From positions 1 to 64,000 of IMG/VR virus record IMGVR_UViG_3300020445_000892: a stretch of DNA of 64,000 bases. The stretch is one strand, 5' to 3'. The stretch is from a virus. This document shows positions 1 to 64,000 of the stretch, piece after piece. Within the stretch, counting starts at the first letter, position 1, and each line of letters begins with the position of its first letter. A program made the position numbers and the translations under genes. A model generated the notes under the pieces. That model was not told where the DNA came from, made no database searches, and worked only from the letters and a program-made list of their open reading frames with translations.

Positions 1-1938
1 ACTGGTTCATTGAACATTAATAGTACTAAGTTCAACGTTGCTGCTGCAACTGGTAACGTTACCACTGCTGGTACTCTTGGGGTAACTAATGCAGTTGACT
101 TTGATTCTACTCTTAACGTAGATGGTAATGCAGACTTCAATGCTGGTATTGATGTAACAGCAGGTAATGCAACCTTTGCTGGTCTTGTACAGGCAGATAA
201 CGTAACTGACTCTACTGGGTACACTGATGCTTCTGCATCTATATCCACAGATGGTGGTCTATCAGTTGCTAAGAAAGCATACGTTGGTGGTGACTTCTCA
301 GTTGGTGGTGCTGCTGGTATTAAAGCATCTATTACTGCTGCATCTGGTAACACAGATATCAAAGGAACACTTAACGTTGATGACGCTGTAACCTTGGGTG
401 GAACTCTTGGAGTTACAGGTCAGATCACTGGTGATGTAACTGGTGACTTAACAGGTAATGCTGATTCTGCAACTCTGGTTAACGTTACTAACACTAACAA
501 CAACACTCTGTTCTACCCTGCATTTATGGGTGCGAACACTGGTAATGCTGGTGTATTTACTGACTCTGCTAACCTTACTTACAACCCATTCTCTAACACT
601 TTATCTGTAAGTAACTTCTTATCTACTACAAACTTTGAAGTTCAAGGTAACTTGAACATTACTGGAAATATTACTTATGGTCAGTCACAGGTTGGTGATA
701 TCAGTAACCATAATACCGATGCTCTTTCAGAAGGATCAACTAATTTATACTATACAGATGAAAGAGTAGATGACAGAGTTAATAATCTATTCGTTGCTGG
801 TGCAGGTCTTACAAAGACATATGATGATGCTGCTAATTCATATACCCTTGCTCTTGACTTCAGTGAGTATGATACAGATGATGTAACTGAAGGATCATCA
901 AATCTGTTCACCACTGCAGCTCGAACGAGAACTCACTTTACCTACGGAACGGGTATAGAGTTATCGGGTGGTGGACAACTATCTGTCACACAGGCAGATA
1001 TAGACACAGATAATGTAACCGAAGGTTCAACTAATCTGTTTACCACTGCTGCTAGAACCAGAACACACTTTACATATGGAACAGGTATTACACATTCTAG
1101 TGGTACTCTTTCTGTTACTCAATCAGACATTGACACAGATAATATCACAGAAGGATCAACCAACCTCTTCACCACTGCTGCAAGAACTCGTGGACACATT
1201 TCAGTTGGTGGATCACTAGGATATAATGCTTCTACTGGTGTTATTTCTTACACCACTCCAACTACTATTGCATCTCTATCTAATCACGATACGGATGATG
1301 TAGCAGAAGGATCAAATCTATATTATACAGATGCTAGAGCAGACGCACGTATCGCTGCTGCTGACACTGGAGATCTTACAGAAGGATCTAACCTTTACTA
1401 CACAGATGCTAGAGCAGACGCTAGAATCGCTGCTGCATCTACAAGTGACCTAACAGAAGGAAGTAATCTTTATTACACTAACGCTCGTGCTGATGCTCGT
1501 GTGGTAGCAGGTATAACTGGAAAACTTGATGCTTCTGCTGTTAGCACCTTCGGTGGAACTCTAATTGATGATGCAGATGCTGCTACTGCCAGAACCACTC
1601 TTGGACTTGGCACTGCTGCTGTTGCTGCAACTGGTGACTTCGCTACTGCTGCACAGGGTACTACTGCTGATAACGCACTCGCTGCGTCTGCTGTAAGCAC
1701 CTTCGGTGCCACTCTGATTGATGACGCATCAGCATCTGCTGCAAGAACAACTCTTGGACTTGGATCTGCTGCTACCACTGCAAGCACTGCATATGCAACT
1801 GCTGCACAAGGTACTCAGGCAGGTACTAACGATACTGACATTGATTCAATTTACACTGAATTGAACGCTATTGGTAATAACGCTGCGATTACAACCGTAG
1901 CACAACTTAAGGCTGCACTCGCTGCTCTATCAAGATAA
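1..1938 (+). CDS. Repeat-rich fibre/whisker-like structural protein (C-terminal part)
   Basis: The frame is open from the first base, so the 5' end lies outside the window; about 645 residues are visible. The sequence is low-complexity Ala/Thr/Gly/Asp-rich and built almost wholly from repeats. First come beta-rich segments of the GDVTGDLTGNADSATLV type, then three 43-44-residue units with TEGS(T)NLFTTAARTRTHF, three 25-residue units with EGSNLYYTDARADARI, and two longer units with ARTTLGLGTAA. Such repeats are typical of trimeric phage fibres and long virion structural proteins. It sits directly before gp13, the place of the whisker (fibritin) gene wac in T4, but I see no sequence proof that it is fibritin. 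Role as an adsorption or virion appendage protein is inferred. Confidence 0.7.
   Translation, partial: TGSLNINSTKFNVAAATGNVTTAGTLGVTNAVDFDSTLNVDGNADFNAGIDVTAGNATFAGLVQADNVTDSTGYTDASASISTDGGLSVAKKAYVGGDFSVGGAAGIKASITAASGNTDIKGTLNVDDAVTLGGTLGVTGQITGDVTGDLTGNADSATLVNVTNTNNNTLFYPAFMGANTGNAGVFTDSANLTYNPFSNTLSVSNFLSTTNFEVQGNLNITGNITYGQSQVGDISNHNTDALSEGSTNLYYTDERVDDRVNNLFVAGAGLTKTYDDAANSYTLALDFSEYDTDDVTEGSSNLFTTAARTRTHFTYGTGIELSGGGQLSVTQADIDTDNVTEGSTNLFTTAARTRTHFTYGTGITHSSGTLSVTQSDIDTDNITEGSTNLFTTAARTRGHISVGGSLGYNASTGVISYTTPTTIASLSNHDTDDVAEGSNLYYTDARADARIAAADTGDLTEGSNLYYTDARADARIAAASTSDLTEGSNLYYTNARADARVVAGITGKLDASAVSTFGGTLIDDADAATARTTLGLGTAAVAATGDFATAAQGTTADNALAASAVSTFGATLIDDASASAARTTLGLGSAATTASTAYATAAQGTQAGTNDTDIDSIYTELNAIGNNAAITTVAQLKAALAALSR
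871..1215 (+). repeat. Three tandem 43-44-residue coding repeats
   Basis: Units begin near 871, 1003 and 1132, a period of 132 then 129 bp. Each encodes D-T-D-(D/N)-(V/I)-T-E-G-S followed by NLFTTAARTR. The third unit diverges after that core. Confidence 0.85.
1288..1512 (+). repeat. Three tandem 75-bp coding repeats
   Basis: Units start at 1288, 1363 and 1438 with an exact 75-bp period. Each encodes 25 residues with the core EGSNLYYT(D/N)ARADAR. Synonymous differences between units show an old, selected duplication rather than a recent slip. Confidence 0.85.
1528..1830 (+). repeat. Two ~50-residue coding repeats
   Basis: Copies starting near 1531 and 1684 encode ASAVSTFG(G/A)TLIDDA followed by ARTTLGLG and ATAAQGT. 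This is the type of repeat found near C-terminal fibre tips. Confidence 0.75.
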
Positions 1939-1942
1939 TTAA

Positions 1943-2761
1943 ATGGCACAACCAAATTCAAAAGCAACCCTCAAAGAGTACGCCCTACGTAGACTCGGTA
2001 AACCTGTATTGGAGATCAACGTATCAGATGATCAGGTTGATGATGCATTGGATTATACTCTTGAGAAATTTCAGGAGTACCATTACGGTGGATCTGAAAA
2101 GGTTTTTATGAAGCACCAGTTTACTGCTGAGGATCTAACAAGGTTCCAAGCAGATAGTGAAGAGACTGGTACTGATACATTACAAGCTGGTGATACTGGT
2201 ACTGTATTTAAAATGCAGAAGAATTATCTACCAATGCCTGATCATATCAGAGCTGTGAATGGTATCTTTACTTTCCAAGATAAGGGTACTGCCAATATGT
2301 TTGATATTAGATATCAGTTGCGTTTGAATGATCTGTTTGATTTTACATCAACACAGTTTCATCATTACTATATGATTCAGACACACCTTCAAACTATTAA
2401 CTTCTTACTAGAAGGAATGAAACCTACTAGGTTTAATGCCTCTAACGGAAAACTTTGGATTGACTTTGACACATTAACTGATGTCAGAGAAGGTGAGTAT
2501 GTTGTTATGGAATGTGTTAGTGCTATAGATGCTGCTAACTGGACAAAAATTTATAATACTATGTGGGTCAAAGATTATGCAACTTCTTTGATCAAGAAGC
2601 AGTGGGGACAGAATATGTCTAAATTCCAGAACGTCCAACTTCCTGGTGGAGTTACTCTTAATGGTGAGAAGATTTATTCTGATGCTATTGAAGAGATTGA
2701 AAAACTGGAAGAACAGTTGAGACTTACTTATGAAGAACCACCTATGGATATGATAGGATAA
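1943..2761 (+). CDS. gp13: gp13-like neck protein
   Basis: The 272-residue protein starts with MAQPNSKATLKEYALRRLG and contains the region DDALDYTLEKFQEYHYGG, as in neck protein gp13 of T4-like cyanophages. With gp14 it forms the neck that closes the filled head and lets the tail attach. It is followed without a gap by gp14 (stop and start overlap by one base) and then gp15, the T4 order. Size is slightly below T4 gp13 (309 residues). Assignment rests on remembered family sequence plus synteny. Confidence 0.85.
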   Translation: MAQPNSKATLKEYALRRLGKPVLEINVSDDQVDDALDYTLEKFQEYHYGGSEKVFMKHQFTAEDLTRFQADSEETGTDTLQAGDTGTVFKMQKNYLPMPDHIRAVNGIFTFQDKGTANMFDIRYQLRLNDLFDFTSTQFHHYYMIQTHLQTINFLLEGMKPTRFNASNGKLWIDFDTLTDVREGEYVVMECVSAIDAANWTKIYNTMWVKDYATSLIKKQWGQNMSKFQNVQLPGGVTLNGEKIYSDAIEEIEKLEEQLRLTYEEPPMDMIG

Positions 2762-3627
2762 TGCCTACTAATTCTTACTTCACACACGGAACCTCTGGGG
2801 AACAGAACCTAGTTGGTGAACTTGTAAAAGAACAAATTAAGATGTTTGGTACGGATGTTTATTACATCCCACGTGTCATAGTTGATGAAGATCCTACCTT
2901 TGGTGAGGATTCTTTATCTAAGTTTGATGATGCTTATTTGATAGAAGCATACTTAGAGAACGTTCAAGGATTTGGTGGAGATGGAGATCTATACAGTAAG
3001 TTTGGTGTAAGGATATCTGATCAAGTTAATTTTATTATCTCACGAGATAGGTTCACAGAACTAGTTGATGATAATACAACACTCATTGTAGAGGGTAGAC
3101 CTAATGAAGGAGACTTGGTTTACTTCCCTCTAGCACAAAAATTATTTCAAATACAATACGTAGAGTACGAAACACCTTTCTTCCAGTTAGGTAAAATCCA
3201 TACTTGGGGTCTGAAGTGTGAACTATATGAGTACAGCGACGAGGACTTCGATACAGGTGTTGATGCTATCGACAAAGTGGAGAGGAACTTTGCTACTACA
3301 ATTACTCTTAACTTTTCTACAGGTGGTACAGGAACCTTTACTGTTGGTGAAACAATTGCAGGTGGTACATCTAACGTAACTGCTGAAGTTAAGTCTTGGG
3401 ATGCAACCAACAGACAACTTCAGATATACAATAGATCGGGTATCTTTACAATACCAGAAACCTGTACTGGACAGACATCTGGAGCAGCGTGGACAACTGC
3501 TAGTTATAATACCCTAAATAATACTAACTCTGAGTTCGATCAGAACCAGTTCTTTGAGACTCAAGCTGATGGAATACTTGACTTTAGTCAAGGTAATCCA
3601 TTCGGTGAATTTGGACAGGCAGACTAA
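2761..3627 (+). CDS. gp14: gp14-like neck protein
   Basis: The protein has 288 residues, close to T4 gp14 (256). Conserved N-terminal features are the region around YFTHGTSGEQNLV and the segment MFGTDVYYIPR. Together with gp13 it completes the head and forms the neck. Residues about 180-245 form a Thr/Gly-rich beta segment (FSTGGTGTFTVGE and onward) that looks like an inserted beta domain relative to T4. It overlaps gp13 and gp15 by single bases, so the three are translationally coupled. Confidence 0.85.
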   Translation: MPTNSYFTHGTSGEQNLVGELVKEQIKMFGTDVYYIPRVIVDEDPTFGEDSLSKFDDAYLIEAYLENVQGFGGDGDLYSKFGVRISDQVNFIISRDRFTELVDDNTTLIVEGRPNEGDLVYFPLAQKLFQIQYVEYETPFFQLGKIHTWGLKCELYEYSDEDFDTGVDAIDKVERNFATTITLNFSTGGTGTFTVGETIAGGTSNVTAEVKSWDATNRQLQIYNRSGIFTIPETCTGQTSGAAWTTASYNTLNNTNSEFDQNQFFETQADGILDFSQGNPFGEFGQAD

Positions 3628-4427
3628 TGTTAGGAACTTACTCATACAACGAAATCTTCAGGAAGACTGTTATAGCCTTTGGTACTATCTTCAATAATAT
3701 TGAACTGAAACGTACTGCTGGATCTAAAACAGAAGTGATGAAGGTACCTTTGGCATATGGTCCAAAGGATAAATTCCTGGCTCGTTTAGCACAGTCAGCT
3801 ACTGCTGATAACAAACAAGTTCAAATTACTTTACCTCGTATATCATTTGAGATCAGTGGATTCTCATACGATAGTTCAAGGAAGGTATCACCAACTCAAG
3901 TCATTAGACACGTAGGTACAGACGATAAAACTCGTAAAGCATTTATGCCAGTACCATACAATGTTGATTTTGAGTTAGCAATACTATCAAAGAATCAGGA
4001 TGATGGACTTCAGATCCTTGAACAGATCCTTCCTATATTTCAACCAATGTTTAACATCACTATTAACTTAGTTGATGCTATTGGTGAGAAGAAGGACTTC
4101 CCAATATCTCTTAACTCAGTTAGTTACGAGGATGATTATGAAGGTGATTACACAACACGTAGAACATTAATCTATACGTTGTCATTTACCGCTAAGACTT
4201 ATCTATATGGTCCTGTCACTGACACGACTGATAAGCTTATCAAGAAAGCAATCGTTGATACTCACCTTAAGGTTGATACAACTGCTGCTCGTGAAGTTAG
4301 ATACACAGTCACACCAGATCCTATTACTGCTGAGGCTGATGATAACTTCGGATTCAATGAAATTTACAGTGAGTTTACTGATGCAAAAGCCAGAGATCCA
4401 GTCACAGGAACCGATGTCGATGTATAA
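3627..4427 (+). CDS. gp15: gp15-like tail terminator / sheath stabiliser
   Basis: The protein has 266 residues, nearly the length of T4 gp15 (272). It shares an N-terminus of the type (F/Y)xYNxxFR, a central LPRISFEISGFSYD, and ILEQILPIFQPMFN, matching T4 gp15 VEQILPYFQPHFN. gp15 forms the ring that ends the tail tube and sheath and joins the tail to the neck. The last 14 bases overlap the start of the small terminase gene. Confidence 0.93.
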   Translation: MLGTYSYNEIFRKTVIAFGTIFNNIELKRTAGSKTEVMKVPLAYGPKDKFLARLAQSATADNKQVQITLPRISFEISGFSYDSSRKVSPTQVIRHVGTDDKTRKAFMPVPYNVDFELAILSKNQDDGLQILEQILPIFQPMFNITINLVDAIGEKKDFPISLNSVSYEDDYEGDYTTRRTLIYTLSFTAKTYLYGPVTDTTDKLIKKAIVDTHLKVDTTAAREVRYTVTPDPITAEADDNFGFNEIYSEFTDAKARDPVTGTDVDV

Positions 4428-4815
4428 CGGCATTGAGGATGCCCTCGATGTTGAAACATCCATTGTACCTAAAGAGAAAACAGAAGTCGTTAAACCTGCT
4501 ATGGTTGAGCAGATTACTAAGGACTATGAGTATACTCGTGGAAATTTATATTCACTTATTGAGAAGGGACAAGAGGCTGTTGATGGTATATTAGAACTTG
4601 CTCAGGAATCAGATAGTCCTAGAGCATATGAAGTTGCTGGTAATATGATTAAGAATATAGCAGACACCACAGACAAGTTAATGGATCTGCAAAAGAAATT
4701 GCAAGAAGTAGAAGAAGGTCCAGCGAACCCTCAGAAGAACGTTACTAACAATACTATGTTTGTTGGTTCTACTGCTGATCTTGCGAAATTCCTGAAGTCG
4801 CAACAGGATAAATAG
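4414..4815 (+). CDS. gp16: gp16-like small terminase subunit
   Basis: About 133 residues. It aligns with T4 gp16 around SDSPRAYEVAGNMIKNIADT and the C-terminal region with TMFVGSTADLAKF. The family forms the ring that stimulates gp17 during packaging. An open frame extends upstream to 4207 but that part is a shadow of gp15. ATGs at 4414 and 4420 both follow AGGAA at 4406-4410; 4414 is given, while 4420 has the better spacing. It is separated from gp17 by about 3.6 kb of accessory genes, unlike T4 where 16 and 17 adjoin. Confidence 0.88.
   Translation: MSMYNGIEDALDVETSIVPKEKTEVVKPAMVEQITKDYEYTRGNLYSLIEKGQEAVDGILELAQESDSPRAYEVAGNMIKNIADTTDKLMDLQKKLQEVEEGPANPQKNVTNNTMFVGSTADLAKFLKSQQDK
4807..4814 (+). 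promoter_or_regulatory. Late promoter-like octamer GATAAATA
   Basis: The octamer matches the T4 late consensus TATAAATA at seven of eight positions and lies 25 bases before the ATG at 4840. It overlaps the stop codon of gp16. Confidence 0.6.
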
Positions 4816-4839
4816 TCTAGTAAAAGGAATCAAGTCACA

Positions 4840-5379
4840 ATGTCAGTCTTAAATGTATTAGATACTCAGACAGTGAGTGGTTCAGGAACTGCATACATTG
4901 TGGTCAAGTCTGGTGTAGTTCGTGCTTACGCTGCATCTGCATCTTCAATACAATTCGATGCTGGTCCTGCTGTAACTCTCGCTGCTGGAGAAGCAATTCT
5001 CCTCTCCGTTGGAAAGTCAAAGAACGTATCAATAACTGGTGCTTCAGATGCTGCTACCTGTGTATTCACAGTTGGTGGTGTAGGTGCTGGTCAACGTCAT
5101 AACTTTGCAGTAGGAGATTACATTCAAACTATAGATGGTGGTGACACCGATGGATTTGTTGCAGCATTTGAAACTGCTGCTTCTGCTGGAAAGAAAGTCA
5201 CTGCTGTTACAAACACCACAGTAACAACTGATTACGATTCATCTTCTGCTTCTGCAGCATATGCAATCAGTGAAGCAGATGTTATTGCAAACAACGTTCC
5301 TCAACTTCAAAGAACAGTGAAACTCACTGCAGGATCTGCTGATGTTGTAGTTGAGCAAGTACAAATTGTTGGTGGCTAA
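4840..5379 (+). CDS. Beta-rich putative virion protein
   Basis: A 179-residue Ala/Val/Ser/Thr-rich protein without membrane segments or catalytic motifs that I recognise. Its composition (AYIVVKSGVVRAYAASASS, then alternating hydrophobic strands) resembles decoration or adhesin-like beta proteins. It has its own late-type promoter at 4807 and an AAGGA ribosome site 10 bases before the ATG. The stop overlaps the next ATG. A structural role is inferred from promoter type and composition only. Confidence 0.6.
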   Translation: MSVLNVLDTQTVSGSGTAYIVVKSGVVRAYAASASSIQFDAGPAVTLAAGEAILLSVGKSKNVSITGASDAATCVFTVGGVGAGQRHNFAVGDYIQTIDGGDTDGFVAAFETAASAGKKVTAVTNTTVTTDYDSSSASAAYAISEADVIANNVPQLQRTVKLTAGSADVVVEQVQIVGG

Positions 5380-6035
5380 TGGAAACTACTGGTCAAACCG
5401 ATCCTGTATTAAAGAAGAAAAAGCAGTTGTTAGATAAGAAGCAACTACAGTTAAATCTTCGTAAGATACAACTTCAACGCAAAACAGTTCAAGCTGGAGG
5501 TGAAACCGATATGCGTACAGAGAAACGTGTAATGTCCTTTAAGCAGTTCATAGCTGAAGGTGGATTGGCACGTGCTATCAGTAAATCTAATACAAAGGTT
5601 ACTGGACACATCAGTGCTGACAGGGGTTCTGACGAAAAGAAGAACCGTGAGAAACGTAAAGGATTAGAGAAAGACCTTAAGAAGAAGGGTATTGGATATA
5701 AGAAGGGAGTGGGACAGTACAAGTATGACGATGGGAAAACTGGCACAGAGGTGTCCTACCATACGTCAAAACCTGATAAAATGTCTAAGCGACGCTTTGG
5801 TAAGCTAAGTCGTAGGCTCGGTCGTAAACACGGTCAAGAGTCTGTTATTACAAAAGATAAAGACAAATCTGCCAAATTACATTATACTGATAAGAGTGGT
5901 AAGAAATCCGAGTCTCTCGGTAAGACAAAAGCTGGTAAGCATCCTGGTGGATATGGTGAAACATCTTCTACCAACGTGCGATCTGGTAAACTACCCAAAA
6001 AGGTCAAAGACCAAAAACTACACTATGACAAATAA
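5379..6035 (+). CDS. Very basic protein with prohead-targeting-like motif
   Basis: The long frame gives 218 residues, rich in Lys, Arg, Gly and Ser. Residues 52-61 read MSFKQFIAEG, closely like the MKTYQEFIAEA head of T4 internal proteins IPI-IPIII, a capsid-targeting sequence cut by gp21 after (I/L)xE. Cleavage would fall after Glu60. A second start at 5511 (Met45), preceded by GGAGG at 5496-5500, would put this motif near the N-terminus; the start at 5379 overlaps the previous stop. The rest (for example KKKGIGYKKGVGQYKYDDG) is a basic, probably DNA-contacting body. I infer a head-internal protein packed with the genome. Confidence 0.65.
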   Translation: METTGQTDPVLKKKKQLLDKKQLQLNLRKIQLQRKTVQAGGETDMRTEKRVMSFKQFIAEGGLARAISKSNTKVTGHISADRGSDEKKNREKRKGLEKDLKKKGIGYKKGVGQYKYDDGKTGTEVSYHTSKPDKMSKRRFGKLSRRLGRKHGQESVITKDKDKSAKLHYTDKSGKKSESLGKTKAGKHPGGYGETSSTNVRSGKLPKKVKDQKLHYDK

Positions 6036-6249
6036 AGATTACGATGATTCCAACTGGCGAGAGGAAATGCAATCCTACGCTAGTGGACCTGAGTTAACAC
6101 TCTTGATAGATGGACCTAAAAGTCTTGCACAGTCTTGGCATATGGGTGCATTGTATAACAAATGGAAAAAAATGAAGGGTTATAAAGACCCTGAACCACC
6201 AGACTGTCAATCATCTTTTAAGGAGTGGAACGATGGAGTTAAAATGTAA
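6025..6249 (+). CDS. Small conserved-looking protein of unknown function
   Basis: A 74-residue protein starting MTNKDYDDSNWREEM, with several Trp and a charged C-terminus (FKEWNDGVKM). It overlaps the end of the preceding basic protein by 11 bases and the following zinc-finger gene by 17. A longer open frame from 5896 lies within the preceding gene and is not used. No domain recognised. Confidence 0.65.
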   Translation: MTNKDYDDSNWREEMQSYASGPELTLLIDGPKSLAQSWHMGALYNKWKKMKGYKDPEPPDCQSSFKEWNDGVKM

Positions 6250-6373
6250 ATACTGTGGACTTATTGTTCCTAGTACAAAACCTAATCCTCAAAAATGGTT
6301 ACAAAAGCACGAGATGAATTGTGCTCGTAACCCGAATAACAATAAAAGAAACGGACCTATAGGAACAGAGTAA
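6233..6373 (+). CDS. 46-residue zinc-finger-like microprotein
   Basis: The ATG at 6233 opens a 46-codon frame with Cys5-x2-Cys8, then His26-x3-Cys30. The spacing CxxC-x17-HxxxC is that of a single C2HC zinc knuckle. The C-terminus is polar (Asn/Lys/Arg). It overlaps both neighbours, with TAATG coupling to the next gene. A zinc-binding nucleic-acid or protein adaptor is plausible; the partner is unknown. Confidence 0.65.
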   Translation: MELKCKYCGLIVPSTKPNPQKWLQKHEMNCARNPNNNKRNGPIGTE

Positions 6374-6522
6374 TGAACAAAGTAAAGGAGATCGCAGTCA
6401 AGATTAAGGACTGGGATAAAGCACTTGCTAAAAAAATTCAAACCAAATTTAACTTAACTGATTATCAGATGTTATGCCTTGCTTTTGGTAAGGGTTTCAT
6501 CATCGGTGCTATTCTTCTGTAG
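6373..6522 (+). CDS. Small protein with C-terminal hydrophobic segment
   Basis: A 49-residue protein beginning MNKVKEIAVKIKDWDKAL and ending in a hydrophobic stretch (residues about 34-49, FGKGFIIGAILL). An amphipathic helix followed by a short membrane-seeking tail is the pattern seen. The start overlaps the previous stop (TAATG). Function unknown. Confidence 0.6.
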   Translation: MNKVKEIAVKIKDWDKALAKKIQTKFNLTDYQMLCLAFGKGFIIGAILL

Positions 6523-6530
6523 CACTCTGA

Positions 6531-6538
6531 TCTAAATA
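6531..6538 (+). promoter_or_regulatory. Possible late promoter TCTAAATA
   Basis: Octamer 7 bases before the ATG at 6546. If transcription starts about six bases downstream, as at T4 late promoters, the message would be nearly leaderless, so this one is doubtful. Confidence 0.35.
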
Positions 6539-6545
6539 CTTTATT

Positions 6546-6860
6546 ATGAGTCCAGACAAAAATCCAGAAAGGTTCTATAACAAAGAACAAGTCGATATGC
6601 TCATCCAAGCTGCTGTTGCTGAAGCACACGAAATGGATGAAGCTATTATGGCAAAGCATAACCGAGAAGCAACTATCATTAGTATGATTCTCGGTTTTAC
6701 TTGTCTTGCACTATTCATTGATGGTCTATTAAGGATCCTTGGTATCATCCCACCCTTTATGGATTTGGATGTTAACGTCATTGATGATATAATAGAGAAA
6801 GTTGAACAAGACATTTTACCCATAGTTCAACAAGCTAAAGGGTACATACCAAAAATTTGA
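6546..6860 (+). CDS. Single-pass membrane protein
   Basis: A 104-residue protein. Residues 1-40 are charged and helical, residues about 43-68 form one clear membrane helix (IISMILGFTCLALFIDGLL), and the C-terminal 35 residues are acidic then mixed (DIIEKVEQDILP). There is no signal cleavage site. It overlaps nothing functional upstream and is followed within 3 bases by another single-pass protein. Function unknown; the two may act together at the inner membrane. Confidence 0.65.
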   Translation: MSPDKNPERFYNKEQVDMLIQAAVAEAHEMDEAIMAKHNREATIISMILGFTCLALFIDGLLRILGIIPPFMDLDVNVIDDIIEKVEQDILPIVQQAKGYIPKI

Positions 6861-6862
6861 TT

Positions 6863-7075
6863 ATGACTTATCAATCACCACCACCTTCTTGGGATAAAAA
6901 GAGAAACCAAGTGAAGAGTAAATTCTATTACATATTCTGGGGTATAGCTACCTTCTCTGTTGTAGCAGGTCAATTATATGTTGGATCTGGATACAGAGAC
7001 TATGCTAAATCACTCAATAGGTTGTTCGATACAATAGAACTAGAGGTTACAACACCTCGTCCTAGATTCTATTAA
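6863..7075 (+). CDS. Small single-pass membrane protein
   Basis: A 70-residue protein from ATG 6863 (a TTG at 6857 is a less likely start). The N-terminus is polar and Pro-rich (SPPPSWDKKRNQ), residues about 22-42 are a membrane helix (FYYIFWGIATFSVVAGQLYV), and the C-terminal half is charged. It begins 2 bases after the preceding membrane protein ends. Confidence 0.6.
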   Translation: MTYQSPPPSWDKKRNQVKSKFYYIFWGIATFSVVAGQLYVGSGYRDYAKSLNRLFDTIELEVTTPRPRFY

Positions 7076-7089
7076 GAGATAATTAAATT

Positions 7090-7097
7090 AGTAAATA
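7090..7097 (+). promoter_or_regulatory. Late promoter-like octamer AGTAAATA
   Basis: Contains the TAAATA core and lies 18 bases before the ATG at 7116. It differs from the consensus in its first two bases. Confidence 0.4.
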
Positions 7098-7115
7098 ACT
7101 ATATCGGTGCCAATT

Positions 7116-7328
7116 ATGGCGTTCGAGGATATTAAATCTTTATACGAACTTACTGAAGAGAACTACAAACTCCAAGATATGATTCAAATCTACCAAGAAG
7201 AGATCGTAAAACTTGAACAAGAGAAAGACGTACTCAAAGCAGAAGTTACTTTTTTGCGTCAACAGCTCGAGTACAAGACTTTAGGTCCACCAATACATTC
7301 ACAAGACATTAAAAAAGACCCTAGATAG
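7116..7328 (+). CDS. Coiled-coil microprotein
   Basis: A 70-residue protein (MAFEDIKSLYELTEENYKL at the start) with a heptad-rich region at residues about 10-52, rich in Leu, Glu, Lys and Gln. It is probably a parallel coiled coil. A GTG at 7107 is a weaker start. The stop codon lies inside the stem of the following terminator, so translation and termination overlap. Function unknown. Confidence 0.6.
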   Translation: MAFEDIKSLYELTEENYKLQDMIQIYQEEIVKLEQEKDVLKAEVTFLRQQLEYKTLGPPIHSQDIKKDPR

Positions 7329-7340
7329 GGTCTTTTATTT
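7311..7340. terminator. Bidirectional intrinsic terminator
   Basis: Stem AGACCCT/AGGGTCT with loop AGAT, an A-run on the left and a T-run on the right, so it works on either strand. It separates the + strand gene ending at 7328 from the - strand gene ending at 7360. Confidence 0.85.
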
Positions 7341-7359
7341 TGTAAATTTTTAAAGAGAT

Positions 7360-7515
7360 CTATGCAAGGACTTCCCTGCAGATACGTTTACAGCTAGCGT
7401 GTTCATCCTCACACTCAATCAAACAGTCAAAGTAGTCGTCTATATTCTCCTGGGTTGAGTTTTCTCTGTGATTCCATTCTGCCATTTGATTAAAATTAAG
7501 GATACTGTGTGACAT
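7360..7515 (-). CDS. Antisense twin-CX3C microprotein
   Basis: A 51-residue protein on the - strand. The start at 7515 is chosen because GGAG lies just upstream; the frame extends to 7584 and an internal ATG exists at 7485. The C-terminal region reads DCLIECEDEHASCKRIC, that is C-x3-C-x6-C-x3-C, a twin CX3C pattern suited to a disulphide-linked helical hairpin or metal site. A late-type octamer on the - strand lies at 7585-7592. It converges on the terminator at 7311. It is the only isolated antisense gene in the first 40 kb. Confidence 0.6.
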   Translation of the reverse strand: MSHSILNFNQMAEWNHRENSTQENIDDYFDCLIECEDEHASCKRICREVLA

Positions 7516-7584
7516 TTTTGACTCCAAACTGGACAACATAACAAAGTAACTTTGGTTACATCTTGTTCTCTCCAAGTCTACCAT

Positions 7585-7592
7585 TATTTAGA
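7585..7592 (-). promoter_or_regulatory. Late promoter-like octamer TCTAAATA on - strand
   Basis: The complement of 7585-7592 reads TCTAAATA. Transcription about six bases on would give a leader of roughly 65 bases to the start at 7515. Confidence 0.5.
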
Positions 7593-7643
7593 CAAAAAGT
7601 GTCTGTATTTACTGATACAATTTAATAAAAATTTATGCCTACG

Positions 7644-7651
7644 AATAAATA
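7644..7651 (+). promoter_or_regulatory. Late promoter-like octamer AATAAATA
   Basis: Lies 22 bases before the small frame at 7674 and 48 before the ATG at 7700, in a gap between divergent genes. Confidence 0.5.
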
Positions 7652-7673
7652 CCTACACACTGCATAGGTTCGT

Positions 7674-7757
7674 ATGGTCTGGGTTATCCGTCTATACGTA
7701 TGGACGGCTATTTTTATTGGATTAGTAAATCTTTCAACCTTCGCATATATAGAATGA
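7674..7757 (+). CDS. Possible 27-residue hydrophobic peptide
   Basis: ATG 7674 opens MVWVIRLYVWTAIFIGLVNL and stops at 7757, sharing ATGA with an in-frame ATG (7754) of the next membrane protein. Its hydrophobic character and coupling suggest a membrane peptide, but a frame this short may be chance. Confidence 0.3.
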   Translation: MVWVIRLYVWTAIFIGLVNLSTFAYIE

Positions 7758-7894
7758 TAGTCTGGTCGGTAATTTGGATGGTTGGAATCCTTATCGTAGC
7801 GGTAGGGGTGGTTCTCGTATACATATTTCAGTACGATAATTGGTATCCTAATTATGGGCAAGATGACACCACCAAGCAGAAAGAGCTGCTATAA
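7700..7894 (+). CDS. Small membrane protein
   Basis: The frame from 7700 gives 64 residues; an internal ATG at 7754 gives 46 and is coupled by ATGA to the preceding peptide. Residues about 19-42 are one strong membrane helix (MIVWSVIWMVGILIVAVG), followed by a polar tail (YDNWYPNYGQDD). No ribosome site decides between the starts. The 3' end overlaps the thermonuclease gene by 41 bases. Confidence 0.5.
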   Translation: MDGYFYWISKSFNLRIYRMIVWSVIWMVGILIVAVGVVLVYIFQYDNWYPNYGQDDTTKQKELL

Positions 7895-8399
7895 CTTTAG
7901 AGTAACGGAGATTAATCGTGTTGTTGACGGCGATACTATTGATGTCACCATTGATCTTGGGTTTGACTTATACAAGAAAGAAAGAGTTAGAGTTGCAGGA
8001 ATTGATACGCCAGAAAAAAGAACAAGAGACTTGGAAGAGAAGGCACTGGGAATAGATGCAACTAATTGGCTCAAAGGAACGTTAGAGGATACTATTAATG
8101 GAGATGATGAACTTACTATACGAACCGAACTTAAAGGTGGTATGGGTAAGTACGGTAGGCTTCTTGGCTGGTTATATGTTGGCGAAGACGATGTATCATT
8201 GAATGAGCAGATGATCGAAGAAGGTTATGCTTGGGAGTATGATGGTGGTACAAAGAATAAGAACTTCGAAGAATTAAGAGAGATACGTAAAAAATTAGGT
8301 ACACTCGTTGAAGAACCAACAGAAGGTGATCCACTTCCTGAAGTTGGTGATGGCTTCGTGGGTGGTACAGGTACATCTAACATTGCAGGTCCATTCTAA
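7854..8399 (+). CDS. Thermonuclease (SNase-fold)
   Basis: A 181-residue protein with the staphylococcal nuclease fold. The calcium-site motif VVDGDTIDV is at residues 23-31, RVRVAGIDTPE at 45-54 supplies the Arg35- and Glu43-equivalents, and GKYGRLLG about residue 100-107 supplies the second catalytic Arg. There is no signal peptide, so it acts in the host cytoplasm. The family cleaves DNA and RNA, giving 3'-phosphates. The last 30 residues are Gly/Pro/Glu-rich and outside the domain. It precedes the large terminase by 3 bases. It could degrade host DNA for nucleotide supply. Confidence 0.85.
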   Translation: MGKMTPPSRKSCYNFRVTEINRVVDGDTIDVTIDLGFDLYKKERVRVAGIDTPEKRTRDLEEKALGIDATNWLKGTLEDTINGDDELTIRTELKGGMGKYGRLLGWLYVGEDDVSLNEQMIEEGYAWEYDGGTKNKNFEELREIRKKLGTLVEEPTEGDPLPEVGDGFVGGTGTSNIAGPF

Positions 8400-8402
8400 T
8401 TT

Positions 8403-10052
8403 ATGGCAGAGAACCAGATATATCTTGGTAACCCGAATCTAAAGAAAGCAAACGTTGCCACAAACTTCACACCTAAACAGGTGAAGGAGTTTATTAAGTG
8501 CAGCAAAGATCCAATCTACTTTATTAAGAAGTATATTAAGATCGTTTCTTTGGATGAGGGTGTTATCCCATTTAACCTCTATGATTTCCAAGAGGATATG
8601 GTGAATCGTTTCCATAACAAACGATTCAATATTGCTAAGCTTCCAAGACAGTCTGGTAAATCAACGGTTGTAACATCGTATCTACTTTGGTATGTAATTT
8701 TTAATCCTAATGTCAACGTCGCAATCCTCGCAAACAAAGCAGCCACTGCAAGAGAAATGTTGGGTCGCTTACAACTTTCTTATGAGAATCTTCCTAAATG
8801 GATGCAACAAGGTATTATTGGCTGGAACAAAGGGTCAGTGGAATTGGAGAACGGAAGCCGTCTCTTGGCTGCAAGTACTAGTGCTAGTGCTGTTAGGGGT
8901 ATGTCCTTTAACGTTATATTTTTGGACGAATTCGCGTTTGTTCCGAATAATATTGCTGAACAGTTTTTTAGTTCTGTCTATCCTACTATATCTTCTGGTA
9001 AGTCAACTAAAGTTATTATCATATCTACCCCTCACGGGATGAATATGTTCTACAAACTCTGGCACGATGCAGAGCGTGGAACTAATGAATACACACATAC
9101 TGAGGTACATTGGTCTCAGGTTCCAGGCAGAGATGCTGAATGGAAAGAACAAACCATACGTAATACATCAGAGCAACAGTTCAGAGTTGAGTTCGAATGT
9201 GAATTCCTAGGATCTGTTGACACATTAATATCAGCATCTAAACTAAGAGCATTAGCTTATGATGATCCTATAACCAGTAGTAAAGGACTTGACGTTTATG
9301 AAGACCCTATCCCTGAACATAATTACACAATTACGGTTGATGTGGCACGAGGTATCGATGGAGATTATAGTGCTTTCACTGTATTTGATACTACTACAAT
9401 TCCTTATAAATTAGTTGCCAAATATAGAAACAATACAATTAAACCCCTTATCTTCCCAGATATTATTGTTGAAGTTGCTAAGGGATATAATGAAGCGTAC
9501 ATATTAATTGAAGTTAATGACGTTGGTGCACAGGTAGCAGACATCGTTCAGTACGATTTAGAATATGAAAATTTATTGATGTGTGCTATGAGAGGACGTG
9601 CTGGTCAGGTAGTAGGTCAAGGGTTCTCAGGTGGTAAGGTACAACTTGGTGTTAAAATGAGTTCTACCGTGAAGAAGGTAGGGTGTTCTAACCTTAAAGG
9701 ATTAGTAGAAGACGATAAAATACTTATTAATGATTACGATACTATCGCTGAACTAACCACCTTCATTCAAAAGGGTCAATCTTGGCAAGCAGAAGAAGGG
9801 TGTCACGATGACATAGCAATGTGTTTGGTTATGTTTGCGTGGTTATCTGTACAAGATTATTTTAAAGAACTTCACGACAATGATGTTCGTAAGAGAATGT
9901 ATGAAGAACAGAGAGAAGCAATAGATGCTGATATGGCTCCATTTGGTTTTATTAGTGACGGTATGGATGATGAATCATTTGTGGATGGAGAAGGAGATCG
10001 TTGGCACGTAGATGAATATGGGGATAGAGCATTTATGTGGGAGTACCGTTGA
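8403..10052 (+). CDS. gp17: gp17 large terminase (packaging ATPase/nuclease)
   Basis: A 549-residue protein with the T4 gp17 plan. The N-terminal ATPase has Walker A RQSGKST at 82-88 and Walker B VIFLDEFAF at 171-179. The C-terminal RNase H-like nuclease has its first Asp in ITVDVARGIDGDYSA and a further acidic site in HDDIAMCLVMF. It drives DNA into the prohead and makes the headful cut. It is slightly shorter than T4 gp17 (610), mainly at the N-terminus. The stop at 10052 is followed by a late-type promoter for gp18. Confidence 0.97.
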   Translation: MAENQIYLGNPNLKKANVATNFTPKQVKEFIKCSKDPIYFIKKYIKIVSLDEGVIPFNLYDFQEDMVNRFHNKRFNIAKLPRQSGKSTVVTSYLLWYVIFNPNVNVAILANKAATAREMLGRLQLSYENLPKWMQQGIIGWNKGSVELENGSRLLAASTSASAVRGMSFNVIFLDEFAFVPNNIAEQFFSSVYPTISSGKSTKVIIISTPHGMNMFYKLWHDAERGTNEYTHTEVHWSQVPGRDAEWKEQTIRNTSEQQFRVEFECEFLGSVDTLISASKLRALAYDDPITSSKGLDVYEDPIPEHNYTITVDVARGIDGDYSAFTVFDTTTIPYKLVAKYRNNTIKPLIFPDIIVEVAKGYNEAYILIEVNDVGAQVADIVQYDLEYENLLMCAMRGRAGQVVGQGFSGGKVQLGVKMSSTVKKVGCSNLKGLVEDDKILINDYDTIAELTTFIQKGQSWQAEEGCHDDIAMCLVMFAWLSVQDYFKELHDNDVRKRMYEEQREAIDADMAPFGFISDGMDDESFVDGEGDRWHVDEYGDRAFMWEYR

Positions 10053-10064
10053 AACAGAGGGAAT

Positions 10065-10072
10065 CATAAATA
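10065..10072 (+). promoter_or_regulatory. Late promoter-like octamer CATAAATA
   Basis: Seven of eight match to TATAAATA, 43 bases before the gp18 ATG, which has AAGGAG at about 10100. It would drive gp18 and gp19. Confidence 0.65.
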
Positions 10073-10115
10073 ATTTCAAGACTAATTGATAGAATTTTTC
10101 AAGGAGATTTAAACA

Positions 10116-12896
10116 ATGGCATCCACCCAACTTTCGCCAGGGGTTGTTGTACTTGAAAAGGATCTCACTACAGTGGCTAACGCCACACTTGATAATGTTG
10201 CGGTGGTAGTAGGTTCCTTTGAAAAAGGTCCAGTAAATAAGATAGTAGATATAACTTCTGAGAAGGAGTTGCTATCTGTATTTGGTAGACCTAACGATTA
10301 CAACTACGAGTACTGGTACAACGCTGCTCAGTTCCTATTGTACGGCGGTACATTAAAAGTTATTCGTGCGAACTCAACCTCGCTTAAGAACGGAATTGAT
10401 ACTGCTCAGACTACATCTTCAACCTTCAGTGCTAGTGATACTACACTGACTGTTTCAAGTGCAGCTGATATAGCAGTTGATGATTACCTCTTAATTGACG
10501 CTGAGATTGTTAAGGTAACAGTGATTTCTTCACTAGACCTAACAGTACAACGTGGACAGCTATCAACTTCTGCAGTTAGTCACGCTGCTTCTTCCTCAAT
10601 CACATTGATTGAAGATGCTGGCACTTCTACCACAATGAACCAAGGAGGAACCTTGGCTGCTGGTGGAACAACTCTAACCGTTACATCTGTTGCTTCACTT
10701 GGTGTTAGTACAAACGATTACATCAAGATCGCTGATGAAATTCTAAGAATTTCTGGAATTTCTGGAAACGACTTGACTGTTGCTCGTGGTGCACTAGAGA
10801 CCACTGCTGCATCTCAAACAGATGGACAGACAGTTACTAGATTAGCAGTAACTGCTGCTAAGACCACAATCAACGAGACAACTTCTACAGGTGTTACCGT
10901 ACCTATCATACGTAACCTTGAAGAGTACGAAGCAAACGTTGAGTCTGGTTCTAACGCTTGGAAGTGGGGTTCTAGACATCCAGGTACATACGGTAATTCA
11001 CTCCGTGTTGTTACTACTGATGCTGGTCCTGATCAAATTCTTTCTCTTGCTCAACCAAGTAGTGCTGAGTGGGAATTCCAAACAACTAGTGCGGTAGCAT
11101 ACAGTGCAGCAAATGCAACTGCTAAGATCTATCGTTACACAGTCGTAGCAACTCTTGATGCTCCTTCAATTTCTGGTGATTTTAATACTGGAGAATTTTG
11201 GAGAGCAGAGACTGATGCAGCATCACCTGTAGGTATTGCAGTACAAGGTACTGTAACTGCATATGATCCTATCACTCGCAAGATTGAACTTGCTGTCAAT
11301 TACTCTCTATCATCTGACGTTCTTGAAGTCGGTGATGTTATTGCTCTTTGGACTGCTGCTTCTGGTGGATCTAAGACTGGAGACAAGGCAAAGGTAAGTG
11401 TCATCAACCGTCAGCTACACATTATTAAAGATTCAAACGCTAATAGATTCGAACCAAACTACACCATCGAAGATGACAATGGTGGTGGTTCACCAAATAT
11501 AACTGTTGCTGCTGTACGCTCTGAGTATGATGAGCGTTATTTCGGTGGTAGTCAGAAATGGAACGCAGTTGCTCCACGTCCTACAACCTCACCTTGGGTT
11601 GCTGATCGTGGTGGTGCTGATGACCAAATGCATATCATCATCCTTGATGGAGATGGAAAACTAACTGGTACTCCTGGATCTGTTCTTGAGAAGTTCCTCT
11701 TTGTATCTAAAGCAGCTGATGCTAAAGGTGTTCAAGGAGAGACAATCTACTATAAGGATGTCATTAAGAACAATTCACAGTACATATACTGGGGATCACA
11801 CGAGACCTCAGAGTTGTATGATGTAAATGGATCTGCTAACGGAGATTGGGGACAATCAGGTATTGGTACCCAGTTCGATTTGATTAAGCAACAATTACCA
11901 ATCAAAACGAATGAAACATCTCTAGGTAGAGAAATCATCGGTACAACAAATGGTTCAACTGTCAAGCACACCATACAAGGTGGTGTTGATGGTTATACCT
12001 TAGCACGTGGAGAGATCCTAGCTGCATTTGACCTTGTTGCTGACAAAGAAACTATTGATGTTGACTACATCCTAATGGGTCCATCATTGGCAGACACCAG
12101 CGACACTGTTGCAAAAGCACAAAAGATCATTGACATCGCTGCTACACGTAAAGATTGTATGGCATTTATCTCTCCATCACGTGCAGATGTGATTGGACAG
12201 AGCGATACCAACGTCATAGTAAATCGTACGATTGATTTCTTCGATCAGTTATCTTCTACTTCTTACGCTGTATTTGATAACAACTACAAGTACATCTATG
12301 ACAAGTACAACGACAAGTATCGTTATATTGCTTGTAACGCTGACCTTGCAGGACTAACATTAAGCACAACTCTGAATTCAGAAGCTTGGTTCTCACCTGC
12401 AGGATTCAATAGAGGTCAGTTAAGGAACGCAATTAAATTAGCATATTCTCCTCTAAAAGATCATAGAGATCGCTTGTATGCTGCACGTATTAACCCAGTA
12501 GTAGCATTCCCTGGTGAGGGTATCGTACTATTCGGTGATAAGACTGCACTATCTTACCAGTCTGCATTCGACAGAATTAACGTTCGTCGTTTGTTCTTGG
12601 TACTAGAAGATGCTATCTCAGAAGCAGCTAAGACACAACTATTCGAATTGAATGACGAGTTCACTCGTGCTTCATTCAAGAATATTGTGGAACCATTCCT
12701 ACGTAGTGTTCAGTCACGTCGTGGTGTAGTGGACTTCCTAGTTGTTTGCGACAGCAGCAACAACCCACCCGAAGCAATTGATCGTGGGGAATTCTTTGCG
12801 GAGATATTCGTGAAGCCTACGAGGTCGATCAATTACATCACACTTACCTTCACTGCTACTAGAACTGGTTCTAGTTTCGCTGAAGTAACTAGCTGA
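10116..12896 (+). CDS. gp18: gp18 contractile tail sheath
   Basis: A 926-residue sheath protein with the N-terminus LSPGVVVLEKDLTTV and the conserved C-terminal domain (SRADVIGQ, NRGQLRNAIKLAYSP, RSVQSRRGVVDFLVVCD). T4 gp18 has 659 residues. The extra length includes two tandem beta repeats at residues about 107-165 and 184-243, both with TLTV(S/T)S, (D)DY(L/I)xI(D/A)xEI and DLTV(Q/A)RG. These would face outward on the sheath. The gene has its own late promoter and is followed by gp19 after 31 bases containing AAGGAG. Confidence 0.95.
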   Translation: MASTQLSPGVVVLEKDLTTVANATLDNVAVVVGSFEKGPVNKIVDITSEKELLSVFGRPNDYNYEYWYNAAQFLLYGGTLKVIRANSTSLKNGIDTAQTTSSTFSASDTTLTVSSAADIAVDDYLLIDAEIVKVTVISSLDLTVQRGQLSTSAVSHAASSSITLIEDAGTSTTMNQGGTLAAGGTTLTVTSVASLGVSTNDYIKIADEILRISGISGNDLTVARGALETTAASQTDGQTVTRLAVTAAKTTINETTSTGVTVPIIRNLEEYEANVESGSNAWKWGSRHPGTYGNSLRVVTTDAGPDQILSLAQPSSAEWEFQTTSAVAYSAANATAKIYRYTVVATLDAPSISGDFNTGEFWRAETDAASPVGIAVQGTVTAYDPITRKIELAVNYSLSSDVLEVGDVIALWTAASGGSKTGDKAKVSVINRQLHIIKDSNANRFEPNYTIEDDNGGGSPNITVAAVRSEYDERYFGGSQKWNAVAPRPTTSPWVADRGGADDQMHIIILDGDGKLTGTPGSVLEKFLFVSKAADAKGVQGETIYYKDVIKNNSQYIYWGSHETSELYDVNGSANGDWGQSGIGTQFDLIKQQLPIKTNETSLGREIIGTTNGSTVKHTIQGGVDGYTLARGEILAAFDLVADKETIDVDYILMGPSLADTSDTVAKAQKIIDIAATRKDCMAFISPSRADVIGQSDTNVIVNRTIDFFDQLSSTSYAVFDNNYKYIYDKYNDKYRYIACNADLAGLTLSTTLNSEAWFSPAGFNRGQLRNAIKLAYSPLKDHRDRLYAARINPVVAFPGEGIVLFGDKTALSYQSAFDRINVRRLFLVLEDAISEAAKTQLFELNDEFTRASFKNIVEPFLRSVQSRRGVVDFLVVCDSSNNPPEAIDRGEFFAEIFVKPTRSINYITLTFTATRTGSSFAEVTS

Positions 12897-12927
12897 TTTC
12901 AAGAGAACTAATTAAGGAGACACACAA

Positions 12928-13599
12928 ATGGCAGAATCACAACCAGGACAGGTAGAACAATCGGCGGTCAGAGCCCCGATTTTCTCCTTCCGTGACCAAG
13001 TAAGGGACTTTGCTCGTCCCAATCTGTTCCAATGTGAGATCTATGCACCTCCTGTCCTACAGGATGGAGTAACACCACAGTCAGGTGGTGTATCAGGATC
13101 ATCATCAGAAGGAGTAGAGAACGCAGCAGGAGGATCACAACTCAATGCATCAGAAGCATCTGCTTTTGGTACCTTCCTTGTGAAGGCAGCAAACATTCCA
13201 GCATCTACTGTTGGAGTTGTTGAGGTTCCCTATCGTGGACGTATGCTTAAGATTGCTGGAGACCGTAACTTTGAACCTTGGACTGTAACCGTACTTAACG
13301 ACCAGTCATTTAAGTTCAGAGCATTCTTCGAATCTTGGTCAACAAACATCCAAGCATTGCAACAGAATTTCCAGAACTCTAACACCATCGCTGATTATCA
13401 GGCAATGGCAAAGGTTAGACAGATGGATAGAAAAGGAAAGATCATTCGTACCTATAGGTTCGAAGGTATTTGGCCATCTAATATCAGTGCTATTGATTTA
13501 GATTGGGGTAACAATGACACACCAGAAGAGTATACTGTAGAGTTCCAAGTTCAGTACTGGACATACGATACAGACATCAACACTGGTAACGCTGGATAA
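12928..13599 (+). CDS. gp19: gp19 tail tube
   Basis: A 223-residue tube protein. It matches T4 gp19 at FARPNLFQCEI, KIAGDRNFEPWTVTVLND, GIWPSNISAIDLDW and the terminal QVQYW. T4 gp19 has 163 residues; the excess is a Gly/Ser/Gln-rich insert at residues about 43-88 and a longer N-terminus. The insert falls early in the fold. It stacks in hexameric rings inside the gp18 sheath and forms the DNA conduit. Confidence 0.95.
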   Translation: MAESQPGQVEQSAVRAPIFSFRDQVRDFARPNLFQCEIYAPPVLQDGVTPQSGGVSGSSSEGVENAAGGSQLNASEASAFGTFLVKAANIPASTVGVVEVPYRGRMLKIAGDRNFEPWTVTVLNDQSFKFRAFFESWSTNIQALQQNFQNSNTIADYQAMAKVRQMDRKGKIIRTYRFEGIWPSNISAIDLDWGNNDTPEEYTVEFQVQYWTYDTDINTGNAG

Positions 13600-13614
13600 G
13601 CGGTTCACAACCCT

Positions 13615-13622
13615 GCTAAATA
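13615..13622 (+). promoter_or_regulatory. Late promoter-like octamer GCTAAATA
   Basis: Lies 23 bases before the portal gene, in the gap after gp19. GCTAAATA is also found at 39230, 42814 and, on the - strand, at 42731. Confidence 0.65.
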
Positions 13623-13645
13623 GTAGGTCAGACAAAACGAGATAG

Positions 13646-15271
13646 ATGTCACAACTTTTTGGTTATTCTCTTGAACGAGCCAAGAAGGGTCAGGCTACTG
13701 GCCCTTCTTTCGTGCGTAAAGAGTCAGATGATGCGGCTACACCAGTCGCAGGTGGAGGGTACTTTGGTACCGCCATTGATCTTGATGGAACATTTAAAGA
13801 TGAGAATGATCTCATCCGTCGTTATCGCTCTATGTCAATTCATCCTGAATGTGACAGAGCAATCGATGATGTGGTCAATGAAGCAATCGCAGGTGATGTA
13901 GATGATACACCTGTAGAAGTAGAACTAAGTAATTTAAAAGTCGGTGCTGGAATTAAGAAGCAAATCAGAGAAGAGTTTGTAAACTGTCTGAGACTTCTTG
14001 ATTTTGACAAGATGGCATATGATATTTTTAGACGTTGGTATATTGATGGGAAGTTATACTATCATAAAGTAATTGATGTTAAGAATCCCCGTGGTGGAAT
14101 CACGGAACTTAGGTATGTGGATCCTCGTAAGATTCGCAAAGTCGTGGAGATGGAGAACAAGAAGGATAAACAACATCTTGATCCACGTACACTAGAAGCT
14201 AACTTAGCTCCTAAGACTGCAGAGTACTACGTGTACAATCCCAAGGGGATGCGTGCAGGTATGGAGACTTCTGGTATGAAGATTGCACCTGATGCAATTT
14301 CTTTCTGCCACAGTGGTTTGAAAGATATGAATAAGAATGTGATTATGTCACATTTGCACAAGGCAATTAAAGCACTTAACCAGCTGAGGATGATTGAAGA
14401 CTCGCTGGTTATCTATCGTTTGAGCCGTGCACCAGAACGTCGTATTTTCTACATTGATGTAGGAAATCTTCCAAAGCAAAAAGCAGAACAGTACCTCCGT
14501 GAGGTAATGTCTCGCTATAGAAACAAGTTAGTATACAACGCAGATACAGGAGAAATAAGAGATGACAGAAAATTTATGTCAATGCTCGAAGACTTCTGGT
14601 TACCCAGAAGAGAAGGAGGACGAGGTACTGAAATCACTACGCTCCCAGGTGGACAAAATCTTGGAGAACTTGAGGATGTCAAGTACTTCCAAAAGAAACT
14701 ATACCGTGCATTAAACGTTCCAGAGTCACGGTTAGAATCTGATTCAACATTTAATTTAGGTCGTGCTGCTGAGATCACACGAGATGAAATTAAATTCCAA
14801 AAGTTTGTCACAAGATTGAGGAAGAAGTTCAGTTATCTATTCCACGATCTACTTAAGACACAATTAGTTCTGAAAGGTATCATCAGTCTTGAGGACTGGG
14901 ATGATATGTCAGAACACATCCAGTACAACTTCATTGCTGACAACTACTTCGCTGAACTGAAGGAGAAAGAGATGCTTACTGAGCGTCTAAACCTAGTCAC
15001 TGCAATGGATCCATTTGCTGGCCGTTACTTCTCACTTGAATATATCCGTCGTCATATTCTTAGACATACTGACGCAGAGATCAATGAGATTGACGAACAG
15101 ATTGAGGATGAAATCGAGAAGGGTGTCTTACCAGATCCCGCAACGATTGACCCTGCCACTGGTATGCCTATCGAAGATCCTGCAGCTATGGAAGGCGAAG
15201 GGATGGAAGAAGAGGCTCCAATTGGCATAGATAATGTAGAACCTGCGGACTATAAACGTGGGGAATTCTAA
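13646..15271 (+). CDS. gp20: gp20 portal protein
   Basis: A 541-residue protein, close to T4 gp20 (524). Recognisable family segments are DENDLIRRYRSMSIHPE with DRAIDDVVNEAI, SRAPERRIFYIDVGNLP and the stretch ending in ALNVPESRLESDS. Twelve copies form the portal ring at the unique head vertex through which DNA enters and leaves. The C-terminus is acidic (IDEQIEDEIEKG). The sequence is the usual diversity marker of cyanomyoviruses. It is followed by the gp67-like core gene. Confidence 0.97.
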   Translation: MSQLFGYSLERAKKGQATGPSFVRKESDDAATPVAGGGYFGTAIDLDGTFKDENDLIRRYRSMSIHPECDRAIDDVVNEAIAGDVDDTPVEVELSNLKVGAGIKKQIREEFVNCLRLLDFDKMAYDIFRRWYIDGKLYYHKVIDVKNPRGGITELRYVDPRKIRKVVEMENKKDKQHLDPRTLEANLAPKTAEYYVYNPKGMRAGMETSGMKIAPDAISFCHSGLKDMNKNVIMSHLHKAIKALNQLRMIEDSLVIYRLSRAPERRIFYIDVGNLPKQKAEQYLREVMSRYRNKLVYNADTGEIRDDRKFMSMLEDFWLPRREGGRGTEITTLPGGQNLGELEDVKYFQKKLYRALNVPESRLESDSTFNLGRAAEITRDEIKFQKFVTRLRKKFSYLFHDLLKTQLVLKGIISLEDWDDMSEHIQYNFIADNYFAELKEKEMLTERLNLVTAMDPFAGRYFSLEYIRRHILRHTDAEINEIDEQIEDEIEKGVLPDPATIDPATGMPIEDPAAMEGEGMEEEAPIGIDNVEPADYKRGEF

Positions 15272-15274
15272 ATA
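15267..15274 (+). promoter_or_regulatory. Late promoter-like octamer TCTAAATA
   Basis: Overlaps the gp20 stop and lies 19 bases before the gp67-like gene. Confidence 0.55.
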
Positions 15275-15293
15275 ATACTGATGAGGACTTATT

Positions 15294-15509
15294 ATGCCTA
15301 GCATTCCAGCTACTGAAATTGTTGACAAACTGTTTTCCGATAAAAAGGATTTAAGCGGTGAAGTTAATGATGCAATGATGGCACTCTCTCAAGATGCTCT
15401 AGATCAGAGAAGACAAGAGATTGCAAAAGATTGGTTAAAAGATTCTGAACCTGAAACTGAAGTAACACCAGAGGAGACACCTAATGAAACTGATAACGGA
15501 ACAGATTGA
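15294..15509 (+). CDS. gp67: gp67-like prohead core protein
   Basis: A 71-residue protein located between gp20 and gp21, the place of gene 67 in T4. It resembles T4 gp67 in a helical region followed by an acidic tail: EIAKDWLKDSEPETE aligns with T4 ARNFLIEGEEPEDE. gp67 is a minor scaffold component that is destroyed by gp21. It overlaps the gp21 start by 26 bases. Confidence 0.75.
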   Translation: MPSIPATEIVDKLFSDKKDLSGEVNDAMMALSQDALDQRRQEIAKDWLKDSEPETEVTPEETPNETDNGTD

Positions 15510-16137
15510 AGACATTCAAGTACTTGAAGAGAGTACAAAGAGTGGTAAGAAAAATCTGTATATCGAAGGCACGTTTCTCCAAGGCGAGATTAAAAATCGC
15601 AATGGAAGGATGTATCCTATGGCTACTCTCCGAAGAGAAGTTGGTAAATACAACGAAAGCTTCGTTAAGTCAGGTAGAGCACTTGGAGAACTCGGTCACC
15701 CCGAAGGTCCAACAGTTAACCTAGATAGAGTATCTCATCTAATCACATCTTTGCAAGAAGATGGAACAAACTTCAAAGGAAGAGCACGTATCCTTGAGAC
15801 CCCTATGGGTAACATTGCTAGGTCTCTTTTAGGAGAAGGAGTCAAATTAGGGGTATCCTCACGCGGGATTGGATCCCTAAGAAGGACTAGTGAAGGTGTA
15901 AATGTTGTCGCTGATGACTTTATGCTTGCCACTGCTGCTGATATTGTGGCAGATCCCAGTGCACCAGACGCTTTTGTGTCTGGAATAATGGAAGGAAAGG
16001 AGTGGGTCTGGGAGAATAATCTTCTCAAAGAACGTGAACTCCGCACAATTAAGCAAGGTTTGGACAATGCTCCAAACGCAAAAGTAATCGAAGAGATGAA
16101 AGTTTCCGCATTCGCAAAACTTATGAACTCTCTATAG
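15484..16137 (+). CDS. gp21: gp21 prohead maturation protease
   Basis: A 217-residue protein of the herpesvirus-type serine protease family. LYIEGTFLQGEIKNRNGR matches the T4 region LYIEGIFMQAEVVNRNKR. His72 in ELGHPEG and Ser125/126 in GVSSRGIGSL are the catalytic residues. It cuts scaffold, gp23 and internal proteins after (I/L)xE. This matters because several late proteins in the window carry that motif. T4 gp21 has 212 residues. Confidence 0.96.
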   Translation: MKLITEQIEDIQVLEESTKSGKKNLYIEGTFLQGEIKNRNGRMYPMATLRREVGKYNESFVKSGRALGELGHPEGPTVNLDRVSHLITSLQEDGTNFKGRARILETPMGNIARSLLGEGVKLGVSSRGIGSLRRTSEGVNVVADDFMLATAADIVADPSAPDAFVSGIMEGKEWVWENNLLKERELRTIKQGLDNAPNAKVIEEMKVSAFAKLMNSL

Positions 16138-16139
16138 AT

Positions 16140-16147
16140 TATAAATA
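16140..16147 (+). promoter_or_regulatory. Late promoter TATAAATA (exact consensus)
   Basis: A perfect match to the T4 late promoter 45 bases before gp22. The gp22-gp23 gap has none, so both genes are probably read from here. Confidence 0.75.
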
Positions 16148-16192
16148 TTTTTTAGATTAATTCCAGTAAGAATTTATTAAGGAGACAAACTA

Positions 16193-17188
16193 ATGTCGGA
16201 TGAAACAGTAAAGGCATCTGAAGAACAAACCCAAGAGGTCACCGAAGCTAAGTTCGACGGTGCCGTTGCTGATGGTTCTTCACTCGGATCAGTCGAAGTT
16301 CTCGGTGGACCTACACCTCAGAACTCAAAGCCTGATGATGAGAGCAACAAGATTAAGACACCAACTCAGACTCAAGCGTCTGCACCTAAGACAAAACCAT
16401 CTGCTGCAAGCAGCAAGAAGGCTGAGTCTGTAGAAGCAGAGAATGCTGATGGTGAACAGTTAATCGAGATCGATGTATCTCAAGATGTTGCAGCATTAAC
16501 CGAAGGAGAAGAACTCTCCGAAGAGTTCAAGACTAAAGCAGCAACAATCTTCGAAGCTGCAGTCGTCTCTCGCCTCAATGAGGAACTTGAGAAAGTACAC
16601 GAAGAGTACACCAAGTCCTTAACAGAGGAAATCCAAATTGTTAAGACTGAATTGGCCGAGAAGGTCGATGAATATCTAACCTATGCAGTTCAAGGTTGGA
16701 TGGACAATAACAAACTCGCAGTTGATACTGGTCTCAAAGCAGAGATCGCTGAGAGTGTTGTAGACGGTCTTAAAAAAGTTTTCGTCGAGAACCATATTGA
16801 GGTTCCCGAAGAAAAGGCAGATGTTCTTCAATCGATGGCATCTGAACTTGATTCAATGGAAGCAAAACTCAACGAGCAAATTGAAAAGAATGTAAGCCTC
16901 AACTCTACAGTTGCAGGTTTCGTTAAGAATGGGATTGTGAGCGAGGTTTCTGAGGGACTAGCATCTACCGAAAAGGAGAAGCTAGCATCTTTATCAGAAG
17001 GGGTTGAGTTTGAAGATGAAGAGTCATTCCGCAGCAAGGTAGAAACTCTGAAGGAGTCGTACTTCTCCAGCAAGCCAGCGAAAGCTGACAGTGAAACCGT
17101 TGCAGAAGACGTACAACCAGTTGTGGACAGCGAAATCACAGAGTCTATGTCACGTTACGTAGATGCTCTGAAGCGTTTCAAAGCCTAA
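16193..17188 (+). CDS. gp22: gp22 major prohead scaffold
   Basis: A 331-residue, highly charged, helical protein between gp21 and gp23. The first 100 residues are polar and low-complexity, and residues about 110-290 are long coiled-coil (EELEKVHEEYTKSLTEEIQ and onward). T4 gp22 has 269 residues. It forms the inner core around which gp23 assembles and is then digested by gp21. A GGAG ribosome site precedes the ATG. Assignment rests on position and composition. Confidence 0.9.
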   Translation: MSDETVKASEEQTQEVTEAKFDGAVADGSSLGSVEVLGGPTPQNSKPDDESNKIKTPTQTQASAPKTKPSAASSKKAESVEAENADGEQLIEIDVSQDVAALTEGEELSEEFKTKAATIFEAAVVSRLNEELEKVHEEYTKSLTEEIQIVKTELAEKVDEYLTYAVQGWMDNNKLAVDTGLKAEIAESVVDGLKKVFVENHIEVPEEKADVLQSMASELDSMEAKLNEQIEKNVSLNSTVAGFVKNGIVSEVSEGLASTEKEKLASLSEGVEFEDEESFRSKVETLKESYFSSKPAKADSETVAEDVQPVVDSEITESMSRYVDALKRFKA

Positions 17189-17233
17189 ATGACTAATTGA
17201 TTAAAACTACTATTTCCAAGGAGAAAAAAAGCA

Positions 17234-18592
17234 ATGTTCAATTCTGAACAGTTGCAGGAAAAGTGGAACCCCGTACTTGATTGTGATGGACTTGATAGTA
17301 TCAAGGACAATTACAAGAAAGCGGTCACCGCAGTCCTGCTCGAAAACCAAGAAAAATTTTTAAGAGAAGAAGCTGGAGTTCTTACAGAAGCAGCTCCAAC
17401 AGTTAGCACAGCATCAACCTCATCCGTTGCAGGTTTCAGTGCCACCGCTACTGCCACAGGTCCAAGTGCAGGTTTCGATCCTGTTCTCATTAGCTTGATC
17501 AGAAGGTCAATGCCTAAGCTTATTGCTTATGACATTGCTGGTGTTCAGCCAATGACTGGTCCTACTGGACTTATCTTCGCAATGCGTTCACGTTACGGTA
17601 CTAACCGTACTGCTGGAACTGAAGCATTCTTCAATGAAGCAGATTCAGAGTTCTCTGCAGAGAACGCAGCAAGTGATCTAGGTAGAACAGCACAGTCTGG
17701 ATCTAACCCAGGATTACTTAACGACAGTGGTACTTACAATACCTCAACAGGTATGACTACTGCCGAGTCAGAAGCATTAGGTGATGCTGCTGGCAACCAG
17801 TTCGCTGAGATGAACTTCAGTATTGAGAAAGTTACTGTGACTGCTAAGTCCAGAGCCCTCAAAGCTGAGTACTCACTAGAACTAGCTCAAGACCTCAAAG
17901 CCGTTCACGGTTTAGACGCTGAGTCAGAACTAGCAAACATCCTCTCAACAGAGGTTCTTGCTGAGATCAACAGAGAAGTTGTTCGTACTGTATACAAGGT
18001 TGCAAGACCTGGTTCTCAGAACAACACAGCAACTGCTGGTATCTTCGACTTAGACGTTGACTCCAACGGTAGATGGTCAGTTGAAAAGTTCAAAGGTTTA
18101 CTTTTCAACATTGAAAGAGATATGAACGCCATCGGGCACGAAACTCGTCGTGGAAAGGGGAACATACTAATATGTTCTGCTGACGTTGCTTCTGCACTAT
18201 CAATGGCTGGTGTACTAGATTACACACCTGCTCTTTCTGGAAACAGCAATCTACTTCCTGATGACAACAGCAGCACACTTGCTGGTACTCTTAACGGAAG
18301 AATCAAGGTTTATGTTGACCCTTACTCTGCAAACGTAAGTGACAGACACTTCTACGTCGCAGGTTACAAAGGTGGTTCTGCATATGATGCTGGTTTATTC
18401 TACTGCCCATACGTTCCTCTACAGATGGTTCGTGCGGTTGGTCAGGATACATTCCAACCAAAAATTGGCTTTAAGACCAGATATGGTCTAGTTGCTAACC
18501 CATTCGCTGAGGGTACTACTCAAGGTGAAGGTGCACTTACTGCCAATGCAAACCGCTACTACAGACGTAGTTTGGTTGACAACCTAATGTAA
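17234..18592 (+). CDS. gp23: gp23 major capsid protein
   Basis: A 452-residue HK97-fold capsid protein. The segment IRRSMPKLIAYDIAGVQPM matches T4 VRRAIPNLIAFDICGVQPM. Residues 49-56 read GVLTEAAP, matching the T4 site FLTE|AEIG, so gp21 should cut after Glu53. The N-terminal propeptide is then lost. A strong AAGGAG site precedes the ATG. The gene ends at a strong terminator, the usual end of the head operon. Confidence 0.98.
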   Translation: MFNSEQLQEKWNPVLDCDGLDSIKDNYKKAVTAVLLENQEKFLREEAGVLTEAAPTVSTASTSSVAGFSATATATGPSAGFDPVLISLIRRSMPKLIAYDIAGVQPMTGPTGLIFAMRSRYGTNRTAGTEAFFNEADSEFSAENAASDLGRTAQSGSNPGLLNDSGTYNTSTGMTTAESEALGDAAGNQFAEMNFSIEKVTVTAKSRALKAEYSLELAQDLKAVHGLDAESELANILSTEVLAEINREVVRTVYKVARPGSQNNTATAGIFDLDVDSNGRWSVEKFKGLLFNIERDMNAIGHETRRGKGNILICSADVASALSMAGVLDYTPALSGNSNLLPDDNSSTLAGTLNGRIKVYVDPYSANVSDRHFYVAGYKGGSAYDAGLFYCPYVPLQMVRAVGQDTFQPKIGFKTRYGLVANPFAEGTTQGEGALTANANRYYRRSLVDNLM

Positions 18593-18616
18593 ATCGAAGT
18601 TTCGATATACACACAA

Positions 18617-18643
18617 GAGAGACCCTTCGGGGTCTCTTTTTTT
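18617..18643 (+). terminator. Intrinsic terminator after gp23
   Basis: Stem AGAGACCC/GGGTCTCT with a TTCG tetraloop followed by a run of T. It lies 25 bases after the gp23 stop. Confidence 0.93.
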
Positions 18644-18673
18644 ATGTCATAGCCTAAATATTTGCACTATAAT
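18644..18673 (+). promoter_or_regulatory. Possible overlapping late and host-type promoter
   Basis: CCTAAATA (18653-18660) is a late-type octamer. TATAAT at 18668-18673 is a perfect -10 with a weak -35 (ATGTCA at 18644, spacer 18). Either could drive the two small genes that follow. Confidence 0.45.
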
Positions 18674-18686
18674 ACGGAGTGTGCCA

Positions 18687-18851
18687 ATGACCCATTACAA
18701 TGTCGGGTATATGGACAACTCACACAATCATCAGGAAATCTGTGTGACCGCAAGTGATTCCTATGATGCACGAAGCATTGCTGTAGAAGACGTACCATAT
18801 ATCCACGACCACCCGAACTCAATCGATTACATACAGACAAATGAACGGTAG
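18687..18851 (+). CDS. 54-residue conserved-type protein
   Basis: Starts MTHYNVGYMDNSHNHQEIC and is rich in His and Asp with many aromatic residues. I recall similar small proteins after gp23 in cyanophages but know no function. It overlaps the next gene by 11 bases. Confidence 0.7.
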   Translation: MTHYNVGYMDNSHNHQEICVTASDSYDARSIAVEDVPYIHDHPNSIDYIQTNER

Positions 18852-19005
18852 ATTAGACAAAGTAGCAATGACAAATAGATTAATGCAACTCAAAAGAGAG
18901 TTGGATTATAAGTGTGAAATAGGAGAGAAAGGAGAATGGGAATGCGTTGGTGCTAACCAAACTCTTAATAGAGTGTTTGATGTTTTAGACGAGTATTGGC
19001 AGTGA
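18841..19005 (+). CDS. 54-residue conserved-type protein
   Basis: Starts MNGRLDKVAMTNRLMQLKREL and has two Cys (in YKCEIGEKGEWECVG) between two amphipathic helices. It is the same size as the preceding gene and coupled to it. The stop overlaps the next late promoter. Function unknown. Confidence 0.7.
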   Translation: MNGRLDKVAMTNRLMQLKRELDYKCEIGEKGEWECVGANQTLNRVFDVLDEYWQ

Positions 19006-19012
19006 CTAAATA
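19005..19012 (+). promoter_or_regulatory. Late promoter-like octamer ACTAAATA
   Basis: Lies 30 bases before the structural gene at 19043 and overlaps the preceding stop. Confidence 0.6.
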
Positions 19013-19042
19013 GTGGTACGAAGCTGACCACTAATATAGTAA

Positions 19043-19612
19043 ATGTCTTTCACTAGTCAAATCTCAAATAGGAATTTCTTATCACCAGGTGGTTTCCGTT
19101 TCGTGCTGGCAAAGTTTCCCAAGGTGGCATACTTTGCACAGTCTGCTAATGTACCAGAAATGTCCGTTAGTTTGGTAGATCAACCAACTCCCTATCGTAG
19201 TATCAATTTAGAAGGCACCGTATCCTACGGTGAATTTAGTCTAACCTTCTTGGTTGATGAAAATATGGAAAACTTTCTCATACTTCATAACTGGATGAGA
19301 GCATTGGGTGTACCAGATAACTTTAAAGAGAGACAAGACTTCATAGAGAATCAACCTATGAATCTTAAAACTAACTACGGTAAGTCTCTAGGTGATCTCA
19401 GGTATGCTGATGGTACTCTAGCAATTTTAAATTCAAATTTCCAACCACTATATAATGTGAACTTCAAAGACTTAAAACCAACTGCACTAAGTACTTTGGA
19501 ATTTGATGCTACATTATCTGACCAGGAATACTTCCAAGCAAGTGTTTCATTTGATTATACATCATACGAGATACAATCACTGGAAGGCACTCGTAAAACT
19601 AACTTGAATTAA
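19043..19612 (+). CDS. Tail structural protein, gp3 position
   Basis: A 189-residue protein with FLSPGGFRFVLAKFPKVAYF, then NVPEMSVSLVDQPTPYRSIN and LEGTVSYGEFSLTFLVDENMENF. This strand order, ending in a second half about FDATLSDQEYFQASVSFDYT, is that of the tail-tube/baseplate fold of the gp19/gp54 group. Its place between gp23 and uvsY is where gene 3 (tail completion) is annotated in relatives. I am confident it is a tail component but not which T4 gene it equals. Confidence 0.65.
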   Translation: MSFTSQISNRNFLSPGGFRFVLAKFPKVAYFAQSANVPEMSVSLVDQPTPYRSINLEGTVSYGEFSLTFLVDENMENFLILHNWMRALGVPDNFKERQDFIENQPMNLKTNYGKSLGDLRYADGTLAILNSNFQPLYNVNFKDLKPTALSTLEFDATLSDQEYFQASVSFDYTSYEIQSLEGTRKTNLN

Positions 19613-19614
19613 TT

Positions 19615-19809
19615 ATGTTATCTAAGCAAACTGAAGAGCATCTTAATGATGCTAGTGGCAACGTACGTGCTGCACTTAAATACGCTTCTATTAATGAGAA
19701 ACCCTTAGTGGTTTCACAACTTGCAAAACTTCTTAGTGATATAGATCACATCAAGTCGTTCGAACACATTATGGATATTATGGAGGAGCACACAGGTGGC
19801 ATTACTTGA
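19615..19809 (+). CDS. Small helical protein before UvsY
   Basis: A 64-residue, all-helical-looking protein (VRAALKYASINEKPLVVSQL, DIDHIKSFEHIMDIMEE). It is coupled to uvsY, whose GTG start lies 14 bases before this stop and uses a GGAGGAG inside this gene. Function unknown; cotranslation suggests a recombination role. Confidence 0.7.
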   Translation: MLSKQTEEHLNDASGNVRAALKYASINEKPLVVSQLAKLLSDIDHIKSFEHIMDIMEEHTGGIT

Positions 19810-20218
19810 TGAACTCCAAGAGTCTTGGGCAAAAGATTGTCTCTTTGATGAACTTGCTTTAGGTGATGAGTCTCTAGTTATACCGAGACTTCATCAAAAA
19901 TATCACGTGTACTATAATAAGTACAAACTAATTCTTGAAGAGAAGAAAATAGAACTAGGTATAATCAGGAAACAGAAGTGGTTATATTACAATGGCAAAG
20001 GTCCAAACACTAAAGGAGAATATTTTGACCTTAAGGTTCTTAAGGGAGATCTAAATATCTTCTTGGATAGTGATGAGGATATAGCAAAGCAGACACTAAC
20101 AATTAAATACTTTGAGACTTGTATAAACTATATTGAGAACATTCTCAAGATGATAAACAATCGTGGATTCCAAGTGAAGAATGCGATTGATGCAAAGCGG
20201 TACGAGTTCCCAGTCTGA
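19796..20218 (+). CDS. uvsY: UvsY recombination mediator
   Basis: A 140-residue protein, T4 UvsY being 137. It matches at LDELQESWAKDCLFDE (T4 EDLQEELKKDVFID), the KxxYYxGKG region, and near the end at NRGFQVKNAID (T4 SRGFAIKHIQD). UvsY loads UvsX onto gp32-coated single-stranded DNA. The GTG at 19796 is chosen for its GGAGGAG site. It is directly followed by uvsW, as in T4. Confidence 0.92.
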   Translation: MALLDELQESWAKDCLFDELALGDESLVIPRLHQKYHVYYNKYKLILEEKKIELGIIRKQKWLYYNGKGPNTKGEYFDLKVLKGDLNIFLDSDEDIAKQTLTIKYFETCINYIENILKMINNRGFQVKNAIDAKRYEFPV

Positions 20219-21684
20219 TGACTTCCATTGTTAAAAAGAATGATGTCTATCTTAGGATAGGTACTGAGCAGCATATTCATCACGAATTGTCTGAGTACTT
20301 TACCTTCGAAGTTCCTGAAGCAAAGTTCCTACAGCAACAGCGTAGGTACAGGAGATGGGATGGTAAGATCCGTCTGTATTCTCCTGGCACTGGTGAATTG
20401 TATGTGGGACTATATGGATACCTGGTTGAATGGTTGGAAAAGATGGGGTACGATTACACCATCGATGATAACGAACAGTTCGGAAAACCAGGAGACACAG
20501 ATGCAGAAGTTACACCGCAGACAATTGCTCGTTTTGTTCGATCTCTGGCTATGCCTATCAAGGCAAGAGATTATCAACTCAAAGCAATTTACTCAGCACT
20601 TCGTCGATATAGACGGCTTATACTCAGCCCAACTGGATCAGGGAAGAGTTTAATAATATATTGTTTGATGAGATGGTACATACAAAGGAACTTAGAAGTC
20701 TTAATTATAGTACCAACAACATCATTAGTAGAACAATTATATAAAGATTTTCAATCATATGGATTCTATTGTCAAGGGACTGTAGATCAGATCTATGGTG
20801 GTAAAGAAAAATATACTAAGTCTCAGGTTATAATTAGTACGTGGCAGTCAATCTATAAGGAAGACAAGTCATACTTTAAACGTTTCGATGCGGTAATAGG
20901 AGATGAAGCACACTTATACAAAGCAAAATCACTTACGTCCATTCTTACTAAGTGCCATAACGCTAACTATCGCGTGGGTCTTACTGGTACTCTCGACGGT
21001 CTTCAATGCAACCAGTTAGTATTAGAAGGTTTATTTGGTCCCGTAGAACAAAGTATTAGGACTGCAGACTTACAGAAGTCTTCGTACTTATCAGAATTAA
21101 AGATCAACATCCTAGTATGTAAACACGATTACATTGGATTTGATTCCTATCAGGATGAGATAAATTATATAATAGGAAATAGGAAACGGAATAAAATCAT
21201 CACTGGATTGGCAAAGGATATCTCTGGAAACACCTTGATACTATTCAATTTTATCGAGAAGCACGGAGACGTTTTGTGGGAAATGCTAAATAGTAATAAC
21301 AAATCTAAACATTTGTTTTATATTCACGGTGGTGTACCCACTGATGAACGTGAAGAAGTACGACAAATCTGTGAAGCGTCTGACAACGCTATCATCCTTG
21401 CTTCGTACGGTACCTTTAGTACGGGTATCAATATCAAGAACCTACATAATGTTATCTTTGCCTCACCAACTAAATCAAGAGTTCGGAACCTACAATCAAT
21501 AGGTAGAGCCTTGAGGAAGCACGATTCAAAGGCACGTGCTACACTTTATGATTTTGCTGATGACATTAGTAATGGTAAGTTTAGAAATTTCACTCTAAAC
21601 CATTTGACTGAACGGATCCGAATTTATAACGACGAGAAGTTCACCTACGGCATCACTGAGATTAATTTAGGAGACAAGAAATGA
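20218..21684 (+). CDS. uvsW: UvsW DNA helicase
   Basis: A 488-residue SF2 helicase. Q-like motif DYQLKAI is about residue 118, Walker A SPTGSGKS at 137-144, DEAH at 229-232, motif III LTGTL, and motif VI QSIGRALRKH. T4 UvsW has 503 residues. It unwinds branched DNA and R-loops and switches replication from origin- to recombination-dependent. It overlaps the following Sm-like gene by 4 bases. Confidence 0.97.
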   Translation: MTSIVKKNDVYLRIGTEQHIHHELSEYFTFEVPEAKFLQQQRRYRRWDGKIRLYSPGTGELYVGLYGYLVEWLEKMGYDYTIDDNEQFGKPGDTDAEVTPQTIARFVRSLAMPIKARDYQLKAIYSALRRYRRLILSPTGSGKSLIIYCLMRWYIQRNLEVLIIVPTTSLVEQLYKDFQSYGFYCQGTVDQIYGGKEKYTKSQVIISTWQSIYKEDKSYFKRFDAVIGDEAHLYKAKSLTSILTKCHNANYRVGLTGTLDGLQCNQLVLEGLFGPVEQSIRTADLQKSSYLSELKINILVCKHDYIGFDSYQDEINYIIGNRKRNKIITGLAKDISGNTLILFNFIEKHGDVLWEMLNSNNKSKHLFYIHGGVPTDEREEVRQICEASDNAIILASYGTFSTGINIKNLHNVIFASPTKSRVRNLQSIGRALRKHDSKARATLYDFADDISNGKFRNFTLNHLTERIRIYNDEKFTYGITEINLGDKK

Positions 21685-22130
21685 GTCAATCCCTCAGTTA
21701 CATTCGACCTGATGAAGAATTCTTCGGAGCTATCAAGCTTATGAACGGAGAAGAGATCATTGGTAAGATAGTAGTATCTGATGAAGAAGGTGGACATATG
21801 GCATTCATTCAAGATCCTGCAAAGGTTCACGCAAATGATACTATGTCCGAAGGGAAGAGGGCTGTAGCTGTAGGTCTAAAGAAGTGGATGGTTTTTTCCG
21901 CCGAAGATTTTTATATAATACCTGAAGATAGGATCCTTACAATTGCTCCTCTAAGTACAGAGGCTATAGTAATGTACAAATATTTTATTCAATCTGAATT
22001 AAAGTTAAGGCATCCAACAGGTAGATCTACCTCACAAGAGATCGATCCTGATTTAGGTATGGGACTTATTGGTAAAGTCGATGAGACCCGTAAAAGATTA
22101 GAAGATCTATTTAATACAGATAATAGCTAA
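21681..22130 (+). CDS. Sm-like protein 1
   Basis: A 149-residue protein. The segment AIKLMNGEEIIGKIVVSDE fits the Sm1 motif (hydrophobic-x-L-x-(D/N)G-x-x-hydrophobic-x-G) and the later EDRILTIAPLS fits Sm2. A charged insert separates them, and a 50-residue helical tail follows. The same pattern recurs in the proteins at 43772 and 44103. A crystal structure of an Sm-like protein of putative cyanophage origin has been reported, so the fold is credible here. RNA binding is not shown. It is coupled to uvsW. Confidence 0.65.
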   Translation: MSQSLSYIRPDEEFFGAIKLMNGEEIIGKIVVSDEEGGHMAFIQDPAKVHANDTMSEGKRAVAVGLKKWMVFSAEDFYIIPEDRILTIAPLSTEAIVMYKYFIQSELKLRHPTGRSTSQEIDPDLGMGLIGKVDETRKRLEDLFNTDNS

Positions 22131-22180
22131 GTCTATCCCGCCAACCCTGACAGTGTTGAGTCTAACCAAATTTACACAAC

Positions 22181-22209
22181 TTGTCAAGCTACTCCATTTC
22201 TGATATAAT
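22181..22209 (+). promoter_or_regulatory. Host-type early promoter
   Basis: TTGTCA (22181-22186), a 17-base spacer, then TATAAT (22204-22209): five of six and six of six matches to the bacterial consensus. Transcription would start near 22216 and read the gp55 gene and the nuclease genes beyond. Confidence 0.8.
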
Positions 22210-22243
22210 TCTGTTATGCAACAACCTGTTAAATATGGCATTT

Positions 22244-22720
22244 ATGGTGGCGAGAAAAAATACCAAAAATCAACATTACGTCGATAACCAAAAGTTCCTA
22301 AAGGCAATAGTGGCTTATCGTGACAAGGTTGAATTGGCTAAAATTAGGGACAAAAAGAAACCTAGGATAGATGAATACATAGGTGATTGCTTTTTAAAGA
22401 TAGCAACACATTTGTCTTATCGTCCTAACTTTATCAACTATATGTACAAGGAGGATATGATCTCAGACGGTGTAGAGAACTGTGTACAGTACATAGATAA
22501 CTTCGACCCTGCTAAGTCTAAGAACCCCTTCGCATATTTTACACAGATAGTATACTATGCCTTCCTAAGAAGAATTGCTAAAGAGAAAAGACAGATGGAT
22601 ATAAAGGATAAGATTATAGAGAAGAGTGGATTCGATCAAGTATTCCATTCAGATGATCCTTCTGCTAATGCAGAACTTAGTGGCATCAAGTCACGTATTG
22701 AAATGAACACTCGCTATTAA
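22244..22720 (+). CDS. gp55: gp55 late sigma factor
   Basis: About 158 residues. It aligns with T4 gp55 in the N-terminal YVDNQKFLKAIVAYRD (T4 YVNNKELLQAIIDWKT), in DMISDGVENCVQYIDNFDPAKSKNPFAY (T4 [28 protein letters not shown]) and in FLRRIAKEKRQ. gp55 is the highly reduced sigma that reads TATAAATA late promoters with gp33 and the gp45 clamp. ATGs at 22235 and 22244 are both possible and neither has a clear ribosome site; 22244 fits the T4 N-terminus better. It lies behind a strong host-type promoter, as expected for a switch gene. Confidence 0.95.
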   Translation: MVARKNTKNQHYVDNQKFLKAIVAYRDKVELAKIRDKKKPRIDEYIGDCFLKIATHLSYRPNFINYMYKEDMISDGVENCVQYIDNFDPAKSKNPFAYFTQIVYYAFLRRIAKEKRQMDIKDKIIEKSGFDQVFHSDDPSANAELSGIKSRIEMNTRY

Positions 22721-22722
22721 CT

Positions 22723-22794
22723 ATGTGGTACACTTTATTTTGGACGGTGATTATTATGTACGCACTTATAAGACTGGGGGTCTTTAGAAAATGA
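22723..22794 (+). CDS. 23-residue membrane peptide
   Basis: ATG 22723 opens MWYTLFWTVIIMYALIRLG, almost entirely one membrane helix with a basic end (RK). Its stop shares ATGA with the next gene. Coupling on both sides supports a real gene, though the size leaves doubt. Confidence 0.4.
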   Translation: MWYTLFWTVIIMYALIRLGVFRK

Positions 22795-22970
22795 GACTAA
22801 CCCAAGCAGTTATTGACAAGATTGCAGTTGCAATGCAACATACCAAGAAGGATGGAACTGTCAATTGGAAAGACGGTGATGAGATTGATGTGTGTCTTGG
22901 TGGCACATTTGCAGGAGATAAGTTTATCTCTATCATAAACAGAACACGTAGCAACACTACTAAACGATGA
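22791..22970 (+). CDS. 59-residue protein of unknown function
   Basis: Starts MRLTQAVIDKIAVAMQHTKK and continues with a beta-like half (DGDEIDVCLGGTFAGDKFI) and a basic end. It is coupled by ATGA on both sides. No domain recognised. Confidence 0.6.
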   Translation: MRLTQAVIDKIAVAMQHTKKDGTVNWKDGDEIDVCLGGTFAGDKFISIINRTRSNTTKR

Positions 22971-23242
22971 GTGAATTTCATATTGATATTGATAAGGCAC
23001 TAGAGAATGCCAAGAAGACAGACCTTAATGGATTTGCAAAGAATACATATCCTGATGGTCTGGGATCTGTTAGAGCAGCAGTAGAGAATGCTGAAATGTT
23101 ATGTGGATTAGATAAGAATACTATGCAAGAACTACTTAAAGGTGAGTGGACACAGTTGACTACTTCCAACTCAACTGGTAGAATGTCTAAGAAGATTGTA
23201 ATCGAGTATGACATCAAACAAAAAACTGCTGCTGATAACTGA
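22967..23242 (+). CDS. 91-residue protein upstream of gp47
   Basis: An acidic, helical protein (DIDKALENAKKTDLNGFAKN). Its last 35 bases overlap gp47 in another frame, so the two are coupled. No family recognised; operon position suggests early expression. Confidence 0.65.
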   Translation: MSEFHIDIDKALENAKKTDLNGFAKNTYPDGLGSVRAAVENAEMLCGLDKNTMQELLKGEWTQLTTSNSTGRMSKKIVIEYDIKQKTAADN

Positions 23243-24266
23243 TCAGCACTTTGGTGTACGCAACGACAATCAAGTATTCATAGAGAAGTACAGGGAGTTC
23301 TATACCAATACAGTCATCCCATATATCAAGAGACATAAGATCACAACTGTGATGTGTCTTGGTGATTCATTTGATAAGAGAAAGGCTATAAATTTTTTGT
23401 CGCTTGAATCTGCTAGAGAGATGTGGTTCGATCCTCTCAAAGAGATGGGTGTCCAGATGCATATGTTGATAGGCAATCACGACATATACTATAAGAACAC
23501 ACTTAAAATTAATTCACCTCAGCACCTCCTAGGTGAGTATGACAATATAAAAATCTACACAGAACCAGAAGAGATTGAAGTTGAAGGTGTTAGAATATTA
23601 ATGCTGCCTTGGATTTGTGACGATAATAGAAAGCAAATAGATCAGATGGTTGAAGAGTCAGATGCACCAGTATGCTTTGGACATCTAGAACTAACAGGAT
23701 TCGAAGCTATACCAGGTAGGTTTATGGAGCACGGTGATGATCCATCACCTTATAATAAGTTTAAGTTATGCTGCTCAGGACACTTCCATATGAAGTCAAA
23801 GCAAGGTAACATCAACTATCTCGGCAATCCGTACCAATTATACTGGAATGATTACGGTCAGAGAAGAGGGTTCCATACACTAAATACTGATACACTTAAC
23901 TTAACATTTCATCTTAACCCTTATCAAATCTTTAACAAATTATATTATGATGATGTTCAGAAGGACTATGAAACCTTACCTGACTTCACTAAGTTAAAGG
24001 GATCTTATGTAAAGGTAATCGTACAGAATAGAGAGAACCAAGTATGGTTTGATCGCTATATTAAATCACTTCAAGATAGTGATGTTGCTGATCTAAAAAT
24101 CATTGAGGATCTATCATTGGATATGGTTGATGTGGATGAAAATCTTGAGACAGAAGATACGATTACTATCTTAGAGAATTATGTACAGGACTTGGAAGAT
24201 TCTATAGACAAGACTAACGTAGTGAATATTTTGAAATCGTTGTACACGGAAGCACTCAATCTTTAA
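23208..24266 (+). CDS. gp47: gp47 recombination nuclease subunit (SbcD/Mre11-like)
   Basis: A 352-residue calcineurin-type phosphoesterase. Metal-binding motifs are DQHFG at residues 12-16, GDSFDKRK about 52-59, GNHD near 88-91, GHLE and GHFHMK. T4 gp47 has 339 residues. With gp46 it resects double-strand ends and degrades host DNA. The Mre11-like subunit precedes gp46, separated only by an 85-residue protein. Confidence 0.96.
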   Translation: MTSNKKLLLITDQHFGVRNDNQVFIEKYREFYTNTVIPYIKRHKITTVMCLGDSFDKRKAINFLSLESAREMWFDPLKEMGVQMHMLIGNHDIYYKNTLKINSPQHLLGEYDNIKIYTEPEEIEVEGVRILMLPWICDDNRKQIDQMVEESDAPVCFGHLELTGFEAIPGRFMEHGDDPSPYNKFKLCCSGHFHMKSKQGNINYLGNPYQLYWNDYGQRRGFHTLNTDTLNLTFHLNPYQIFNKLYYDDVQKDYETLPDFTKLKGSYVKVIVQNRENQVWFDRYIKSLQDSDVADLKIIEDLSLDMVDVDENLETEDTITILENYVQDLEDSIDKTNVVNILKSLYTEALNL

Positions 24267-24523
24267 TGTTCATATTGTTGGATAAATCAACTGGAGGAGT
24301 ATATGCAGTCACTGATAAAGGTGGAAATAAAGTGGTGCAAATTTTTGTTGACAAAGATGACGCAGTGCGTTATTATGGTATGCTAGAAGCAGTTGACTAT
24401 AAACGTCCACTGGAAGTGACTGAAGTAGAAGAGGACATTGTTATAGACAACTGTTCTGTTCACAACTACAACTACGCTTTTATCAATCCTGAAGATCTTG
24501 TTATTCCTCCTCTGTCATTATGA
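24266..24523 (+). CDS. Small protein between gp47 and gp46
   Basis: An 85-residue protein. The N-terminal half (FILLDKSTGGVYAVTDKGG, then VQIFVDKDDAVRYY) looks like an alpha-beta domain of about 60 residues, and an acidic strand follows. It is coupled by TAATG to gp47 and by 4 bases to gp46, where T4 has other small genes (46.1, 46.2). Function unknown. Confidence 0.7.
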   Translation: MFILLDKSTGGVYAVTDKGGNKVVQIFVDKDDAVRYYGMLEAVDYKRPLEVTEVEEDIVIDNCSVHNYNYAFINPEDLVIPPLSL

Positions 24524-26238
24524 TCACATTTGAGAAGATTCGTTGGAGAAACTTCTTAAGTACAGGCAACCAATTCACTGAGATTAATTTCACCCAAACT
24601 AGTTCCACTCTTGTTATTGGATCTAACGGTGCAGGTAAATCTACTATGTTGGATGCTCTGTGCTTTGGATTGTTTAACAAACCTTTCAGGAAGATCACAA
24701 AGTCACAGTTAGTTAATACAATCAACGAGAGAGATACTTTAGTTGAGATAGAATTTAAAGTAGGTACAATAGATTATAAGGTAGTACGTGGAATTAAACC
24801 AGCTGTATTTGAGATGTATCGTAATGATACTCTGATAGATCAGGATGCTGCTAATAGAGACTACCAGAAATACCTTGAGCAAAGTATATTAAAATTAAAC
24901 TTTAAGTCATTTACACAGGTGGTCATACTAGGGAGTAGTACGTTTGTTCCCTTTATGCAATTAGGTGCTAGTCATAGAAGAGAAGTTATTGAAGATCTAT
25001 TGGACATACAAATCTTTTCCCATATGAATATGCTCCTGAAGGAGCGTGTAAAGGATAACAATGAGATACTTCGTGATTGCAAGCACGAACTAGAAATGGC
25101 TACTGCTGCTATCAAAGCACAGGAGAAGACATTATCAAAACTTACTATCGTTAATGATGAGAGAATTGCTCATCAGAAGGAAAGGTTTGATAACAATGAA
25201 GAACGAATGAAGACTCTAAAAGAAGAGATCGAAGAGTTTCAAAAGAAGATTAACAAACTCGTTAACAGCACTACAAAGTTAAAGACAAAGGAAGAAGAAT
25301 ATAAAAAGACCTTTGGTATACTGAGTAAGTTGAACGGAAGACAGGAGAGAGTTGTTAAAGATATTAAATTCTTTGACGATAATTCATCTTGTCCTGTATG
25401 TACTCAGGAGATTGAAGAGAAATTTAGACAGGTCAAAGTTAAAACTTTAAACGAAAAGGTTGATGAATTAAATGAAGCAGCAGGTACTCTAGAGAAACAA
25501 GTACAGAAGACACTTCAAACGATTGAGAAATTAAGAGAGGATAGTTCTAATGTAACTGAATATCAATTTGAAATTCGTCGTTTAGTAAACGAAGAACAGA
25601 AGTTGATGAAACAGAATACTGATATTTTATCTCAGATCAAAAATTTAACTGATGAATCAGACCTTAATAAGGAACAGTTACTACTGGAGAAATTACAACA
25701 AGATTATAATGATAAGGAGACTGCTTGTTCAGGTGTCAGTAAAGAAGCACAGGACTATAAGTTAGTCAGTAATCTTTTAAAGGATGGTGGTATCAAGGCA
25801 AAAATTATTTCTAAGTATATTCCTATCATCAATCAGAGGATCAATAGATATCTTACATCAATGGATACCTATATTAATTTTACTTTGAATGAAGAGTTTG
25901 GTGAGGTTATTAAGTCACGTCATCGTGATAAGTTCTCTTACTCATCCTTCTCTGAAGGTGAGAAGCAGAAGATTGACCTATCACTTCTCTTTACTTGGAG
26001 ACACGTTGCTAAATTAAAGAACTCTATCATTACAAATCTATTAATACTTGATGAAGTATTTGATAGTTCACTAGATAATACAGCAACAGAAGAATTACTT
26101 AAGATTCTTAAAGAGTTATATACTGATACTAATATGTTTATCATCTCCCATAAGGGTGATGTACTCCTAGACAAGTTTGATAGAACTATCAAGTTTGAAA
26201 AGGTTAATGAGTTCTCAAAGGTATTTGAAGATGTTTGA
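24520..26238 (+). CDS. gp46: gp46 recombination ATPase (SbcC/Rad50-like)
   Basis: A 572-residue ABC-type ATPase, T4 gp46 being 560. Walker A GSNGAGKS is at 34-41, two coiled-coil arms flank the zinc hook CPVC at 291-294, the signature FSEGEKQKIDLSL is near 480, and Walker B LLILDEVFD with the switch His in ISHKG follow. It forms the nuclease complex with gp47. Its last 8 bases overlap an oxygenase-like gene. Confidence 0.97.
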   Translation: MITFEKIRWRNFLSTGNQFTEINFTQTSSTLVIGSNGAGKSTMLDALCFGLFNKPFRKITKSQLVNTINERDTLVEIEFKVGTIDYKVVRGIKPAVFEMYRNDTLIDQDAANRDYQKYLEQSILKLNFKSFTQVVILGSSTFVPFMQLGASHRREVIEDLLDIQIFSHMNMLLKERVKDNNEILRDCKHELEMATAAIKAQEKTLSKLTIVNDERIAHQKERFDNNEERMKTLKEEIEEFQKKINKLVNSTTKLKTKEEEYKKTFGILSKLNGRQERVVKDIKFFDDNSSCPVCTQEIEEKFRQVKVKTLNEKVDELNEAAGTLEKQVQKTLQTIEKLREDSSNVTEYQFEIRRLVNEEQKLMKQNTDILSQIKNLTDESDLNKEQLLLEKLQQDYNDKETACSGVSKEAQDYKLVSNLLKDGGIKAKIISKYIPIINQRINRYLTSMDTYINFTLNEEFGEVIKSRHRDKFSYSSFSEGEKQKIDLSLLFTWRHVAKLKNSIITNLLILDEVFDSSLDNTATEELLKILKELYTDTNMFIISHKGDVLLDKFDRTIKFEKVNEFSKVFEDV

Positions 26239-26809
26239 CATCCCATTTTATACAAGCAATAATGAATATGAGAATCACTGTCAATTCAGGAAAGAATTAT
26301 TAGCACGTCGTGATGAGTTTTGTACTGAAGAGAATAAATTTTATGGTACTGGTTATAGCACCATCCATACTAATGATCAGATACATAAAGAGTATCCTGA
26401 GTTTAATGAGTTACTGTTATCAAAACAAGAACTATTTGATCCAGAACTTAAGGTTACCCACTGTTGGGTTAACATCAATCCTAAAGGTGGGTTCCAGATG
26501 CGTCACAACCACGCAGAGTGTGATGTTGCAGGAACCTATTATTTACAGGTGCCACCTGGCAATACTGGCGATCTTTATCTCTATCATCCTGCACACGCAG
26601 TAGAAACTACTTGGAGAATAAGACCTTACTGGCCAACAACACATTGTCAGATACCACGTGAAGGTGACCTATACTTTTGGCCAGGTTACCAAGACCACGA
26701 GGTTCGTATGAATGAAGAGAACGACGAGAGATGGTCGGTTTCCTTTATGATGAGTATTCCTGACTGTGTTAGACTACAAAGATTCCCTAACTTACCGAGA
26801 CCCAGATGA
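26231..26809 (+). CDS. 2OG-Fe(II) oxygenase-like protein 1
   Basis: A 192-residue protein from ATG 26231. It has the double-stranded beta-helix signature of the putative oxygenase family TIGR02466: HCWVNINPKGGFQMRHNHAE, then GTYYLQVP, GDLYFWPGYQDHEV and the late Arg in ERWSVSFMM. The His pairs would bind iron and the Arg would bind 2-oxoglutarate. Substrate unknown. It is coupled to gp46, an essential gene, a pattern repeated by the other oxygenases here. Confidence 0.75.
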   Translation: MFDIPFYTSNNEYENHCQFRKELLARRDEFCTEENKFYGTGYSTIHTNDQIHKEYPEFNELLLSKQELFDPELKVTHCWVNINPKGGFQMRHNHAECDVAGTYYLQVPPGNTGDLYLYHPAHAVETTWRIRPYWPTTHCQIPREGDLYFWPGYQDHEVRMNEENDERWSVSFMMSIPDCVRLQRFPNLPRPR

Positions 26810-27069
26810 CATTCCTAATTGGTATAATGTCTTTTGCAAATTTTGTATTCTATCCTCTAGTGATAGCAACAATCATTGCATTTATAATTGAGCAGATATT
26901 CAGAGCACAAGATAAAGCACCTGAGATTCTTAGGTCTATGTCAGTTAGAAAGTATTTCTGGAGACAAGCTTGGTTGTTCAACATCATATGGTTTGTTGGA
27001 TATTTCATCCTATTGATTGTTAACAGACCAGGTGCACAGCAAATGCCTGATTTAATTTGGCAAGGTTAA
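26806..27069 (+). CDS. Two-helix membrane protein
   Basis: An 87-residue protein with membrane helices at about residues 4-28 and 53-73, joined by a basic loop (RSMSVRKYFWRQ). Both ends would lie on the same side of the membrane. It is coupled on both sides to oxygenase-like genes. Function unknown; it is early by position, so a holin role is unlikely. Confidence 0.65.
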   Translation: MTFLIGIMSFANFVFYPLVIATIIAFIIEQIFRAQDKAPEILRSMSVRKYFWRQAWLFNIIWFVGYFILLIVNRPGAQQMPDLIWQG

Positions 27070-27080
27070 TTCAATTCGAT

Positions 27081-27620
27081 ATGGAAATTTTCCCCACACA
27101 TCTATATGTGTTTAATCATAGTGACGAGAGAATAGACGAGGAGATCGATGGAATTCCTGATGATCCAGACATCCTATCTCACCTGAGTGTAGGTGCCAAG
27201 GAAGAGATCCTCTATGGGTCTCATACTGGAATAAACGATCTCCAGTTGTTTCAAAAATATAACTTACCCCACTTGAGAGCATTTTGTGAAAAGTCATTGG
27301 CACATATAGATCCTACCTGTACGATAGCGAACTCTTGGCTGAATAGGGGACCGAAGGACAGTTTCCAAATTGCACACACCCACGCTGGTTTCAATGTATC
27401 TGGTGTATACTATCATAAGGACTGTGTTCCTGAGATGGGAGGGATTGTATTCATCAATCCGAATCCTCATTCTAAGATGTGCCTATGGGGTACAGAGGAA
27501 GGTCGCCACTTCCCTGCTACACCAAGGACTCTCGTCTTATTCCCATCTTGGTTAGAGCATAAAACTGAGAAAAATCGTATAGATACTCCTAGAGTATCCA
27601 TAGCCTTCAATGCAAAATGA
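27081..27620 (+). CDS. 2OG-Fe(II) oxygenase-like protein 2
   Basis: A 179-residue protein of the same type as the gene at 26231. ATG 27081 is preferred over an upstream TTG (27057). Key segments are ANSWLNRGPKDSFQIAHTHAG, SGVYYH, LVLFPSWLEHKTEKN and PRVSIAFNAK. Two His in the first cluster, one in the second and the final Arg fit iron and 2-oxoglutarate binding. Substrate unknown. Confidence 0.78.
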   Translation: MEIFPTHLYVFNHSDERIDEEIDGIPDDPDILSHLSVGAKEEILYGSHTGINDLQLFQKYNLPHLRAFCEKSLAHIDPTCTIANSWLNRGPKDSFQIAHTHAGFNVSGVYYHKDCVPEMGGIVFINPNPHSKMCLWGTEEGRHFPATPRTLVLFPSWLEHKTEKNRIDTPRVSIAFNAK

Positions 27621-27826
27621 CAACTCCAAACTGGCAACACAATTCTGGGAAGCCACCCAAACGTAAATTAAAACCACGTGCACTTAAGAGTGCAAGAGAC
27701 AGACGCAACCAGTTGATAAAGTGTCTACTAAAGACCTCCGACCGCCATCGGGGGTCTTATAATATGTGTATACAAACGAAGGAATTAAATGACAGTCAAC
27801 AGAGAAGTCAAAGGAACCCTTGCTAA
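27617..27826 (+). CDS. Possible small basic protein
   Basis: A 69-residue frame coupled by ATGA to the preceding gene, with a strongly basic N-terminal half (GKPPKRKLKPRALKSARDRR). The second half runs through the hairpin at 27731 and into the next gene in another frame, so only the first half may be constrained. The conserved-looking start argues for a real gene. Confidence 0.45.
   Translation: MTTPNWQHNSGKPPKRKLKPRALKSARDRRNQLIKCLLKTSDRHRGSYNMCIQTKELNDSQQRSQRNPC
27731..27758 (+). promoter_or_regulatory. Strong RNA hairpin before the CobT-like gene
   Basis: An 11-bp stem (AAGACCTCCGA with TCGGGGGTCTT, one T-G pair) and loop CCGCCA. There is no T-run after it, only ATAATATG, so it may be a weak terminator or an RNA processing or stabilising element. 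A TATAAT at 27758-27763 abuts it but no -35 is visible. Confidence 0.65.
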
Positions 27827-29999
27827 ACTACTAGCAACAGAGGATCTAATCATCGAGCACAGAAATTGTGAGACTGCTCAGTTTGACGTGGAGAGACGTG
27901 TACTAACTCTTCCAATCTGGGATCAGGCAACTGAAGCAGTATATGATATGCTCGTCAGTCACGAAGTAGGACACGCTCTATACACTCCAAGAGAGTGGGA
28001 GTATGGTAAAGTTCCTCAGTCATTCTTGAATGTAGTAGAAGATGCTCGTATCGAGAAGTTAATGAAGCGTAGATACCAAGGTCTTCCTAAGACATTCTTC
28101 GCAGGTTATAAGGAGTTAAGTGAGCAAGATTTCTTTGAATCAAAAGAAAACGTTGATAAGTTCTCTTTAATTGATAAGATCAACCTACAGTACAAGATCG
28201 GTAACTTCCAGTACATCGCATTCACAGACGAAGAGCAAGTATTTGTAGATGCAGTAGGACAGTGTGAAACATTCGAGGATGTAGAGAACGTTTCTAAACA
28301 GATCTTCGACTTTATGAAGGAAGAGTATGAGAAGAAGCAGAAGGAAGAAGCAGAAGAGGAAGCAGATTCAGCATTCGAAATGCCTCAGATGGGTGGTACA
28401 AATCCAGATCTAGGTGATGATTCACAAGATCCTTTCTCACAGGAACCACCAATAGATGCAGATACTGATGGTCAATCAGGTGATGATGGTGATGATACTG
28501 AAGCAGAGGGTGGTGATGTAACTCAGGATGCAGAGATACCTACTACAACTGAAGGTGGTGTAGAAGGTGGTAATCCATTAGAAGCACAGACAGATAAGAT
28601 CTTTACAGACAAAGTTAAAGAGTATGTCAAGCACGGTGGATTCGAGACTGAGTATGTTGAGATTGATAAAGTTGATCCTGATAAGTTAATCATCTCTTGG
28701 AAGGAAATACTTCAGATGTCTGAAGAGAGATATAAGGTTGAGATGCCTATCGATGGTGATGACAGTCAACTCTGGAGATACAATGTTGAGAAAGCAGACC
28801 TTGAGAAGAGTGAGTCAGACTATAGAGAGTTCTTTAAGTCATCACAGAAAGAAGTTAACTATCTTGTTAAAGAGTTTGAGTGTCGCAAAGCAGCATCTAG
28901 TTATGCTCGTGCTACTACAAGTCGTACAGGTGTTCTTGATACTGCTAGATTACACACTTACAAGTACAATGAGGATCTCTTTAAGAAGGTAACTAACTTA
29001 CCTGAAGGAAAGAATCACGCTATGGTCTTCTTACTAGACTGGTCTGGTTCAATGAGCAATTGCTTATTCGATACAGTAAAGCAAGTTCTTCAACTAACTT
29101 GGTTCTGCCAGAAAGTTGGTATCCCTTATAGAGTATATGCATTCAGCAATAGCATCTATTCTGCCAACTACTATGATAGAACAGTAGATAAGTTCGAAGA
29201 GAAGTTGGGTAAGATCTCTTTCAATCAAGGATTCGGTCTACTTGAAATGCTTACTTCAGAAGGAAACAAGAAAGAGAGAGATAGATCTGCTTTAGCACTC
29301 TGGAGAAATGCTGGTGTTAACAGCACTCAACCAAAAACTTGGTCTCGTGTATACTCTATGGGATGTCCTGCAATCTTAGGTCTATCAGGTACACCATTGA
29401 TGGAAGCAATTGCAGCAATGCACTCAGTACTTCCACAGTTCATCAAGCAAACTGGTGCAGAGAAAATATCTCTATCAATCCTAACTGACGGTGAAGCAGC
29501 ACAACCTTCTTACAACTGCAAGAGATCAGCAATAATGGGTGAGAACCTATTCCGTAACTCATTCAACGGACGTTGCCAGTTAAGAGATCGTAAGACTGGA
29601 AGAGTATATGCTCGTAAGGATAACCCTCTAGAGCAGACAAATGTATTCATCCAGAACCTTAAGGATTCATTCAGACAAGTACAAATGCTAGGGTTCCGTC
29701 TAATCACACCACGTGACACTAGTGGATACTTCAGAATGATTCAGTATATGGGATTCATTAATGAGTTCAGCGAGGAAGCGATCAAGAGATTCAGAAAGCA
29801 GAAGTTCTATGAAGTAACTGAGTCACCTTATGACAAGTTATTTGTTATGCCAACAACTGCATTAGTAGATGACAATCCACTAGATGATCTTAAGGAAGAT
29901 GCAACAAAGGCACAAGTTGGTGCAGCGTTCAAGAAGATGTTCAAGAACAAAGCATCCAATAAAAAGATGCTCGCATCATTCGCTGAGACAGTTGGATAA
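27789..29999 (+). CDS. CobT-like zincin/VWA protein
   Basis: A 736-residue protein. The N-terminal domain has HEVGH at 58-62 followed by NVVEDARIE at 81-89, the layout of a zincin with a downstream acidic ligand. A long acidic linker covers about 195-265. A VWA domain starts near 410 with the MIDAS motif D417-W-S-G-S421, and a TDGEA segment follows. The plan resembles CobT of cobaltochelatase and VWA partners of MoxR ATPases. The next gene is such an ATPase. It probably acts with it as a remodelling or insertion machine. Actual protease activity is untested, and a cobalamin role is doubtful. Confidence 0.75.
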   Translation: MTVNREVKGTLAKLLATEDLIIEHRNCETAQFDVERRVLTLPIWDQATEAVYDMLVSHEVGHALYTPREWEYGKVPQSFLNVVEDARIEKLMKRRYQGLPKTFFAGYKELSEQDFFESKENVDKFSLIDKINLQYKIGNFQYIAFTDEEQVFVDAVGQCETFEDVENVSKQIFDFMKEEYEKKQKEEAEEEADSAFEMPQMGGTNPDLGDDSQDPFSQEPPIDADTDGQSGDDGDDTEAEGGDVTQDAEIPTTTEGGVEGGNPLEAQTDKIFTDKVKEYVKHGGFETEYVEIDKVDPDKLIISWKEILQMSEERYKVEMPIDGDDSQLWRYNVEKADLEKSESDYREFFKSSQKEVNYLVKEFECRKAASSYARATTSRTGVLDTARLHTYKYNEDLFKKVTNLPEGKNHAMVFLLDWSGSMSNCLFDTVKQVLQLTWFCQKVGIPYRVYAFSNSIYSANYYDRTVDKFEEKLGKISFNQGFGLLEMLTSEGNKKERDRSALALWRNAGVNSTQPKTWSRVYSMGCPAILGLSGTPLMEAIAAMHSVLPQFIKQTGAEKISLSILTDGEAAQPSYNCKRSAIMGENLFRNSFNGRCQLRDRKTGRVYARKDNPLEQTNVFIQNLKDSFRQVQMLGFRLITPRDTSGYFRMIQYMGFINEFSEEAIKRFRKQKFYEVTESPYDKLFVMPTTALVDDNPLDDLKEDATKAQVGAAFKKMFKNKASNKKMLASFAETVG

Positions 30000-30008
30000 G
30001 TGTCTACT

Positions 30009-30032
30009 AAGGGGTCGCAAGACCCCTTTTTT
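30009..30032 (+). terminator. Intrinsic terminator after CobT-like gene
   Basis: Perfect stem AAGGGGTC/GACCCCTT with a GCAA tetraloop and a T-run. It isolates the CobT-like gene from the ATPase gene. Confidence 0.93.
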
Positions 30033-30075
30033 ACACTATACTTAGTACATACAAAACAAATACGGACAACACATT

Positions 30076-31161
30076 ATGGCATTCCAAACTGAAATCCCTG
30101 TAACAACTGAAGGAGTTGTTGAGTACCTTACAAACAACTTCGGGACTGAAGTTTCTACACAAGAATTATTGAAAGCAGCAGACGAGTTCAAGTGCTCATA
30201 CGCAACAATCAAAAAGAGACTTAAGCAGTACAAGAAGTCCATAGGTAAGTGGAACCTAACCATAGAAGAAGCACGTGAGGTTTTTGAAAAGCAAATCGTT
30301 AAGTCAGATCCAAAGGCATCTCTAGTACCTTCTAAGGATGAACTATATGTTCCATTCGGAAACTTTAACTCTGTTAAGAAGATTATCAAGAGTAAGAAGT
30401 TCTATCCTACTTTCATCACTGGTCTATCTGGTAACGGTAAAACATTTGGTGTGGAGCAAGCAGCGTCAAGTCTAAATAGAGAGTTGATTAGAGTTAACAT
30501 TACTGTTGAAACAGACGAAGATGACCTTATTGGTGGGTTCCGTCTTAATAATGGTAGCACTGTATGGCATAATGGACCAGTTATCGAAGCACTGGAAAGG
30601 GGAGCTATCCTCCTTCTAGACGAGATTGATCTAGCATCTAATAAGATTCTATGCTTACAGTCAATCCTTGAAGGTAAAGGAGTCTTCCTAAAGAAAATCG
30701 GCAAGTACGTAAGACCTGCTGATGGGTTCAATGTTATTGCGACAGCGAATACTAAGGGTAAGGGTTCTGACGATGGTAGATTCATCGGGACTAACGTGCT
30801 CAACGAAGCGTTCCTTGAGAGATTCGCTATTACTCTTGAGCAAGAGTATCCATCACCAGCGATAGAAGTTAAAATCCTGAACAAGCAATGTGCTGATTCA
30901 GACTTCTGTGCACGTCTTGCTGACTGGGCACAGATCATCCGTAAGACCTTCGCTGATGGAGGAATTGATGAGGTGATCTCCACTCGTAGGTTGGTTCACA
31001 TCGTTAAGGCATTTGAGATCTTCGGTTCTAAAGAAGATGCTATCCAGTTCAGCATCAACAGATTTGATGATGAGACTAAGCAAGCATTCTTGGAATTATA
31101 TGACAAGATCGATGCTGAATTTAATATCTCAGATAATGACTTGACCGATCAACCAAACTGA
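30076..31161 (+). CDS. cobS: CobS/MoxR-type AAA+ ATPase
   Basis: A 361-residue AAA+ protein. Residues 1-75 form a helical, wHTH-like region (ELLKAADEFKCSYATIKKRL). Walker A is GLSGNGKT at 116-123, Walker B ILLLDEID at 178-185, and sensor region NVIATANTKGKG follows. Cyanophage homologues are called CobS (cobaltochelatase subunit), but the fold is general to MoxR, CbbQ and NorQ. Its neighbour with a VWA domain fits this ATPase-VWA pairing. The 3' end contains the next promoter's -35 box. Confidence 0.88.
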   Translation: MAFQTEIPVTTEGVVEYLTNNFGTEVSTQELLKAADEFKCSYATIKKRLKQYKKSIGKWNLTIEEAREVFEKQIVKSDPKASLVPSKDELYVPFGNFNSVKKIIKSKKFYPTFITGLSGNGKTFGVEQAASSLNRELIRVNITVETDEDDLIGGFRLNNGSTVWHNGPVIEALERGAILLLDEIDLASNKILCLQSILEGKGVFLKKIGKYVRPADGFNVIATANTKGKGSDDGRFIGTNVLNEAFLERFAITLEQEYPSPAIEVKILNKQCADSDFCARLADWAQIIRKTFADGGIDEVISTRRLVHIVKAFEIFGSKEDAIQFSINRFDDETKQAFLELYDKIDAEFNISDNDLTDQPN

Positions 31162-31169
31162 CGTATACT
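31141..31169 (+). promoter_or_regulatory. Host-type early promoter inside the cobS 3' end
   Basis: TTGACC (31141-31146), 17-base spacer, TATACT (31164-31169). It would start transcription close to 31176, almost at the ATG at 31178, or serve the clamp genes further on. Confidence 0.65.
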
Positions 31170-31177
31170 TAATTCAA

Positions 31178-31342
31178 ATGGATCTTCCACTAGACGACCG
31201 AGAATTGAAAACAGTAGTCGCTGCCCTGAAACTGGGTGGCGATACTGCTCTTCACAACAAGTTAAAACTTGTTATTGAACTCAGAGATCTGGGTTTACCC
31301 TATAAGAAGATACTTAAAGAACAGTATGGTTATTCAGTATGA
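31178..31342 (+). CDS. 54-residue helical protein
   Basis: Begins MDLPLDDRELKTVVAALKL and ends KKILKEQYGYSV, with two predicted amphipathic helices and no Cys. It shares ATGA with the next gene. Function unknown. Confidence 0.65.
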   Translation: MDLPLDDRELKTVVAALKLGGDTALHNKLKLVIELRDLGLPYKKILKEQYGYSV

Positions 31343-31656
31343 ACCGAAAGTACAATGAGGAAGAGTATCTCAAAGAGATCTCTGAGTACATTGCAAACAC
31401 TTACAGAGGTCATTATTCAGTCGGCAACGTACAGACTCTTGACCTCATAGATTCAGTAGGTGACGCAGAAGCATTCTGTAGGAGTAATGTCCTTAAGTAT
31501 GCTTCACGCTATGATAGAAAAGGTACAGCACGTCGTGATATCATTAAGATTATTCACTACGGTATCTTGCTACTCCACTTTAATGATAAGCGTGAGAAAG
31601 CAAACCAAATTAATTCCAATAGTACTACAGCATTTGCTGTAGACTATGATAAATGA
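31339..31656 (+). CDS. DUF3310-like small protein
   Basis: A 105-residue protein whose second half (NVLKYASRYDRKGTARRDIIK followed by IHYGILLLHF) resembles DUF3310 phage proteins, which have the pattern GN(V/I)hKYhxRxxxKxxxxxDhxKAxxYL. The family is common near phage replication genes and its role is not settled. It lies just before gp45. Confidence 0.6.
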   Translation: MNRKYNEEEYLKEISEYIANTYRGHYSVGNVQTLDLIDSVGDAEAFCRSNVLKYASRYDRKGTARRDIIKIIHYGILLLHFNDKREKANQINSNSTTAFAVDYDK

Positions 31657-31671
31657 TCCTCTAACTACATT

Positions 31672-32352
31672 ATGTCCCTTGTCAAACTCAGTAAAAAAAC
31701 TCAGAACCTCCTTAAGAACTTTGCCACGATCAACAAGTCGATTGTTATCGATCCTGGCAACAGCATCAGGACATTATCTGTCAACAAAAACATCTTTGCT
31801 TCTGCTATTGTCAGCGAGAACTTCCCTCAAGAAATTGCCATTTATGACCTCGGTAATTTCCTATCTACTCTCTCACTCTTTGAGAGTCCAGTCTTCGACT
31901 TCTCAAACACTTCGAAACTTATCACAACAGACGAAGCCTCTAACTCAAGAGGAACGTTCTACTATTCTGACCCTTCTGTAATACAATCAGTACCTAACAA
32001 GGGTATACAGATGCCAGATGTAGATGTTCAGTTTAGTCTTAAGACTGATACATTACAGGATCTTATAAGAGCAGCAAGTGTATATCAGGTACCTGATTTA
32101 TGTTTGTTTAATAAAGGTGAGGACATTAGATTGCAAGTATGTGACAAGAAGAACGAGACATCAAATACATATTCAGTTCCAGTTGGTAAGAACACAAGTA
32201 GTGAAGACTTCTGTTATTGTTTTAAGGTAGAGAATCTTAAGATTCTACCAGGTGATTATGCAGTTAGTGTTGCTAAGAATAAAGTTAGTCACTTTGTATC
32301 AGCAGCAAATAATGTAGAGTATTATATTGCTCTTGAACCTGACACAAAATGA
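31672..32352 (+). CDS. gp45: gp45 sliding clamp
   Basis: A 226-residue protein, T4 gp45 being 228. LSKKTQNLLKNFATINKSI matches T4 LSKDTTALLKNFATINSGI, and EIAIYDLGNFLSTLSLFE matches VAIYDLNGFLGILSLVN. The clamp tethers gp43 and activates late transcription with gp55 and gp33. It is followed, with a 4-base overlap, by an oxygenase-like gene that separates it from gp44. Confidence 0.97.
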   Translation: MSLVKLSKKTQNLLKNFATINKSIVIDPGNSIRTLSVNKNIFASAIVSENFPQEIAIYDLGNFLSTLSLFESPVFDFSNTSKLITTDEASNSRGTFYYSDPSVIQSVPNKGIQMPDVDVQFSLKTDTLQDLIRAASVYQVPDLCLFNKGEDIRLQVCDKKNETSNTYSVPVGKNTSSEDFCYCFKVENLKILPGDYAVSVAKNKVSHFVSAANNVEYYIALEPDTK

Positions 32353-32918
32353 TCCCAACATTTGTATCCCTCCAAGCAGATTTGTTCAGACTACCGTGTC
32401 TTATATGTCACGTACCTGACTGGCAAAATGTTAAGAGGGATTTTTTATCTTCGATTAACTGGGATGATCCTGACTGTAACCTAGAACATTTCTATAGTGA
32501 TTTCCATAGGTACTTCACTAGAGGTGAGCAACCTCCATATCATATGGATCTAATGGAAGTTCTTAGAGGACCATTAGAATTCTTTGCTCAAGAGAATCCT
32601 GGTTCACAGGTATTGAGTTCTTGGTGTCAGAGATATAGTGCTAACCAAATGCATCCTGTACATACACACGGTGTTATAGGTTACTCAGCAGTGTTCTATG
32701 CACAGTTGGGTAGAGCACATAAACCAACTTGTTTCTTCTCACCATTTCCAGATCCTTGGTCTGGATTTATTGACGAGAAGATTCCAAAATGTGAAGAGGG
32801 TGATATAATCTTCTTCCCATCACAATGTATGCATCAGTCGTTGCCACACGCTGCTGCAGAGGATAGAATTATATTCTCATTTAATATTATGCAATCCCCT
32901 GAGTCGATCTATGTCTGA
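32349..32918 (+). CDS. 2OG-Fe(II) oxygenase-like protein 3
   Basis: A 189-residue protein of the TIGR02466 type. QVLSSWCQRYSANQMHPVHTHG gives the first His cluster, and DIIFFPSQCMHQSLPH with DRIIFSFNIM gives the distal His and the Arg. The middle is more diverged than in the copies at 26231 and 27081. It lies between gp45 and gp44, overlapping both by a few bases. Confidence 0.72.
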   Translation: MIPTFVSLQADLFRLPCLICHVPDWQNVKRDFLSSINWDDPDCNLEHFYSDFHRYFTRGEQPPYHMDLMEVLRGPLEFFAQENPGSQVLSSWCQRYSANQMHPVHTHGVIGYSAVFYAQLGRAHKPTCFFSPFPDPWSGFIDEKIPKCEEGDIIFFPSQCMHQSLPHAAAEDRIIFSFNIMQSPESIYV

Positions 32919-33846
32919 TTTTCTATGGTGTGAACAGTACCGTCCTCGTAAGATCGAGGATTGTATTCTTCCTGATAACATCAAAACAGTTCTACAGAAA
33001 TTTGTAGCAAACAAAAAGATTCCAAATCTATTATTGTCAGGTCCACCAGGTATAGGTAAGACCACAGTTGCTAAGGCATTGTGTGAAGAATTAGGAGCAG
33101 ATTATTATGTCATCAACGGATCAGATGAAGGAAGATTCCTCGACACAGTTAGAAACCAAGCGAAAAACTTTGCATCAACTGTTTCCCTCGTGGGTGGTGC
33201 CAAGATCATCATCATCGATGAAGCAGACAACACCACAAATGACGTACAGTTATTGTTACGAGCTACTATCGAGGAATTCTCCTCGAACTGTAGGTTCATA
33301 TTTACGTGCAATTACAAGAACAGAATAATTGAACCATTACATTCACGTTGTTCAGTTGTAGACTTTAGTATCAATGGTAAGGAGAAGCAGGTACTTGCTG
33401 CTCAGTTCTTTAAGAGGATCCAAGATATCCTTACAGAGCAGAAGGTAGAAGCAGAACCAAAAGTATTAGTAGCATTAGTTCAGAAGTATTTCCCTGACTT
33501 TAGAAGAACTCTTAATGAGTTACAGAGATATAGTTCTATTGGTAAGATCGATACAGGTGTACTTGCTGCTGTAACAGATACTAAGTTGCAAGATCTTGTA
33601 GGATATCTTAAGAACAAAGAGTTTACCAATATGAAAAAATGGGTGGTTCAGAACCTAGATAGTGAACCAACTCAGATTATGAGAAAGTTATATGATTCGT
33701 TATATAATTATTTGCAATCTCAATCTATTCCTGAAGCAGTTCTTGTTATTGGTGAGTACCAATACAAGGCAGCATTCGTAGCAGATCAAGAGATTAATTT
33801 AGTTGCTTGTATGACAGAACTTATGATGAGGTGTCAGTTTAAATGA
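32911..33846 (+). CDS. gp44: gp44 clamp-loader ATPase
   Basis: A 311-residue AAA+ clamp loader, T4 gp44 being 319. N-terminal WCEQYRPRKIEDCILP matches the T4 start; Walker A GPPGIGKTT is at 44-52, Walker B IIIDEADN at 100-107, and the SRC motif (HSRCSVVDF) carries the Arg finger. With gp62 it loads gp45 onto primer junctions. Three modification-type genes and a Dam gene intervene before gp62. Confidence 0.97.
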   Translation: MSDFLWCEQYRPRKIEDCILPDNIKTVLQKFVANKKIPNLLLSGPPGIGKTTVAKALCEELGADYYVINGSDEGRFLDTVRNQAKNFASTVSLVGGAKIIIIDEADNTTNDVQLLLRATIEEFSSNCRFIFTCNYKNRIIEPLHSRCSVVDFSINGKEKQVLAAQFFKRIQDILTEQKVEAEPKVLVALVQKYFPDFRRTLNELQRYSSIGKIDTGVLAAVTDTKLQDLVGYLKNKEFTNMKKWVVQNLDSEPTQIMRKLYDSLYNYLQSQSIPEAVLVIGEYQYKAAFVADQEINLVACMTELMMRCQFK

Positions 33847-34415
33847 ACTATGACTTTAAAAACTCTCTTACGGATGTACGATCTGTTGTGCATCTTATTG
33901 GTATGCACGGTGATAATCTTATTGGTCTCGAACTAGGGGTAGATCGTGCACAAAGTTTTTGTACTTTGTTACAAGCTTGTCCTAATATTAAACACCTTAC
34001 TGGTATTGATAACTGGGAACCTTATACAGATTACTTAAGAGAAGATAATGAACCTGGTCCTTCCAACTCTACTGATCTTGCAGAGATGGAGATCTTTGAA
34101 TTTATGGCACATCATCATATTAGATTCTCTGGTGAAGAAGATAGATCAACAATTATCAAAGGTAACATAGAGGATTTAGCTATCACATTTCCTGACGAAC
34201 ATTTTGATTTTATTTTTATGGATGCTTGGATGACATATGAACAAGCACTTAAAGAATTAAATGATTGGTATCCTAAGATTAAATATGGTGGATTGTTATG
34301 TGGTCACGATTATAAATCACATCTTATTCAGAGAGCAGTAGCAGAATTTAGAGAACAAAATAATATCACTCAACATATGAGTGTATACGATTCAATGTGT
34401 GTTTGGAGGAAATGA
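33843..34415 (+). CDS. SAM-dependent methyltransferase (Methyltransf_24 type)
   Basis: A 190-residue class I methyltransferase. GLELGVDRAQSF about residues 28-39 is motif I, GIDNWEPY at 54-61 gives the acidic residue of motif II, FDFIFMDAW is motif IV, and GGLLCGHDY follows. The pattern is that of Methyltransf_24 proteins, which often modify small molecules or sugars. Substrate unknown. It is coupled by ATGA to gp44. Confidence 0.75.
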   Translation: MNYDFKNSLTDVRSVVHLIGMHGDNLIGLELGVDRAQSFCTLLQACPNIKHLTGIDNWEPYTDYLREDNEPGPSNSTDLAEMEIFEFMAHHHIRFSGEEDRSTIIKGNIEDLAITFPDEHFDFIFMDAWMTYEQALKELNDWYPKIKYGGLLCGHDYKSHLIQRAVAEFREQNNITQHMSVYDSMCVWRK

Positions 34416-35101
34416 AAAAGCATCCCATCTTTCCTGTAGAACTCTTTACATTTGAGAGTAGTCCTGAGTTAGTAGAAGAAACTCTTGACGCTTTAGATCC
34501 GATTGAGAGAGGAGCTTTTAATTTACCTAATCTTGTACAGACTACACAAGGCAATTTACATTGCTTACCACAATTTAAAAATACTTTTAAATGGATTGAT
34601 CAATGTTTAGATGAAGTTAAGAAAGATCAACAGTTTGAAATGTGGGGTAAGTTTGAGATCAGTCTTGCTTGGGGGGTTGTATCGCTCCCTAACAGTGGTG
34701 GATGCCATCAACCACACAGACATCCTATGTCATACTACAGTGGCACCTACTGCCTCACAGATGGGTATCCTACGCTCTTCCAAGACCCTGTGCACGCAAG
34801 ATCATATAATCAGTTAGAAATAATCTCAGCAGTATATGAGAACGCTGTAGAAGCACCTGTATATAAACCAGGTACCCTAGTAATATTTCCAAGTTGGTTA
34901 GTACATTTTACAGCACCACATTTTGCTGACTTCCCACGTGCAAATATTTCATTCAATGCATTTCCAACTGGTCCTATTAATCAAGGACCATATGGACAGA
35001 ATATGATTAACTGTAAGTTGGTACAAGATGATGAGTTAAGAAGAAGAGGACACGGTGAAGAAGACATTGGTTATGGACACGGACCACAGATGGCATTATG
35101 A
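34412..35101 (+). CDS. 2OG-Fe(II) oxygenase-like protein 4
   Basis: A 229-residue protein from ATG 34412, which has GGAGGA directly upstream. ISLAWGVVSLPNSGGCHQPHRHP gives the first His cluster, LVIFPSWLVHFTAPH the distal His, and RANISFNAFPTG the Arg. A Gly/His/Arg-rich tail (RRRGHGEEDIGYGHG) is unlike the other copies. It is coupled to another oxygenase-like gene of a different family. Confidence 0.75.
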   Translation: MKKHPIFPVELFTFESSPELVEETLDALDPIERGAFNLPNLVQTTQGNLHCLPQFKNTFKWIDQCLDEVKKDQQFEMWGKFEISLAWGVVSLPNSGGCHQPHRHPMSYYSGTYCLTDGYPTLFQDPVHARSYNQLEIISAVYENAVEAPVYKPGTLVIFPSWLVHFTAPHFADFPRANISFNAFPTGPINQGPYGQNMINCKLVQDDELRRRGHGEEDIGYGHGPQMAL

Positions 35102-35613
35102 TTGAGTATACTGACGATCTATTTGAGTTCACTGATGTATGGGAACTGTATCAGTACTTCGAAGCATATACCCAATGGGAAAAATTAGGTGATGCCTTTG
35201 GTAATAAGGTACCTAGTCTTGGTAGAGTATTTGATTTGGAGTATCGTGAGTTTGAACCTATTGCAGAGAAGTGGTTAAAATTAATTGGTAATCCTAAAGT
35301 ACGTAGATGCTTATACAATGCATTCACATATATGGACTGTCCTAAACCACACACGGATTCACATAGTTCACAGGGCATCACGTATATGATCTATTGTAAT
35401 CCTGACTGGCACGCAGGTATGGGAGGAGAAACAATCTTCCTAGAAGATGGAGAGATTGTTAAGAGTATTGTGCCAAAGTTCGGAAGGATGGTAAAATTTA
35501 CTAGTGAGCTATGGCACGGTGCACGTCCACCTTTAAGGGATGCTCCTATGAGATACAGTCTTGTATATCAGACTCATCCAGTTGAACCTGAAACTATGAG
35601 GGATTTATTTTGA
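35098..35613 (+). CDS. P4H-type 2OG-Fe(II) oxygenase 5
   Basis: A 171-residue protein of prolyl-4-hydroxylase type. PKPHTDSHSS supplies the HxD iron motif, GMGGETIFLEDGE the following strand, and ELWHGARPP the distal His, with the Arg in MRYSLVYQTH. The family acts on protein side chains or nucleotides. It is coupled on both sides. Substrate unknown. Confidence 0.8.
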   Translation: MIEYTDDLFEFTDVWELYQYFEAYTQWEKLGDAFGNKVPSLGRVFDLEYREFEPIAEKWLKLIGNPKVRRCLYNAFTYMDCPKPHTDSHSSQGITYMIYCNPDWHAGMGGETIFLEDGEIVKSIVPKFGRMVKFTSELWHGARPPLRDAPMRYSLVYQTHPVEPETMRDLF

Positions 35614-36482
35614 CACAACTAAAATCATATAAGACACCACTTAGATATCCTGGTGGTAAGTCTAGGGCAGCGAAGTATCTTATTCGTCAGTTCCCACTCA
35701 ACATCAAACAGTATCGTGAACCATTCTTAGGTGGTGGATCTGTTGCTTTAGAATTTACAAAACAGAATCCTCACGTACCTGTGTGGGTTAATGACAAGTA
35801 TTATTATTTGTATAACTTCTGGTTCCAAGTACAGAAAGGATCTAATTTATTAACTGAGGATCTCTTACGTCTTAAACAGAAACACAGCACACCTGATAAA
35901 GCAAGAGATCTATTCAATAGATGTAAGGAAACTATCTCCTCAGTTAATGAGAGAGAACAGGCAGCATACTTCTATGTTCTTAACAAGTGTTCCTTCTCAG
36001 GACTAGGAGAGAACTCATCATTCTCACCACAAGCATCTGATTCAAACTTTTCTAAGCAAGGTATCTATAAGTTACCAACATATTCTAAGATCATTCAGAA
36101 CTGGAAGATAACAAACTTAGATTACACTGATCTACTTAAGGACACTGAGGATGCTTTTGTCTTTATGGATCCACCATATGATATTAAGTCCTTCCTTTAT
36201 GGAGAGAAGGGTGGTACGATGCATAGGAACTTCACACACGATACCTTTGCATTAGATTGCTCTACGTCTGGTAAGAAGTGGATGATCACATATAATTCTA
36301 ACGATACTATTAAAGAGTTGTTTAAAGAGTATAATATGAGAGAGTGGGATCTGACTTATACTATGAGATCAACAGGATCTTATAACGTAGATCAGTCCAA
36401 ACGTAAGGAATTGCTAATAACAAACTATAGTGTTAAATCCATTTTAGAAGATCTTTTTAATGAGCAACTACAAACTATCTGA
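35610..36482 (+). CDS. dam: Dam-type DNA adenine methyltransferase
   Basis: A 290-residue D12-class enzyme. PLRYPGGKS at 10-18 precedes FLGGGS near 39-44 (SAM binding) and DPPY lies at 187-190 (catalysis). The likely target is GATC, by family. TTG at 35610 is used as start, overlapping the previous stop. It could protect phage DNA from host restriction or from its own nucleases, including the thermonuclease. Confidence 0.92.
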   Translation: MTQLKSYKTPLRYPGGKSRAAKYLIRQFPLNIKQYREPFLGGGSVALEFTKQNPHVPVWVNDKYYYLYNFWFQVQKGSNLLTEDLLRLKQKHSTPDKARDLFNRCKETISSVNEREQAAYFYVLNKCSFSGLGENSSFSPQASDSNFSKQGIYKLPTYSKIIQNWKITNLDYTDLLKDTEDAFVFMDPPYDIKSFLYGEKGGTMHRNFTHDTFALDCSTSGKKWMITYNSNDTIKELFKEYNMREWDLTYTMRSTGSYNVDQSKRKELLITNYSVKSILEDLFNEQLQTI

Positions 36483-36849
36483 TTACCTCAACAGTGTTAA
36501 CTGGACTAAGGAGGATCTTCGGGATCGTGGTCCTGACTGGATGCAGAAGTATCCATCTTATATTATTAATAAATGTTTGTCGGGTCATATAGATTCAGTT
36601 TTGTATGCAAATGAAATTAATCAGATGCATCATCTTGACAGGGATATGCAATATTCATTTTATCTAAATAGTCTCAGAAAGAAGCGTCGTTACAGTCCCT
36701 GGCTTAAAAAGGATAAGGCAGAGAACCTTGATCTTATTAAGCAATACTTTGGTTATAACAATGACAAAGCTCGGGATGCATTACGAATTCTGACTAAAGA
36801 TCAGATCGAATTGATCAAATCAAAACTGAATACTGGAGGAGTGAGATGA
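36460..36849 (+). CDS. gp62: gp62 clamp-loader small subunit
   Basis: A 129-residue protein, shorter than T4 gp62 (187). It is placed between gp44 and regA, as in T4, and shows SYIINKCLSGHIDSVLYANE and the region SLRKKRRYSPWLK. It is the single non-ATPase subunit of the loader. It overlaps dam by 23 bases and regA by 4. Confidence 0.85.
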   Translation: MSNYKLSDYLNSVNWTKEDLRDRGPDWMQKYPSYIINKCLSGHIDSVLYANEINQMHHLDRDMQYSFYLNSLRKKRRYSPWLKKDKAENLDLIKQYFGYNNDKARDALRILTKDQIELIKSKLNTGGVR

Positions 36850-37271
36850 GTGAAGAGCAAGACGTGTCTTGGTCTGTGGATATGATGGTCGAGGTTTCCT
36901 TAAGGCAACCAGACGACTTCTTAAAGGTCAGAGAGACGCTTACTAGGATAGGTGTAGCTTCTCGTAAAGAAAAGAAGTTGTTCCAGTCCTGTCACATACT
37001 GCATAAGAAAGGCAAGTATTACATCGTGCATTTCAAAGAGTTGTTTGCGTTAGATGGTAAACACGCTAACCTAACATCGAATGATATTGAACGACGCAAC
37101 AGAATTACTAAACTCTTATCTGATTGGGGTCTAGTGGATATTGTAACTGAGTCTGAACTCGGTGAACTAGCACCACTTAACCAAATCAAAGTTATAGCTT
37201 ATAAAGATAAGGGTGAATGGAAGTTAGAATCAAAGTATAATATAGGTAAGAAAAAGCAACCTACTGAGTGA
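36846..37271 (+). CDS. regA: RegA translational repressor
   Basis: A 141-residue protein. From residue 16 it follows T4 RegA closely: VSLRQPDDFLKVRETLTRIG, then FQSCHILHKKGKYYIVHFKE, and KGEWKLESKYNIG. It has about 14 extra N-terminal residues. RegA binds start regions of early mRNAs and blocks their translation. The T4 order 45-44-62-regA is kept despite the inserted genes. Confidence 0.96.
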   Translation: MSEEQDVSWSVDMMVEVSLRQPDDFLKVRETLTRIGVASRKEKKLFQSCHILHKKGKYYIVHFKELFALDGKHANLTSNDIERRNRITKLLSDWGLVDIVTESELGELAPLNQIKVIAYKDKGEWKLESKYNIGKKKQPTE

Positions 37272-37300
37272 GCTATATAGTAATAGCTTCATAGGTATAA

Positions 37301-37726
37301 ATGGCAAAAGAAGTAAAGGAAGAACTATCAGAGGAAGAGAAGAAAGGTATCTTTGGTAAAATCAAAGATAAGATACTTCCAGATGAGGATGAGCAAGCTG
37401 CTATCATTAGTACATTTGTTCGCCTTGGCGTGTTGGTTTGGAGTGGCGGAATACTCACATTAAATTACGTTGCCATCCCAGGAGTACCACAACAAAAGAT
37501 CGACCCGACTTTCATAGCCTCGGTTTTTACGGGGGTTTTAGCTAGCTTTGGGATTCAAACTGCATCTAAAAAAGGTGATGGTACTATGAAAATGAATGGA
37601 CAAAATGGTAATGGAAATGGTGTAGGTAAGAACGGTGGTCCTACTCAAACTCTTGTAATCGAACAAGCTCCTTTAAAAATTATTGCTGTAGATCCTAAGA
37701 AAGAGGATAACAATTACAAACTTTAA
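37301..37726 (+). CDS. Holin-like membrane protein
   Basis: A 141-residue protein. A charged N-terminus (1-32) precedes two membrane segments at about 36-58 and 66-84 (FIASVFTGVLASFGIQ), then a Gly/Asn-rich linker and a polar tail. Two short membrane helices in a small protein with charged ends fit a holin or a related inner-membrane factor. There is no lysozyme gene nearby to support it. It is separated from regA by 29 bases. Confidence 0.5.
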   Translation: MAKEVKEELSEEEKKGIFGKIKDKILPDEDEQAAIISTFVRLGVLVWSGGILTLNYVAIPGVPQQKIDPTFIASVFTGVLASFGIQTASKKGDGTMKMNGQNGNGNGVGKNGGPTQTLVIEQAPLKIIAVDPKKEDNNYKL

Positions 37727-37729
37727 GTT

Positions 37730-38287
37730 ATGAACAAGTGGTTTATTATTTCCCTAGGAGGTCTCCTAGGTGTGAGTCATATAGGTATGATTGGTATGCT
37801 TGCCACTCGTAGTAGACTCCCTCAGCTCAACCTACCAGTTGGTCCTTATACATCCTATGCTGTAGAAGCAAGTAAAGAAGGATATAGGATAAACTATAGG
37901 TCTAATGATCCTAAGATACTTCGTGTGGAAAGGGATGTGAAGAAGAAAGCAGGCTTTCTTGGGTTGGGTAACAACACGTATGAAGGCTTTGAAGAGTACA
38001 CAATGGACGGTGCAAGGCATCTTCAAGGGAAGAACTCAGGAGGTGCAGCAGGAGAAGAAGGAAAAAAGTCTGTCGCCTGTATCAAGGCGGTCGGTGGAGG
38101 AGAGCAATCGGGAAGGCTTGTCGGGGCTAGCGTTGGTGCTGCTGTTGCTCCTAGTCTCTCCTCTGTTCCTTTTGTTGGTTGGGTACTTGCTGGTGCTGCT
38201 ACGATGATAGGAATGGACGCAGGGAGCGATATAGGTGGTACAATGGTAGAAGATCTTAATGATAATTGCCAAGAAGAAGTACTATGA
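37730..38287 (+). CDS. Membrane/exported protein with Gly-rich C-terminal helix
   Basis: A 185-residue protein. Residues 3-24 are an N-terminal membrane anchor or uncleaved signal (WFIISLGGLLGVSHIGMIGML). The middle is polar with Lys clusters, and residues about 127-168 form a Gly/Ala-zipper-like hydrophobic helix (GASVGAAVAPSLSS, VGWVLAGAATMIGMDAG). Two Cys are present. It overlaps purM by 4 bases. A structural or lysis-related role is possible. Confidence 0.6.
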   Translation: MNKWFIISLGGLLGVSHIGMIGMLATRSRLPQLNLPVGPYTSYAVEASKEGYRINYRSNDPKILRVERDVKKKAGFLGLGNNTYEGFEEYTMDGARHLQGKNSGGAAGEEGKKSVACIKAVGGGEQSGRLVGASVGAAVAPSLSSVPFVGWVLAGAATMIGMDAGSDIGGTMVEDLNDNCQEEVL

Positions 38288-39234
38288 ATTACAAAGACTC
38301 TGGTGTTGACATCGAAGCAGGTAAAGCATTCGTTGACAAGATCAGAGAGTCTGCACCTTCTATAGGTGGATTCAATGGTATGTACAAGATACCTGAAGGA
38401 TACGAGAAACCTTTATTGGTTTCTGGTGCTGATGGTGTAGGTACAAAGATTAATATATGTCAGGTAGCAGGTGACTATACTACTATTGGTATAGATCTGG
38501 TAGCTATGTGTGTTAATGATGTGATCTGCTGTGGTGCAGATCCATTGTACTTTTTAGATTACATATCAACACCTAAGTTAGATGAGAACTGTGAAAAGAT
38601 AGTACAAGGTATAATTGAAGGATGTAAGATAGCAGGTATAGAACTATTAGGTGGGGAGACTGCTGAACACGGTAGGTTTGCTAAGGACTATGATCTAGCA
38701 GGGTTTTGTACAGGTGTTGTAGAAGAAGCAAATGTAATTGACGGTAGAGATATAAAGAAGGGAGATAAGATCATAGGTATTGGTAGTAGTGGACTGCATA
38801 GTAATGGTTATAGTCTTATCAATGATATGCTATGGAGACAAAAGTTATACTATAAAGACTATCCTAAAGAATTGTTACAACCAACTGAGATCTATTCAAA
38901 ACTGGTTAAGACACTCGTAGATAACGTTCCCATACTTGGTATGGCACATATAACAGGTGGTGGTATACCAGATAACTTACCACGTTGTATTCCTGATGGA
39001 TTAGAAGCAAGAGTTGATTATAATTCTTGGAAGATGCCTGATATCTTTAGTAAGATTATGCTTGCTGGTGAGATACCAGAGGAAGAGATGAAGAAGACAT
39101 TTAATATGGGTATAGGATTCTGTCTAGTGGTACCAGAGGAAGCAGTTGAAGATACTCTCCACGTCATTAGAGCAGTTGACTCTCTCATACAGACCACACC
39201 CAGTTGGCTTATTGGTGAAGTTGTGGTAAGCTAA
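38284..39234 (+). CDS. purM: PurM, AIR synthetase
   Basis: A 316-residue enzyme, E. coli PurM being 345. The N-terminus YKDSGVDIEAGKAFVDKI is diagnostic, as are SGADGVGTKI, GGETAEHG and the glycine loop HITGGGIPDN. It makes aminoimidazole ribonucleotide in purine synthesis with ATP. It is an auxiliary metabolic gene common in cyanophages, supplying nucleotides for replication. ATG 38284 overlaps the previous stop; a longer frame from 38266 lacks support. Confidence 0.95.
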   Translation: MNYKDSGVDIEAGKAFVDKIRESAPSIGGFNGMYKIPEGYEKPLLVSGADGVGTKINICQVAGDYTTIGIDLVAMCVNDVICCGADPLYFLDYISTPKLDENCEKIVQGIIEGCKIAGIELLGGETAEHGRFAKDYDLAGFCTGVVEEANVIDGRDIKKGDKIIGIGSSGLHSNGYSLINDMLWRQKLYYKDYPKELLQPTEIYSKLVKTLVDNVPILGMAHITGGGIPDNLPRCIPDGLEARVDYNSWKMPDIFSKIMLAGEIPEEEMKKTFNMGIGFCLVVPEEAVEDTLHVIRAVDSLIQTTPSWLIGEVVVS

Positions 39235-39237
39235 ATA
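39230..39237 (+). promoter_or_regulatory. Late promoter-like octamer GCTAAATA
   Basis: Overlaps the purM stop and lies 20 bases before the ATG at 39258. It would drive the four following coupled genes. Confidence 0.65.
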
Positions 39238-39257
39238 CCATTGCTATAAAAACTAAA

Positions 39258-39509
39258 ATGCAAAAGATTATAAATGTACTCGCTATTGCGTCTAGCGTTG
39301 TATCTATTACCGTTGTCGGTGTTGGTGGTTACGTGTATCTTAATAAAGATGCCATCATAAATTCAGTGACTGAGAAAGCACTAGGATCGTTTGGTGGTGG
39401 TGCACTTGGTGGTATTGGTGGTGGTGCCCTTAAGGGAACTGTTCCTGATATGGCTGCTCCTCAAGCACCAATGGAAATAGATCCTGCCAAAGCAGTTCCT
39501 GCTTTCTAA
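39258..39509 (+). CDS. Small anchored Gly-rich protein
   Basis: An 83-residue protein with one N-terminal membrane helix (residues about 4-28, VLAIASSVVSITVVGVGGYVY), then a Gly-rich stretch (FGGGALGGIGGGALKG) and a Pro/Ala tail. It heads a late-promoter unit with three further genes. Function unknown; a virion or membrane role is likely. Confidence 0.65.
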   Translation: MQKIINVLAIASSVVSITVVGVGGYVYLNKDAIINSVTEKALGSFGGGALGGIGGGALKGTVPDMAAPQAPMEIDPAKAVPAF

Positions 39510-39766
39510 TGGATATACAAAAGATTACTTCTACTGGTACAGCAATTGCTGTAGTCGGAACTGGTACGTTTGTCGGTGGTGGACACATCATCGACCAACA
39601 AACTGGTGGTCCTGAGAAACGTGCTAAGGCACAGGAATCAGAACTCCGTTTGATAATCAGGGAAGAAGTCCAGAAAGCAATCTGGGATAGTTGGCCAGAG
39701 ACCACTGGTAATGTCAAAGGTCTACCAACCCCACAAAATTATAAAAATCAAATTCCTCAAAAATGA
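39509..39766 (+). CDS. Small protein with N-terminal hydrophobic segment
   Basis: An 85-residue protein. Residues about 8-27 are hydrophobic and Gly/Thr-rich (GTAIAVVGTGTFVGGGHII), followed by an acidic/basic helix (ELRLIIREEVQKAIWDSW) and a polar tail. Start and previous stop overlap by one base. Confidence 0.6.
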   Translation: MDIQKITSTGTAIAVVGTGTFVGGGHIIDQQTGGPEKRAKAQESELRLIIREEVQKAIWDSWPETTGNVKGLPTPQNYKNQIPQK

Positions 39767-39966
39767 TTAATTTATTAGCAGCAGCATCGCTTGACTTAAA
39801 TGAAGCGTGGAACCTATCTTGGTCAGAAGGTATTCAGTTTATACTTGTACTTGCCTTTGTGTATTGGTTAAAGGTTAAGATAGATACAAGAGCAGGTCTT
39901 GGTAAGAAGAAACTAAGACAGTTAAAGACTGTAATCAAAGAAGCAATAGAAGAAACTCGTGGGTAA
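39763..39966 (+). CDS. Small single-pass membrane protein
   Basis: A 67-residue protein with a membrane helix at about 23-36 (GIQFILVLAFVYWL) and a strongly basic, helical C-terminus. It overlaps the next gene, which starts with GTG at 39959. Confidence 0.6.
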   Translation: MINLLAAASLDLNEAWNLSWSEGIQFILVLAFVYWLKVKIDTRAGLGKKKLRQLKTVIKEAIEETRG

Positions 39967-40858
39967 CATTAACGTACCAAACGTAACCATTAATGGTCCT
40001 CGTATCAATGACATAACTGTCAATGGTACGGGGATTAATCTTTTAAGGATACGTACACCTTTTGTACGACCTATAGGGACAAATTATATTGCAGATAGAT
40101 CGTGGATGAATGATACACCTGCTGTTCAGGGATTAGTACTTCCAGTTACTACAGTGGTTGGTACTCCTGTAGTTGATATGCCTGGTTGTGTCAAAGTACA
40201 CAAGGAGAATACGAAAGGAAATAATAATAAGATGTTGGTCAATGATGACCCTAAAGGAAATACGGTATTATGTGATGCAGGTATGCCATATTATGAACCA
40301 CCTAACTATGATGCTAGATCATTAAGTTGGCAAACTATTACAGTAGAAAGTGATGATGAACCAGAAGGTGTTAATACAGAAGTCGATACACCTGATCCAC
40401 CAGACACACCTGAACCACCTGGTACCCCTGAACAAGACGGAGACCCTCCCTGTCCAGGTCCGACAGCACCACGTATAGGTGATGTAGCACAGAGCCAGAA
40501 AGAGAAGGTCAGTGGATTTGAATTGCAGAGGGATCCTAAGAACCCTGATGGTGAAAAAATATGTGTAACTTTATATGAGGATATTGGTATGGCAGAAGCG
40601 TATCTACCTAGTCCTCAGATTGTGACGACGACTGCGGTGATAGCATCTGTGGCTGCATCGAGTGCCCTACTTGCCAAACCCCTAGCTGACTTGCTGCTGA
40701 GGGTGGTGAAACCTGCTGTGAAGAAGGTTGTAACCAAGGTAAATTCAATCCTAGGAAAGACAACTTATCGTCCTTCTCGTTCTGAGGTTCTTGCAGATGA
40801 GTATCGGAAGAAGAAGGGGTTACTTCCTCTGAAGAAGAAGGCTCAGAAGAAGAAGTAG
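39959..40858 (+). CDS. Pro-rich structural-type protein with C-terminal membrane helix
   Basis: A 299-residue protein from GTG 39959. The N-terminal part has beta repeats (VPNVTINGPRINDITVNGTG), the middle holds an acidic Pro-rich linker (DTPDPPDTPEPPGTPEQ), and residues about 222-250 form a hydrophobic helix (IVTTTAVIASVAASSALL). The C-terminus is very basic (KKKGLLPLKKKAQKKK). Its last 251 bases overlap the end of the - strand gene 40608..41714. A virion membrane-contact or injection role is inference. Confidence 0.65.
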   Translation: MGNINVPNVTINGPRINDITVNGTGINLLRIRTPFVRPIGTNYIADRSWMNDTPAVQGLVLPVTTVVGTPVVDMPGCVKVHKENTKGNNNKMLVNDDPKGNTVLCDAGMPYYEPPNYDARSLSWQTITVESDDEPEGVNTEVDTPDPPDTPEPPGTPEQDGDPPCPGPTAPRIGDVAQSQKEKVSGFELQRDPKNPDGEKICVTLYEDIGMAEAYLPSPQIVTTTAVIASVAASSALLAKPLADLLLRVVKPAVKKVVTKVNSILGKTTYRPSRSEVLADEYRKKKGLLPLKKKAQKKK

Positions 40859-41714
40859 GTTCCTCAAAAGTAGGTCTACTTATGTTATGTGTGTGTGGAA
40901 TTACTTGTCCACCTGCTGCTGTAACAACTACGTCAGCACATACTGCGTGATAAGGTGATGCTGGATGGAAAAATATGCCGTTCTTTTTGAGTTCACCACA
41001 ATTTTTAAGACGAGCTAATTCAAAGTCTAAACGCTTATTAGATACTAACTGATTCTGCATAGCAATCTGTGCTTGTGCAGCCTCGTGGCATTGCTTAACT
41101 AGCTTACGGTTCAGTGGTATTGATAGTGTTGCAGATACACCAAGGTTAAGACTTTGATTGGCTCTCATATCAGTTCTTATTGGTTTGTACCACGTAGGAT
41201 CCATACTGCCATTGGATACTACATCAGGTACACCATCTGGACCATCTATATCCATTTCTATCTGCATATCTTCACCATCTGGGAACCATCTAGTTCCATC
41301 TGCCTTTGTCCTTGTGTCATACCAAGACTCCCAAGGATAGTTTTTAACTGTGACTGTCTGTTTGGTAGTCTTACCTGTCAGGTCAGTCATATTATATTGT
41401 GGTTCGTTATAAAAATCTTCCCAAGGATCTTTCCTTGAATCTGCAAACTGTACGTATGGTGTCACGTTGAACGTACTACCTTGACACTGTACACCACCAC
41501 CATAAGTGTTAGTTATATACGGACCTTGTAAAACCTGTATTGCCTGGTTGGTGACTGAGCCCGACGAGTTGGCTATAGGATTAGCAGTAGCACTTACACC
41601 ACCAACACCTTCAGCGAGAGCAGTACCACTAGGAAGAAAAGTAAAACTACCAAGGATAGCAGCGGCTGTGGTTCTGTATATTCTTCTTGCATTCCCGAAA
41701 CCCCTTGGTATCAC
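40608..41714 (-). CDS. Exported protein, third gene of antisense operon
   Basis: A 368-residue protein from GTG 41714, which shares GTGA with the previous gene's stop. Residues 10-34 form a signal peptide (RRIYRTTAAAILGSFTFLP, ending SGTALA|EG). The mature part has Trp/Tyr-rich beta segments (VKNYPWESWYDTR), an Asp-rich stretch, then NLGVSATLSIPLNRKLVKQC and NKRLDFELARLKNCGEL, which resemble a strand-then-helix edge of outer-membrane proteins. The Ser/Pro/Gln-rich tail overlaps the + strand gene. The frame is open upstream to 42020 but that part shadows the neighbour. Confidence 0.65.
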   Translation of the reverse strand: MIPRGFGNARRIYRTTAAAILGSFTFLPSGTALAEGVGGVSATANPIANSSGSVTNQAIQVLQGPYITNTYGGGVQCQGSTFNVTPYVQFADSRKDPWEDFYNEPQYNMTDLTGKTTKQTVTVKNYPWESWYDTRTKADGTRWFPDGEDMQIEMDIDGPDGVPDVVSNGSMDPTWYKPIRTDMRANQSLNLGVSATLSIPLNRKLVKQCHEAAQAQIAMQNQLVSNKRLDFELARLKNCGELKKNGIFFHPASPYHAVCADVVVTAAGGQVIPHTHNISRPTFEEPTSSSEPSSSEEVTPSSSDTHLQEPQNEKDDKLSFLGLNLPWLQPSSQQVSPPSAASQLGVWQVGHSMQPQMLSPQSSSQSED

Positions 41715-42181
41715 TGGGTAAATGTGCTGGTTGTGTCTGTCACACTTTTTATGGTGGTCACTCTCTGGATCAGGGTCTGGTTGGTCATACCTGGTCCTTG
41801 ATAACTCTGGGTAAATTGAAAGGCTTCTCCTGGAGTTGTTATCGTGAAGTTTCCTTGATTGTTGAAGTCCAAGTTGTCGTATTGAGAGGTGACCGAGCCA
41901 GTTAGTGCTCCATCTCCTGATCCCACTGAGGGATTTATTGTCACGGTTGACGTGTTCACGTTCGGGTTCAAAGCCTCTCCATTGTTGGAAACGCCTACCC
42001 CTGTCACTGAGTATTCCCATCCTGTACGATAATCTATAGAATTTATGGTCTCCGTAATTGTACTTTCAGTCTCGGTGTGACTCGTCATCGAGCCCTGCTG
42101 AAAGTTCGGGACCACAGGCACCGCAAGGGTTCTCAGTGGTACACCAAAGAAACATAATAGTAGGAGTCCTATACGTCTCAT
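41711..42181 (-). CDS. Exported beta-rich protein, second gene of antisense operon
   Basis: A 156-residue protein starting MRRIGLLLLCFFGVPLRTLA, a Sec signal peptide with likely cleavage after TLA. The mature part is Ser/Thr/Asn/Gly-rich with alternating beta pattern (NTSTVTINPSVGSGDG, TGSVTSQYDNLDFN). The frame runs upstream to 42250 but the signal peptide fixes the start at 42181. It begins 13 bases after the preceding gene stops. Function unknown. Confidence 0.7.
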   Translation of the reverse strand: MRRIGLLLLCFFGVPLRTLAVPVVPNFQQGSMTSHTETESTITETINSIDYRTGWEYSVTGVGVSNNGEALNPNVNTSTVTINPSVGSGDGALTGSVTSQYDNLDFNNQGNFTITTPGEAFQFTQSYQGPGMTNQTLIQRVTTIKSVTDTTSTFTQ

Positions 42182-42194
42182 CTTATATAGCCGA

Positions 42195-42707
42195 TCAACG
42201 TATGGTGACTTCTGTGACGAATTGTCCCGTAGCTGAAGTGCCAGCCCCACCAGCTGTTAAACCAATGGCACCAGATGTAGCAAGGGTTCCAGCCAAACTA
42301 CCCGCACTACCAGGTGCTGTAGAAACTGTGTTACTGTAACCTAATACGTCACCTACATCAGCAGCAGTAGTTACGATAGCGTCACCAGTTGTTATGTTCT
42401 GAGTGAAACTATATGAATTTCCTTGAGTTGTCTGTGCTACATCAGGTAATGCAAAAGTAGCAACCCCTGCAGTGCTTATAGCAGAGATACCACCTAGGTC
42501 ACTAGCTGCACTACCACCAGACGGTGTAATAGTTGTGCTGACACCAGAGCCACTGGTGCTATAAGAATTTCCTGCACGTGATACTGATGTGTATCCTGCA
42601 TCAACCTGTAGTTGAACTGAGCTTGTCAATCTATGCGTCAAATCTGCACGTGCTGGTAATGTAAACCCTAGCAATGCCATACCGAAAAGTAAGGATGCTT
42701 TTTTCAT
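42195..42707 (-). CDS. Exported beta-rich protein, first gene of antisense operon
   Basis: A 170-residue protein with a classical Sec signal peptide, MKKASLLFGMALLGFTLPARA with cleavage after Ala21. The mature protein is Gly/Ser/Thr/Ala-rich with SSVQLQVDAGYTSVSRAGNSY and repeated short strands, lacking Cys. A - strand late octamer lies 24 bases upstream. It would be secreted to periplasm or surface during late infection. Confidence 0.72.
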   Translation of the reverse strand: MKKASLLFGMALLGFTLPARADLTHRLTSSVQLQVDAGYTSVSRAGNSYSTSGSGVSTTITPSGGSAASDLGGISAISTAGVATFALPDVAQTTQGNSYSFTQNITTGDAIVTTAADVGDVLGYSNTVSTAPGSAGSLAGTLATSGAIGLTAGGAGTSATGQFVTEVTIR

Positions 42708-42730
42708 AATTCCACGATACCTTTCACCCC

Positions 42731-42738
42731 TATTTAGC
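42731..42738 (-). promoter_or_regulatory. Late promoter-like octamer GCTAAATA on - strand
   Basis: The complement of 42731-42738 reads GCTAAATA, followed on that strand by AGGGGTGAAAGG and the ATG at 42707. It is back to back with the hsp20 promoter at 42814. Confidence 0.7.
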
Positions 42739-42813
42739 CAAACTTAGCTTTGAAATTAGGTATCAATACGGACATTTCTACTTCAACCGAACTTGTATAT
42801 TTGTACTATAAAC

Positions 42814-42821
42814 GCTAAATA
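42814..42821 (+). promoter_or_regulatory. Late promoter-like octamer GCTAAATA (hsp20)
   Basis: Lies 57 bases before the hsp20 ATG, leaving a leader with a hairpin and an AAAGGAG ribosome site. Confidence 0.65.
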
Positions 42822-42824
42822 TAG

Positions 42825-42845
42825 GTGGTTGCCTTCGGGGACCAC
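42825..42845 (+). promoter_or_regulatory. Leader hairpin of hsp20 mRNA
   Basis: GTGGTT and CC pair with GG and GACCAC around a TTCG tetraloop, with one bulged G. It starts at about the predicted transcription start and no T-run follows, so a 5' stabilising or regulatory hairpin is likelier than a terminator. Confidence 0.55.
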
Positions 42846-42878
42846 AAAATCAAACCTCGCTTTTAAAGGAGAAAAACA

Positions 42879-43334
42879 ATGACTGGACTTACAAGGTTCT
42901 CAAATTTTGCATCCAAAGATATGGATGTTCTTGTTGACGCAATCAACAAGTATAGTGTCGGACTAGATGACACACTAACAAGATTACACGCATTTGGATT
43001 GAACCCCCAAAGCACATCTTACCCACCGTATAACATCGTCAAAGAGAGTGACGATAAGTGGAAGATCGAGATGGCATTAGCAGGATGGAGTAAGGAGGAT
43101 GTCGAAGTTTCTACAGAGAGACATCAACTTCATATCAAATCCACTAAAGTCCAAGAGGATAAGCAAGGAGAATATAATTTCAGAGGGATAGCAGCACGTT
43201 CATTTGACAAGTCATTCAACCTGTCAGATGATGTTGAGGTTACTGACGTTAAACTAAACAACGGATTACTTAATGTAACCCTGACTCGTGTGTTGCCTGA
43301 AGCACAGAAGAAAAAGGTGTATGATATAGTATGA
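42879..43334 (+). CDS. hsp20: Hsp20 small heat-shock protein
   Basis: A 151-residue alpha-crystallin protein. The domain spans about 45-150 with YNIVKESDDKWKIEMALAGW, the strand region VEVSTERHQLHIKS, and the near-C-terminal NGLLNVTLTR equivalent to the family GVL motif. It holds unfolding proteins, perhaps during capsid assembly. hsp20 is near-universal in T4-like cyanophages. AAAGGAG precedes the ATG. Confidence 0.95.
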   Translation: MTGLTRFSNFASKDMDVLVDAINKYSVGLDDTLTRLHAFGLNPQSTSYPPYNIVKESDDKWKIEMALAGWSKEDVEVSTERHQLHIKSTKVQEDKQGEYNFRGIAARSFDKSFNLSDDVEVTDVKLNNGLLNVTLTRVLPEAQKKKVYDIV

Positions 43335-43519
43335 AACGAACACCAGGTGACATAATTATGCACCCCTTATGGATAGGACCTGTGCTGACATTAGGTATGA
43401 TGTTTATGATACAGACCCTCCATACCGTCACCCACTGGCATATGGAAATAGATGCTGATGCATACTGTAGAAACAATGCTGAGTGGGTAGAGTCACAAAC
43501 AAGTGACGATGATTACTAA
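43331..43519 (+). CDS. Small membrane protein after hsp20
   Basis: A 62-residue protein coupled by ATGA to hsp20. Residues about 10-33 form a Met-rich membrane helix (MHPLWIGPVLTLGMMFMIQT), followed by HTVTHWHMEIDADAY and an acidic tail with several His. Function unknown. Confidence 0.6.
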   Translation: MKRTPGDIIMHPLWIGPVLTLGMMFMIQTLHTVTHWHMEIDADAYCRNNAEWVESQTSDDDY

Positions 43520-43538
43520 CATATATAATGTACAACTG

Positions 43539-43567
43539 AAGAGACCCCCAAGGGTCTCTTTTTATTT
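43539..43567 (+). terminator. Intrinsic terminator after hsp20 unit
   Basis: Stem AAGAGACCC/GGGTCTCTT, loop CCAA, then TTTATTT. Its stem sequence closely resembles that of the gp23 terminator. Confidence 0.92.
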
Positions 43568-43578
43568 GGAGACCCAAT

Positions 43579-43821
43579 GTGAATTACTACATTAACTGTG
43601 CACCAAGGGGTACAGATGATTACGAGAGTGTTACTCTTGACATCCCTACCTCTGACGTTGAAGAGATTTTGTACCTAGCACGTACAATATCAGAGGAAAA
43701 GAACATAACAGCACGTAAGGCTTTCGGTGATGTCGTTCGTGGTGTATACTATCAATTAATGGAGAAAAATTATGACCGTAAAAATCGTAAGAATGCTCAA
43801 CGGAGAGGACGTAATAGGTGA
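43579..43821 (+). CDS. 80-residue protein with basic tail
   Basis: Starts at GTG 43579, just after a terminator, with NYYINCAPRGTDDYESVTLD. A beta hairpin and a helix (EEILYLARTISEEKN) precede a tail of Lys/Arg/Asn (YDRKNRKNAQRRGRNR) suited to nucleic-acid contact. It overlaps the next gene by 50 bases. Function unknown. Confidence 0.6.
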   Translation: MNYYINCAPRGTDDYESVTLDIPTSDVEEILYLARTISEEKNITARKAFGDVVRGVYYQLMEKNYDRKNRKNAQRRGRNR

Positions 43822-44155
43822 GGTACAGGAAGCATATCCTAATCAAGAGACCTATAGTCCTATTGGGTATATGGTCACTAATCCTTACCAAGTTCAACTA
43901 GATGCTACTGCTGAGATGTTATTCGAGGAGAATATATCCTCTGAACCTCAGAAAATTAATGATTTGAATCTACAATTATTCCCTTGGATTCCTTTATCAC
44001 TTAATAATAAGACTCTAGTAGTCCTTTCAAATGTAGCAACAGTCTACACACCACATCCAGAAGTCGTAGCGAAGTGGGAAACCTTAGTTAAAGCACATCA
44101 CAATGAATCCATTGAAAATAATAGTCCTGAAGGATCACAATCACTTGATGGGTGA
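43772..44155 (+). CDS. Sm-like protein 2
   Basis: A 127-residue protein. KIVRMLNGEDVIGEVQEA fits the Sm1 motif at the very N-terminus and LVVLSNVATVYTPH fits Sm2, with a longer insert between (about residues 20-80). It lies just before another Sm-like gene and the DNA polymerase. By fold it may form rings; RNA binding is not shown. Confidence 0.65.
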   Translation: MTVKIVRMLNGEDVIGEVQEAYPNQETYSPIGYMVTNPYQVQLDATAEMLFEENISSEPQKINDLNLQLFPWIPLSLNNKTLVVLSNVATVYTPHPEVVAKWETLVKAHHNESIENNSPEGSQSLDG

Positions 44156-44339
44156 GGTCACTGAACTGGATGAAGAACCCAGTTACTTGATCTCCAATTG
44201 TTATAAGATTGATGATGGACAGTTCACAAAGTATCCACTCTACACAGATCAACGAGATATTTTCTTGACATCTGACGTAGTTTTGACTATAGTGGATCCA
44301 TCGGAAGATACCGTGACCAATTACAAGAAGGCACTTTGA
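44103..44339 (+). CDS. Sm-like protein 3
   Basis: A 78-residue protein, near the minimal Sm size. LKIIVLKDHNHLMGEVTELD fits Sm1 and FLTSDVVLTIVDPSED fits Sm2. It overlaps its paralogue by 53 bases and the polymerase start by 4. The small size makes it the clearest candidate for an Hfq/LSm-type ring subunit. Confidence 0.6.
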   Translation: MNPLKIIVLKDHNHLMGEVTELDEEPSYLISNCYKIDDGQFTKYPLYTDQRDIFLTSDVVLTIVDPSEDTVTNYKKAL

Positions 44340-46810
44340 GTTCAATCTATACAAATGTGACCCTGTTAGGGGACTCCATCCTGTGCCGAGGGTATGAGGA
44401 TGGAGAACCTGTATCATATAGAGAGATTATAAAACCAACGTTGTTTGTTCCATCACCGAAAGGTAAGTGGAGGACTCTTGATGGTAAACCTATGGCACCT
44501 GTCAAACAGGATGGTGCCAAACGTGCCAGAGAATTTATAGAACAGTATAAAGGTGTAGAAGGATTTGAAGTACACGGATATGAGAGGTTTATATACCAGT
44601 GGATTAGTGAGAAGTATCCTCACGATATGCGTGCACAGATGGATCTGATGAAGATCTATACTATTGACATCGAGGTTGAATGTGAGAATGGATTCCCTGA
44701 TGTAGATGCGTGTTCTGAGAGAATGCTCCTTATTACTATTAAGGATCTTGCTAGTGGCAAGTTTATGACTTGGGGTACTAGAGATTTTAATAGTCAGAAT
44801 TATAGATCATTCTCTAATGAACAGGATATGCTTGCTGACTTCCACAGTTGGTGGGTACAGAATACTCCTGACATCATTACAGGATGGAACTGTAACCTAT
44901 ATGATATACCTTATATCTGTCGTAGGATCGAGAAGATCCTAGGTGTTAAGTTTCAGAGGAGTCTATCTCCTTGGAACAAGGTAAATATGAGAGAGGTCTA
45001 CATCCAAGGACGTAGGAACCTTTCATATGATATTTTAGGGGTATCAATTCTAGACTATCTTGATCTTTATAGGAAATTCACCTATACTAATCAAGAGTCC
45101 TATCGACTAGAGCATATTGCTACAGTTGAATTAGGTGAAGGTAAGTTAGATCATTCACAGTATGAGAACTTTAAAGCGTTCTATACTAATGACTGGGATA
45201 AGTTTGTAGAGTACAACATCAAAGACGTTGACCTCGTACACAGACTAGAGAAGAAGATGAAACTACTGGAACTAGCAGTGGTTATGTCTTATGATGCTAA
45301 AGTTAACTTCCAAGACGTGTATTCACAGGTGCGAGTCTGGGATACACTTATATACAATTATCTAAAGGAGCGTAAAATCTGTGTCCCGCCGAAGATCGAA
45401 GCGAAGAAAGATGACAAGTATGCTGGTGCGTATGTCAAGGAGCCAAAACCTGGTTTATATAACTGGGTTGCTAGCTTTGACCTCAACAGCCTCTACCCTC
45501 ATCTTATTATGCAGTATAATATATCTCCAGAAACCCTCGTCGAGAGAAGACATCCAACCGCAACGGTTGAAGGATTGCTTAATCAACAAGTCGGGATCTC
45601 TGGAGATTATTCCGTGTGTGCCAATGGAGCACAATATCGCAGGGATATTCACGGCTTCCTCCCTGAAATGATGCAGAAGATCTACGATGAACGTGTGATC
45701 TTCAAGAAAAAAATGTTGGCAGCGAAGCAGAAGTATGAGGAAACTGGTGAAACAAAACTTCAAGATGATATTTCTGCATATAATAATATACAGATGGCTC
45801 GTAAGATCCAACTGAACTCTGCCTATGGTGCTATTGGCAACCAGTATTTCAGGTACTATAACCTTGCTAACGCTGAAGCAATTACATTATCAGGTCAGGT
45901 CTCTATCAGGTGGATAGAGAACAAGGTTAACTCTTATCTAAACAAAATTTTAAAAACTACGGAGACTGATTATGTTATTGCTTCTGATACCGATTCCATT
46001 TATCTTAACTTGGGTCCTCTGGTTAAAGCTGTATTCAAGAACGGAGAGAAGAGCGATAAGGACACTCTTAGGTTCCTTGAAAAGGTGTGTGATGTGGAAC
46101 TTGAAAAGTATATACAAAATTCTTACGAAGAATTGGCAACCTATGTAAATGCATATGACCAGAAGATGTTTATGAAGCGAGAGAACATCGCTAACAAAGG
46201 CATCTGGACAGCAAAGAAGAGATACATCCTTAATGTATGGAACAGTGAGGGTGTGCAATATAAAGAACCCAAACTAAAAGTTATGGGTGTTGAGTGTGTT
46301 AAGTCCTCAACTCCAGGTTCCTGTCGTGATGCGATTAGAGGTGCCCTGAGAGTTATTATGAATGGATCAGAAGCAGATGTACAAGAATACATTGCTAAGT
46401 TTAGAGAGAAGTTTGAATCACTTCCTCCTGAAGATATTGCTTTCCCTAGAGGTTGCAATAATCTATCTAAATTTAGTGGTACCTCTGGGATATATGTTAA
46501 GGGTACTCCAATCCACGTTCGTGGTGCTCTCCTATATAATTTCCACGTTAAGCATAAGAAACTCACACATAAGTACCCTCTTATCCAAGAAGGAGAGAAG
46601 GTCAAATTCCTCTATCTCAGGACTCCGAACCGAATAGGGGAGAACGTGGTCTCTTTCTTCCAAACTCTTCCACGTGAATTTGACCTTGACAAATCCATAG
46701 ATTACGATCTACAATTCAAGAAGAGTTTCCTTGATCCTTTACAGGTCATCCTTGATACGATCAACTGGAAGGCAGAGAAAGTAGCATCCCTAGAAGAATT
46801 TTTCCTATGA
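44336..46810 (+). CDS. gp43: gp43 family B DNA polymerase
   Basis: An 824-residue replicative polymerase, T4 gp43 being 898. The exonuclease ExoI acidic pair is in YTIDIEVE (D111, E113), ExoII in [14 protein letters not shown]. Polymerase motif A is [10 protein letters not shown], motif B region [15 protein letters not shown], and motif C SDTDSIYL. It starts with TTG 44336, overlapping the Sm-like gene. It is coupled to uvsX by ATGA. Confidence 0.98.
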
Positions 46811-47820
46811 CAACATCCTTTTTAAAAGACATTATTAAATCTATTGACAATGAGTATGCTTCAATCGCTGACGACGGACTTGCTGCTGGCGACGTATCTT
46901 CTTTTATTGATACTGGAAGTTACATTTTTAATGCTCTTGTTAGCGGTTCCATATACGGTGGTATACCTTCCAACAAAATTACTGCGTTGGCTGGTGAGTC
47001 CTCTACGGGGAAAACGTTCTTCACGATCAGTGTCATTAAACACTTCCTCAAGACACACCCAGAAGCAGGTGTAGCATTCTTTGAATCAGAAGGTGCTATC
47101 AGTAAAGATTTACTGTCTGATCGTGGTGTAGATACTAAACGTGTCGTTATCATACCTGTAGTAACAGTTCAACAGTTCAGACAACAAGCATTGATGGTAG
47201 CAGATAACCTATTGAAGGATAAGAATCATCCTCCTATGTTATTTGTACTTGACTCTCTTGGTATGTTATCAACAACAAAGGAGATTGAGGATAGTGAAGC
47301 AGGTAAAGAGACTAGAGATATGACTAGAGCACAAGTTGTTAAGTCAATCTTTAGAGTTCTTACACTTAAACTATCAAAATGTAATATTCCCTTAATAGTT
47401 ACCAACCATACATATGATGTTGTAGGTGCTTATATGCCTACGAAAGAAATGGGTGGAGGTAGTGGACTCAAGTATGCTGCATCTACTATCATCTTCCTCA
47501 GCAAATCTAAAGAGAAAGATGGTAAGGAAGTGATTGGTAACATTATTAAATGTGAAACTAAGAAGAGTAGGTTCACAAAAGAGAGTGCCAAGATTGCTAC
47601 TAGGTTATTCTATGATGAAAGGGGATTAGATCCCTACTATGGACTATTAGAATTGGGAGAAAAGTATGGAGTATTTGAGCGTAAAGGAAATCGCATCGTT
47701 GTCGGTGATAGTTCTGTATATCCTTCTGCAATGCTTAAGGATCCAGAGAAATATTTTACCACCGAAGTAATGCAAGCACTAGATGAGTGTGCCAAGAAGG
47801 AGTTCGCATATGGAACTTAG
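46807..47820 (+). CDS. uvsX: UvsX RecA-like recombinase
   Basis: A 337-residue protein with Walker A GESSTGKT at 63-70, Walker [10 protein letters not shown] and loop region [13 protein letters not shown]4 UvsX has 391 residues; the shortening is at the C-terminus. It drives strand exchange and recombination-dependent replication with UvsY and gp41. Its end overlaps the next oxygenase gene by 11 bases. Confidence 0.95.
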
Positions 47821-48382
47821 TAAGTTTGTCAAAACTTATGATGATGCCATTCCAGTTGAAGTTTGTAAACACGCTATAAAACTATTCGATCAACAAGAAG
47901 ATCTTGAAGATTGGGATAGGGAAGGGTGTCCTCAGTTTACTCAGTTTAATATCACAGAGTATCTTGACAAGAAAGAAGATCAAGAGAACCGTGGTGACTG
48001 GGATATAATTCAGTATGCTCTCATTAATTCTGCTCACGAATTCGTGAAGCAGTATATGGATGAGAATGATTGTAGGAAGTTCTTCCCTAACAGAAGTTCA
48101 TTAGAACAGTTTAGGATGAAGAAGTATCGTAAAGGTACTGATGATAGGTTTGAGAAGCACGTTGATGTTGCTGATCACCAGAGTGCTAAAAGGTTCCTGA
48201 CTATGTTCTGGTATCTGAATGATGTTGAGGAAGGTGGTGAAACTAAGTTTGATGGATTGACAATCAGTCCTAAGCAAGGTAGACTTCTTATATTCCCTCC
48301 GTTGTGGTGCTTTCCACATTCAGGGGAACCAACTATTTCTGATGACAAGTACCTAGTAGGCACCTATTCACATTATGTCTGA
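47810..48382 (+). CDS. P4H-type 2OG-Fe(II) oxygenase 6
   Basis: A 190-residue protein from ATG 47810, preceded by [26 protein letters not shown] gives the HxD motif, [15 protein letters not shown] the following strand, and CFPHSGEPT the distal His. A basic residue in [13 protein letters not shown] takes the 2-oxoglutarate role (Lys rather than Arg). It is inserted between uvsX and gp41. Substrate unknown. Confidence 0.82.
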
Positions 48383-49766
48383 TTCTATTGAAGGACTAGT
48401 TATTAATACTCTGGTCTTTAATAAGGAGTATACTAGACAAGTCCTACCACATTTAAAGAAAGAATATTTTGAACAGTTTAATAACAAGGTTCTCTTTGAA
48501 GAGATCTCACAGTATATGGTTAAGTACGACCGACTCCCTTGTAAGGAAGCACTTACGATTGAGTTAGAAAATCGTTCTGACCTAAATGATTCACAGTATA
48601 AGGAGATAAAGGATCAGATATCCTTCCTCAATGAGGAACCACACGAGTCCCAATGGTTAGTTGATACTACAGAAAAGTGGTGTCGTGATCGTGCTATTTA
48701 CATTGCTCTATTAGAATCGATTCAGATCGCTGATGGTCAGGCAGATTCTGATATGAGTAGAGATGCTATACCATCTATCTTAAGTAATGCATTAGGTGTT
48801 AGTTTCGATAATTCAGTAGGTCACGATTATTTTGAACAGTCAGGAGACAGATTCGCTTTCTACCACAGACGTGAGGACAAAATACCTTTCGATCTGGAAT
48901 TCTTCAACAAGATTACAAAGGGTGGTCTTCCTAACAAGACTCTCAACGTTGCTCTTGCAGGTACTGGTGTGGGTAAGTCTCTCTTTATGTGCCACTGTGC
49001 TGCTAGTAACTTATCACTCGGTAAGAACGTACTCTATATCACGATGGAGATGGCTGAAGAGAAAATTGCAGAGAGGATAGATGCAAATCTATTGAACGTA
49101 GACTGTAGGCAGTTAGAGAAACTACCTAAGATTATGTTTGATAATAAGATAGAGAAGCTACAGCAGAAAACACAAGGTAGATTGATTGTTAAGGAGTATC
49201 CAACTGCGTCAGCACACGTAGGTCATTTCAAAGCATTGCTTCAAGAGTTAGCTATTAAAAAGAGTTTCATTCCTGACATAATTTACATTGATTACCTAAA
49301 TATTTGTGCCAGTTCCAGATATAAAGGAGCGATAGTTAACTCATACACATATGTGAAAGCAATCGCTGAAGAACTAAGAGGACTTGCTGTAGAAGCAGAC
49401 CTCCCAATTATATCTGCAACACAAACTACGAGGGCAGGCTATGGAAACTCAGACGTTGATCTTACCGATACCAGTGAGTCTTTTGGACTCCCTGCTACTG
49501 CTGACTTTATGTTTGCACTTATATCCTCTGAAGATTTGGAAGCAGAGAATAAAATTATGGTCAAGCAACTGAAGAACCGATACAATGATCCAACTGCTAA
49601 CAAGAGATTTGCACTAGGCATTGACAGGAACAAGATGAGGTTGTATGATTGTAAGGATCAGTCTGATATTGTTGATGCTAATCAGACTAAAGAACAAGTA
49701 GAAGCAGGTAATATACTTGCTATACTTCCTGAAACTAAAACATCATTCAAAGACTTTAAAGTATGA
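48375..49766 (+). CDS. gp41: gp41 replicative helicase
   Basis: A 463-residue DnaB-type helicase, T4 gp41 being 475. The N-terminal domain covers about 1-150. Walker A AGTGVGKS lies near 196-203, Walker B in DIIYIDYLNI, and ATQTTRAG follows. It forms the hexamer that unwinds DNA with primase gp61, which is encoded at 61081. It overlaps the oxygenase and mazG genes by a few bases. Confidence 0.96.
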   Translation: MSDSIEGLVINTLVFNKEYTRQVLPHLKKEYFEQFNNKVLFEEISQYMVKYDRLPCKEALTIELENRSDLNDSQYKEIKDQISFLNEEPHESQWLVDTTEKWCRDRAIYIALLESIQIADGQADSDMSRDAIPSILSNALGVSFDNSVGHDYFEQSGDRFAFYHRREDKIPFDLEFFNKITKGGLPNKTLNVALAGTGVGKSLFMCHCAASNLSLGKNVLYITMEMAEEKIAERIDANLLNVDCRQLEKLPKIMFDNKIEKLQQKTQGRLIVKEYPTASAHVGHFKALLQELAIKKSFIPDIIYIDYLNICASSRYKGAIVNSYTYVKAIAEELRGLAVEADLPIISATQTTRAGYGNSDVDLTDTSESFGLPATADFMFALISSEDLEAENKIMVKQLKNRYNDPTANKRFALGIDRNKMRLYDCKDQSDIVDANQTKEQVEAGNILAILPETKTSFKDFKV

Positions 49767-50413
49767 CTGAATCTAAAGATGTAAATGAGGTTCTAAAGGA
49801 TCTCAATAAGGTTGGTCTTCCTGATCACGCTTCTCTGAAGGATCAGATGGACACGGATATGAAGACCAACATTGAAAAGACCAAGGTACCAACTCCTAAA
49901 GATGTTGGTAAGACTGTAAAAGGATTCGCTGAACCACCTACTGCTAAAGCAAAGGAAGTTAAAGCACGTCAGCAGAAGAAGCACGACAAGAGAAAGAAAG
50001 GTGATAAGTTTGAGGTAGATTTAGATAACTATCTTAAGTTTGTTGATCTTGTCACCAGTGAAGAGTCTAAGAACTATGACAAATTACTTGAGAGGTATGA
50101 AGATCTCAAGACTGCAGGTTGTAACATAGCACGTTTAGATACTGCAGCATCTGGTTTGGTTGCTGAAGCAGGTGAGTTTATGGAAATCGTCAAGAAGATG
50201 AAGTTCCAAGGCAAACCATACAATGAAGCAAACAAAGAACATCTTATTATTGAGTTGGGTGACGTTATGTGGTACGCTGCTAATGCTTGTATGGCATTAG
50301 GAGTACGTATGGAAGAGGTTATCATTCGTAACACAGTCAAACTAGCAGCGAGATATCCTGATGAAGAATTTAGTGTTGAAAAATCCGAAAACCGTGCTGA
50401 TGGAGACCTTTAA
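49763..50413 (+). CDS. mazG: MazG-type nucleotide pyrophosphohydrolase with N-terminal extension
   Basis: A 216-residue protein. Residues about 115-205 are the MazG domain: AEAGEFMEIVKKMK, then IIELGDVMWYAANACMALG, giving the ExxE...ExxD metal motif. Residues 1-90 are a Lys/Pro-rich extension (KAKEVKARQQKKHDKRKKGD) not part of the domain. Cyanophage MazG is thought to act on nucleotides or alarmones; the real substrate is debated. It is coupled by ATGA to gp41. Confidence 0.88.
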   Translation: MTESKDVNEVLKDLNKVGLPDHASLKDQMDTDMKTNIEKTKVPTPKDVGKTVKGFAEPPTAKAKEVKARQQKKHDKRKKGDKFEVDLDNYLKFVDLVTSEESKNYDKLLERYEDLKTAGCNIARLDTAASGLVAEAGEFMEIVKKMKFQGKPYNEANKEHLIIELGDVMWYAANACMALGVRMEEVIIRNTVKLAARYPDEEFSVEKSENRADGDL

Positions 50414-50414
50414 A

Positions 50415-50549
50415 ATGGAACAACTTGATCTTGATAGAATTGCAACTGCACTTGAAAGAATTGCAGAGAAGCTAGACCATCTTCATATAGATGCTATAGA
50501 TCACAATCACGTTGAAGGTGATGTTAACACACACGCTAAAACTTGGTAA
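50415..50549 (+). CDS. 44-residue helical protein
   Basis: ATG 50415, after GGAGA, opens MEQLDLDRIATALERIAEKL, an amphipathic helix, followed by a His-rich end (HLHIDAIDHNHVEGD). It is coupled by TAATG to the next gene. An oligomerising peptide or metal-binding adaptor is possible. Confidence 0.6.
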   Translation: MEQLDLDRIATALERIAEKLDHLHIDAIDHNHVEGDVNTHAKTW

Positions 50550-51133
50550 TGAATTACATTCATAATAACTTAGGTGCACTTGAACCCCACGAGTGCACCT
50601 TTTTAATTAACTATTTTAAGCAGAACCCAGACAAACAAGTCGAAGGTCTTCTAGGATTTGGTGATTCTATGAGGGTATCTCCAGATGAGAAGAAGTGTAC
50701 AGAGATATTTCTTTCATCAAATCTATTAATAGATCAGTTCATTTTTAAACCTGTTGCTAGGGTATTAAAAGAAACTTGTGAAGCATACATCAAAGAGTTT
50801 CCATTCTTAGATAAGATAGGAGCGTGGCAAATAGCACCTAACTTTAAGATTCAACATTACAAACCAGGTGAAGGATACTTTAAAGAACATTGTGAGAATG
50901 ATGGTGGAACAGATGGTGATGCTGAGTATAGAGTTGTTGCTTGGATGATATATCTAAACACTGTTACTGATGGTGGAGAGACAGTATTCCCTACACAGAA
51001 TGAACAGTTTAAACCTAACCGTGGTGATGTATTATTCTGGCCAGCATACTGGACACATCCACATCACGGAGTTGTATCCCCTTCACAAGATAAATATATC
51101 TTGACAGGTTGGTACAACTTTAGTGGCAGATAA
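50549..51133 (+). CDS. P4H-type 2OG-Fe(II) oxygenase 7
   Basis: A 194-residue protein. IQHYKPGEGYFKEHCENDGG holds the first His but Glu-x-x in the usual HxD region is shifted (H-C-E), so iron binding may use a variant. MIYLNTVTDGGETVFPTQ and WTHPHHGVVSP give the strand and distal His, and KYILTGWYNF the terminal basic site. It starts at ATG 50549. Substrate unknown. Confidence 0.78.
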   Translation: MNYIHNNLGALEPHECTFLINYFKQNPDKQVEGLLGFGDSMRVSPDEKKCTEIFLSSNLLIDQFIFKPVARVLKETCEAYIKEFPFLDKIGAWQIAPNFKIQHYKPGEGYFKEHCENDGGTDGDAEYRVVAWMIYLNTVTDGGETVFPTQNEQFKPNRGDVLFWPAYWTHPHHGVVSPSQDKYILTGWYNFSGR

Positions 51134-52115
51134 AGGAATTGATACAGACACAGCTAGAAAGAGACTCATCCTAGAGAATCCTGAGTACGATAAGCTCGAG
51201 CTGACATTATTACAAGATACTGTACTCTTTAGTCCACGGGCAAAGAAGAAGATTACCTGTACTTGTAAGAAGGGTGATCGTGTTAAACTTGTATCAAATA
51301 AGATATCTGATTGTGGTAAATCCAAATACTGTGGGAATGTAAATGTAGATGGTAAGAATGGATGGGTACAGTTAAATCATATAGTTAAACCTGATGCAAA
51401 GAATACTGATGTTATGTCAGCAGAGAAAGCTGCTATGACACAGTTAGATAAACTTCTGAAGGAGATGCTTAAGTGTAGAGGTCCAGCAACATTATGCACA
51501 CCTGTAGGTGAGTTTCCTAATGCTTGTGGTGTTAAAACAATTAAGGGTACACCTAAAGCAGACTTTGCTATAGTAGATCAGAAGGGTAAAGAGATAATGT
51601 GGATATCACATAAGAAGACAGGTGGTGCAAAAGCATTTCAACAGTATGGTGGTTTGTCTAAGACAGCAGGAAAGAAGATATCAAATCACGAAGAGACACA
51701 GAAGTTCTTACAACAGACTGCTGCATATGTGACAGATGATAAGTTACAAGTACCAACAATGAAACCAGTAAAGGATGATAATTTAATTCGTATGGCAGTA
51801 TTTGGACCTGATTCAGGTGGAAAGTTTGGTAAGAATAATTGTCACGTCTTAGGTCAAGGTAATGCACTCTTGAAAGAAGATAAGAAGAGAGAGAACTGTT
51901 GGAAGTTAACTTGGGAACATACTGTCTGGAATGATAGTACTGGTGTCAATTCATTCAAACGTGACGATGGTTATCAAGCAACGTTTGGTGCCACCTATCG
52001 TGGTGACAGAGGATTTACAGTATTAGATCAGAAATATAAGGGTGCACGTGTGGGGATTTACCCAAAAGCCTTGATGGCAGGCAGAACTAATGTTACACTA
52101 CTAGAGGACGCATAA
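51123..52115 (+). CDS. Nuclease-like protein with SH3-like N-terminal domain
   Basis: A 330-residue protein from GTG 51123. Residues about 48-90 (KGDRVKLVSNKISDCGKSKY to GKNGWVQLNHI) look like a bacterial SH3 domain, with CTCKK before it. The centre has KADFAIVD at 145-152 and EIMWISHKKT at 157-166, similar to the D...(E)xK core of PD-(D/E)xK endonucleases though the acidic residue is Ser/His here. The rest is Gly/Lys-rich. It ends 5 bases before the ligase-like gene. The nuclease call is tentative. Confidence 0.45.
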   Translation: MADKGIDTDTARKRLILENPEYDKLELTLLQDTVLFSPRAKKKITCTCKKGDRVKLVSNKISDCGKSKYCGNVNVDGKNGWVQLNHIVKPDAKNTDVMSAEKAAMTQLDKLLKEMLKCRGPATLCTPVGEFPNACGVKTIKGTPKADFAIVDQKGKEIMWISHKKTGGAKAFQQYGGLSKTAGKKISNHEETQKFLQQTAAYVTDDKLQVPTMKPVKDDNLIRMAVFGPDSGGKFGKNNCHVLGQGNALLKEDKKRENCWKLTWEHTVWNDSTGVNSFKRDDGYQATFGATYRGDRGFTVLDQKYKGARVGIYPKALMAGRTNVTLLEDA

Positions 52116-52119
52116 GCAT

Positions 52120-53316
52120 ATGGCTACTAAGAACACCCATCTCGAACACTTAGAAGATGACATCCTAAACCAAGGTTCCAAGGGTGGTAAGAATGCTATT
52201 GCTTTCCTGAAAGAACTAGGAAAGATGTTGACAGAACCCAAGAGTGCTATTACTGTCACTACTAAATGGGATGGAGCACCTGCTATTGTATGTGGTATCA
52301 ATCCTGAGAATGATAATTTCTTTGTGGGAACTAAATCAGTATTCAATAAGACCAATCCTAAGATCATATATGTTGAGAGTGATATAGAATTCCACGGTTA
52401 TAGTGGTGAACTAGCAAAGAAATTAAAACTAGCATTGAAATATCTAAGTACACTTAAGATTAAGGGTGTACTACAGGGTGATATGTTATTCAGTAATGGT
52501 GATAAGGTTAGGAAGCAAATAGATGGTAAGTCTTGTATTGCTTTCACACCTAATACTATTACCTATTGTGTAGAGAAAGGATCTGATATCTATAAGGAAG
52601 TTAATGCTGCAGAGTTTGGTATTGTATTCCATACAAAATACAGTGGTTCTGATATGGCATCTATGAATGCAGTATTGGGTGATGTTAGTGGGAGTTTTAC
52701 TAAGACTGCTAAGGTATTCTCAGGTACTGCTACGTTCAAGGACGTGTCAGGACAGTCAACATTCACACCAAAAGAGAAGACTGCCTTCAATGCTCAGGTC
52801 AATAAGACACACGGATCATTGAAGCAAGCATCTAAGTTCTTAGATATACTTGCTGGCACAGGTGATGGTAGGTTTTTATTCTCTGCTCTATTCAAACAGT
52901 ACTTTAACTCTTATGTAAGAACAGGTAAACCAATTACTAACGTACAAAAAGTAGCAGCAGGATTTGAAGGGTTCTATGTCACGCTATTAGATAAGCAAAT
53001 TAATTCAGTTAAACAACCTACTACTAAAAAGAAATATCAAAAGATAAAAACAGACGGACAAAAGTTTTTAAAGCAGAATGCAAGGGCAGTTTATATGACT
53101 GTGGCATCCTATATGAACCTAATATCCGCAAAAAATATAGTTATTAAGAAACTTAATGCAGTAAAGAGCGTAGGCACCTATCTCAAGACTGACAAAGGGT
53201 TTAAGGTTACTTCTCCCGAAGGATTTGTGGCAATAAAATCAGGAAAAGCACTCAAACTTGTTGACCGAGTTGAATTTTCCCGTGCCAACTTCACAATAGA
53301 GAAGAACTGGGGGTGA
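52120..53316 (+). CDS. Nucleotidyltransferase/ligase-like protein
   Basis: A 398-residue protein. TTKWDGAP at 47-54 has the KxDG motif I of ATP-dependent DNA/RNA ligases and capping enzymes, K49 being the would-be adenylated Lys. GVLQGDMLF at 116-124 fits motif III, EGFV at 367-370 motif IV, and LKLVDR at 378-383 motif V. The spacing of motifs III to IV is unusually long, with a helical insert between. The family would join nucleic-acid ends or transfer nucleotides. No known T4 ligase (gp30, gp63, Rnl2) resembles it in overall sequence as far as I can tell. Confidence 0.6.
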   Translation: MATKNTHLEHLEDDILNQGSKGGKNAIAFLKELGKMLTEPKSAITVTTKWDGAPAIVCGINPENDNFFVGTKSVFNKTNPKIIYVESDIEFHGYSGELAKKLKLALKYLSTLKIKGVLQGDMLFSNGDKVRKQIDGKSCIAFTPNTITYCVEKGSDIYKEVNAAEFGIVFHTKYSGSDMASMNAVLGDVSGSFTKTAKVFSGTATFKDVSGQSTFTPKEKTAFNAQVNKTHGSLKQASKFLDILAGTGDGRFLFSALFKQYFNSYVRTGKPITNVQKVAAGFEGFYVTLLDKQINSVKQPTTKKKYQKIKTDGQKFLKQNARAVYMTVASYMNLISAKNIVIKKLNAVKSVGTYLKTDKGFKVTSPEGFVAIKSGKALKLVDRVEFSRANFTIEKNWG

Positions 53317-53322
53317 TAAATA
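53315..53322 (+). promoter_or_regulatory. Late promoter-like octamer GATAAATA
   Basis: Overlaps the preceding stop and lies 25 bases before the ATG at 53348, opening the late head-internal block. Confidence 0.65.
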
Positions 53323-53347
53323 ATAAACGACAACCAATTATATTGCG

Positions 53348-54562
53348 ATGAAGTTAAGTCAATTCTTATCTGAGGCACGTACTGTTGCAGGTGAAGCTGC
53401 AGCTAAAAGAGGACTTGCACACGCAGGTCACGGTTACTATGCTGACAGGGCAGGGAACATTGTTGCCAAGTCTGTTGGTGGTGAGCGTCTTGTAGCTGTA
53501 GATAAGAAAGAAGCAGAGCAAGCTACTGTAGGATCAGCACAAGGTGAGGCAGAAGATGCACATCTTCCTGAGAAAGGTGGTGAAGGTCTAGGACATATCG
53601 CATTAACATTTGGTCGTTTTAATCCTCCTACTATTGGACACGAAGCACTCTTAGATAAGGTTGCATCTGAAGGTGCTGATAATTACAGGATCTATCCTAG
53701 TAGGACAGTGGATAGGAAATCTAATCCACTAGAACCAGAAACAAAGATTCAGTATATGCAATCGATGTTTAAAGAACATTCAGAAGCCATCGTTAACGAT
53801 GCTGATATGTCAAACATCTTTAACGTACTGTCTACTCTCAATCAAGAGGGTTATTCTGGTGTCACTATGGTTGTTGGTTCTGATCGTGTGTCAGAATTCA
53901 AAGGACTTCTTGAGAAATATAATGGTGTTGCATACGAATTCGAAGAACTCGAAGTAGTATCAGGTGGGCAGAGAGATCCCGATGCCGAAGGTGTTGAGGG
54001 TATGTCTGCATCTAAAATGCGTGCGTTTGCTGCTGAAGGAAACCTTGAATCATTTGAACAGGGGTTACCTAAAGGGTTTAGTGACGCTAAGAAATTAATG
54101 AAAGAAGTTCGTATTGGAATGGGTCTACCACCAGAGGTAGAAGTTGAAGCAATTGAAACTGAACCTAAGAAGAAAAAGGTTACAGAACTCTGGAAGATTG
54201 CACCTAAACTTGCTCAAGAAGATTTGCGTGAAGCATATATATCAGAGCAGGTATTCAGTATCGGTACTTTAGTAGAGCATACAGATACTGGTGTCCGTGG
54301 TGAAGTGGTACAACGTGGAACTAACTACGCTACCTTTAAAGATGAGCACGGATGGGAATTTAAAGTATGGTTAACTAGTTTAACAGAAGTTGCAGATGCT
54401 TCAATCAAAAGAGATGACCAATCAAACTTCTCTGCTGATGATGGATCAGGCAACACTTGGAAAGTCGGTACTGATGAGTATAGACAAGCAGTTCAAGCAC
54501 TAACACCTGGTCAAGGTGTAGTGAAGTTCAGTCATTTCCGAAAACAAACCCCTACTAAATAG
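53348..54562 (+). CDS. Head-targeted NMNAT-fold protein
   Basis: A 404-residue protein. The N-terminus MKLSQFLSEARTV resembles T4 prohead-targeting sequences with a gp21 site after Glu9. Residues about 83-255 are a HxGH-type nucleotidyltransferase: FGRFNPPTIGHE at 88-99 and SASKMR at 220-225. A C-terminal domain at about 305-355 (SIGTLVEHTDTGVRGEVVQR) looks like a KOW/SH3 fold. The family makes dinucleotides such as NAD, so an enzyme carried in the head is possible. It has a late promoter. Confidence 0.7.
   Translation: MKLSQFLSEARTVAGEAAAKRGLAHAGHGYYADRAGNIVAKSVGGERLVAVDKKEAEQATVGSAQGEAEDAHLPEKGGEGLGHIALTFGRFNPPTIGHEALLDKVASEGADNYRIYPSRTVDRKSNPLEPETKIQYMQSMFKEHSEAIVNDADMSNIFNVLSTLNQEGYSGVTMVVGSDRVSEFKGLLEKYNGVAYEFEELEVVSGGQRDPDAEGVEGMSASKMRAFAAEGNLESFEQGLPKGFSDAKKLMKEVRIGMGLPPEVEVEAIETEPKKKKVTELWKIAPKLAQEDLREAYISEQVFSIGTLVEHTDTGVRGEVVQRGTNYATFKDEHGWEFKVWLTSLTEVADASIKRDDQSNFSADDGSGNTWKVGTDEYRQAVQALTPGQGVVKFSHFRKQTPTK
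54554..54561 (+). promoter_or_regulatory. Late promoter-like octamer ACTAAATA
   Basis: Overlaps the preceding stop, 22 bases before the ATG at 54584. Confidence 0.6.
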
Positions 54563-54583
54563 TAATTACAAAGAATTAGTCAG

Positions 54584-55975
54584 ATGGATTTAACTCTTAC
54601 GTCAAAACTCCTGAAGTATAGTCCTTCAGACGTACAAGCGGTACGTTATACAGTATCTTATGCCAAGAATAACTTTCAAGGTGATGCTGTGGATGATTAT
54701 ATTCAAGAGCACTGTAAGTCACGTGCCAAGTTGGAGATAGCAGAGATCTTTTTAGGTGAGACCTCCAATGCAAACACTATTAGTGCTAAGTCAAGTGCTG
54801 CCAGTGGTAAGATTGACAAGATCAAAGAGAAGCCATCGACTGAGGGATCTACTTCCCCTGCAATGAAGTCTATTGAAGCAAAAGGCGATGCAAAGAAAGT
54901 AGGATACAAAGGTGGACTAGAAGGTACTGGTACTAATGTTGTACAGAAAGAAGAGACCGACTGGATCGCTGATGTCGTAGAAGAATTAGGTGATGAGTTC
55001 GATGAGTTGACTGATGAGGATTTGGAGAATGTTATCCTCGAAGCACTAAGCGAACTAGACTCCGAAGAATTAATTACTGAGGCTTTAGATTCCTTTGAAG
55101 ATCTAGAGTTATTAACAGAAGCACCATCAAAGCATTCAGCATTCCCTAATGTTGCAGTGCAGAAACCTCAAAAGGAAAAGCCTGCACGTGATGCTGGTGC
55201 AATTGCTAAGAAGCGTTTATCAGATAAACAGGGATCTAAACCTGCTAAGTCAGATAAACCTAGCCGTATGGCTCGTCTTGGTAATGCTGCTAAGAGAGTA
55301 GGATCAGCCGTTAAGTCTGGTGCTAAATCAGTAGCTAAAGGTGCAGTTAAAGGTGCGGGTTATGCTACTGGTTTAGCACAACGTGCGGCTTCAACTACTA
55401 AGAAAGAGTTCTCTAAAGGTAGAGAGCGTGGTCTTAAAGGTAGTGGTGCGAAGAAGGCAGTTGCTTCTTCTTCAGGATCTGGATCTTCAGGATCTGGTGA
55501 CACTCCCACTTCAAACTTAGCGAAGACTTCTTCTACAACCACAACAACCACAACAACAGGTGGTGGCGGTGGTTCTGGTGAAACAAAACCCAAGAAAAAA
55601 TCTCTATTACGTCGTGCTGCAGGTGCGATAGGTAGAGGTCTCAAAAAGGTCGTGGGTAAAACCTCACGTGCTGTTTCTAAGGGTTCCGATAAACTAGCAA
55701 GGAAACTTGGAGAAGACTCCACTATGGAAAACAAAGTACAACGTGTTCGTCAGATACTTGCGATGCAAGAAACTGCTGCTCACGATAAGAGATCACTAGA
55801 TGCTAATGCTAACTCTTGGAGAGAGCGTCTTGGTTGGGACTTAGAAGAAGAGAAGACTCCTGAGCAAAAGAAGAAGTCTGATGTTCTTAAGCAAACCAAA
55901 GATCTTACAAACAAAGGTAAGCACAAAGAAGCATCTGCTTTATTCAAAAAACATTTCCCTAACTTTGGTAAATAA
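54584..55975 (+). CDS. Histone-like head-internal protein with gp21 cleavage sites
   Basis: A 463-residue protein. An N-terminal helical domain (1-60) leads to an acidic stretch (123-179) with three matches to (I/L)xE|A: after Glu153, Glu166 and Glu179. The part that would remain is strongly basic, with Lys/Ala/Gly repeats at about 218-305 (GSAVKSGAKSVAKGAVKG), a Thr/Gly linker, and another basic region (LLRRAAGAIGRGLKKVVGKT). This resembles a histone H1 tail. A polar domain ends in FKKHFPNFGK. I infer it is processed in the prohead and binds the packaged DNA. Confidence 0.65.
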   Translation: MDLTLTSKLLKYSPSDVQAVRYTVSYAKNNFQGDAVDDYIQEHCKSRAKLEIAEIFLGETSNANTISAKSSAASGKIDKIKEKPSTEGSTSPAMKSIEAKGDAKKVGYKGGLEGTGTNVVQKEETDWIADVVEELGDEFDELTDEDLENVILEALSELDSEELITEALDSFEDLELLTEAPSKHSAFPNVAVQKPQKEKPARDAGAIAKKRLSDKQGSKPAKSDKPSRMARLGNAAKRVGSAVKSGAKSVAKGAVKGAGYATGLAQRAASTTKKEFSKGRERGLKGSGAKKAVASSSGSGSSGSGDTPTSNLAKTSSTTTTTTTTGGGGGSGETKPKKKSLLRRAAGAIGRGLKKVVGKTSRAVSKGSDKLARKLGEDSTMENKVQRVRQILAMQETAAHDKRSLDANANSWRERLGWDLEEEKTPEQKKKSDVLKQTKDLTNKGKHKEASALFKKHFPNFGK

Positions 55976-55977
55976 CT

Positions 55978-56430
55978 ATGGCTAAAAAGGTGAAGGGTAA
56001 AAAAACCACCGTAATTGTTAACCCCAAAAAGGACGATCTAATGAAAGAGGACATCAAAAGATTACTTCGTAGTGAAGTTGATAGTTTGCGTGAAGCAGCT
56101 AAGAAGAAGCTCGATCCTGTAGGGAAGGAAGACAAGGACATCGATAACGATGGTGACAAGGACAACTCTGACACATATCTTCTAAACAAAAGGAAGAAGA
56201 TAACTAAAAGTGTCACAGGTAAAACACCCAAGCACCTTTGTGCTAAGTATGTCGAACATAAAGAGTTCGGTGTATGCGAGACCATTCCTGGTGCTCACGA
56301 TCTAGTGGAGCAAGAGGATGGATCTTATAAAGTATTTCATTATGACCTCAAGGATGAGTCAGGTAACCTTTATGAGGACGTATCTATTGAGGACTTCGAA
56401 GTACTAGTAGAGATGGAGCACGCTCACTAA
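55978..56430 (+). CDS. Protein with EF-hand-like calcium loop
   Basis: A 150-residue protein. Residues about 50-70 read DKDIDNDGDKDNSDTY, a D-x-D-x-D-G-D pattern like EF-hand or dockerin calcium loops. Before it is a basic segment, after it a domain with two Cys (LCAKYVEH, GVCETIP) and an acidic end. It is coupled to its neighbours with overlaps of 1-3 bases. It is probably a minor structural protein of the same late unit. Confidence 0.6.
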   Translation: MAKKVKGKKTTVIVNPKKDDLMKEDIKRLLRSEVDSLREAAKKKLDPVGKEDKDIDNDGDKDNSDTYLLNKRKKITKSVTGKTPKHLCAKYVEHKEFGVCETIPGAHDLVEQEDGSYKVFHYDLKDESGNLYEDVSIEDFEVLVEMEHAH

Positions 56431-58238
56431 TGAAAAGTTTTAAATCCTTTAATGAAGCTGTTGCTAACAAGAAGCAAGCTGATGCTATAGCACAAGCAAA
56501 GTTAGATCGTAAGTCTGCACTTAAAGTTAAGTCTGTTAAGTACAGAAAAGAGAACACTCAGGTTGGTGACCCTAACTCTAGTGCACCTGAACAGAATTTC
56601 TCTGAAGCTAAGGTAGATGCTGGTAAATCTCCTGAAACAAAAGAGAAGGATAGGAACGTACGTAAGTTTGGTGTAAGCCATAACGTATCAGGTCACGGTA
56701 AACTAAGAAGATCTCTTCATAGGATGAACCGTGGAGATAAAAAGATACCTGGTGATAAGTCTAAATGGATGGAGATGGAAGGGAAGGATTACGGTATCAC
56801 TAGGGGAGATGGTAAACCAAAGGGTGTTATGAAAGCATACCTTGATGCCAAAGCAAAGAAATTAAGTAAAGAAAAGGCAGCACAAAAGCCTGAGTATAGA
56901 AACAACCCTGCATTTGGTGATCCATCACATCATTCAAACAGAAAGAACATTAAAGAATTTGTAGGAACAACTATAGCTGGAACTGCTGGAGCAGCGACTG
57001 CAAAGAAAGGTGATAAGGTTCGTAAGGCAGTTGGTTCTGGTGCAGGATATGCAGTAGGTTCCACAGCTGGTCGTGCAGCTGGTGGTGCAGTTGGTCAAGC
57101 AGTAGGTAGAGCAACGGTTCCTATTGTTGGTGGTGCAGTTGGTAAACAGGTAGGTAAAGTAATTGGTGGTACTGCAGGCGGTGTAGCAGGTGCTGTTGCA
57201 GGTAACAAGTTAGCTGGTACATCAAAGAAGAAGGTAAAGGAAGAGGTAGAATTAACTGAAGCTCCTGGAGTTAGTACAGCTATATCTCAAGGTATTAAAC
57301 AAGGTGGTAAGTGGGCTGTTCGTCAAGGTATCAGAGCTGGTGGTAAACAAGGTGGTTACGCTGTAAAGAAAGCAGGTAAATATGCAGGACAAGCTGCTAA
57401 AGAAACTGCTGTTGAATATGGTAAAGGAGCACTTAAAGGTGCTAAAGATAGAGCTGGTAAAGCAGGTGAACGTCACGCAAAGAATTTAAGTTTGCCACAA
57501 AGAAAGCAACTGGAGCAACAGACAGAAGGTCTTGCTACTGCAGGTGGATTAACTTATAAAAAGTCTGAAAAACCAGGTAAATTTGAAAAAGCAGGTAGAG
57601 TTGTAGGTGGAATTGGTGGAAGTATAGGTGGAAGTATAGGTGGTGCTGCAGCTGCAGGTGCTGCAGGTAGTGTCGTACCTGTTGCAGGTACTGCTGCAGG
57701 TGGAATAGCAGGAGGAATTGCAGGAGGAGTTGCTGGTGATATAGCTGGCACAAGAACTGGTGGTTCTATAGGTCAAAAAATTGATAAATTAACAGGTGGA
57801 AACAAGAAACCAGTTGCTAAGAAGACTACTGCAGTTACTAAAGAGTCTAAAGACATTGCAGATATACTTGCAAGACTAGAGAAGAAACGTATCAGTAAGG
57901 GTGGAGACGCAAAGGACTCACCACTACCTGCGTTCCGTAAGTATCACGCTGACAAAGATAAGAAGAAGAAAGAAGTAAAAGAAGATGTGATAGGTGAAGA
58001 AGGTTACGATCACTGGAGAGACAAACAACTTGAGAAGTATGGTACTGGGTGGAGATCTAATGACAGACCTAGACCATCATCAGGTGGTGGAAAGCACAGT
58101 GGTAACGATAAGATGACCAAGAAGAAGAACTCTGACAAGGCATTGGACAGTGTAGTAAGTGACCTCAAGAAAAAATATGGGGACAAAGCTGTGCTAGTAT
58201 CAAAGAGAAAGTACAGAGGAGGCAAGAGAGTACAATGA
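56430..58238 (+). CDS. Glycine-zipper protein with prohead-type sites
   Basis: A 602-residue protein. MKSFKSFNEAVAN resembles a prohead-targeting sequence. Residues about 177-262 and 388-440 are two Gly/Ala-rich zipper regions (GYAVGSTAGRAAGGAVGQAVG; GGIGGSIGGSIGGAAAAG) able to insert in membranes. Between them lies ELTEAPG (274-280), the same LTE|A site as gp23, with cleavage after Glu277. The C-terminus is basic and polar. Zipper regions are seen in ejected phage proteins, so an injected channel protein is my inference. Confidence 0.6.
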   Translation: MKSFKSFNEAVANKKQADAIAQAKLDRKSALKVKSVKYRKENTQVGDPNSSAPEQNFSEAKVDAGKSPETKEKDRNVRKFGVSHNVSGHGKLRRSLHRMNRGDKKIPGDKSKWMEMEGKDYGITRGDGKPKGVMKAYLDAKAKKLSKEKAAQKPEYRNNPAFGDPSHHSNRKNIKEFVGTTIAGTAGAATAKKGDKVRKAVGSGAGYAVGSTAGRAAGGAVGQAVGRATVPIVGGAVGKQVGKVIGGTAGGVAGAVAGNKLAGTSKKKVKEEVELTEAPGVSTAISQGIKQGGKWAVRQGIRAGGKQGGYAVKKAGKYAGQAAKETAVEYGKGALKGAKDRAGKAGERHAKNLSLPQRKQLEQQTEGLATAGGLTYKKSEKPGKFEKAGRVVGGIGGSIGGSIGGAAAAGAAGSVVPVAGTAAGGIAGGIAGGVAGDIAGTRTGGSIGQKIDKLTGGNKKPVAKKTTAVTKESKDIADILARLEKKRISKGGDAKDSPLPAFRKYHADKDKKKKEVKEDVIGEEGYDHWRDKQLEKYGTGWRSNDRPRPSSGGGKHSGNDKMTKKKNSDKALDSVVSDLKKKYGDKAVLVSKRKYRGGKRVQ

Positions 58239-58540
58239 GTTGGTTACCCGATGACTTAGGTCCTATGGCTCAATTTGATGAGCGTGTATTAGCACAGTTC
58301 AATGATGCTAAATCAAAGAAGAGGATACAAGATAACGAGGATAAGAATACCGAGCAGAAATTAAAGATGGTGCACGGTAAGAAGAAGGTCGGTAAGGATT
58401 GGAGAAAGTTTAAGTCTGAATTAGATCAGAAAAAATCAGACGAGAAGAAAAATGCACGTGTAGATAAGAAGAAAGGAGTACGTGCTCTATCAGGTGGCAA
58501 GTGGGGTTACGTTAAGGATGGCAAATTTAAGTCTGATTGA
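58235..58540 (+). CDS. Small basic protein
   Basis: A 101-residue protein, very rich in Lys and Asp, starting MSWLPDDLGPMAQFDERVLA. It has a helical basic core (KKRIQDNEDKNTEQKLK) and ends ALSGGKWGYVKDGKFKSD. It overlaps the glycine-zipper gene by 4 bases and is probably part of the same late unit. Confidence 0.65.
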   Translation: MSWLPDDLGPMAQFDERVLAQFNDAKSKKRIQDNEDKNTEQKLKMVHGKKKVGKDWRKFKSELDQKKSDEKKNARVDKKKGVRALSGGKWGYVKDGKFKSD

Positions 58541-58572
58541 TCATATATACTTCTAGATAATTGACTAGAGTT

Positions 58573-58761
58573 ATGATTAACTTCTTAATGCCCATTGCTA
58601 TTAGCATCATTAACAAAGCTATTGATAGAATACCAGAAGATCTGGATTCTGTTATCAAAGACTTTGTTATTAAGATCCTAAAGAAAGCAGCTGCCAAGAC
58701 TGATAATAAGGTTGACGATGAACTCGTTGCTGCAGTCGCTAAGGCACTACTCGAATCTTAG
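58573..58761 (+). CDS. 62-residue helical protein
   Basis: From ATG 58573 (an upstream TTG at 58561 gives 66 residues). The N-terminal helix MINFLMPIAISIINKAIDRI is hydrophobic and the rest is charged and helical. Function unknown. Confidence 0.55.
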   Translation: MINFLMPIAISIINKAIDRIPEDLDSVIKDFVIKILKKAAAKTDNKVDDELVAAVAKALLES

Positions 58762-58766
58762 TAGCA

Positions 58767-58774
58767 TATAAATA
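58767..58774 (+). promoter_or_regulatory. Late promoter TATAAATA (exact consensus)
   Basis: Perfect match, 34 bases before the ATG of the Ig-like structural gene at 58809. Confidence 0.72.
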
Positions 58775-58808
58775 AAACATAGAACAGTACAAATCTCTGG
58801 AGATACCA

Positions 58809-59636
58809 ATGGCAGTCCACGGAAAAATAGATGCTGCAGCCTTTAGTAATACTATTGCAGTCGTTAATGGCGACGCTACAGTAACTAAAAATGCTGGGGA
58901 CTCTGTAGTTGTAGGTGATGTGCTAAACATTAGTAGTGTAAACTATATTGTTAAGCAAGTAACTAGCACTACTGCAATAGAATTGCACAAGAATTATGCA
59001 GGAAGCACAGCAACAGTTGCTGCTGCATCCGTTATAAGGAGAACACCTCCTAAAGCAGTCGCTGAATACGTCATCAAAGGTGGTGACAGTAATTCAAACT
59101 ACGACTTAGTTTTTGTTGATACATCTGAAGATGGTATCGCATCAAACAAAACTCGTGGTATCACTGGACCTGGTTGGTGGCTGTATCAAACTTATCAAAC
59201 ACATAATGGTACTGAACGTCACAAGGCAGAGTGTTTAGTTCCCCTCAAGGTTGCTGCTGGTACAGCAGGTGACTTTGCTCAGGATACTATTGACGCTGAT
59301 GTCAACGAGACAATCACAGTCGGTACACAACCTGCTAACTCTACTTCTTCTAGTGGTGCTGGAACATTCGTTGCTGCATTCACAGTGGATCAGTCTGGTA
59401 CTAAGGTTTACAAGTGGCAACGTCAGACAGCAAATGCAACTACTCGTTGGGTAGATATTGCTGCTGGTACTGATACTGGTATCACATACGCTAACTTCAC
59501 TACAGCAACACTTGCTTACAGTGGACTCGCAGGTACTACACTTAACGGTTATAAGTATCGTTGCGTACTTAACACCAGTAAGGGTGCTGAGACTAAGTAT
59601 ACCAATGGAGCAGCGACTCTAACATTTGGTAGTTAA
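58809..59636 (+). CDS. Ig-like domain virion protein
   Basis: A 275-residue protein. Residues about 5-75 are a beta domain (GDVLNISSVNYIVKQVTSTT) like the repeats inserted in gp18. The centre has GPGWWLYQTY. The last 90 residues form an Ig-like domain, with KVYKWQRQTAN for the core Trp and YKYRCVLNTSKGAE for the YxC strand. Such domains are common on capsid decoration proteins (Hoc) and tail proteins. It has an exact late promoter. Confidence 0.72.
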   Translation: MAVHGKIDAAAFSNTIAVVNGDATVTKNAGDSVVVGDVLNISSVNYIVKQVTSTTAIELHKNYAGSTATVAAASVIRRTPPKAVAEYVIKGGDSNSNYDLVFVDTSEDGIASNKTRGITGPGWWLYQTYQTHNGTERHKAECLVPLKVAAGTAGDFAQDTIDADVNETITVGTQPANSTSSSGAGTFVAAFTVDQSGTKVYKWQRQTANATTRWVDIAAGTDTGITYANFTTATLAYSGLAGTTLNGYKYRCVLNTSKGAETKYTNGAATLTFGS

Positions 59637-59652
59637 TTTTATTTAATTTGGT

Positions 59653-60024
59653 ATGAATTTTAGTAATCTCAATGCGGAGAACTTCTTGTTCTTCGCAATG
59701 AAGCATTACGACAACCCCCAGTCTGTGACATACGATGACTTCCTTGAAGATATGATGAGGTTTAAGTATCTCAAAAGACTCTTTGGAAGGTATGTTAAGA
59801 CTGGGGTGTTACGTAATCATTTGATCTTGAATCATCTTATAGTACTGTTTAATGTATTTGGTGAGGCAGCGATCCCCCTACTTGTTTATAAACTAGAGAA
59901 ACAGTACTGGGATATTCTGAAAACCTATCTGGTGTATATCAATAGATATCCTGAACAAGGATGTGGGACGCTAGATTTTGTAGAGGTCGATCCCATAGTA
60001 AGTAAACAGTTATCGGAACTATAA
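59653..60024 (+). CDS. 123-residue protein of unknown function
   Basis: Rich in Phe, Tyr and Leu with several helices (NFLFFAMKHYDNP, LRNHLILNHLIVLFNVFG). It is soluble-looking despite hydrophobicity, and ends TLDFVEVDPIVSKQLSEL. It overlaps the next gene by one base. I recognise no family. Confidence 0.65.
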   Translation: MNFSNLNAENFLFFAMKHYDNPQSVTYDDFLEDMMRFKYLKRLFGRYVKTGVLRNHLILNHLIVLFNVFGEAAIPLLVYKLEKQYWDILKTYLVYINRYPEQGCGTLDFVEVDPIVSKQLSEL

Positions 60025-60698
60025 TGAATCTAACTGACAAAGTTAAGCAAGGAATTGACAATGCCATACTAGAGAGACTAGGTGGTAAAGGTTACTCTAG
60101 GAAAGCCACTGGAGGTGGAGGTGACTGGGAAGATTCAGACAGAGGTGAAGGTAATAAGGCAACTAGAAGAGCAGGTGGTAAGGTAAAGGTAAAGAGTCCT
60201 ACCTACATTGCTCACGTTAAGAATAAAAAGTTGAAGGAGGATGCTCCTACAATGAGTGCAGGTTCAGATCCTGCAGGTTTTAGTAACGATGCTGATAATA
60301 ATGGTCCTGTTGCAGGAGTAGATCAACCTTTAGGTGGTACACAGAAACAACCTAGTGGTAAGGGAGCAAAGAAAGCACTTAAGTATAAGTGTAAGAAGAG
60401 TAAAGACGGTGTGAATGAAATTGACTGTCGTGTTAAGAGTAATGTAAAAGAGGGAAGACAACCTGATGATGCTGCATCATCTGGTAACCCACGGTACTTA
60501 CCATTCAAAGTCAGGTGTGATAGTCCTACCTGTCCTGGATGTATGGAGTTTATATACTATGGTAAGTCACCTGCTGAGGTAAAGATTGAACTCAGAAAGA
60601 TATACAGACCAGAGAGACTAAAGCATTTAACAATTACTAGGGTATACCCTGCTGATGTATTGAAGTACTACTGGGATAAGCGTAGAGCAGCAATGTAA
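60024..60698 (+). CDS. Gly/Lys-rich protein with Cys cluster
   Basis: A 224-residue protein. Residues 1-140 are low-complexity and basic, with Gly/Asp/Lys runs and one LKED site (a weak gp21-type motif). The C-terminal domain has RCDSPTCPGCMEFIYYGKSP, three Cys in CxxxxCxxC spacing, perhaps a metal site, then an alpha-beta segment (EVKIELRKIYRPERLKHL). Possibly a head- or RNA-associated factor; unproven. Confidence 0.6.
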   Translation: MNLTDKVKQGIDNAILERLGGKGYSRKATGGGGDWEDSDRGEGNKATRRAGGKVKVKSPTYIAHVKNKKLKEDAPTMSAGSDPAGFSNDADNNGPVAGVDQPLGGTQKQPSGKGAKKALKYKCKKSKDGVNEIDCRVKSNVKEGRQPDDAASSGNPRYLPFKVRCDSPTCPGCMEFIYYGKSPAEVKIELRKIYRPERLKHLTITRVYPADVLKYYWDKRRAAM

Positions 60699-61084
60699 TG
60701 TCAGATATAAATGGAGCAATACTGGAGCGACTGGAAAAGGTCGTTGATAAACTCTCCGAGAACTCTTCTAAGATGGGGGAGTTACTTGCTGTTCATAATG
60801 AGAAGTTAGATAAACAGGATAGAATTGATGCTGTACTCTTTGAAAAGATAGAGTCAGTTCATAGAGAAATTAATAGGAGATCAGATGAGATCAAGAAAGG
60901 ATGTGAACGAGACATACGAAAGGTCGATGACCGTCTTCGCACGATGGAAAAGAAGATGTGGTCTATTTTTGGTGCTCTTTCTATTATATCTGTCATCGTT
61001 AGTCCAATCGGACAATCGGTCCTCAGGAACTTGACAGAAACTCCTCCACCACCTATAGTAAATTCAGGCGATATGATTATGTGA
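60698..61084 (+). CDS. Coiled-coil protein with C-terminal membrane helix
   Basis: A 128-residue protein. Residues about 5-85 are coiled-coil, then a single membrane helix at about 88-108 (MWSIFGALSIISVIVSPIGQ) and a short Pro-rich tail (TETPPPPIVNSG). The plan resembles XhlA-type or other tail-anchored phage proteins. Its ATG shares a base with the previous stop. Confidence 0.65.
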   Translation: MSDINGAILERLEKVVDKLSENSSKMGELLAVHNEKLDKQDRIDAVLFEKIESVHREINRRSDEIKKGCERDIRKVDDRLRTMEKKMWSIFGALSIISVIVSPIGQSVLRNLTETPPPPIVNSGDMIM

Positions 61085-62073
61085 GTTACATTGACATCAA
61101 GTACGCTCGCCTAGTAGGTGGACGACTTGATAAATTCAAAGAAAAGAAATCAGGACTATACAACTTCCGTTGTCCTTACTGTGGTGACTCAGAGAAGCAC
61201 AAGAGTAAGGCACGGGGGTATTTTTTTCTCAAGCAGAACGATTTAATATACAAGTGTCATAACTGTGGTGTTGGTAGAACACTAGGTAACTTCCTCAAAG
61301 ATCACGCACGTGATTTGTTTGATGAGTTTGTGTTGGAAAGATATAAAGAAGGACTAACAGGTAAGCATAGGAGGGCACCAAATCCTATAATCAAAACATC
61401 AAAACCAAAGTTTAAAACTAGTACTAACCTCCCAAATATTGCATCGCTAAATAAAGAACATCCAGCACGTGAATATCTTGAGCAACGTAAGATTCCAATC
61501 GACAAATTGGAACATTTGTATTACGCTGATCACTTCAAACAGTATGTAAACTCGGTAAAACAAACCTTCGATAGTTTGAAGAATGATCAACCCCGAATCA
61601 TCATCCCTCTTAAGGATGAGGATGGTAGTATGTTCGGGTTACAAGGGAGATCTTTAGATCCTATTTCGAAGTTACGTTATATAACTATTATCTTTAACGA
61701 GGACAAACCCAAACTCTTCGGTCTCGACCGCATTAATTATGAAGAACCCATTTACATCGTCGAAGGACCAATCGACTCGCTCTTCTTGGTCAATTCCGTT
61801 GCGATGGCTGGGTCTGATGTTAATATTAGGTCGCTTGGTTGGAGCGATTATATTTGGGTTTATGATAACGAGCCTCGGAACAAACAAATCGTTGATCGAA
61901 TCGAAGCAGCCATCGATAGAGGAGATCAAGTAGTTATCTGGCCAGATGGAATTGTTGAAAAGGACATCAATGATATGGTGTTGGGTGGACAAAATGTGCA
62001 GAATCTAGTACAATCAAATACGTACAAAGGACTGCAAGCAAAATTAAAACTATCACAGTGGAAAAAAGTATGA
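61081..62073 (+). CDS. gp61: gp61 DNA primase
   Basis: A 330-residue DnaG-type primase, T4 gp61 being 342. The zinc-binding motif is C31PYC34 and C59HNC62. The TOPRIM core has IYIVEGPIDSLFL with its Glu, and WVYDNEP with its Asp. It makes RNA primers with helicase gp41. GTG 61081 is used, overlapping the preceding stop by 4 bases. Confidence 0.95.
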   Translation: MSYIDIKYARLVGGRLDKFKEKKSGLYNFRCPYCGDSEKHKSKARGYFFLKQNDLIYKCHNCGVGRTLGNFLKDHARDLFDEFVLERYKEGLTGKHRRAPNPIIKTSKPKFKTSTNLPNIASLNKEHPAREYLEQRKIPIDKLEHLYYADHFKQYVNSVKQTFDSLKNDQPRIIIPLKDEDGSMFGLQGRSLDPISKLRYITIIFNEDKPKLFGLDRINYEEPIYIVEGPIDSLFLVNSVAMAGSDVNIRSLGWSDYIWVYDNEPRNKQIVDRIEAAIDRGDQVVIWPDGIVEKDINDMVLGGQNVQNLVQSNTYKGLQAKLKLSQWKKV

Positions 62074-64000
62074 ACGGAGGAATGAAAGTAATTAAGAGGG
62101 ATGGTAGCATCGAACCTCTTACTCTTGATAAGATTCACAGGATGTGTGAATTTTCTTGCGAAGATCTGGCAGGTGTATCTGCAAGTCAGATTGAAATGAA
62201 TGCCAATCTACAATTCTTTGATGGCATTAAATCCTCAGAGATACAACAGATACTAATCAGGTCAGCGAGTGATCTTATTAGTACTGAGACACCCAACTAT
62301 CAGTACGTAGCAGCACGTCTGTTACTATTTGATATACGCAGAGAAGTATTTCCTGGTTGGGCAGATGAAACAGGTTACACACACCTTAAAGACCACGTAG
62401 AGAAGTGTGTTGAAGATGGTGTATATGATTCTAGTATCATAGATAAGTATAGTGAAGGTGAGTGGAATCTAATCAATGGTTTCATAGATCACCAACGTGA
62501 TTATGGATTCACGTTTGCAGGTCTCCGTCAGATTGTTGACAAGTATCTTGTTCAAGATAGATCAACTGGAACTCTCTATGAGACCCCACAATATATGTAC
62601 ATAATGGTAGCAGCAACGCTGTTCCAGAATTACCCCACAGAAACGAGACTTGATTATGTCAGACGCTACTACACCGCCACCTCCAAAGGAAAGATCAACA
62701 TCCCAACACCAGTCCTCGCAGGCGTTCGAACCCCCATTCGTCAATTTGCAAGTTGTGTTCTGGTTGATGCTGATGACACCCTCGATAGTATCTTTAGCAG
62801 CGATATGGCTATTGGCAAATATGTCGCTCAAAGGGCAGGAATTGGTATCAACGCAGGTAGGATCAGGGGTATCAACAGTAAAATCAGGGGTGGAGAAGTT
62901 CAGCACACAGGTGTTGTCCCCTTCCTTAAAAAGTTCGAAAGCACTGTTAGATGTTGTACTCAGAACGGTATTAGAGGTGGGTCAGCGACAGTCCACTTCC
63001 CCATCTGGCACCAAGAAATAGAGGACATCCTTGTACTTAAAAATAACAAAGGCACAGAAGACAATCGTGTTAGAAAGCTCGACTACAGTATCCAAGTTAG
63101 CGAGCTCTTCTACCAGAGGTTCATTGAGGATAAAGAGATATCTCTCTTTAGTCCTAACACCGTTCCAGGTTTGTATGAATCTTTTGGCACTGATAGTTTT
63201 AATGAACTTTACGAACGATATGAAAAGGATGAATCAATACCTAAGAAGACTATCAAGGCACAAGAATTAATCATTGATCTCTTAAAGGAGAGAGCAGAGA
63301 CAGGTCGTATCTACATTATGAATATCGACCATTGTAATACACATAGTTCATTCAAAGATAAAGTTTATATGAGTAACCTCTGTCAGGAGATTACTCTACC
63401 TACAGATCCTATTCAACATATTGATGATGGTGATGCTGAGATTGCTTTGTGTATACTATCTGCTATCAATGTAGGTAAGTTAACTAAGAACTTAGATGAG
63501 TTAGAAGAACTCTGTGACCTCTCTGTAAGGGGTCTAGAAGAACTTATAGACTACCAAAACTATCCTGTTGCTGCTGCTGAACGTAGTACTAAAAACAGAC
63601 GGTCTCTAGGCATAGGATTCATAGGATTAGCACATTACCTAGCAAAGAATGGTGTCAAATATAATGATCAAGAAGCATATGATTTAGTCCATCAGTTGAC
63701 AGAAGCATTCCAATACTTCTTACTTAAGTCATCTAATGAACTTGCTAAAGAGAAAGGTTCTTGTGATGGTTTCGAACGTACCAAATATTACGATGGTATA
63801 CTACCAATTGATACATATAAACAGGAGGTAGATGAGATTACTGAACCATCTTACAAATATGATTGGAATAGTTTACGGACATCTATCACAACCCACGGTC
63901 TTAGGCACTCAACACTGTCCGCACAGATGCCTTCGGAGAGCAGTTCCATTGTGTCAAACGCAACAAATGGAATCGAGCCACCTAGAGACTACTTGTCCGT
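62070..64000 (+). CDS. nrdA: NrdA, class Ia ribonucleotide reductase large subunit (3' truncated by window)
   Basis: The frame is open from 62070 to the window end, 643 codons of about 760-780. It follows E. coli NrdA throughout: VIKRDGSIEPLTLDKIHRM (ATP cone start), FASCVLVD with C229 (E. coli C225), SNLCQE with C438 and E440 (C439, E441), and C461 (C462). It reduces ribonucleotides with the NrdB radical subunit, expected just outside the window. ATG 62070 overlaps the gp61 stop; ATG 62082 is also possible. It feeds replication with deoxynucleotides. Confidence 0.97.
   Translation, partial: MNGGMKVIKRDGSIEPLTLDKIHRMCEFSCEDLAGVSASQIEMNANLQFFDGIKSSEIQQILIRSASDLISTETPNYQYVAARLLLFDIRREVFPGWADETGYTHLKDHVEKCVEDGVYDSSIIDKYSEGEWNLINGFIDHQRDYGFTFAGLRQIVDKYLVQDRSTGTLYETPQYMYIMVAATLFQNYPTETRLDYVRRYYTATSKGKINIPTPVLAGVRTPIRQFASCVLVDADDTLDSIFSSDMAIGKYVAQRAGIGINAGRIRGINSKIRGGEVQHTGVVPFLKKFESTVRCCTQNGIRGGSATVHFPIWHQEIEDILVLKNNKGTEDNRVRKLDYSIQVSELFYQRFIEDKEISLFSPNTVPGLYESFGTDSFNELYERYEKDESIPKKTIKAQELIIDLLKERAETGRIYIMNIDHCNTHSSFKDKVYMSNLCQEITLPTDPIQHIDDGDAEIALCILSAINVGKLTKNLDELEELCDLSVRGLEELIDYQNYPVAAAERSTKNRRSLGIGFIGLAHYLAKNGVKYNDQEAYDLVHQLTEAFQYFLLKSSNELAKEKGSCDGFERTKYYDGILPIDTYKQEVDEITEPSYKYDWNSLRTSITTHGLRHSTLSAQMPSESSSIVSNATNGIEPPRDYLS

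Follow-up and report, generated by a model that had tools for sequence, protein, structure and literature searches.

A predicted restriction-type nuclease and a candidate ligase-type nucleotidyltransferase of the DUF6267 family encoded side by side in a marine phage

Results

The window analysed here comprises 64,000 nucleotides (positions 1-64,000 of IMG/VR record IMGVR_UViG_3300020445_000892) from a marine virus of bacteria. A sequence-only reading had described a nuclease-like and a ligase-like gene placed next to each other and directly followed by an NMNAT-fold gene. This observation was confirmed: the stop codon of gene 1 ends at 52115 and the ATG of gene 2 lies at 52120, leaving a 4-base gap, and a gene matching CTP_transf_like (E 1e-5) begins 31 bases past gene 2 (Table 1). 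Gene 1 starts with GTG and shares 11 bp with the 2OG-oxygenase gene that precedes it. In the window, gene 2 sits within a DNA replication cluster.

Table 1 Features of the nuclease-DUF6267 locus and the prohead protease gene in the window.
Feature	Position	Strand	Basis
Prohead protease (Peptidase_S77, gp21 family), would-be processor of capsid-targeting-like peptides	15544..15990	+	E 2e-36
Gene 1, SH3 + Type II REase-like nuclease candidate, 330 aa	51123..52115	+	ORF call, model, PADLOC
SH3-like domain, residues about 22-93	51186..51401	+	AF2 model, structural alignments
PD-(D/E)xK-type nuclease domain, residues 94-314	51402..52064	+	MspI Z 7.6, HinP1I Z 6.8
Candidate active site D147 ... S162-H163-K164, Ser at second acid position	51561..51614	+	Homologue alignments
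Gene 2, DUF6267 (PF19782), candidate ligase-like covalent nucleotidyltransferase, 398 aa	52120..53316	+	Pfam E 4e-124; model and VIA alignment
Motif I, K49-W-D-G, candidate adenylylated lysine	52264..52275	+	KxDGxP in 128/128 relatives
Motif III-like Q119-G-D121	52474..52482	+	Invariant in 31-sequence alignment
Helical insert before motif IV, residues about 217-346	52768..53157	+	DSSP of model
Motif IV, E367-G-F-V	53218..53229	+	EGxV in 128/128
Motif V-like K379-L-V-D-R383	53254..53268	+	K379, R383 invariant in 31-sequence alignment
NMNAT-fold (CTP_transf_like) gene	53348..54562	+	Pfam; 3' of DUF6267 in most loci
Capsid-targeting-like N-terminus MKLSQFLSEA of NMNAT-fold protein	53348..53377	+	Loose pattern; cf. 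T4 IPII/IPIII MKTYQEFIAEA

The SH3-like domain and PD-(D/E)xK-like core proposed for gene 1 were both supported by its AF2 model (pLDDT 92), in which the N-terminal domain aligns with many SH3 domains and residues 94-314 with MspI and HinP1I. Structural alignment of the predicted nuclease domain with MspI (1sa3) covered 174 residues, including a D...xK hairpin, and the two HinP1I structures followed closely (2fkc, Z 6.8; 1ynm, Z 6.7). Both enzymes are of the PD-(D/E)xK type with the second acid replaced; gene 1 differs from them in having Ser at that position, an N-terminal SH3 domain and no family match in a Pfam scan. The PADLOC Type II REase model matched gene 1 with E 3e-12, REase_II models covering residues 142-251, and PDLC03459 was matched by all 31 aligned nuclease homologues (best E 2e-21). 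D147, S162 and K164 are invariant in both homologue alignments, and the pattern K-x-D..S-x-K..QQ(Y/W) is present in 71/71 distinct homologues. Weak matches of gene 1 to DUF4073 and queE were dismissed; NCBIfam gave nothing credible for either gene, and PDB sequence searches with profiles of both returned chance matches only. Gene 1 is best read as encoding a predicted DNA endonuclease akin to Type II restriction enzymes.

The REase_II match also relates gene 1 to the CviJI-type and nicking endonucleases of chloroviruses, and the homologue in S-CAM7 is annotated as CviJI. Chloroviruses package their restriction enzymes, which are thought to break down host DNA (PMC7019647), whereas the phage carrying gene 1 infects a bacterium and a packaging peptide was seen in only 2 of 37 distinct nuclease N-termini. 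The nuclease gene is a swapped allele, with 61-87% nucleotide identity between flanks that are 97-100% identical. In other cyanophages, the same slot is filled by other proteins with a D..SxK pattern.

Gene 2, which the sequence-only reading had left unassigned to a family, is a full-length member of DUF6267 (PF19782; PHROG 455; T4-GC 71), scoring 415 bits against a curated cut-off of 27 over profile positions 1-376 of 376. The family, found in 465 phage records that are mostly T4-like cyanophages, has no assigned function, and a literature search found no paper naming it. The covalent-nucleotidyltransferase motifs noted earlier proved to be strongly conserved. Both KxDGxP, with K49 invariant, and EGxV at E367 are kept in every one of 128 distinct relatives, and the motif III-like pattern in 124 of them; the LKLVDR segment, in which K379 and R383 do not vary among 31 aligned sequences, reads K(L/I/F)V(D/N/K)R across the broader collection. 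Motif V of covalent nucleotidyltransferases is usually KxK; DUF6267 has one invariant Lys (K379) there, and Asp for Glu in motif III. The long insert forms a helical bundle in the model and is missing from short cyanophage members (about 300 aa), which keep the motifs. Catalytic-type residues are retained across highly diverged members.

The predicted fold of gene 2 is likewise ligase-like, with its motifs placed on strands. The 50 best VIA rows are all DNA or RNA ligases, with Z up to 6.5, a modest value within the tool's range for models without a clear relative. RNA ligases (Naegleria ligase, T4 Rnl2 and T4 Rnl1) match best, with DNA and RNA ligase structures tying in Z. Among viral predicted structures, an RNA ligase (E 4.5e-3) is the first named match that does not belong to the family. 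Foldseek against the PDB gave nothing significant: capping enzymes appeared in insignificant rows, and carbonic anhydrase and CorA rows (rmsd near 18-22) were set aside as noise. Membership in Rnl1, Rnl2-like, gp30 or LigA was rejected, since hhalign with DUF6267 profiles of 31 and 128 rows returned probabilities under 2%, none above an unrelated control, the Rnl2-like set resting on ten sequences, since its row for T4 Rnl2 was in fact a neighbouring ORF. A Pfam scan of members found DUF6267 only, except for a match to RNA_lig_T4_1 (E 0.03) in a single member. DUF6267 shares with Rnl1/Rnl2, ATP DNA ligases and LigA the order of KxDG, EGxV and the motif-V lysine, and its predicted fold aligns with theirs at modest Z, but it differs from them in lacking profile-level homology, in the motif III and V residues, in a helical insert of about 130 residues, and in having no OB domain after motif V. 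It looks like a divergent candidate for a ligase-type covalent nucleotidyltransferase.

The interpretation first placed on the pair, a cut-and-seal module with a conceivable NAD link, is partly supported; neither of the outcomes named as refuting it, unrelated predicted folds or a variable K49, was observed. DUF6267 lies within ~5 kb at 62 of 76 nuclease loci, in keeping with joint action, but the genes are also separable, as in S-T4, S-CAM7 and S-SCSM2R. The NAD link is circumstantial, consisting of a conserved adjacency to the NMNAT-fold protein and a single 591-aa DUF6267-NMNAT fusion in the re-sequenced S-PM2 record. A second fusion, in metaG-MbCM1, has an internal MKKFSAFLSEA start and was left out of the count because it may reflect an assembly frameshift. 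DUF6267 and NMNAT genes stand apart in S-CREM2, P-SSM2 and others.

A further feature beyond the sequence-only reading is a T4-like capsid-targeting peptide, defined as an N-terminal peptide with an L/I-x-E cleavage site, in many relatives of DUF6267 and of the NMNAT-fold protein. It occurs at 33 of 84 distinct DUF6267 N-termini and 33 of 77 distinct NMNAT N-termini, compared with 13/790 for other genes and 7/9291 at internal Met residues (Fisher p about 1e-26). These relatives begin with the same pattern as T4 IPII/IPIII (MKTYQEFIAE in T4), and a gp21-type prohead protease is encoded in 13/13 records, including that of the window. The cargo here would be a ligase- or NMNAT-type enzyme, which sets it apart from the T4 proteins; packaging of DUF6267 is a prediction from N-terminal sequence. 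DUF6267 and the nuclease of the window, which start MATKNTHLEH and MADKGIDT, carry no such peptide, nor do the cyanophage DUF6267 members. Published mass spectrometry detected NMNAT-fold proteins in cyanophage virions; in those of S-SZBM1, NMNAT was detected, but neither DUF6267 nor the product of the preceding gene was. Capsid-targeting-like N-termini also occur among the neighbours of DUF6267, on kinases of the AAA_33/Zeta type, adenylate kinases, a HAD phosphatase and a protein with a Pol-beta-like domain, among others.

Another new element is the absence of recognised ligases. DUF6267 was present in 11/11 complete marine T4-like genomes tested, and four ligase models (PF01068, PF09414, PF09511, PF01653) matched nothing in these genomes. 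According to a review (PMC2984593), cyanomyoviruses have no homologues of the gene 30 ligase or of denA/denB/ndd. The paper on S-CREM2 names a ligase among its genes; none of the four models finds one. Since host ligase can replace the phage ligase in T4 (PMC2984593), a phage ligase is not strictly needed. DLP_6 carries both a gp30-type ligase and DUF6267, so DUF6267 may have another role.

Discussion

From the motifs, predicted folds, gene linkage, missing ligase families, peptide enrichment and prohead protease, we infer the activities, substrates and timing of the pair, and give an even chance to a restriction-type nuclease and a ligase-type nucleotidyltransferase acting early in infection. 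DUF6267 would be nucleotidylated on K49 with AMP from ATP or NAD+, would pass the AMP to a 5'-phosphate and would then seal the break, giving those marine T4-like phages without gene 30 a ligase of their own. The nuclease, exchanged as alleles, would cut the DNA of the host (or of a competitor) at an early stage of infection, in place of the missing denA/denB functions. In many lineages the NMNAT-fold partner, and in many non-cyanophage lineages DUF6267, would be packed into the head by the T4-type peptide and would enter the cell along with the genome; DUF6267 of cyanophages and of the window would act after its expression.

Two alternatives merit equal, if limited, credence. The nuclease may be a weapon of inter-phage exclusion or a restriction-like one, with DUF6267 mending collateral breaks in the phage's own DNA. 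Such a role, which we put at roughly one chance in four, would suit the allele exchange within near-identical flanks, the Type II REase match of all homologues and the D..SxK proteins in the same slot of other cyanophages. Allele exchange, however, also fits escape from a host inhibitor, and the packaged chlorovirus restriction enzymes were not responsible for exclusion (PMC7019647). Just as tentatively, DUF6267 may be an RNA-repair ligase that, together with nearby P-loop kinases, HAD phosphatase and Pol-beta-type nucleotidyltransferases of relatives, heals and seals tRNAs that host defences have cleaved, as T4 Pnkp and Rnl1 do. Its top structural matches and the peptide-bearing kinases, phosphatase and Pol-beta-like domain nearby are consistent with this, and RNA-repair sets are known in jumbo phages (PMC7824862); yet it is most consistently accompanied by a DNA-restriction-type nuclease and by an NMNAT-fold protein rather than by a polynucleotide kinase, the window gene is embedded among replication genes, and DNA ligase structures score as well as RNA ligase ones.

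We regard as unlikely a reading in which DUF6267 would transfer a nucleotide to a host protein, an RNA 5' end or a small molecule instead of to a polynucleotide end, with the NMNAT partner serving an NAD-linked host takeover. T4 Alt uses NAD, and the NMNAT adjacency, the S-PM2 fusion, packaged delivery and the lack of profile homology to polynucleotide ligases would all agree with such a target. The nearest structures are nevertheless polynucleotide ligases, with capping enzymes confined to insignificant Foldseek rows, and linkage with a restriction-type nuclease points to DNA. More improbable is an injected, self-contained cut-and-seal kit, in which an NAD+-dependent DUF6267 ligase would be virion-delivered with the restriction-type nuclease and an NMNAT regenerating NAD+ from released NMN, helped in some relatives by adenylate kinases or P-loop kinases. 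That DUF6267 is a head protein with a structural or scaffold-associated role, inactive but still ligase-like in fold, is very improbable: the peptide is found in many lineages, but catalytic-type residues persist in highly diverged members, and the cyanophage members have no peptide and went undetected in virions of S-SZBM1.

How these phages seal Okazaki fragments when they have no gene 30 ligase, and degrade host DNA when they have no denA/denB/ndd, are questions raised in a 2010 review; the predicted nuclease and the ligase-like DUF6267 offer one concrete candidate for each missing function. If the capsid-targeting reading is true, ligase-type and NMNAT-fold enzymes would be packed into the head via the T4 internal-protein route, the known injected cargo (Alt, IPs) would extend to nucleic-acid sealing, and virion cargo could be predicted from N-termini by simple rules.

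Results

Context and linkage of the gene pair

The two ORFs, separated by 4 bases, were recovered where the sequence-only reading had placed them. They belong to a cluster of replication genes on a T4-like phage fragment from a 73.6-kb IMG/VR contig. The cluster runs DNA polymerase, UvsX, 2OG-oxygenase, helicase, MazG-like, second 2OG-oxygenase, gene 1 (nuclease candidate), gene 2 (ligase-like candidate) and NMNAT-fold gene. Gene 2 encodes a full-length DUF6267 protein (PF19782, E 4e-124; PHROG 455). DUF6267 occurs in 465 of 50,697 phage records. Synechococcus and Prochlorococcus phages predominate, and Pelagibacter, Methylophilales, Stenotrophomonas and others contribute a few; the literature searched yielded no mention of it.

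Nuclease, DUF6267 and NMNAT lie within ~5 kb in 54 of 76 IMG/VR nuclease loci, and nuclease with DUF6267 only in 8 more, many of the 76 being near-duplicates and the counts thus not independent. The nuclease is divergent from the DUF6267-NMNAT pair in four of these loci, indicating that proximity outlasts rearrangement. NMNAT is 3' of DUF6267 in most loci; in re-sequenced S-PM2 the two form a single 591-aa protein, which a frameshift splits into DUF6267 and cytidyltransferase in the original record. The NrdB (ribonucleotide reductase) annotation on some NMNAT or DUF6267-NMNAT genes is probably wrong. Linkage is incomplete, with DUF6267 elsewhere in the genomes of S-CREM2, P-SSM2, S-CAM7, S-T4 and S-SCSM2R. 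The pair is a widespread, unnamed phage module shared beyond this window.

Coordinates of features in the window and in related loci (L-numbers)
Feature	Locus	Coordinates	Remark
ORF with internal ATG	window	5379-6035	capsid-targeting-like MSFKQFIAEGG from the internal ATG
2OG-oxygenase-like gene	window	47783-48382	
2OG-Fe(II) oxygenase gene	window	50543-51133	3' end overlaps GTG start of gene 1 by 11 bp
Gene 1	window	51123-52115	
Gene 2	window	52120-53316	DUF6267
NMNAT-fold gene	window	53348..54562 (+)	CTP_transf_like
Three repetitive, charged or Gly/Ala-rich proteins	window	54584-58238	third starts MKSFKSFNEAV
Adenylate kinase directly 3' of DUF6267	L101; L103	1239-1826; 6191-6769	capsid-targeting-like N-terminus
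AAA_33/Zeta-type kinase fused to CTP_transf-like domain	L048; L112	1841-4951; 6203-7483	with peptide; L048 has an additional Pol-beta-like domain
Large proteins upstream of short DUF6267, cyanophage	L212; L216; L215	2159-3427; 2038-3435; 2200-3930	P-x-D...V-S-L-K

Gene 2 resembles ligase-type nucleotidyltransferases

Across 31 aligned relatives (39-78% identity to the window protein), K49, which the sequence-only reading had singled out, is invariant, as are W50, D51, G52, A53, P54, K72, Q119-G-D121, E367-G368, K379 and R383; KxDGxP and EGxV occur in 128/128 distinct relatives. The AF2 model (pLDDT 82, pTM 0.65) places the motifs on strands and residues ~217-346 in an inserted helical bundle. 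This insert appears dispensable to the fold, since short forms (~300 residues, <30% identity) in S-RIM2, P-SSM2, Syn10 and ACG-2014 phages lack it and keep the motifs.

A Foldseek search of the model against the PDB gave no significant match. In a second comparison using VIA, all 50 best entries were DNA or RNA ligases, including Naegleria RNA ligase, archaeal DNA ligase, T4 Rnl2 and T4 Rnl1, with a top Z of 6.5 that by itself lies inside the tool's stated noise range. Against viral predicted structures, the first named match beyond the family was an RNA ligase (E 4.5e-3). No homology emerged from profile-profile comparison with Rnl1, gp30, LigA and a Rnl2-like set, and DUF6267 was therefore left outside these families. 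The uniformity of the VIA list together with the motifs, rather than Z, suggests that DUF6267 probably acts as a ligase-type covalent nucleotidyltransferase.

Gene 1 resembles restriction endonucleases

The gene 1 model (pLDDT 92) has two domains, as had been read from the sequence: the first is SH3, and residues 94-314 in the second align with MspI at Z 7.6 and with HinP1I at Z 6.8 and 6.7. These PD-(D/E)xK restriction enzymes carry Asn or Gln at the second acid position, whereas the candidate active site of gene 1, D147...S162-H-K164, carries Ser. This pattern, followed by QQ(Y/W), is present in 71/71 distinct homologues. The PADLOC Type II restriction-enzyme model matches 31/31 aligned homologues (best E 2e-21), and the S-CAM7 homologue is annotated as CviJI. 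In S-RIM2, ACG-2014d and Syn10 the slot 5' of DUF6267 holds other large proteins with a P-x-D...V-S-L-K pattern and no family match found; as a lead, these could be another nuclease type.

The window's flanks are mostly 97-100% identical to those of contigs L003, L004 and L005, and the nuclease gene 61-87%, with sharp borders, a minimum over the SH3 part and a maximum near the active site. The nuclease gene thus looks like a swapped allele.

Capsid-targeting peptides

T4 internal proteins carry a 10-residue N-terminal targeting peptide; positions 4 and 7 are important for targeting, and positions 8 and 10 for processing by gp21, which cleaves after L/I-x-E (PMC9026906). T4 IPII and IPIII begin MKTYQEFIAEA. 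A strict pattern built from this residue rule matched 33/84 distinct DUF6267 N-termini (for example, with a slash at the predicted cut, MYSFKQYLSE/SKNTH, MKSYKQFLVE/ASGKN and MHTFKQFLAE/NKNTH) and 33/77 NMNAT N-termini, against 13/790 other genes (>=150 residues) and 7/9,291 internal methionines (Fisher p ~1e-26 and 1e-27, with independence overstated because the rows are related). The label is strongly clustered on the DUF6267 tree, requiring ~10 changes, and the cyanophage clades, the window among them, lack the peptide. A gp21-type protease was found in 13/13 records tested, including the window's own. The peptide is also carried in relatives by other neighbours, among them adenylate kinases, AAA_33/Zeta-type kinases and a HAD phosphatase, and two loci have it on the nuclease.

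Published mass spectrometry places the NMNAT-fold protein in virions of S-SM1 (T4-GC190), S-SZBM1, S-CREM2 and S-SCSM1. In S-SZBM1 and S-CREM2, the two sequences examined, this protein has the peptide; their DUF6267 lacks it and is not among the proteins listed as detected. In the small number of cases at hand, presence of the peptide thus goes with detection in virions. S-SZBM1 _139, in the slot of the window's repetitive proteins, was also found in virions. Ligase-like DUF6267 is predicted to be injected cargo in many lineages.

Discussion

The observations behind the proposed cut-and-seal module hold, and its interpretation is partly supported. The data presented show the motifs, the predicted folds, the gene linkage and the statistics on the peptide. 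The reactions, in which gene 2 would be nucleotidylated on K49 and then seal DNA or RNA with ATP or NAD+ as cofactor, are our inference; the NMNAT-fold protein appears to be packaged and may supply NAD+. The strongest rival explanation is that gene 2 acts in RNA repair.

Homologues of gene 30 ligase, denA, denB and ndd were not found in cyanomyoviruses in a review of T4-like cyanophages, which left possible unrecognised distant ligase homologues, though judged less probable, and host DNA degradation by an undescribed route (PMC2984593). We surveyed 11 complete marine T4-like genomes, the window's record, the phage DLP_6 and T4. DUF6267 is in every genome except T4; four ligase models (PF01068, PF09414, PF09511, PF01653) match only T4 and, with PF01068 alone, DLP_6, with no match in the 11 marine genomes or the window's record. 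Because DLP_6 has both, DUF6267 is no simple universal substitute for gp30. The interest of the pair is twofold: it supplies a testable candidate for each of two functions recorded as absent from marine T4-like phages, and its ligase-like enzyme is predicted to be injected cargo in many lineages.

Follow-up and report, generated by a model that had tools for sequence, protein, structure and literature searches.

Mutants of the capsid-targeting sequence (CTS) of the T4 internal protein IPIII linked residues 4 and 7 to targeting and residues 8 and 10 to cutting by the protease gp21, and a CTS with D at position 10 was blocked in cutting but intact in targeting (PMC9026906). It was further suggested in the T4 field that CTSs allow T4-like phages to load varied proteins (PMC9026906). 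The T4 ADP-ribosyltransferase Alt is an analogous case, being a head-carried, ejected enzyme that acts on the host at once (PMC9026906), although it is a different enzyme from the NMNAT-like proteins considered here.

NMNAT-like proteins were identified in the virions of the cyanophages S-SM1 (PMC3037559), S-CREM2 (PMC10665884), S-SCSM1 (PMC9602691) and S-SZBM1 (PMC9146016) and, as cited in PMC9602691, in those of S-CBWM1. Several papers reported such proteins as well as kinases in cyanophage particles and suggested that they may be injected, leaving carry-over possible and proposing no mechanism of loading. A search of the open-access literature, with most subscription papers lying outside it, yielded no paper that connects CTSs with cyanophages, and a report of a cleaved N-terminus on a cyanophage cargo protein was not found either. 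We describe here an N-terminal peptide, M-K-x-F-x-x-F-(L/I)-x-E|A (the bar marks the presumed gp21 cut), which is probably a T4-type peptide for the capsid targeting and cleavage of internal cargo and would supply the loading mechanism that earlier papers on virion NMNAT-like proteins lack.

The NMNAT-like protein and its N-terminal tag

The window, i.e., the whole stretch of 64 kb analyzed here out of a record of 73,555 bases, encodes a T4-like set gp20-gp21-gp22-gp23, in which gp21 and gp23 (PF07068, E=6e-147) were assigned by Pfam, and gp20 and gp22 from position and sequence. The gene order gp43-uvsX-gp41-MazG-DUF6267-NMNAT-like-variable ORFs-head proteins-gp61 is like that found from gp43 to gp61 in the cyanophages P-SSM4, Syn19, P-RSM6 and S-SZBM1.

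15484..16137, + strand: gp21 prohead protease, the presumed cutting enzyme (Pfam Peptidase_S77, E=6.5e-35)
16193..17188, + strand: gp22 scaffold, the presumed docking core, so identified from its place between gp21 and gp23
17381..17392, + strand: gp23 propeptide site LTE52|A (VLTE52|AAP), from the translation
53348..54562, + strand: NMNAT-like or cytidylyltransferase-like ORF of 404 aa with an adenylyltransferase fold (PHROG 395, E=6.6e-85; Pfam CTP_transf_like above cutoff)
53348..53377, + strand: CTS-like tag MKLSQFLSE|A of the NMNAT-like protein, supported by conservation and by the first profile rank
53378..53500, + strand: second module behind the tag, GL..AGHGYYADR.GNIVAKS..G.L, common to unrelated cyanophage proteins and modeled with a pLDDT of about 90
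53594..54121, + strand: catalytic adenylyltransferase domain, residues 83-258 (FGRFNPPTIGH, SASKMR), from alignments, model and fold search

The ORF at 53348 is an orthologue, in a conserved gene order, of the virion-associated NMNAT-like or cytidylyltransferase proteins of cyanophages (T4-GC190, PHROG 395). Its nucleotidyltransferase motifs FGRFNPPTIGH and SASKMR, of the (H/T)xGH and SxSxxxR types, are conserved. A PDB sequence search with the protein gave no match, and the best Foldseek matches of its model were split between PPAT and NadD. Since the predicted fold therefore does not tell NMNAT from PPAT, "NMNAT-like" is used as a label, and a role in NAD metabolism is a guess.

The tag is deeply conserved. 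F-(L/I)-x-E-A stands right behind the start codon in 77/77 complete homologues from IMG/VR contigs, some of which are close relatives and thus partly non-independent; the homologue on one further contig, the 78th, is the sole exception and is truncated at the contig edge. The catalytic FGRF motif is found 33-126 residues from the start among homologues, a linker separating it from the tag, which indicates that the tag is kept while its neighborhood is not. In alignments of 16 and 34 divergent homologues, F6 and E9 are the sole invariant columns before residue 88, and A10 is present in at least 90% of the proteins. In S-SSM6a the annotated start of the NMNAT gene is placed too far downstream; VKSFGQFLTEA lies upstream in frame. 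The homologue of Caulobacter phage Cr30 carries no tag. Among 1,042 starts of the window, MKLSQFLSE|A took the first rank with a profile trained without the window sequence. The case is built, at the sequence level, on position and conservation, by which the N-terminal motif lies far beyond chance, and not on motif counts ([IL]xEA in this ORF: 2 observed, 0.41 expected, a borderline p=0.06, residue shuffles).

The preliminary description of this DNA had likened N-termini of the type MKxxxxFxxEA to T4 internal protein targeting sequences, and for the NMNAT-like protein the likeness is borne out by the conserved positions and by profile searches of T4. The F/Y/L, F, L/I and E conserved in the cyanophage tag correspond to IPIII positions 4, 7, 8 and 10, and the tag shows the CTS pattern of about 10 N-terminal residues with hydrophobic or aromatic residues at 4 and 7, I/L at 8 and E at 10; the window copy, in which the first hydrophobic residue is an L, has one residue fewer. 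A profile made only from 11 cyanophage NMNAT N-termini, with T4 IPII and IPIII absent from its training, ranked IPIII and IPII 5th and 6th of 2,426 T4 start codons, and one made from 55 tag sequences placed the two at ranks 3 and 4. The regular expression [FY]xxF[LIV]xE[AGS] gave six matches in the six frames of T4, three of which coincide with the propeptide sites of IPII, IPIII and gp23. Alt (MELITELFDED) and IPI (MKTFKEFTSTTTPVSTITE|A) stayed outside the top T4 matches of the profile, which consequently detects the IPII/IPIII type only. The T4 IPII/IPIII CTS (MKTYQEFIAE|A) and the cyanophage tag are thus alike in length, position and residues 4, 7, 8 and 10, as well as in the E|A junction and in portability between unrelated proteins, and both occur together with gp21 and a gp22-like scaffold.

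Candidate gp21 sites in the downstream ORFs

The preliminary description had also listed gp21-type motifs in gp23, in the NMNAT-like protein, in a histone-like ORF and in a glycine-zipper ORF. All named residues were recovered by translation: E52|A in VLTE|AAP of gp23, E9|A10 in the N-terminal FLSE|A of the NMNAT-like ORF (MKLSQFLSEA), ILE153|A, ITE166|A and LTE179|A in the histone-like ORF and E277 in the mid-chain LTE|AP of the glycine-zipper protein.

53315..53322, + strand: GATAAATA, possible late promoter with one mismatch to TATAAATA, not beyond chance
54584..55975, + strand: histone-like ORF of 463 aa, an acidic part followed by a basic part (translation, homologues)
55034..55045, + strand: candidate gp21 site 1, ILE153|A (shuffles, homologues)
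55073..55084, + strand: candidate gp21 site 2, ITE166|A, only partly conserved
55112..55123, + strand: candidate gp21 site 3, LTE179|A, the best conserved of the three
55978..56430, + strand: small ORF of 150 aa with LRE39|A, its membership in the block weakly supported
56430..58238, + strand: glycine-zipper ORF of 602 aa with MKSFKSFNE|A and LTE277|AP (translation, homologues)

An excess of these motifs over chance was seen only in the histone-like ORF, with 3 [IL]xEA observed for 0.41 expected (p=0.007, residue shuffles). Counts of this motif, being weak outside that ORF, were dropped as stand-alone evidence. It is quite possible, if short of probable, that the LxE|A motifs of the histone-like and glycine-zipper ORFs are by-products of an acidic, Ala-rich composition and are left uncut by gp21. 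The glycine-zipper ORF fits such an origin, since its count is at chance (1 observed, 0.27 expected, p=0.23) and its sites vary beyond close relatives, one relative (L004) having LDET at position 277; the variable site 2 of the histone-like ORF points the same way. Sites 1 and 3 argue against it, as they exceed composition and persist to low identity: most homologues, including those of as little as about 35-50% identity, retain LTE|A at site 3 and a hydrophobic residue-x-E|A at site 1, and the P-RSM6 homologue has all three sites.

These mostly conserved sites divide the acidic from the basic part of the histone-like protein. At the same place as this ORF, S-SZBM1 encodes protein S-SZBM1_139, which resembles its product weakly (BLASTP E 0.002) and was detected in the S-SZBM1 virion (PMC9146016). 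The glycine-zipper ORF has few relatives, and the conservation expected of its sites holds for the close ones only; no conserved L/I-x-E sites beyond chance were found in it. Its N-terminus MKSFKSFNE|A (E9|A10), like that of the NMNAT-like protein, falls one residue short of the CTS pattern. The small ORF at 55978..56430 had no Pfam match. The earlier reading of the proteins of this block as head-internal and putative gp21 substrates is, as judged from these data, strongly supported for the NMNAT-like protein, moderately for the histone-like product and weakly for the glycine-zipper product. By comparison, gp22 contains eight [ILVF]xE[ASG] sites, also in excess (p=0.009, residue shuffles).

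The statement that all these genes lie behind late promoters did not hold: TATAAATA with at most one mismatch occurs 95 times in the window for 108 expected, and a universal late-promoter context was dropped. GATAAATA at 53315 is the sole one-mismatch element ahead of any gene of the block, and the ORFs at 55978 and 56430 begin with almost no spacing behind the genes that precede them.

Tags on other proteins and in published virions

The second-best tag of the window, FKQFIAE|G, lies ahead of a SAM-lyase domain and had been overlooked in the preliminary description.

5379..6035, + strand: SAM-lyase ORF (Pfam PF23780, E=1.1e-8), in which a start at 5379 would make the tag internal and a start at 5532 would make it N-terminal
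5538..5561, + strand: tag FKQFIAE|G of the SAM-lyase ORF, second in the profile ranking

Read from 5532 to 6035, the ORF scored 35.6 bits against PF23780 (curated cutoff 28), and it is homologous to the S-CREM2 virion protein ORF6 (E=2e-15). The tag is kept in 46/48 homologues read, always immediately before the lyase domain, its distance from the start ranging from 4 to about 617 residues. E|G is retained even where the tag is internal, a pattern that would fit an internal gp21 junction.

Among the tagged proteins of S-CREM2 are a kinase, a SAM lyase and a large Cas9-annotated protein, with its tag near residue 20 and without Pfam match; relatives of this last protein and of the kinase were searched for in IMG/VR and none was found. 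In S-CRM01, the tag or a near variant of it opens five consecutive genes (g131, the kinase g130, g129, g128 with the tag at residue 19, and the NMNAT g127). The kinase of S-N03 is degenerate at its N-terminus. Small basic proteins are also found among the cyanophage tag carriers. Otherwise unrelated proteins thus bear the tag within one phage in S-CREM2, in S-CRM01 and, with the NMNAT-like and SAM-lyase ORFs, in the window. The second module behind the tag is common to NMNAT, the kinase, the "Cas9" protein and gene 179 of ACG-2014f. In the full set of cyanophage loci read, the regular expression matched 21 non-NMNAT starts for about 8 in shuffles (roughly 2.5-fold), so that part of the non-NMNAT list is chance. 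Unlike the T4 CTS, the tag of cyanophages (Kyanoviridae relatives), a putative cutting site, is carried by enzymes and not only by small basic proteins, is universal on one core enzyme, often has a second shared module behind it, and is internal in the SAM-lyase family.

The distribution of the tag agrees in part with published virion proteomes. In S-CREM2, 6/6 coding sequences matching a CTS-like regular expression were detected by mass spectrometry against 46/212 of the remainder (p=1.5e-4), the expression having been composed after some S-CREM2 proteins had been seen. With NMNAT excluded, 5 of the top 6 proteins of a profile trained without S-CREM2 were detected (p=0.003), and this figure is the safer one because the expression was written with some S-CREM2 proteins in view. 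Significance was lost with a relaxed N-terminal expression (6 of 14 matches detected, p=0.10), and an expression allowed anywhere in the chain with a strict P1' residue retrieved NMNAT only (1 seen, 0.5 expected), i.e., not above chance. In the independent proteome of S-SZBM1, which lists just 30 proteins, NMNAT was detected, the next two best-tagged proteins (191 and 192, both small) were not, and tag enrichment was absent. The NMNAT of S-SM1 bears the sole strong tag of that phage, whose annotation does not flag virion proteins, so that the full-proteome comparison covered S-CREM2 and S-SZBM1.

Several S-CREM2 tags have no A after the E and read EE, EF, EQ or ED instead. Together with the T4 D10 mutant, in which cutting and targeting come apart (PMC9026906), they are what one would expect if the peptide served docking only, being uncut or cut elsewhere and keeping E|A for docking; we find this unlikely, as the E is invariant and the A reaches at least 90% in NMNAT, in the manner of a P1/P1' pair, and as the SAM-lyase family maintains its E|G inside the chain. 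It is also unlikely that the peptide is an ordinary part of the enzyme, such as a helix for folding or oligomerisation, that has nothing to do with the head and is found in virions by carry-over of an abundant protein, which the S-CREM2 authors left possible (PMC10665884): it is strictly conserved in one family and AlphaFold predicts a helix at residues 3-10, but the same peptide occurs on proteins unrelated to NMNAT and on T4 IPII and IPIII, residues 1-9 have a pLDDT below 50, and the distance from tag to fold varies by about 90 residues.

A possible route for enzyme cargo

If the tag is a targeting and cleavage peptide, its hydrophobic residues 4 and 7 would attach the protein to gp22, the prohead core, after which gp21 would cut after the glutamate and free the enzyme inside the head, and the freed enzyme might leave with the DNA and enter the host at infection. 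Being portable, the tag would load in the same way a SAM lyase, a kinase, the large protein annotated Cas9 and small basic proteins, and in the SAM-lyase family it may act inside a longer chain as a cleavage junction. An NMNAT-like cargo could benefit the phage in early NAD+ or nucleotide metabolism or in counter-defence, and a SAM-lyase cargo could lower SAM and so blunt restriction or methylation. We tentatively extend this to a whole effector set (NMNAT-like, SAM lyase, kinase and "Cas9"-annotated proteins), packed and ejected by means of one portable tag and acting on host NAD, SAM and signaling, hence on defences, before phage gene expression.

Such a tag would explain the recurrent presence of enzymes in purified cyanophage particles. 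With the known genetics of T4, it makes cargo loading in cyanophages directly testable, and it offers a simple rule by which virion cargo could be predicted from the sequences of these abundant ocean viruses.

We take the SAMase of phage T3 to be a relative of the PF23780 family. The T3 enzyme, whose role has been described (PMC8406200), is made after infection, whereas the SAM lyase with a gp21-type site is seemingly virion-borne in S-CREM2 (ORF6).

T4 reading frames with CTS-like starts

When the cyanophage tag profile was scanned over all start codons of T4, the top match was a 76-aa frame known as uvsW.1, which lies where uvsW ends and carries no gene annotation of its own in NC_000866. 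On the strength of this match, the frame is a candidate T4 internal protein. A CTS-like N-terminus was also observed in T4 gene 61.1, where the residue after the glutamate is D.

114210-114440 of NC_000866, plus strand: T4 76-aa frame, start MLLEFKQFLYEAS
18966-19130 of the T4 record, minus strand: gene 61.1, start MKTFKEFIKED

Other phage proteins

4775-5185, plus strand: DUF6321 protein of locus L096, CTS-like start MKTYSQFIVEH
22631-23125, minus strand: DUF6321 protein of S-SZBM1, CTS-like start MKTFKQYITEA
7704-10313, minus strand: S-CREM2 gene 12, annotated CRISPR-associated endonuclease Cas9
9347-9667, plus strand: Caulobacter phage Cr30 small protein, start MKTFKQFFNES, then a YHGT motif

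The S-SZBM1 DUF6321 protein is absent from the proteome of that phage. A Pfam search with S-CREM2 gene 12 returned no match, and its Cas9 annotation looks doubtful. The Cr30 protein matched the PARP catalytic domain weakly, below the cutoff, and is possibly a tagged ADP-ribosyltransferase.

NMNAT-like genes and long SAM-lyase forms

around 4989-6374, plus strand: S-SSM6a NMNAT-like gene, annotated start too far downstream
23252-25375 of the locus, minus strand: S-SZBM1 gene 194, 707 aa, basic, C-terminal SAM-lyase domain

In S-SSM6a, a GTG followed by an in-frame tag lies upstream of the annotated start. The single PHROG profile phrog_455 (764 positions) spans both the DUF6267 and the NMNAT-like ORFs, in tandem at 52120-54562 of the window, which hints that the two genes may be fused in some relatives. 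YREFIAE|G precedes the terminal SAM-lyase domain of S-SZBM1 gene 194, which suggests a polyprotein that would be cut by gp21. Long SAM-lyase forms resembling this gene were found in IMG/VR contigs.
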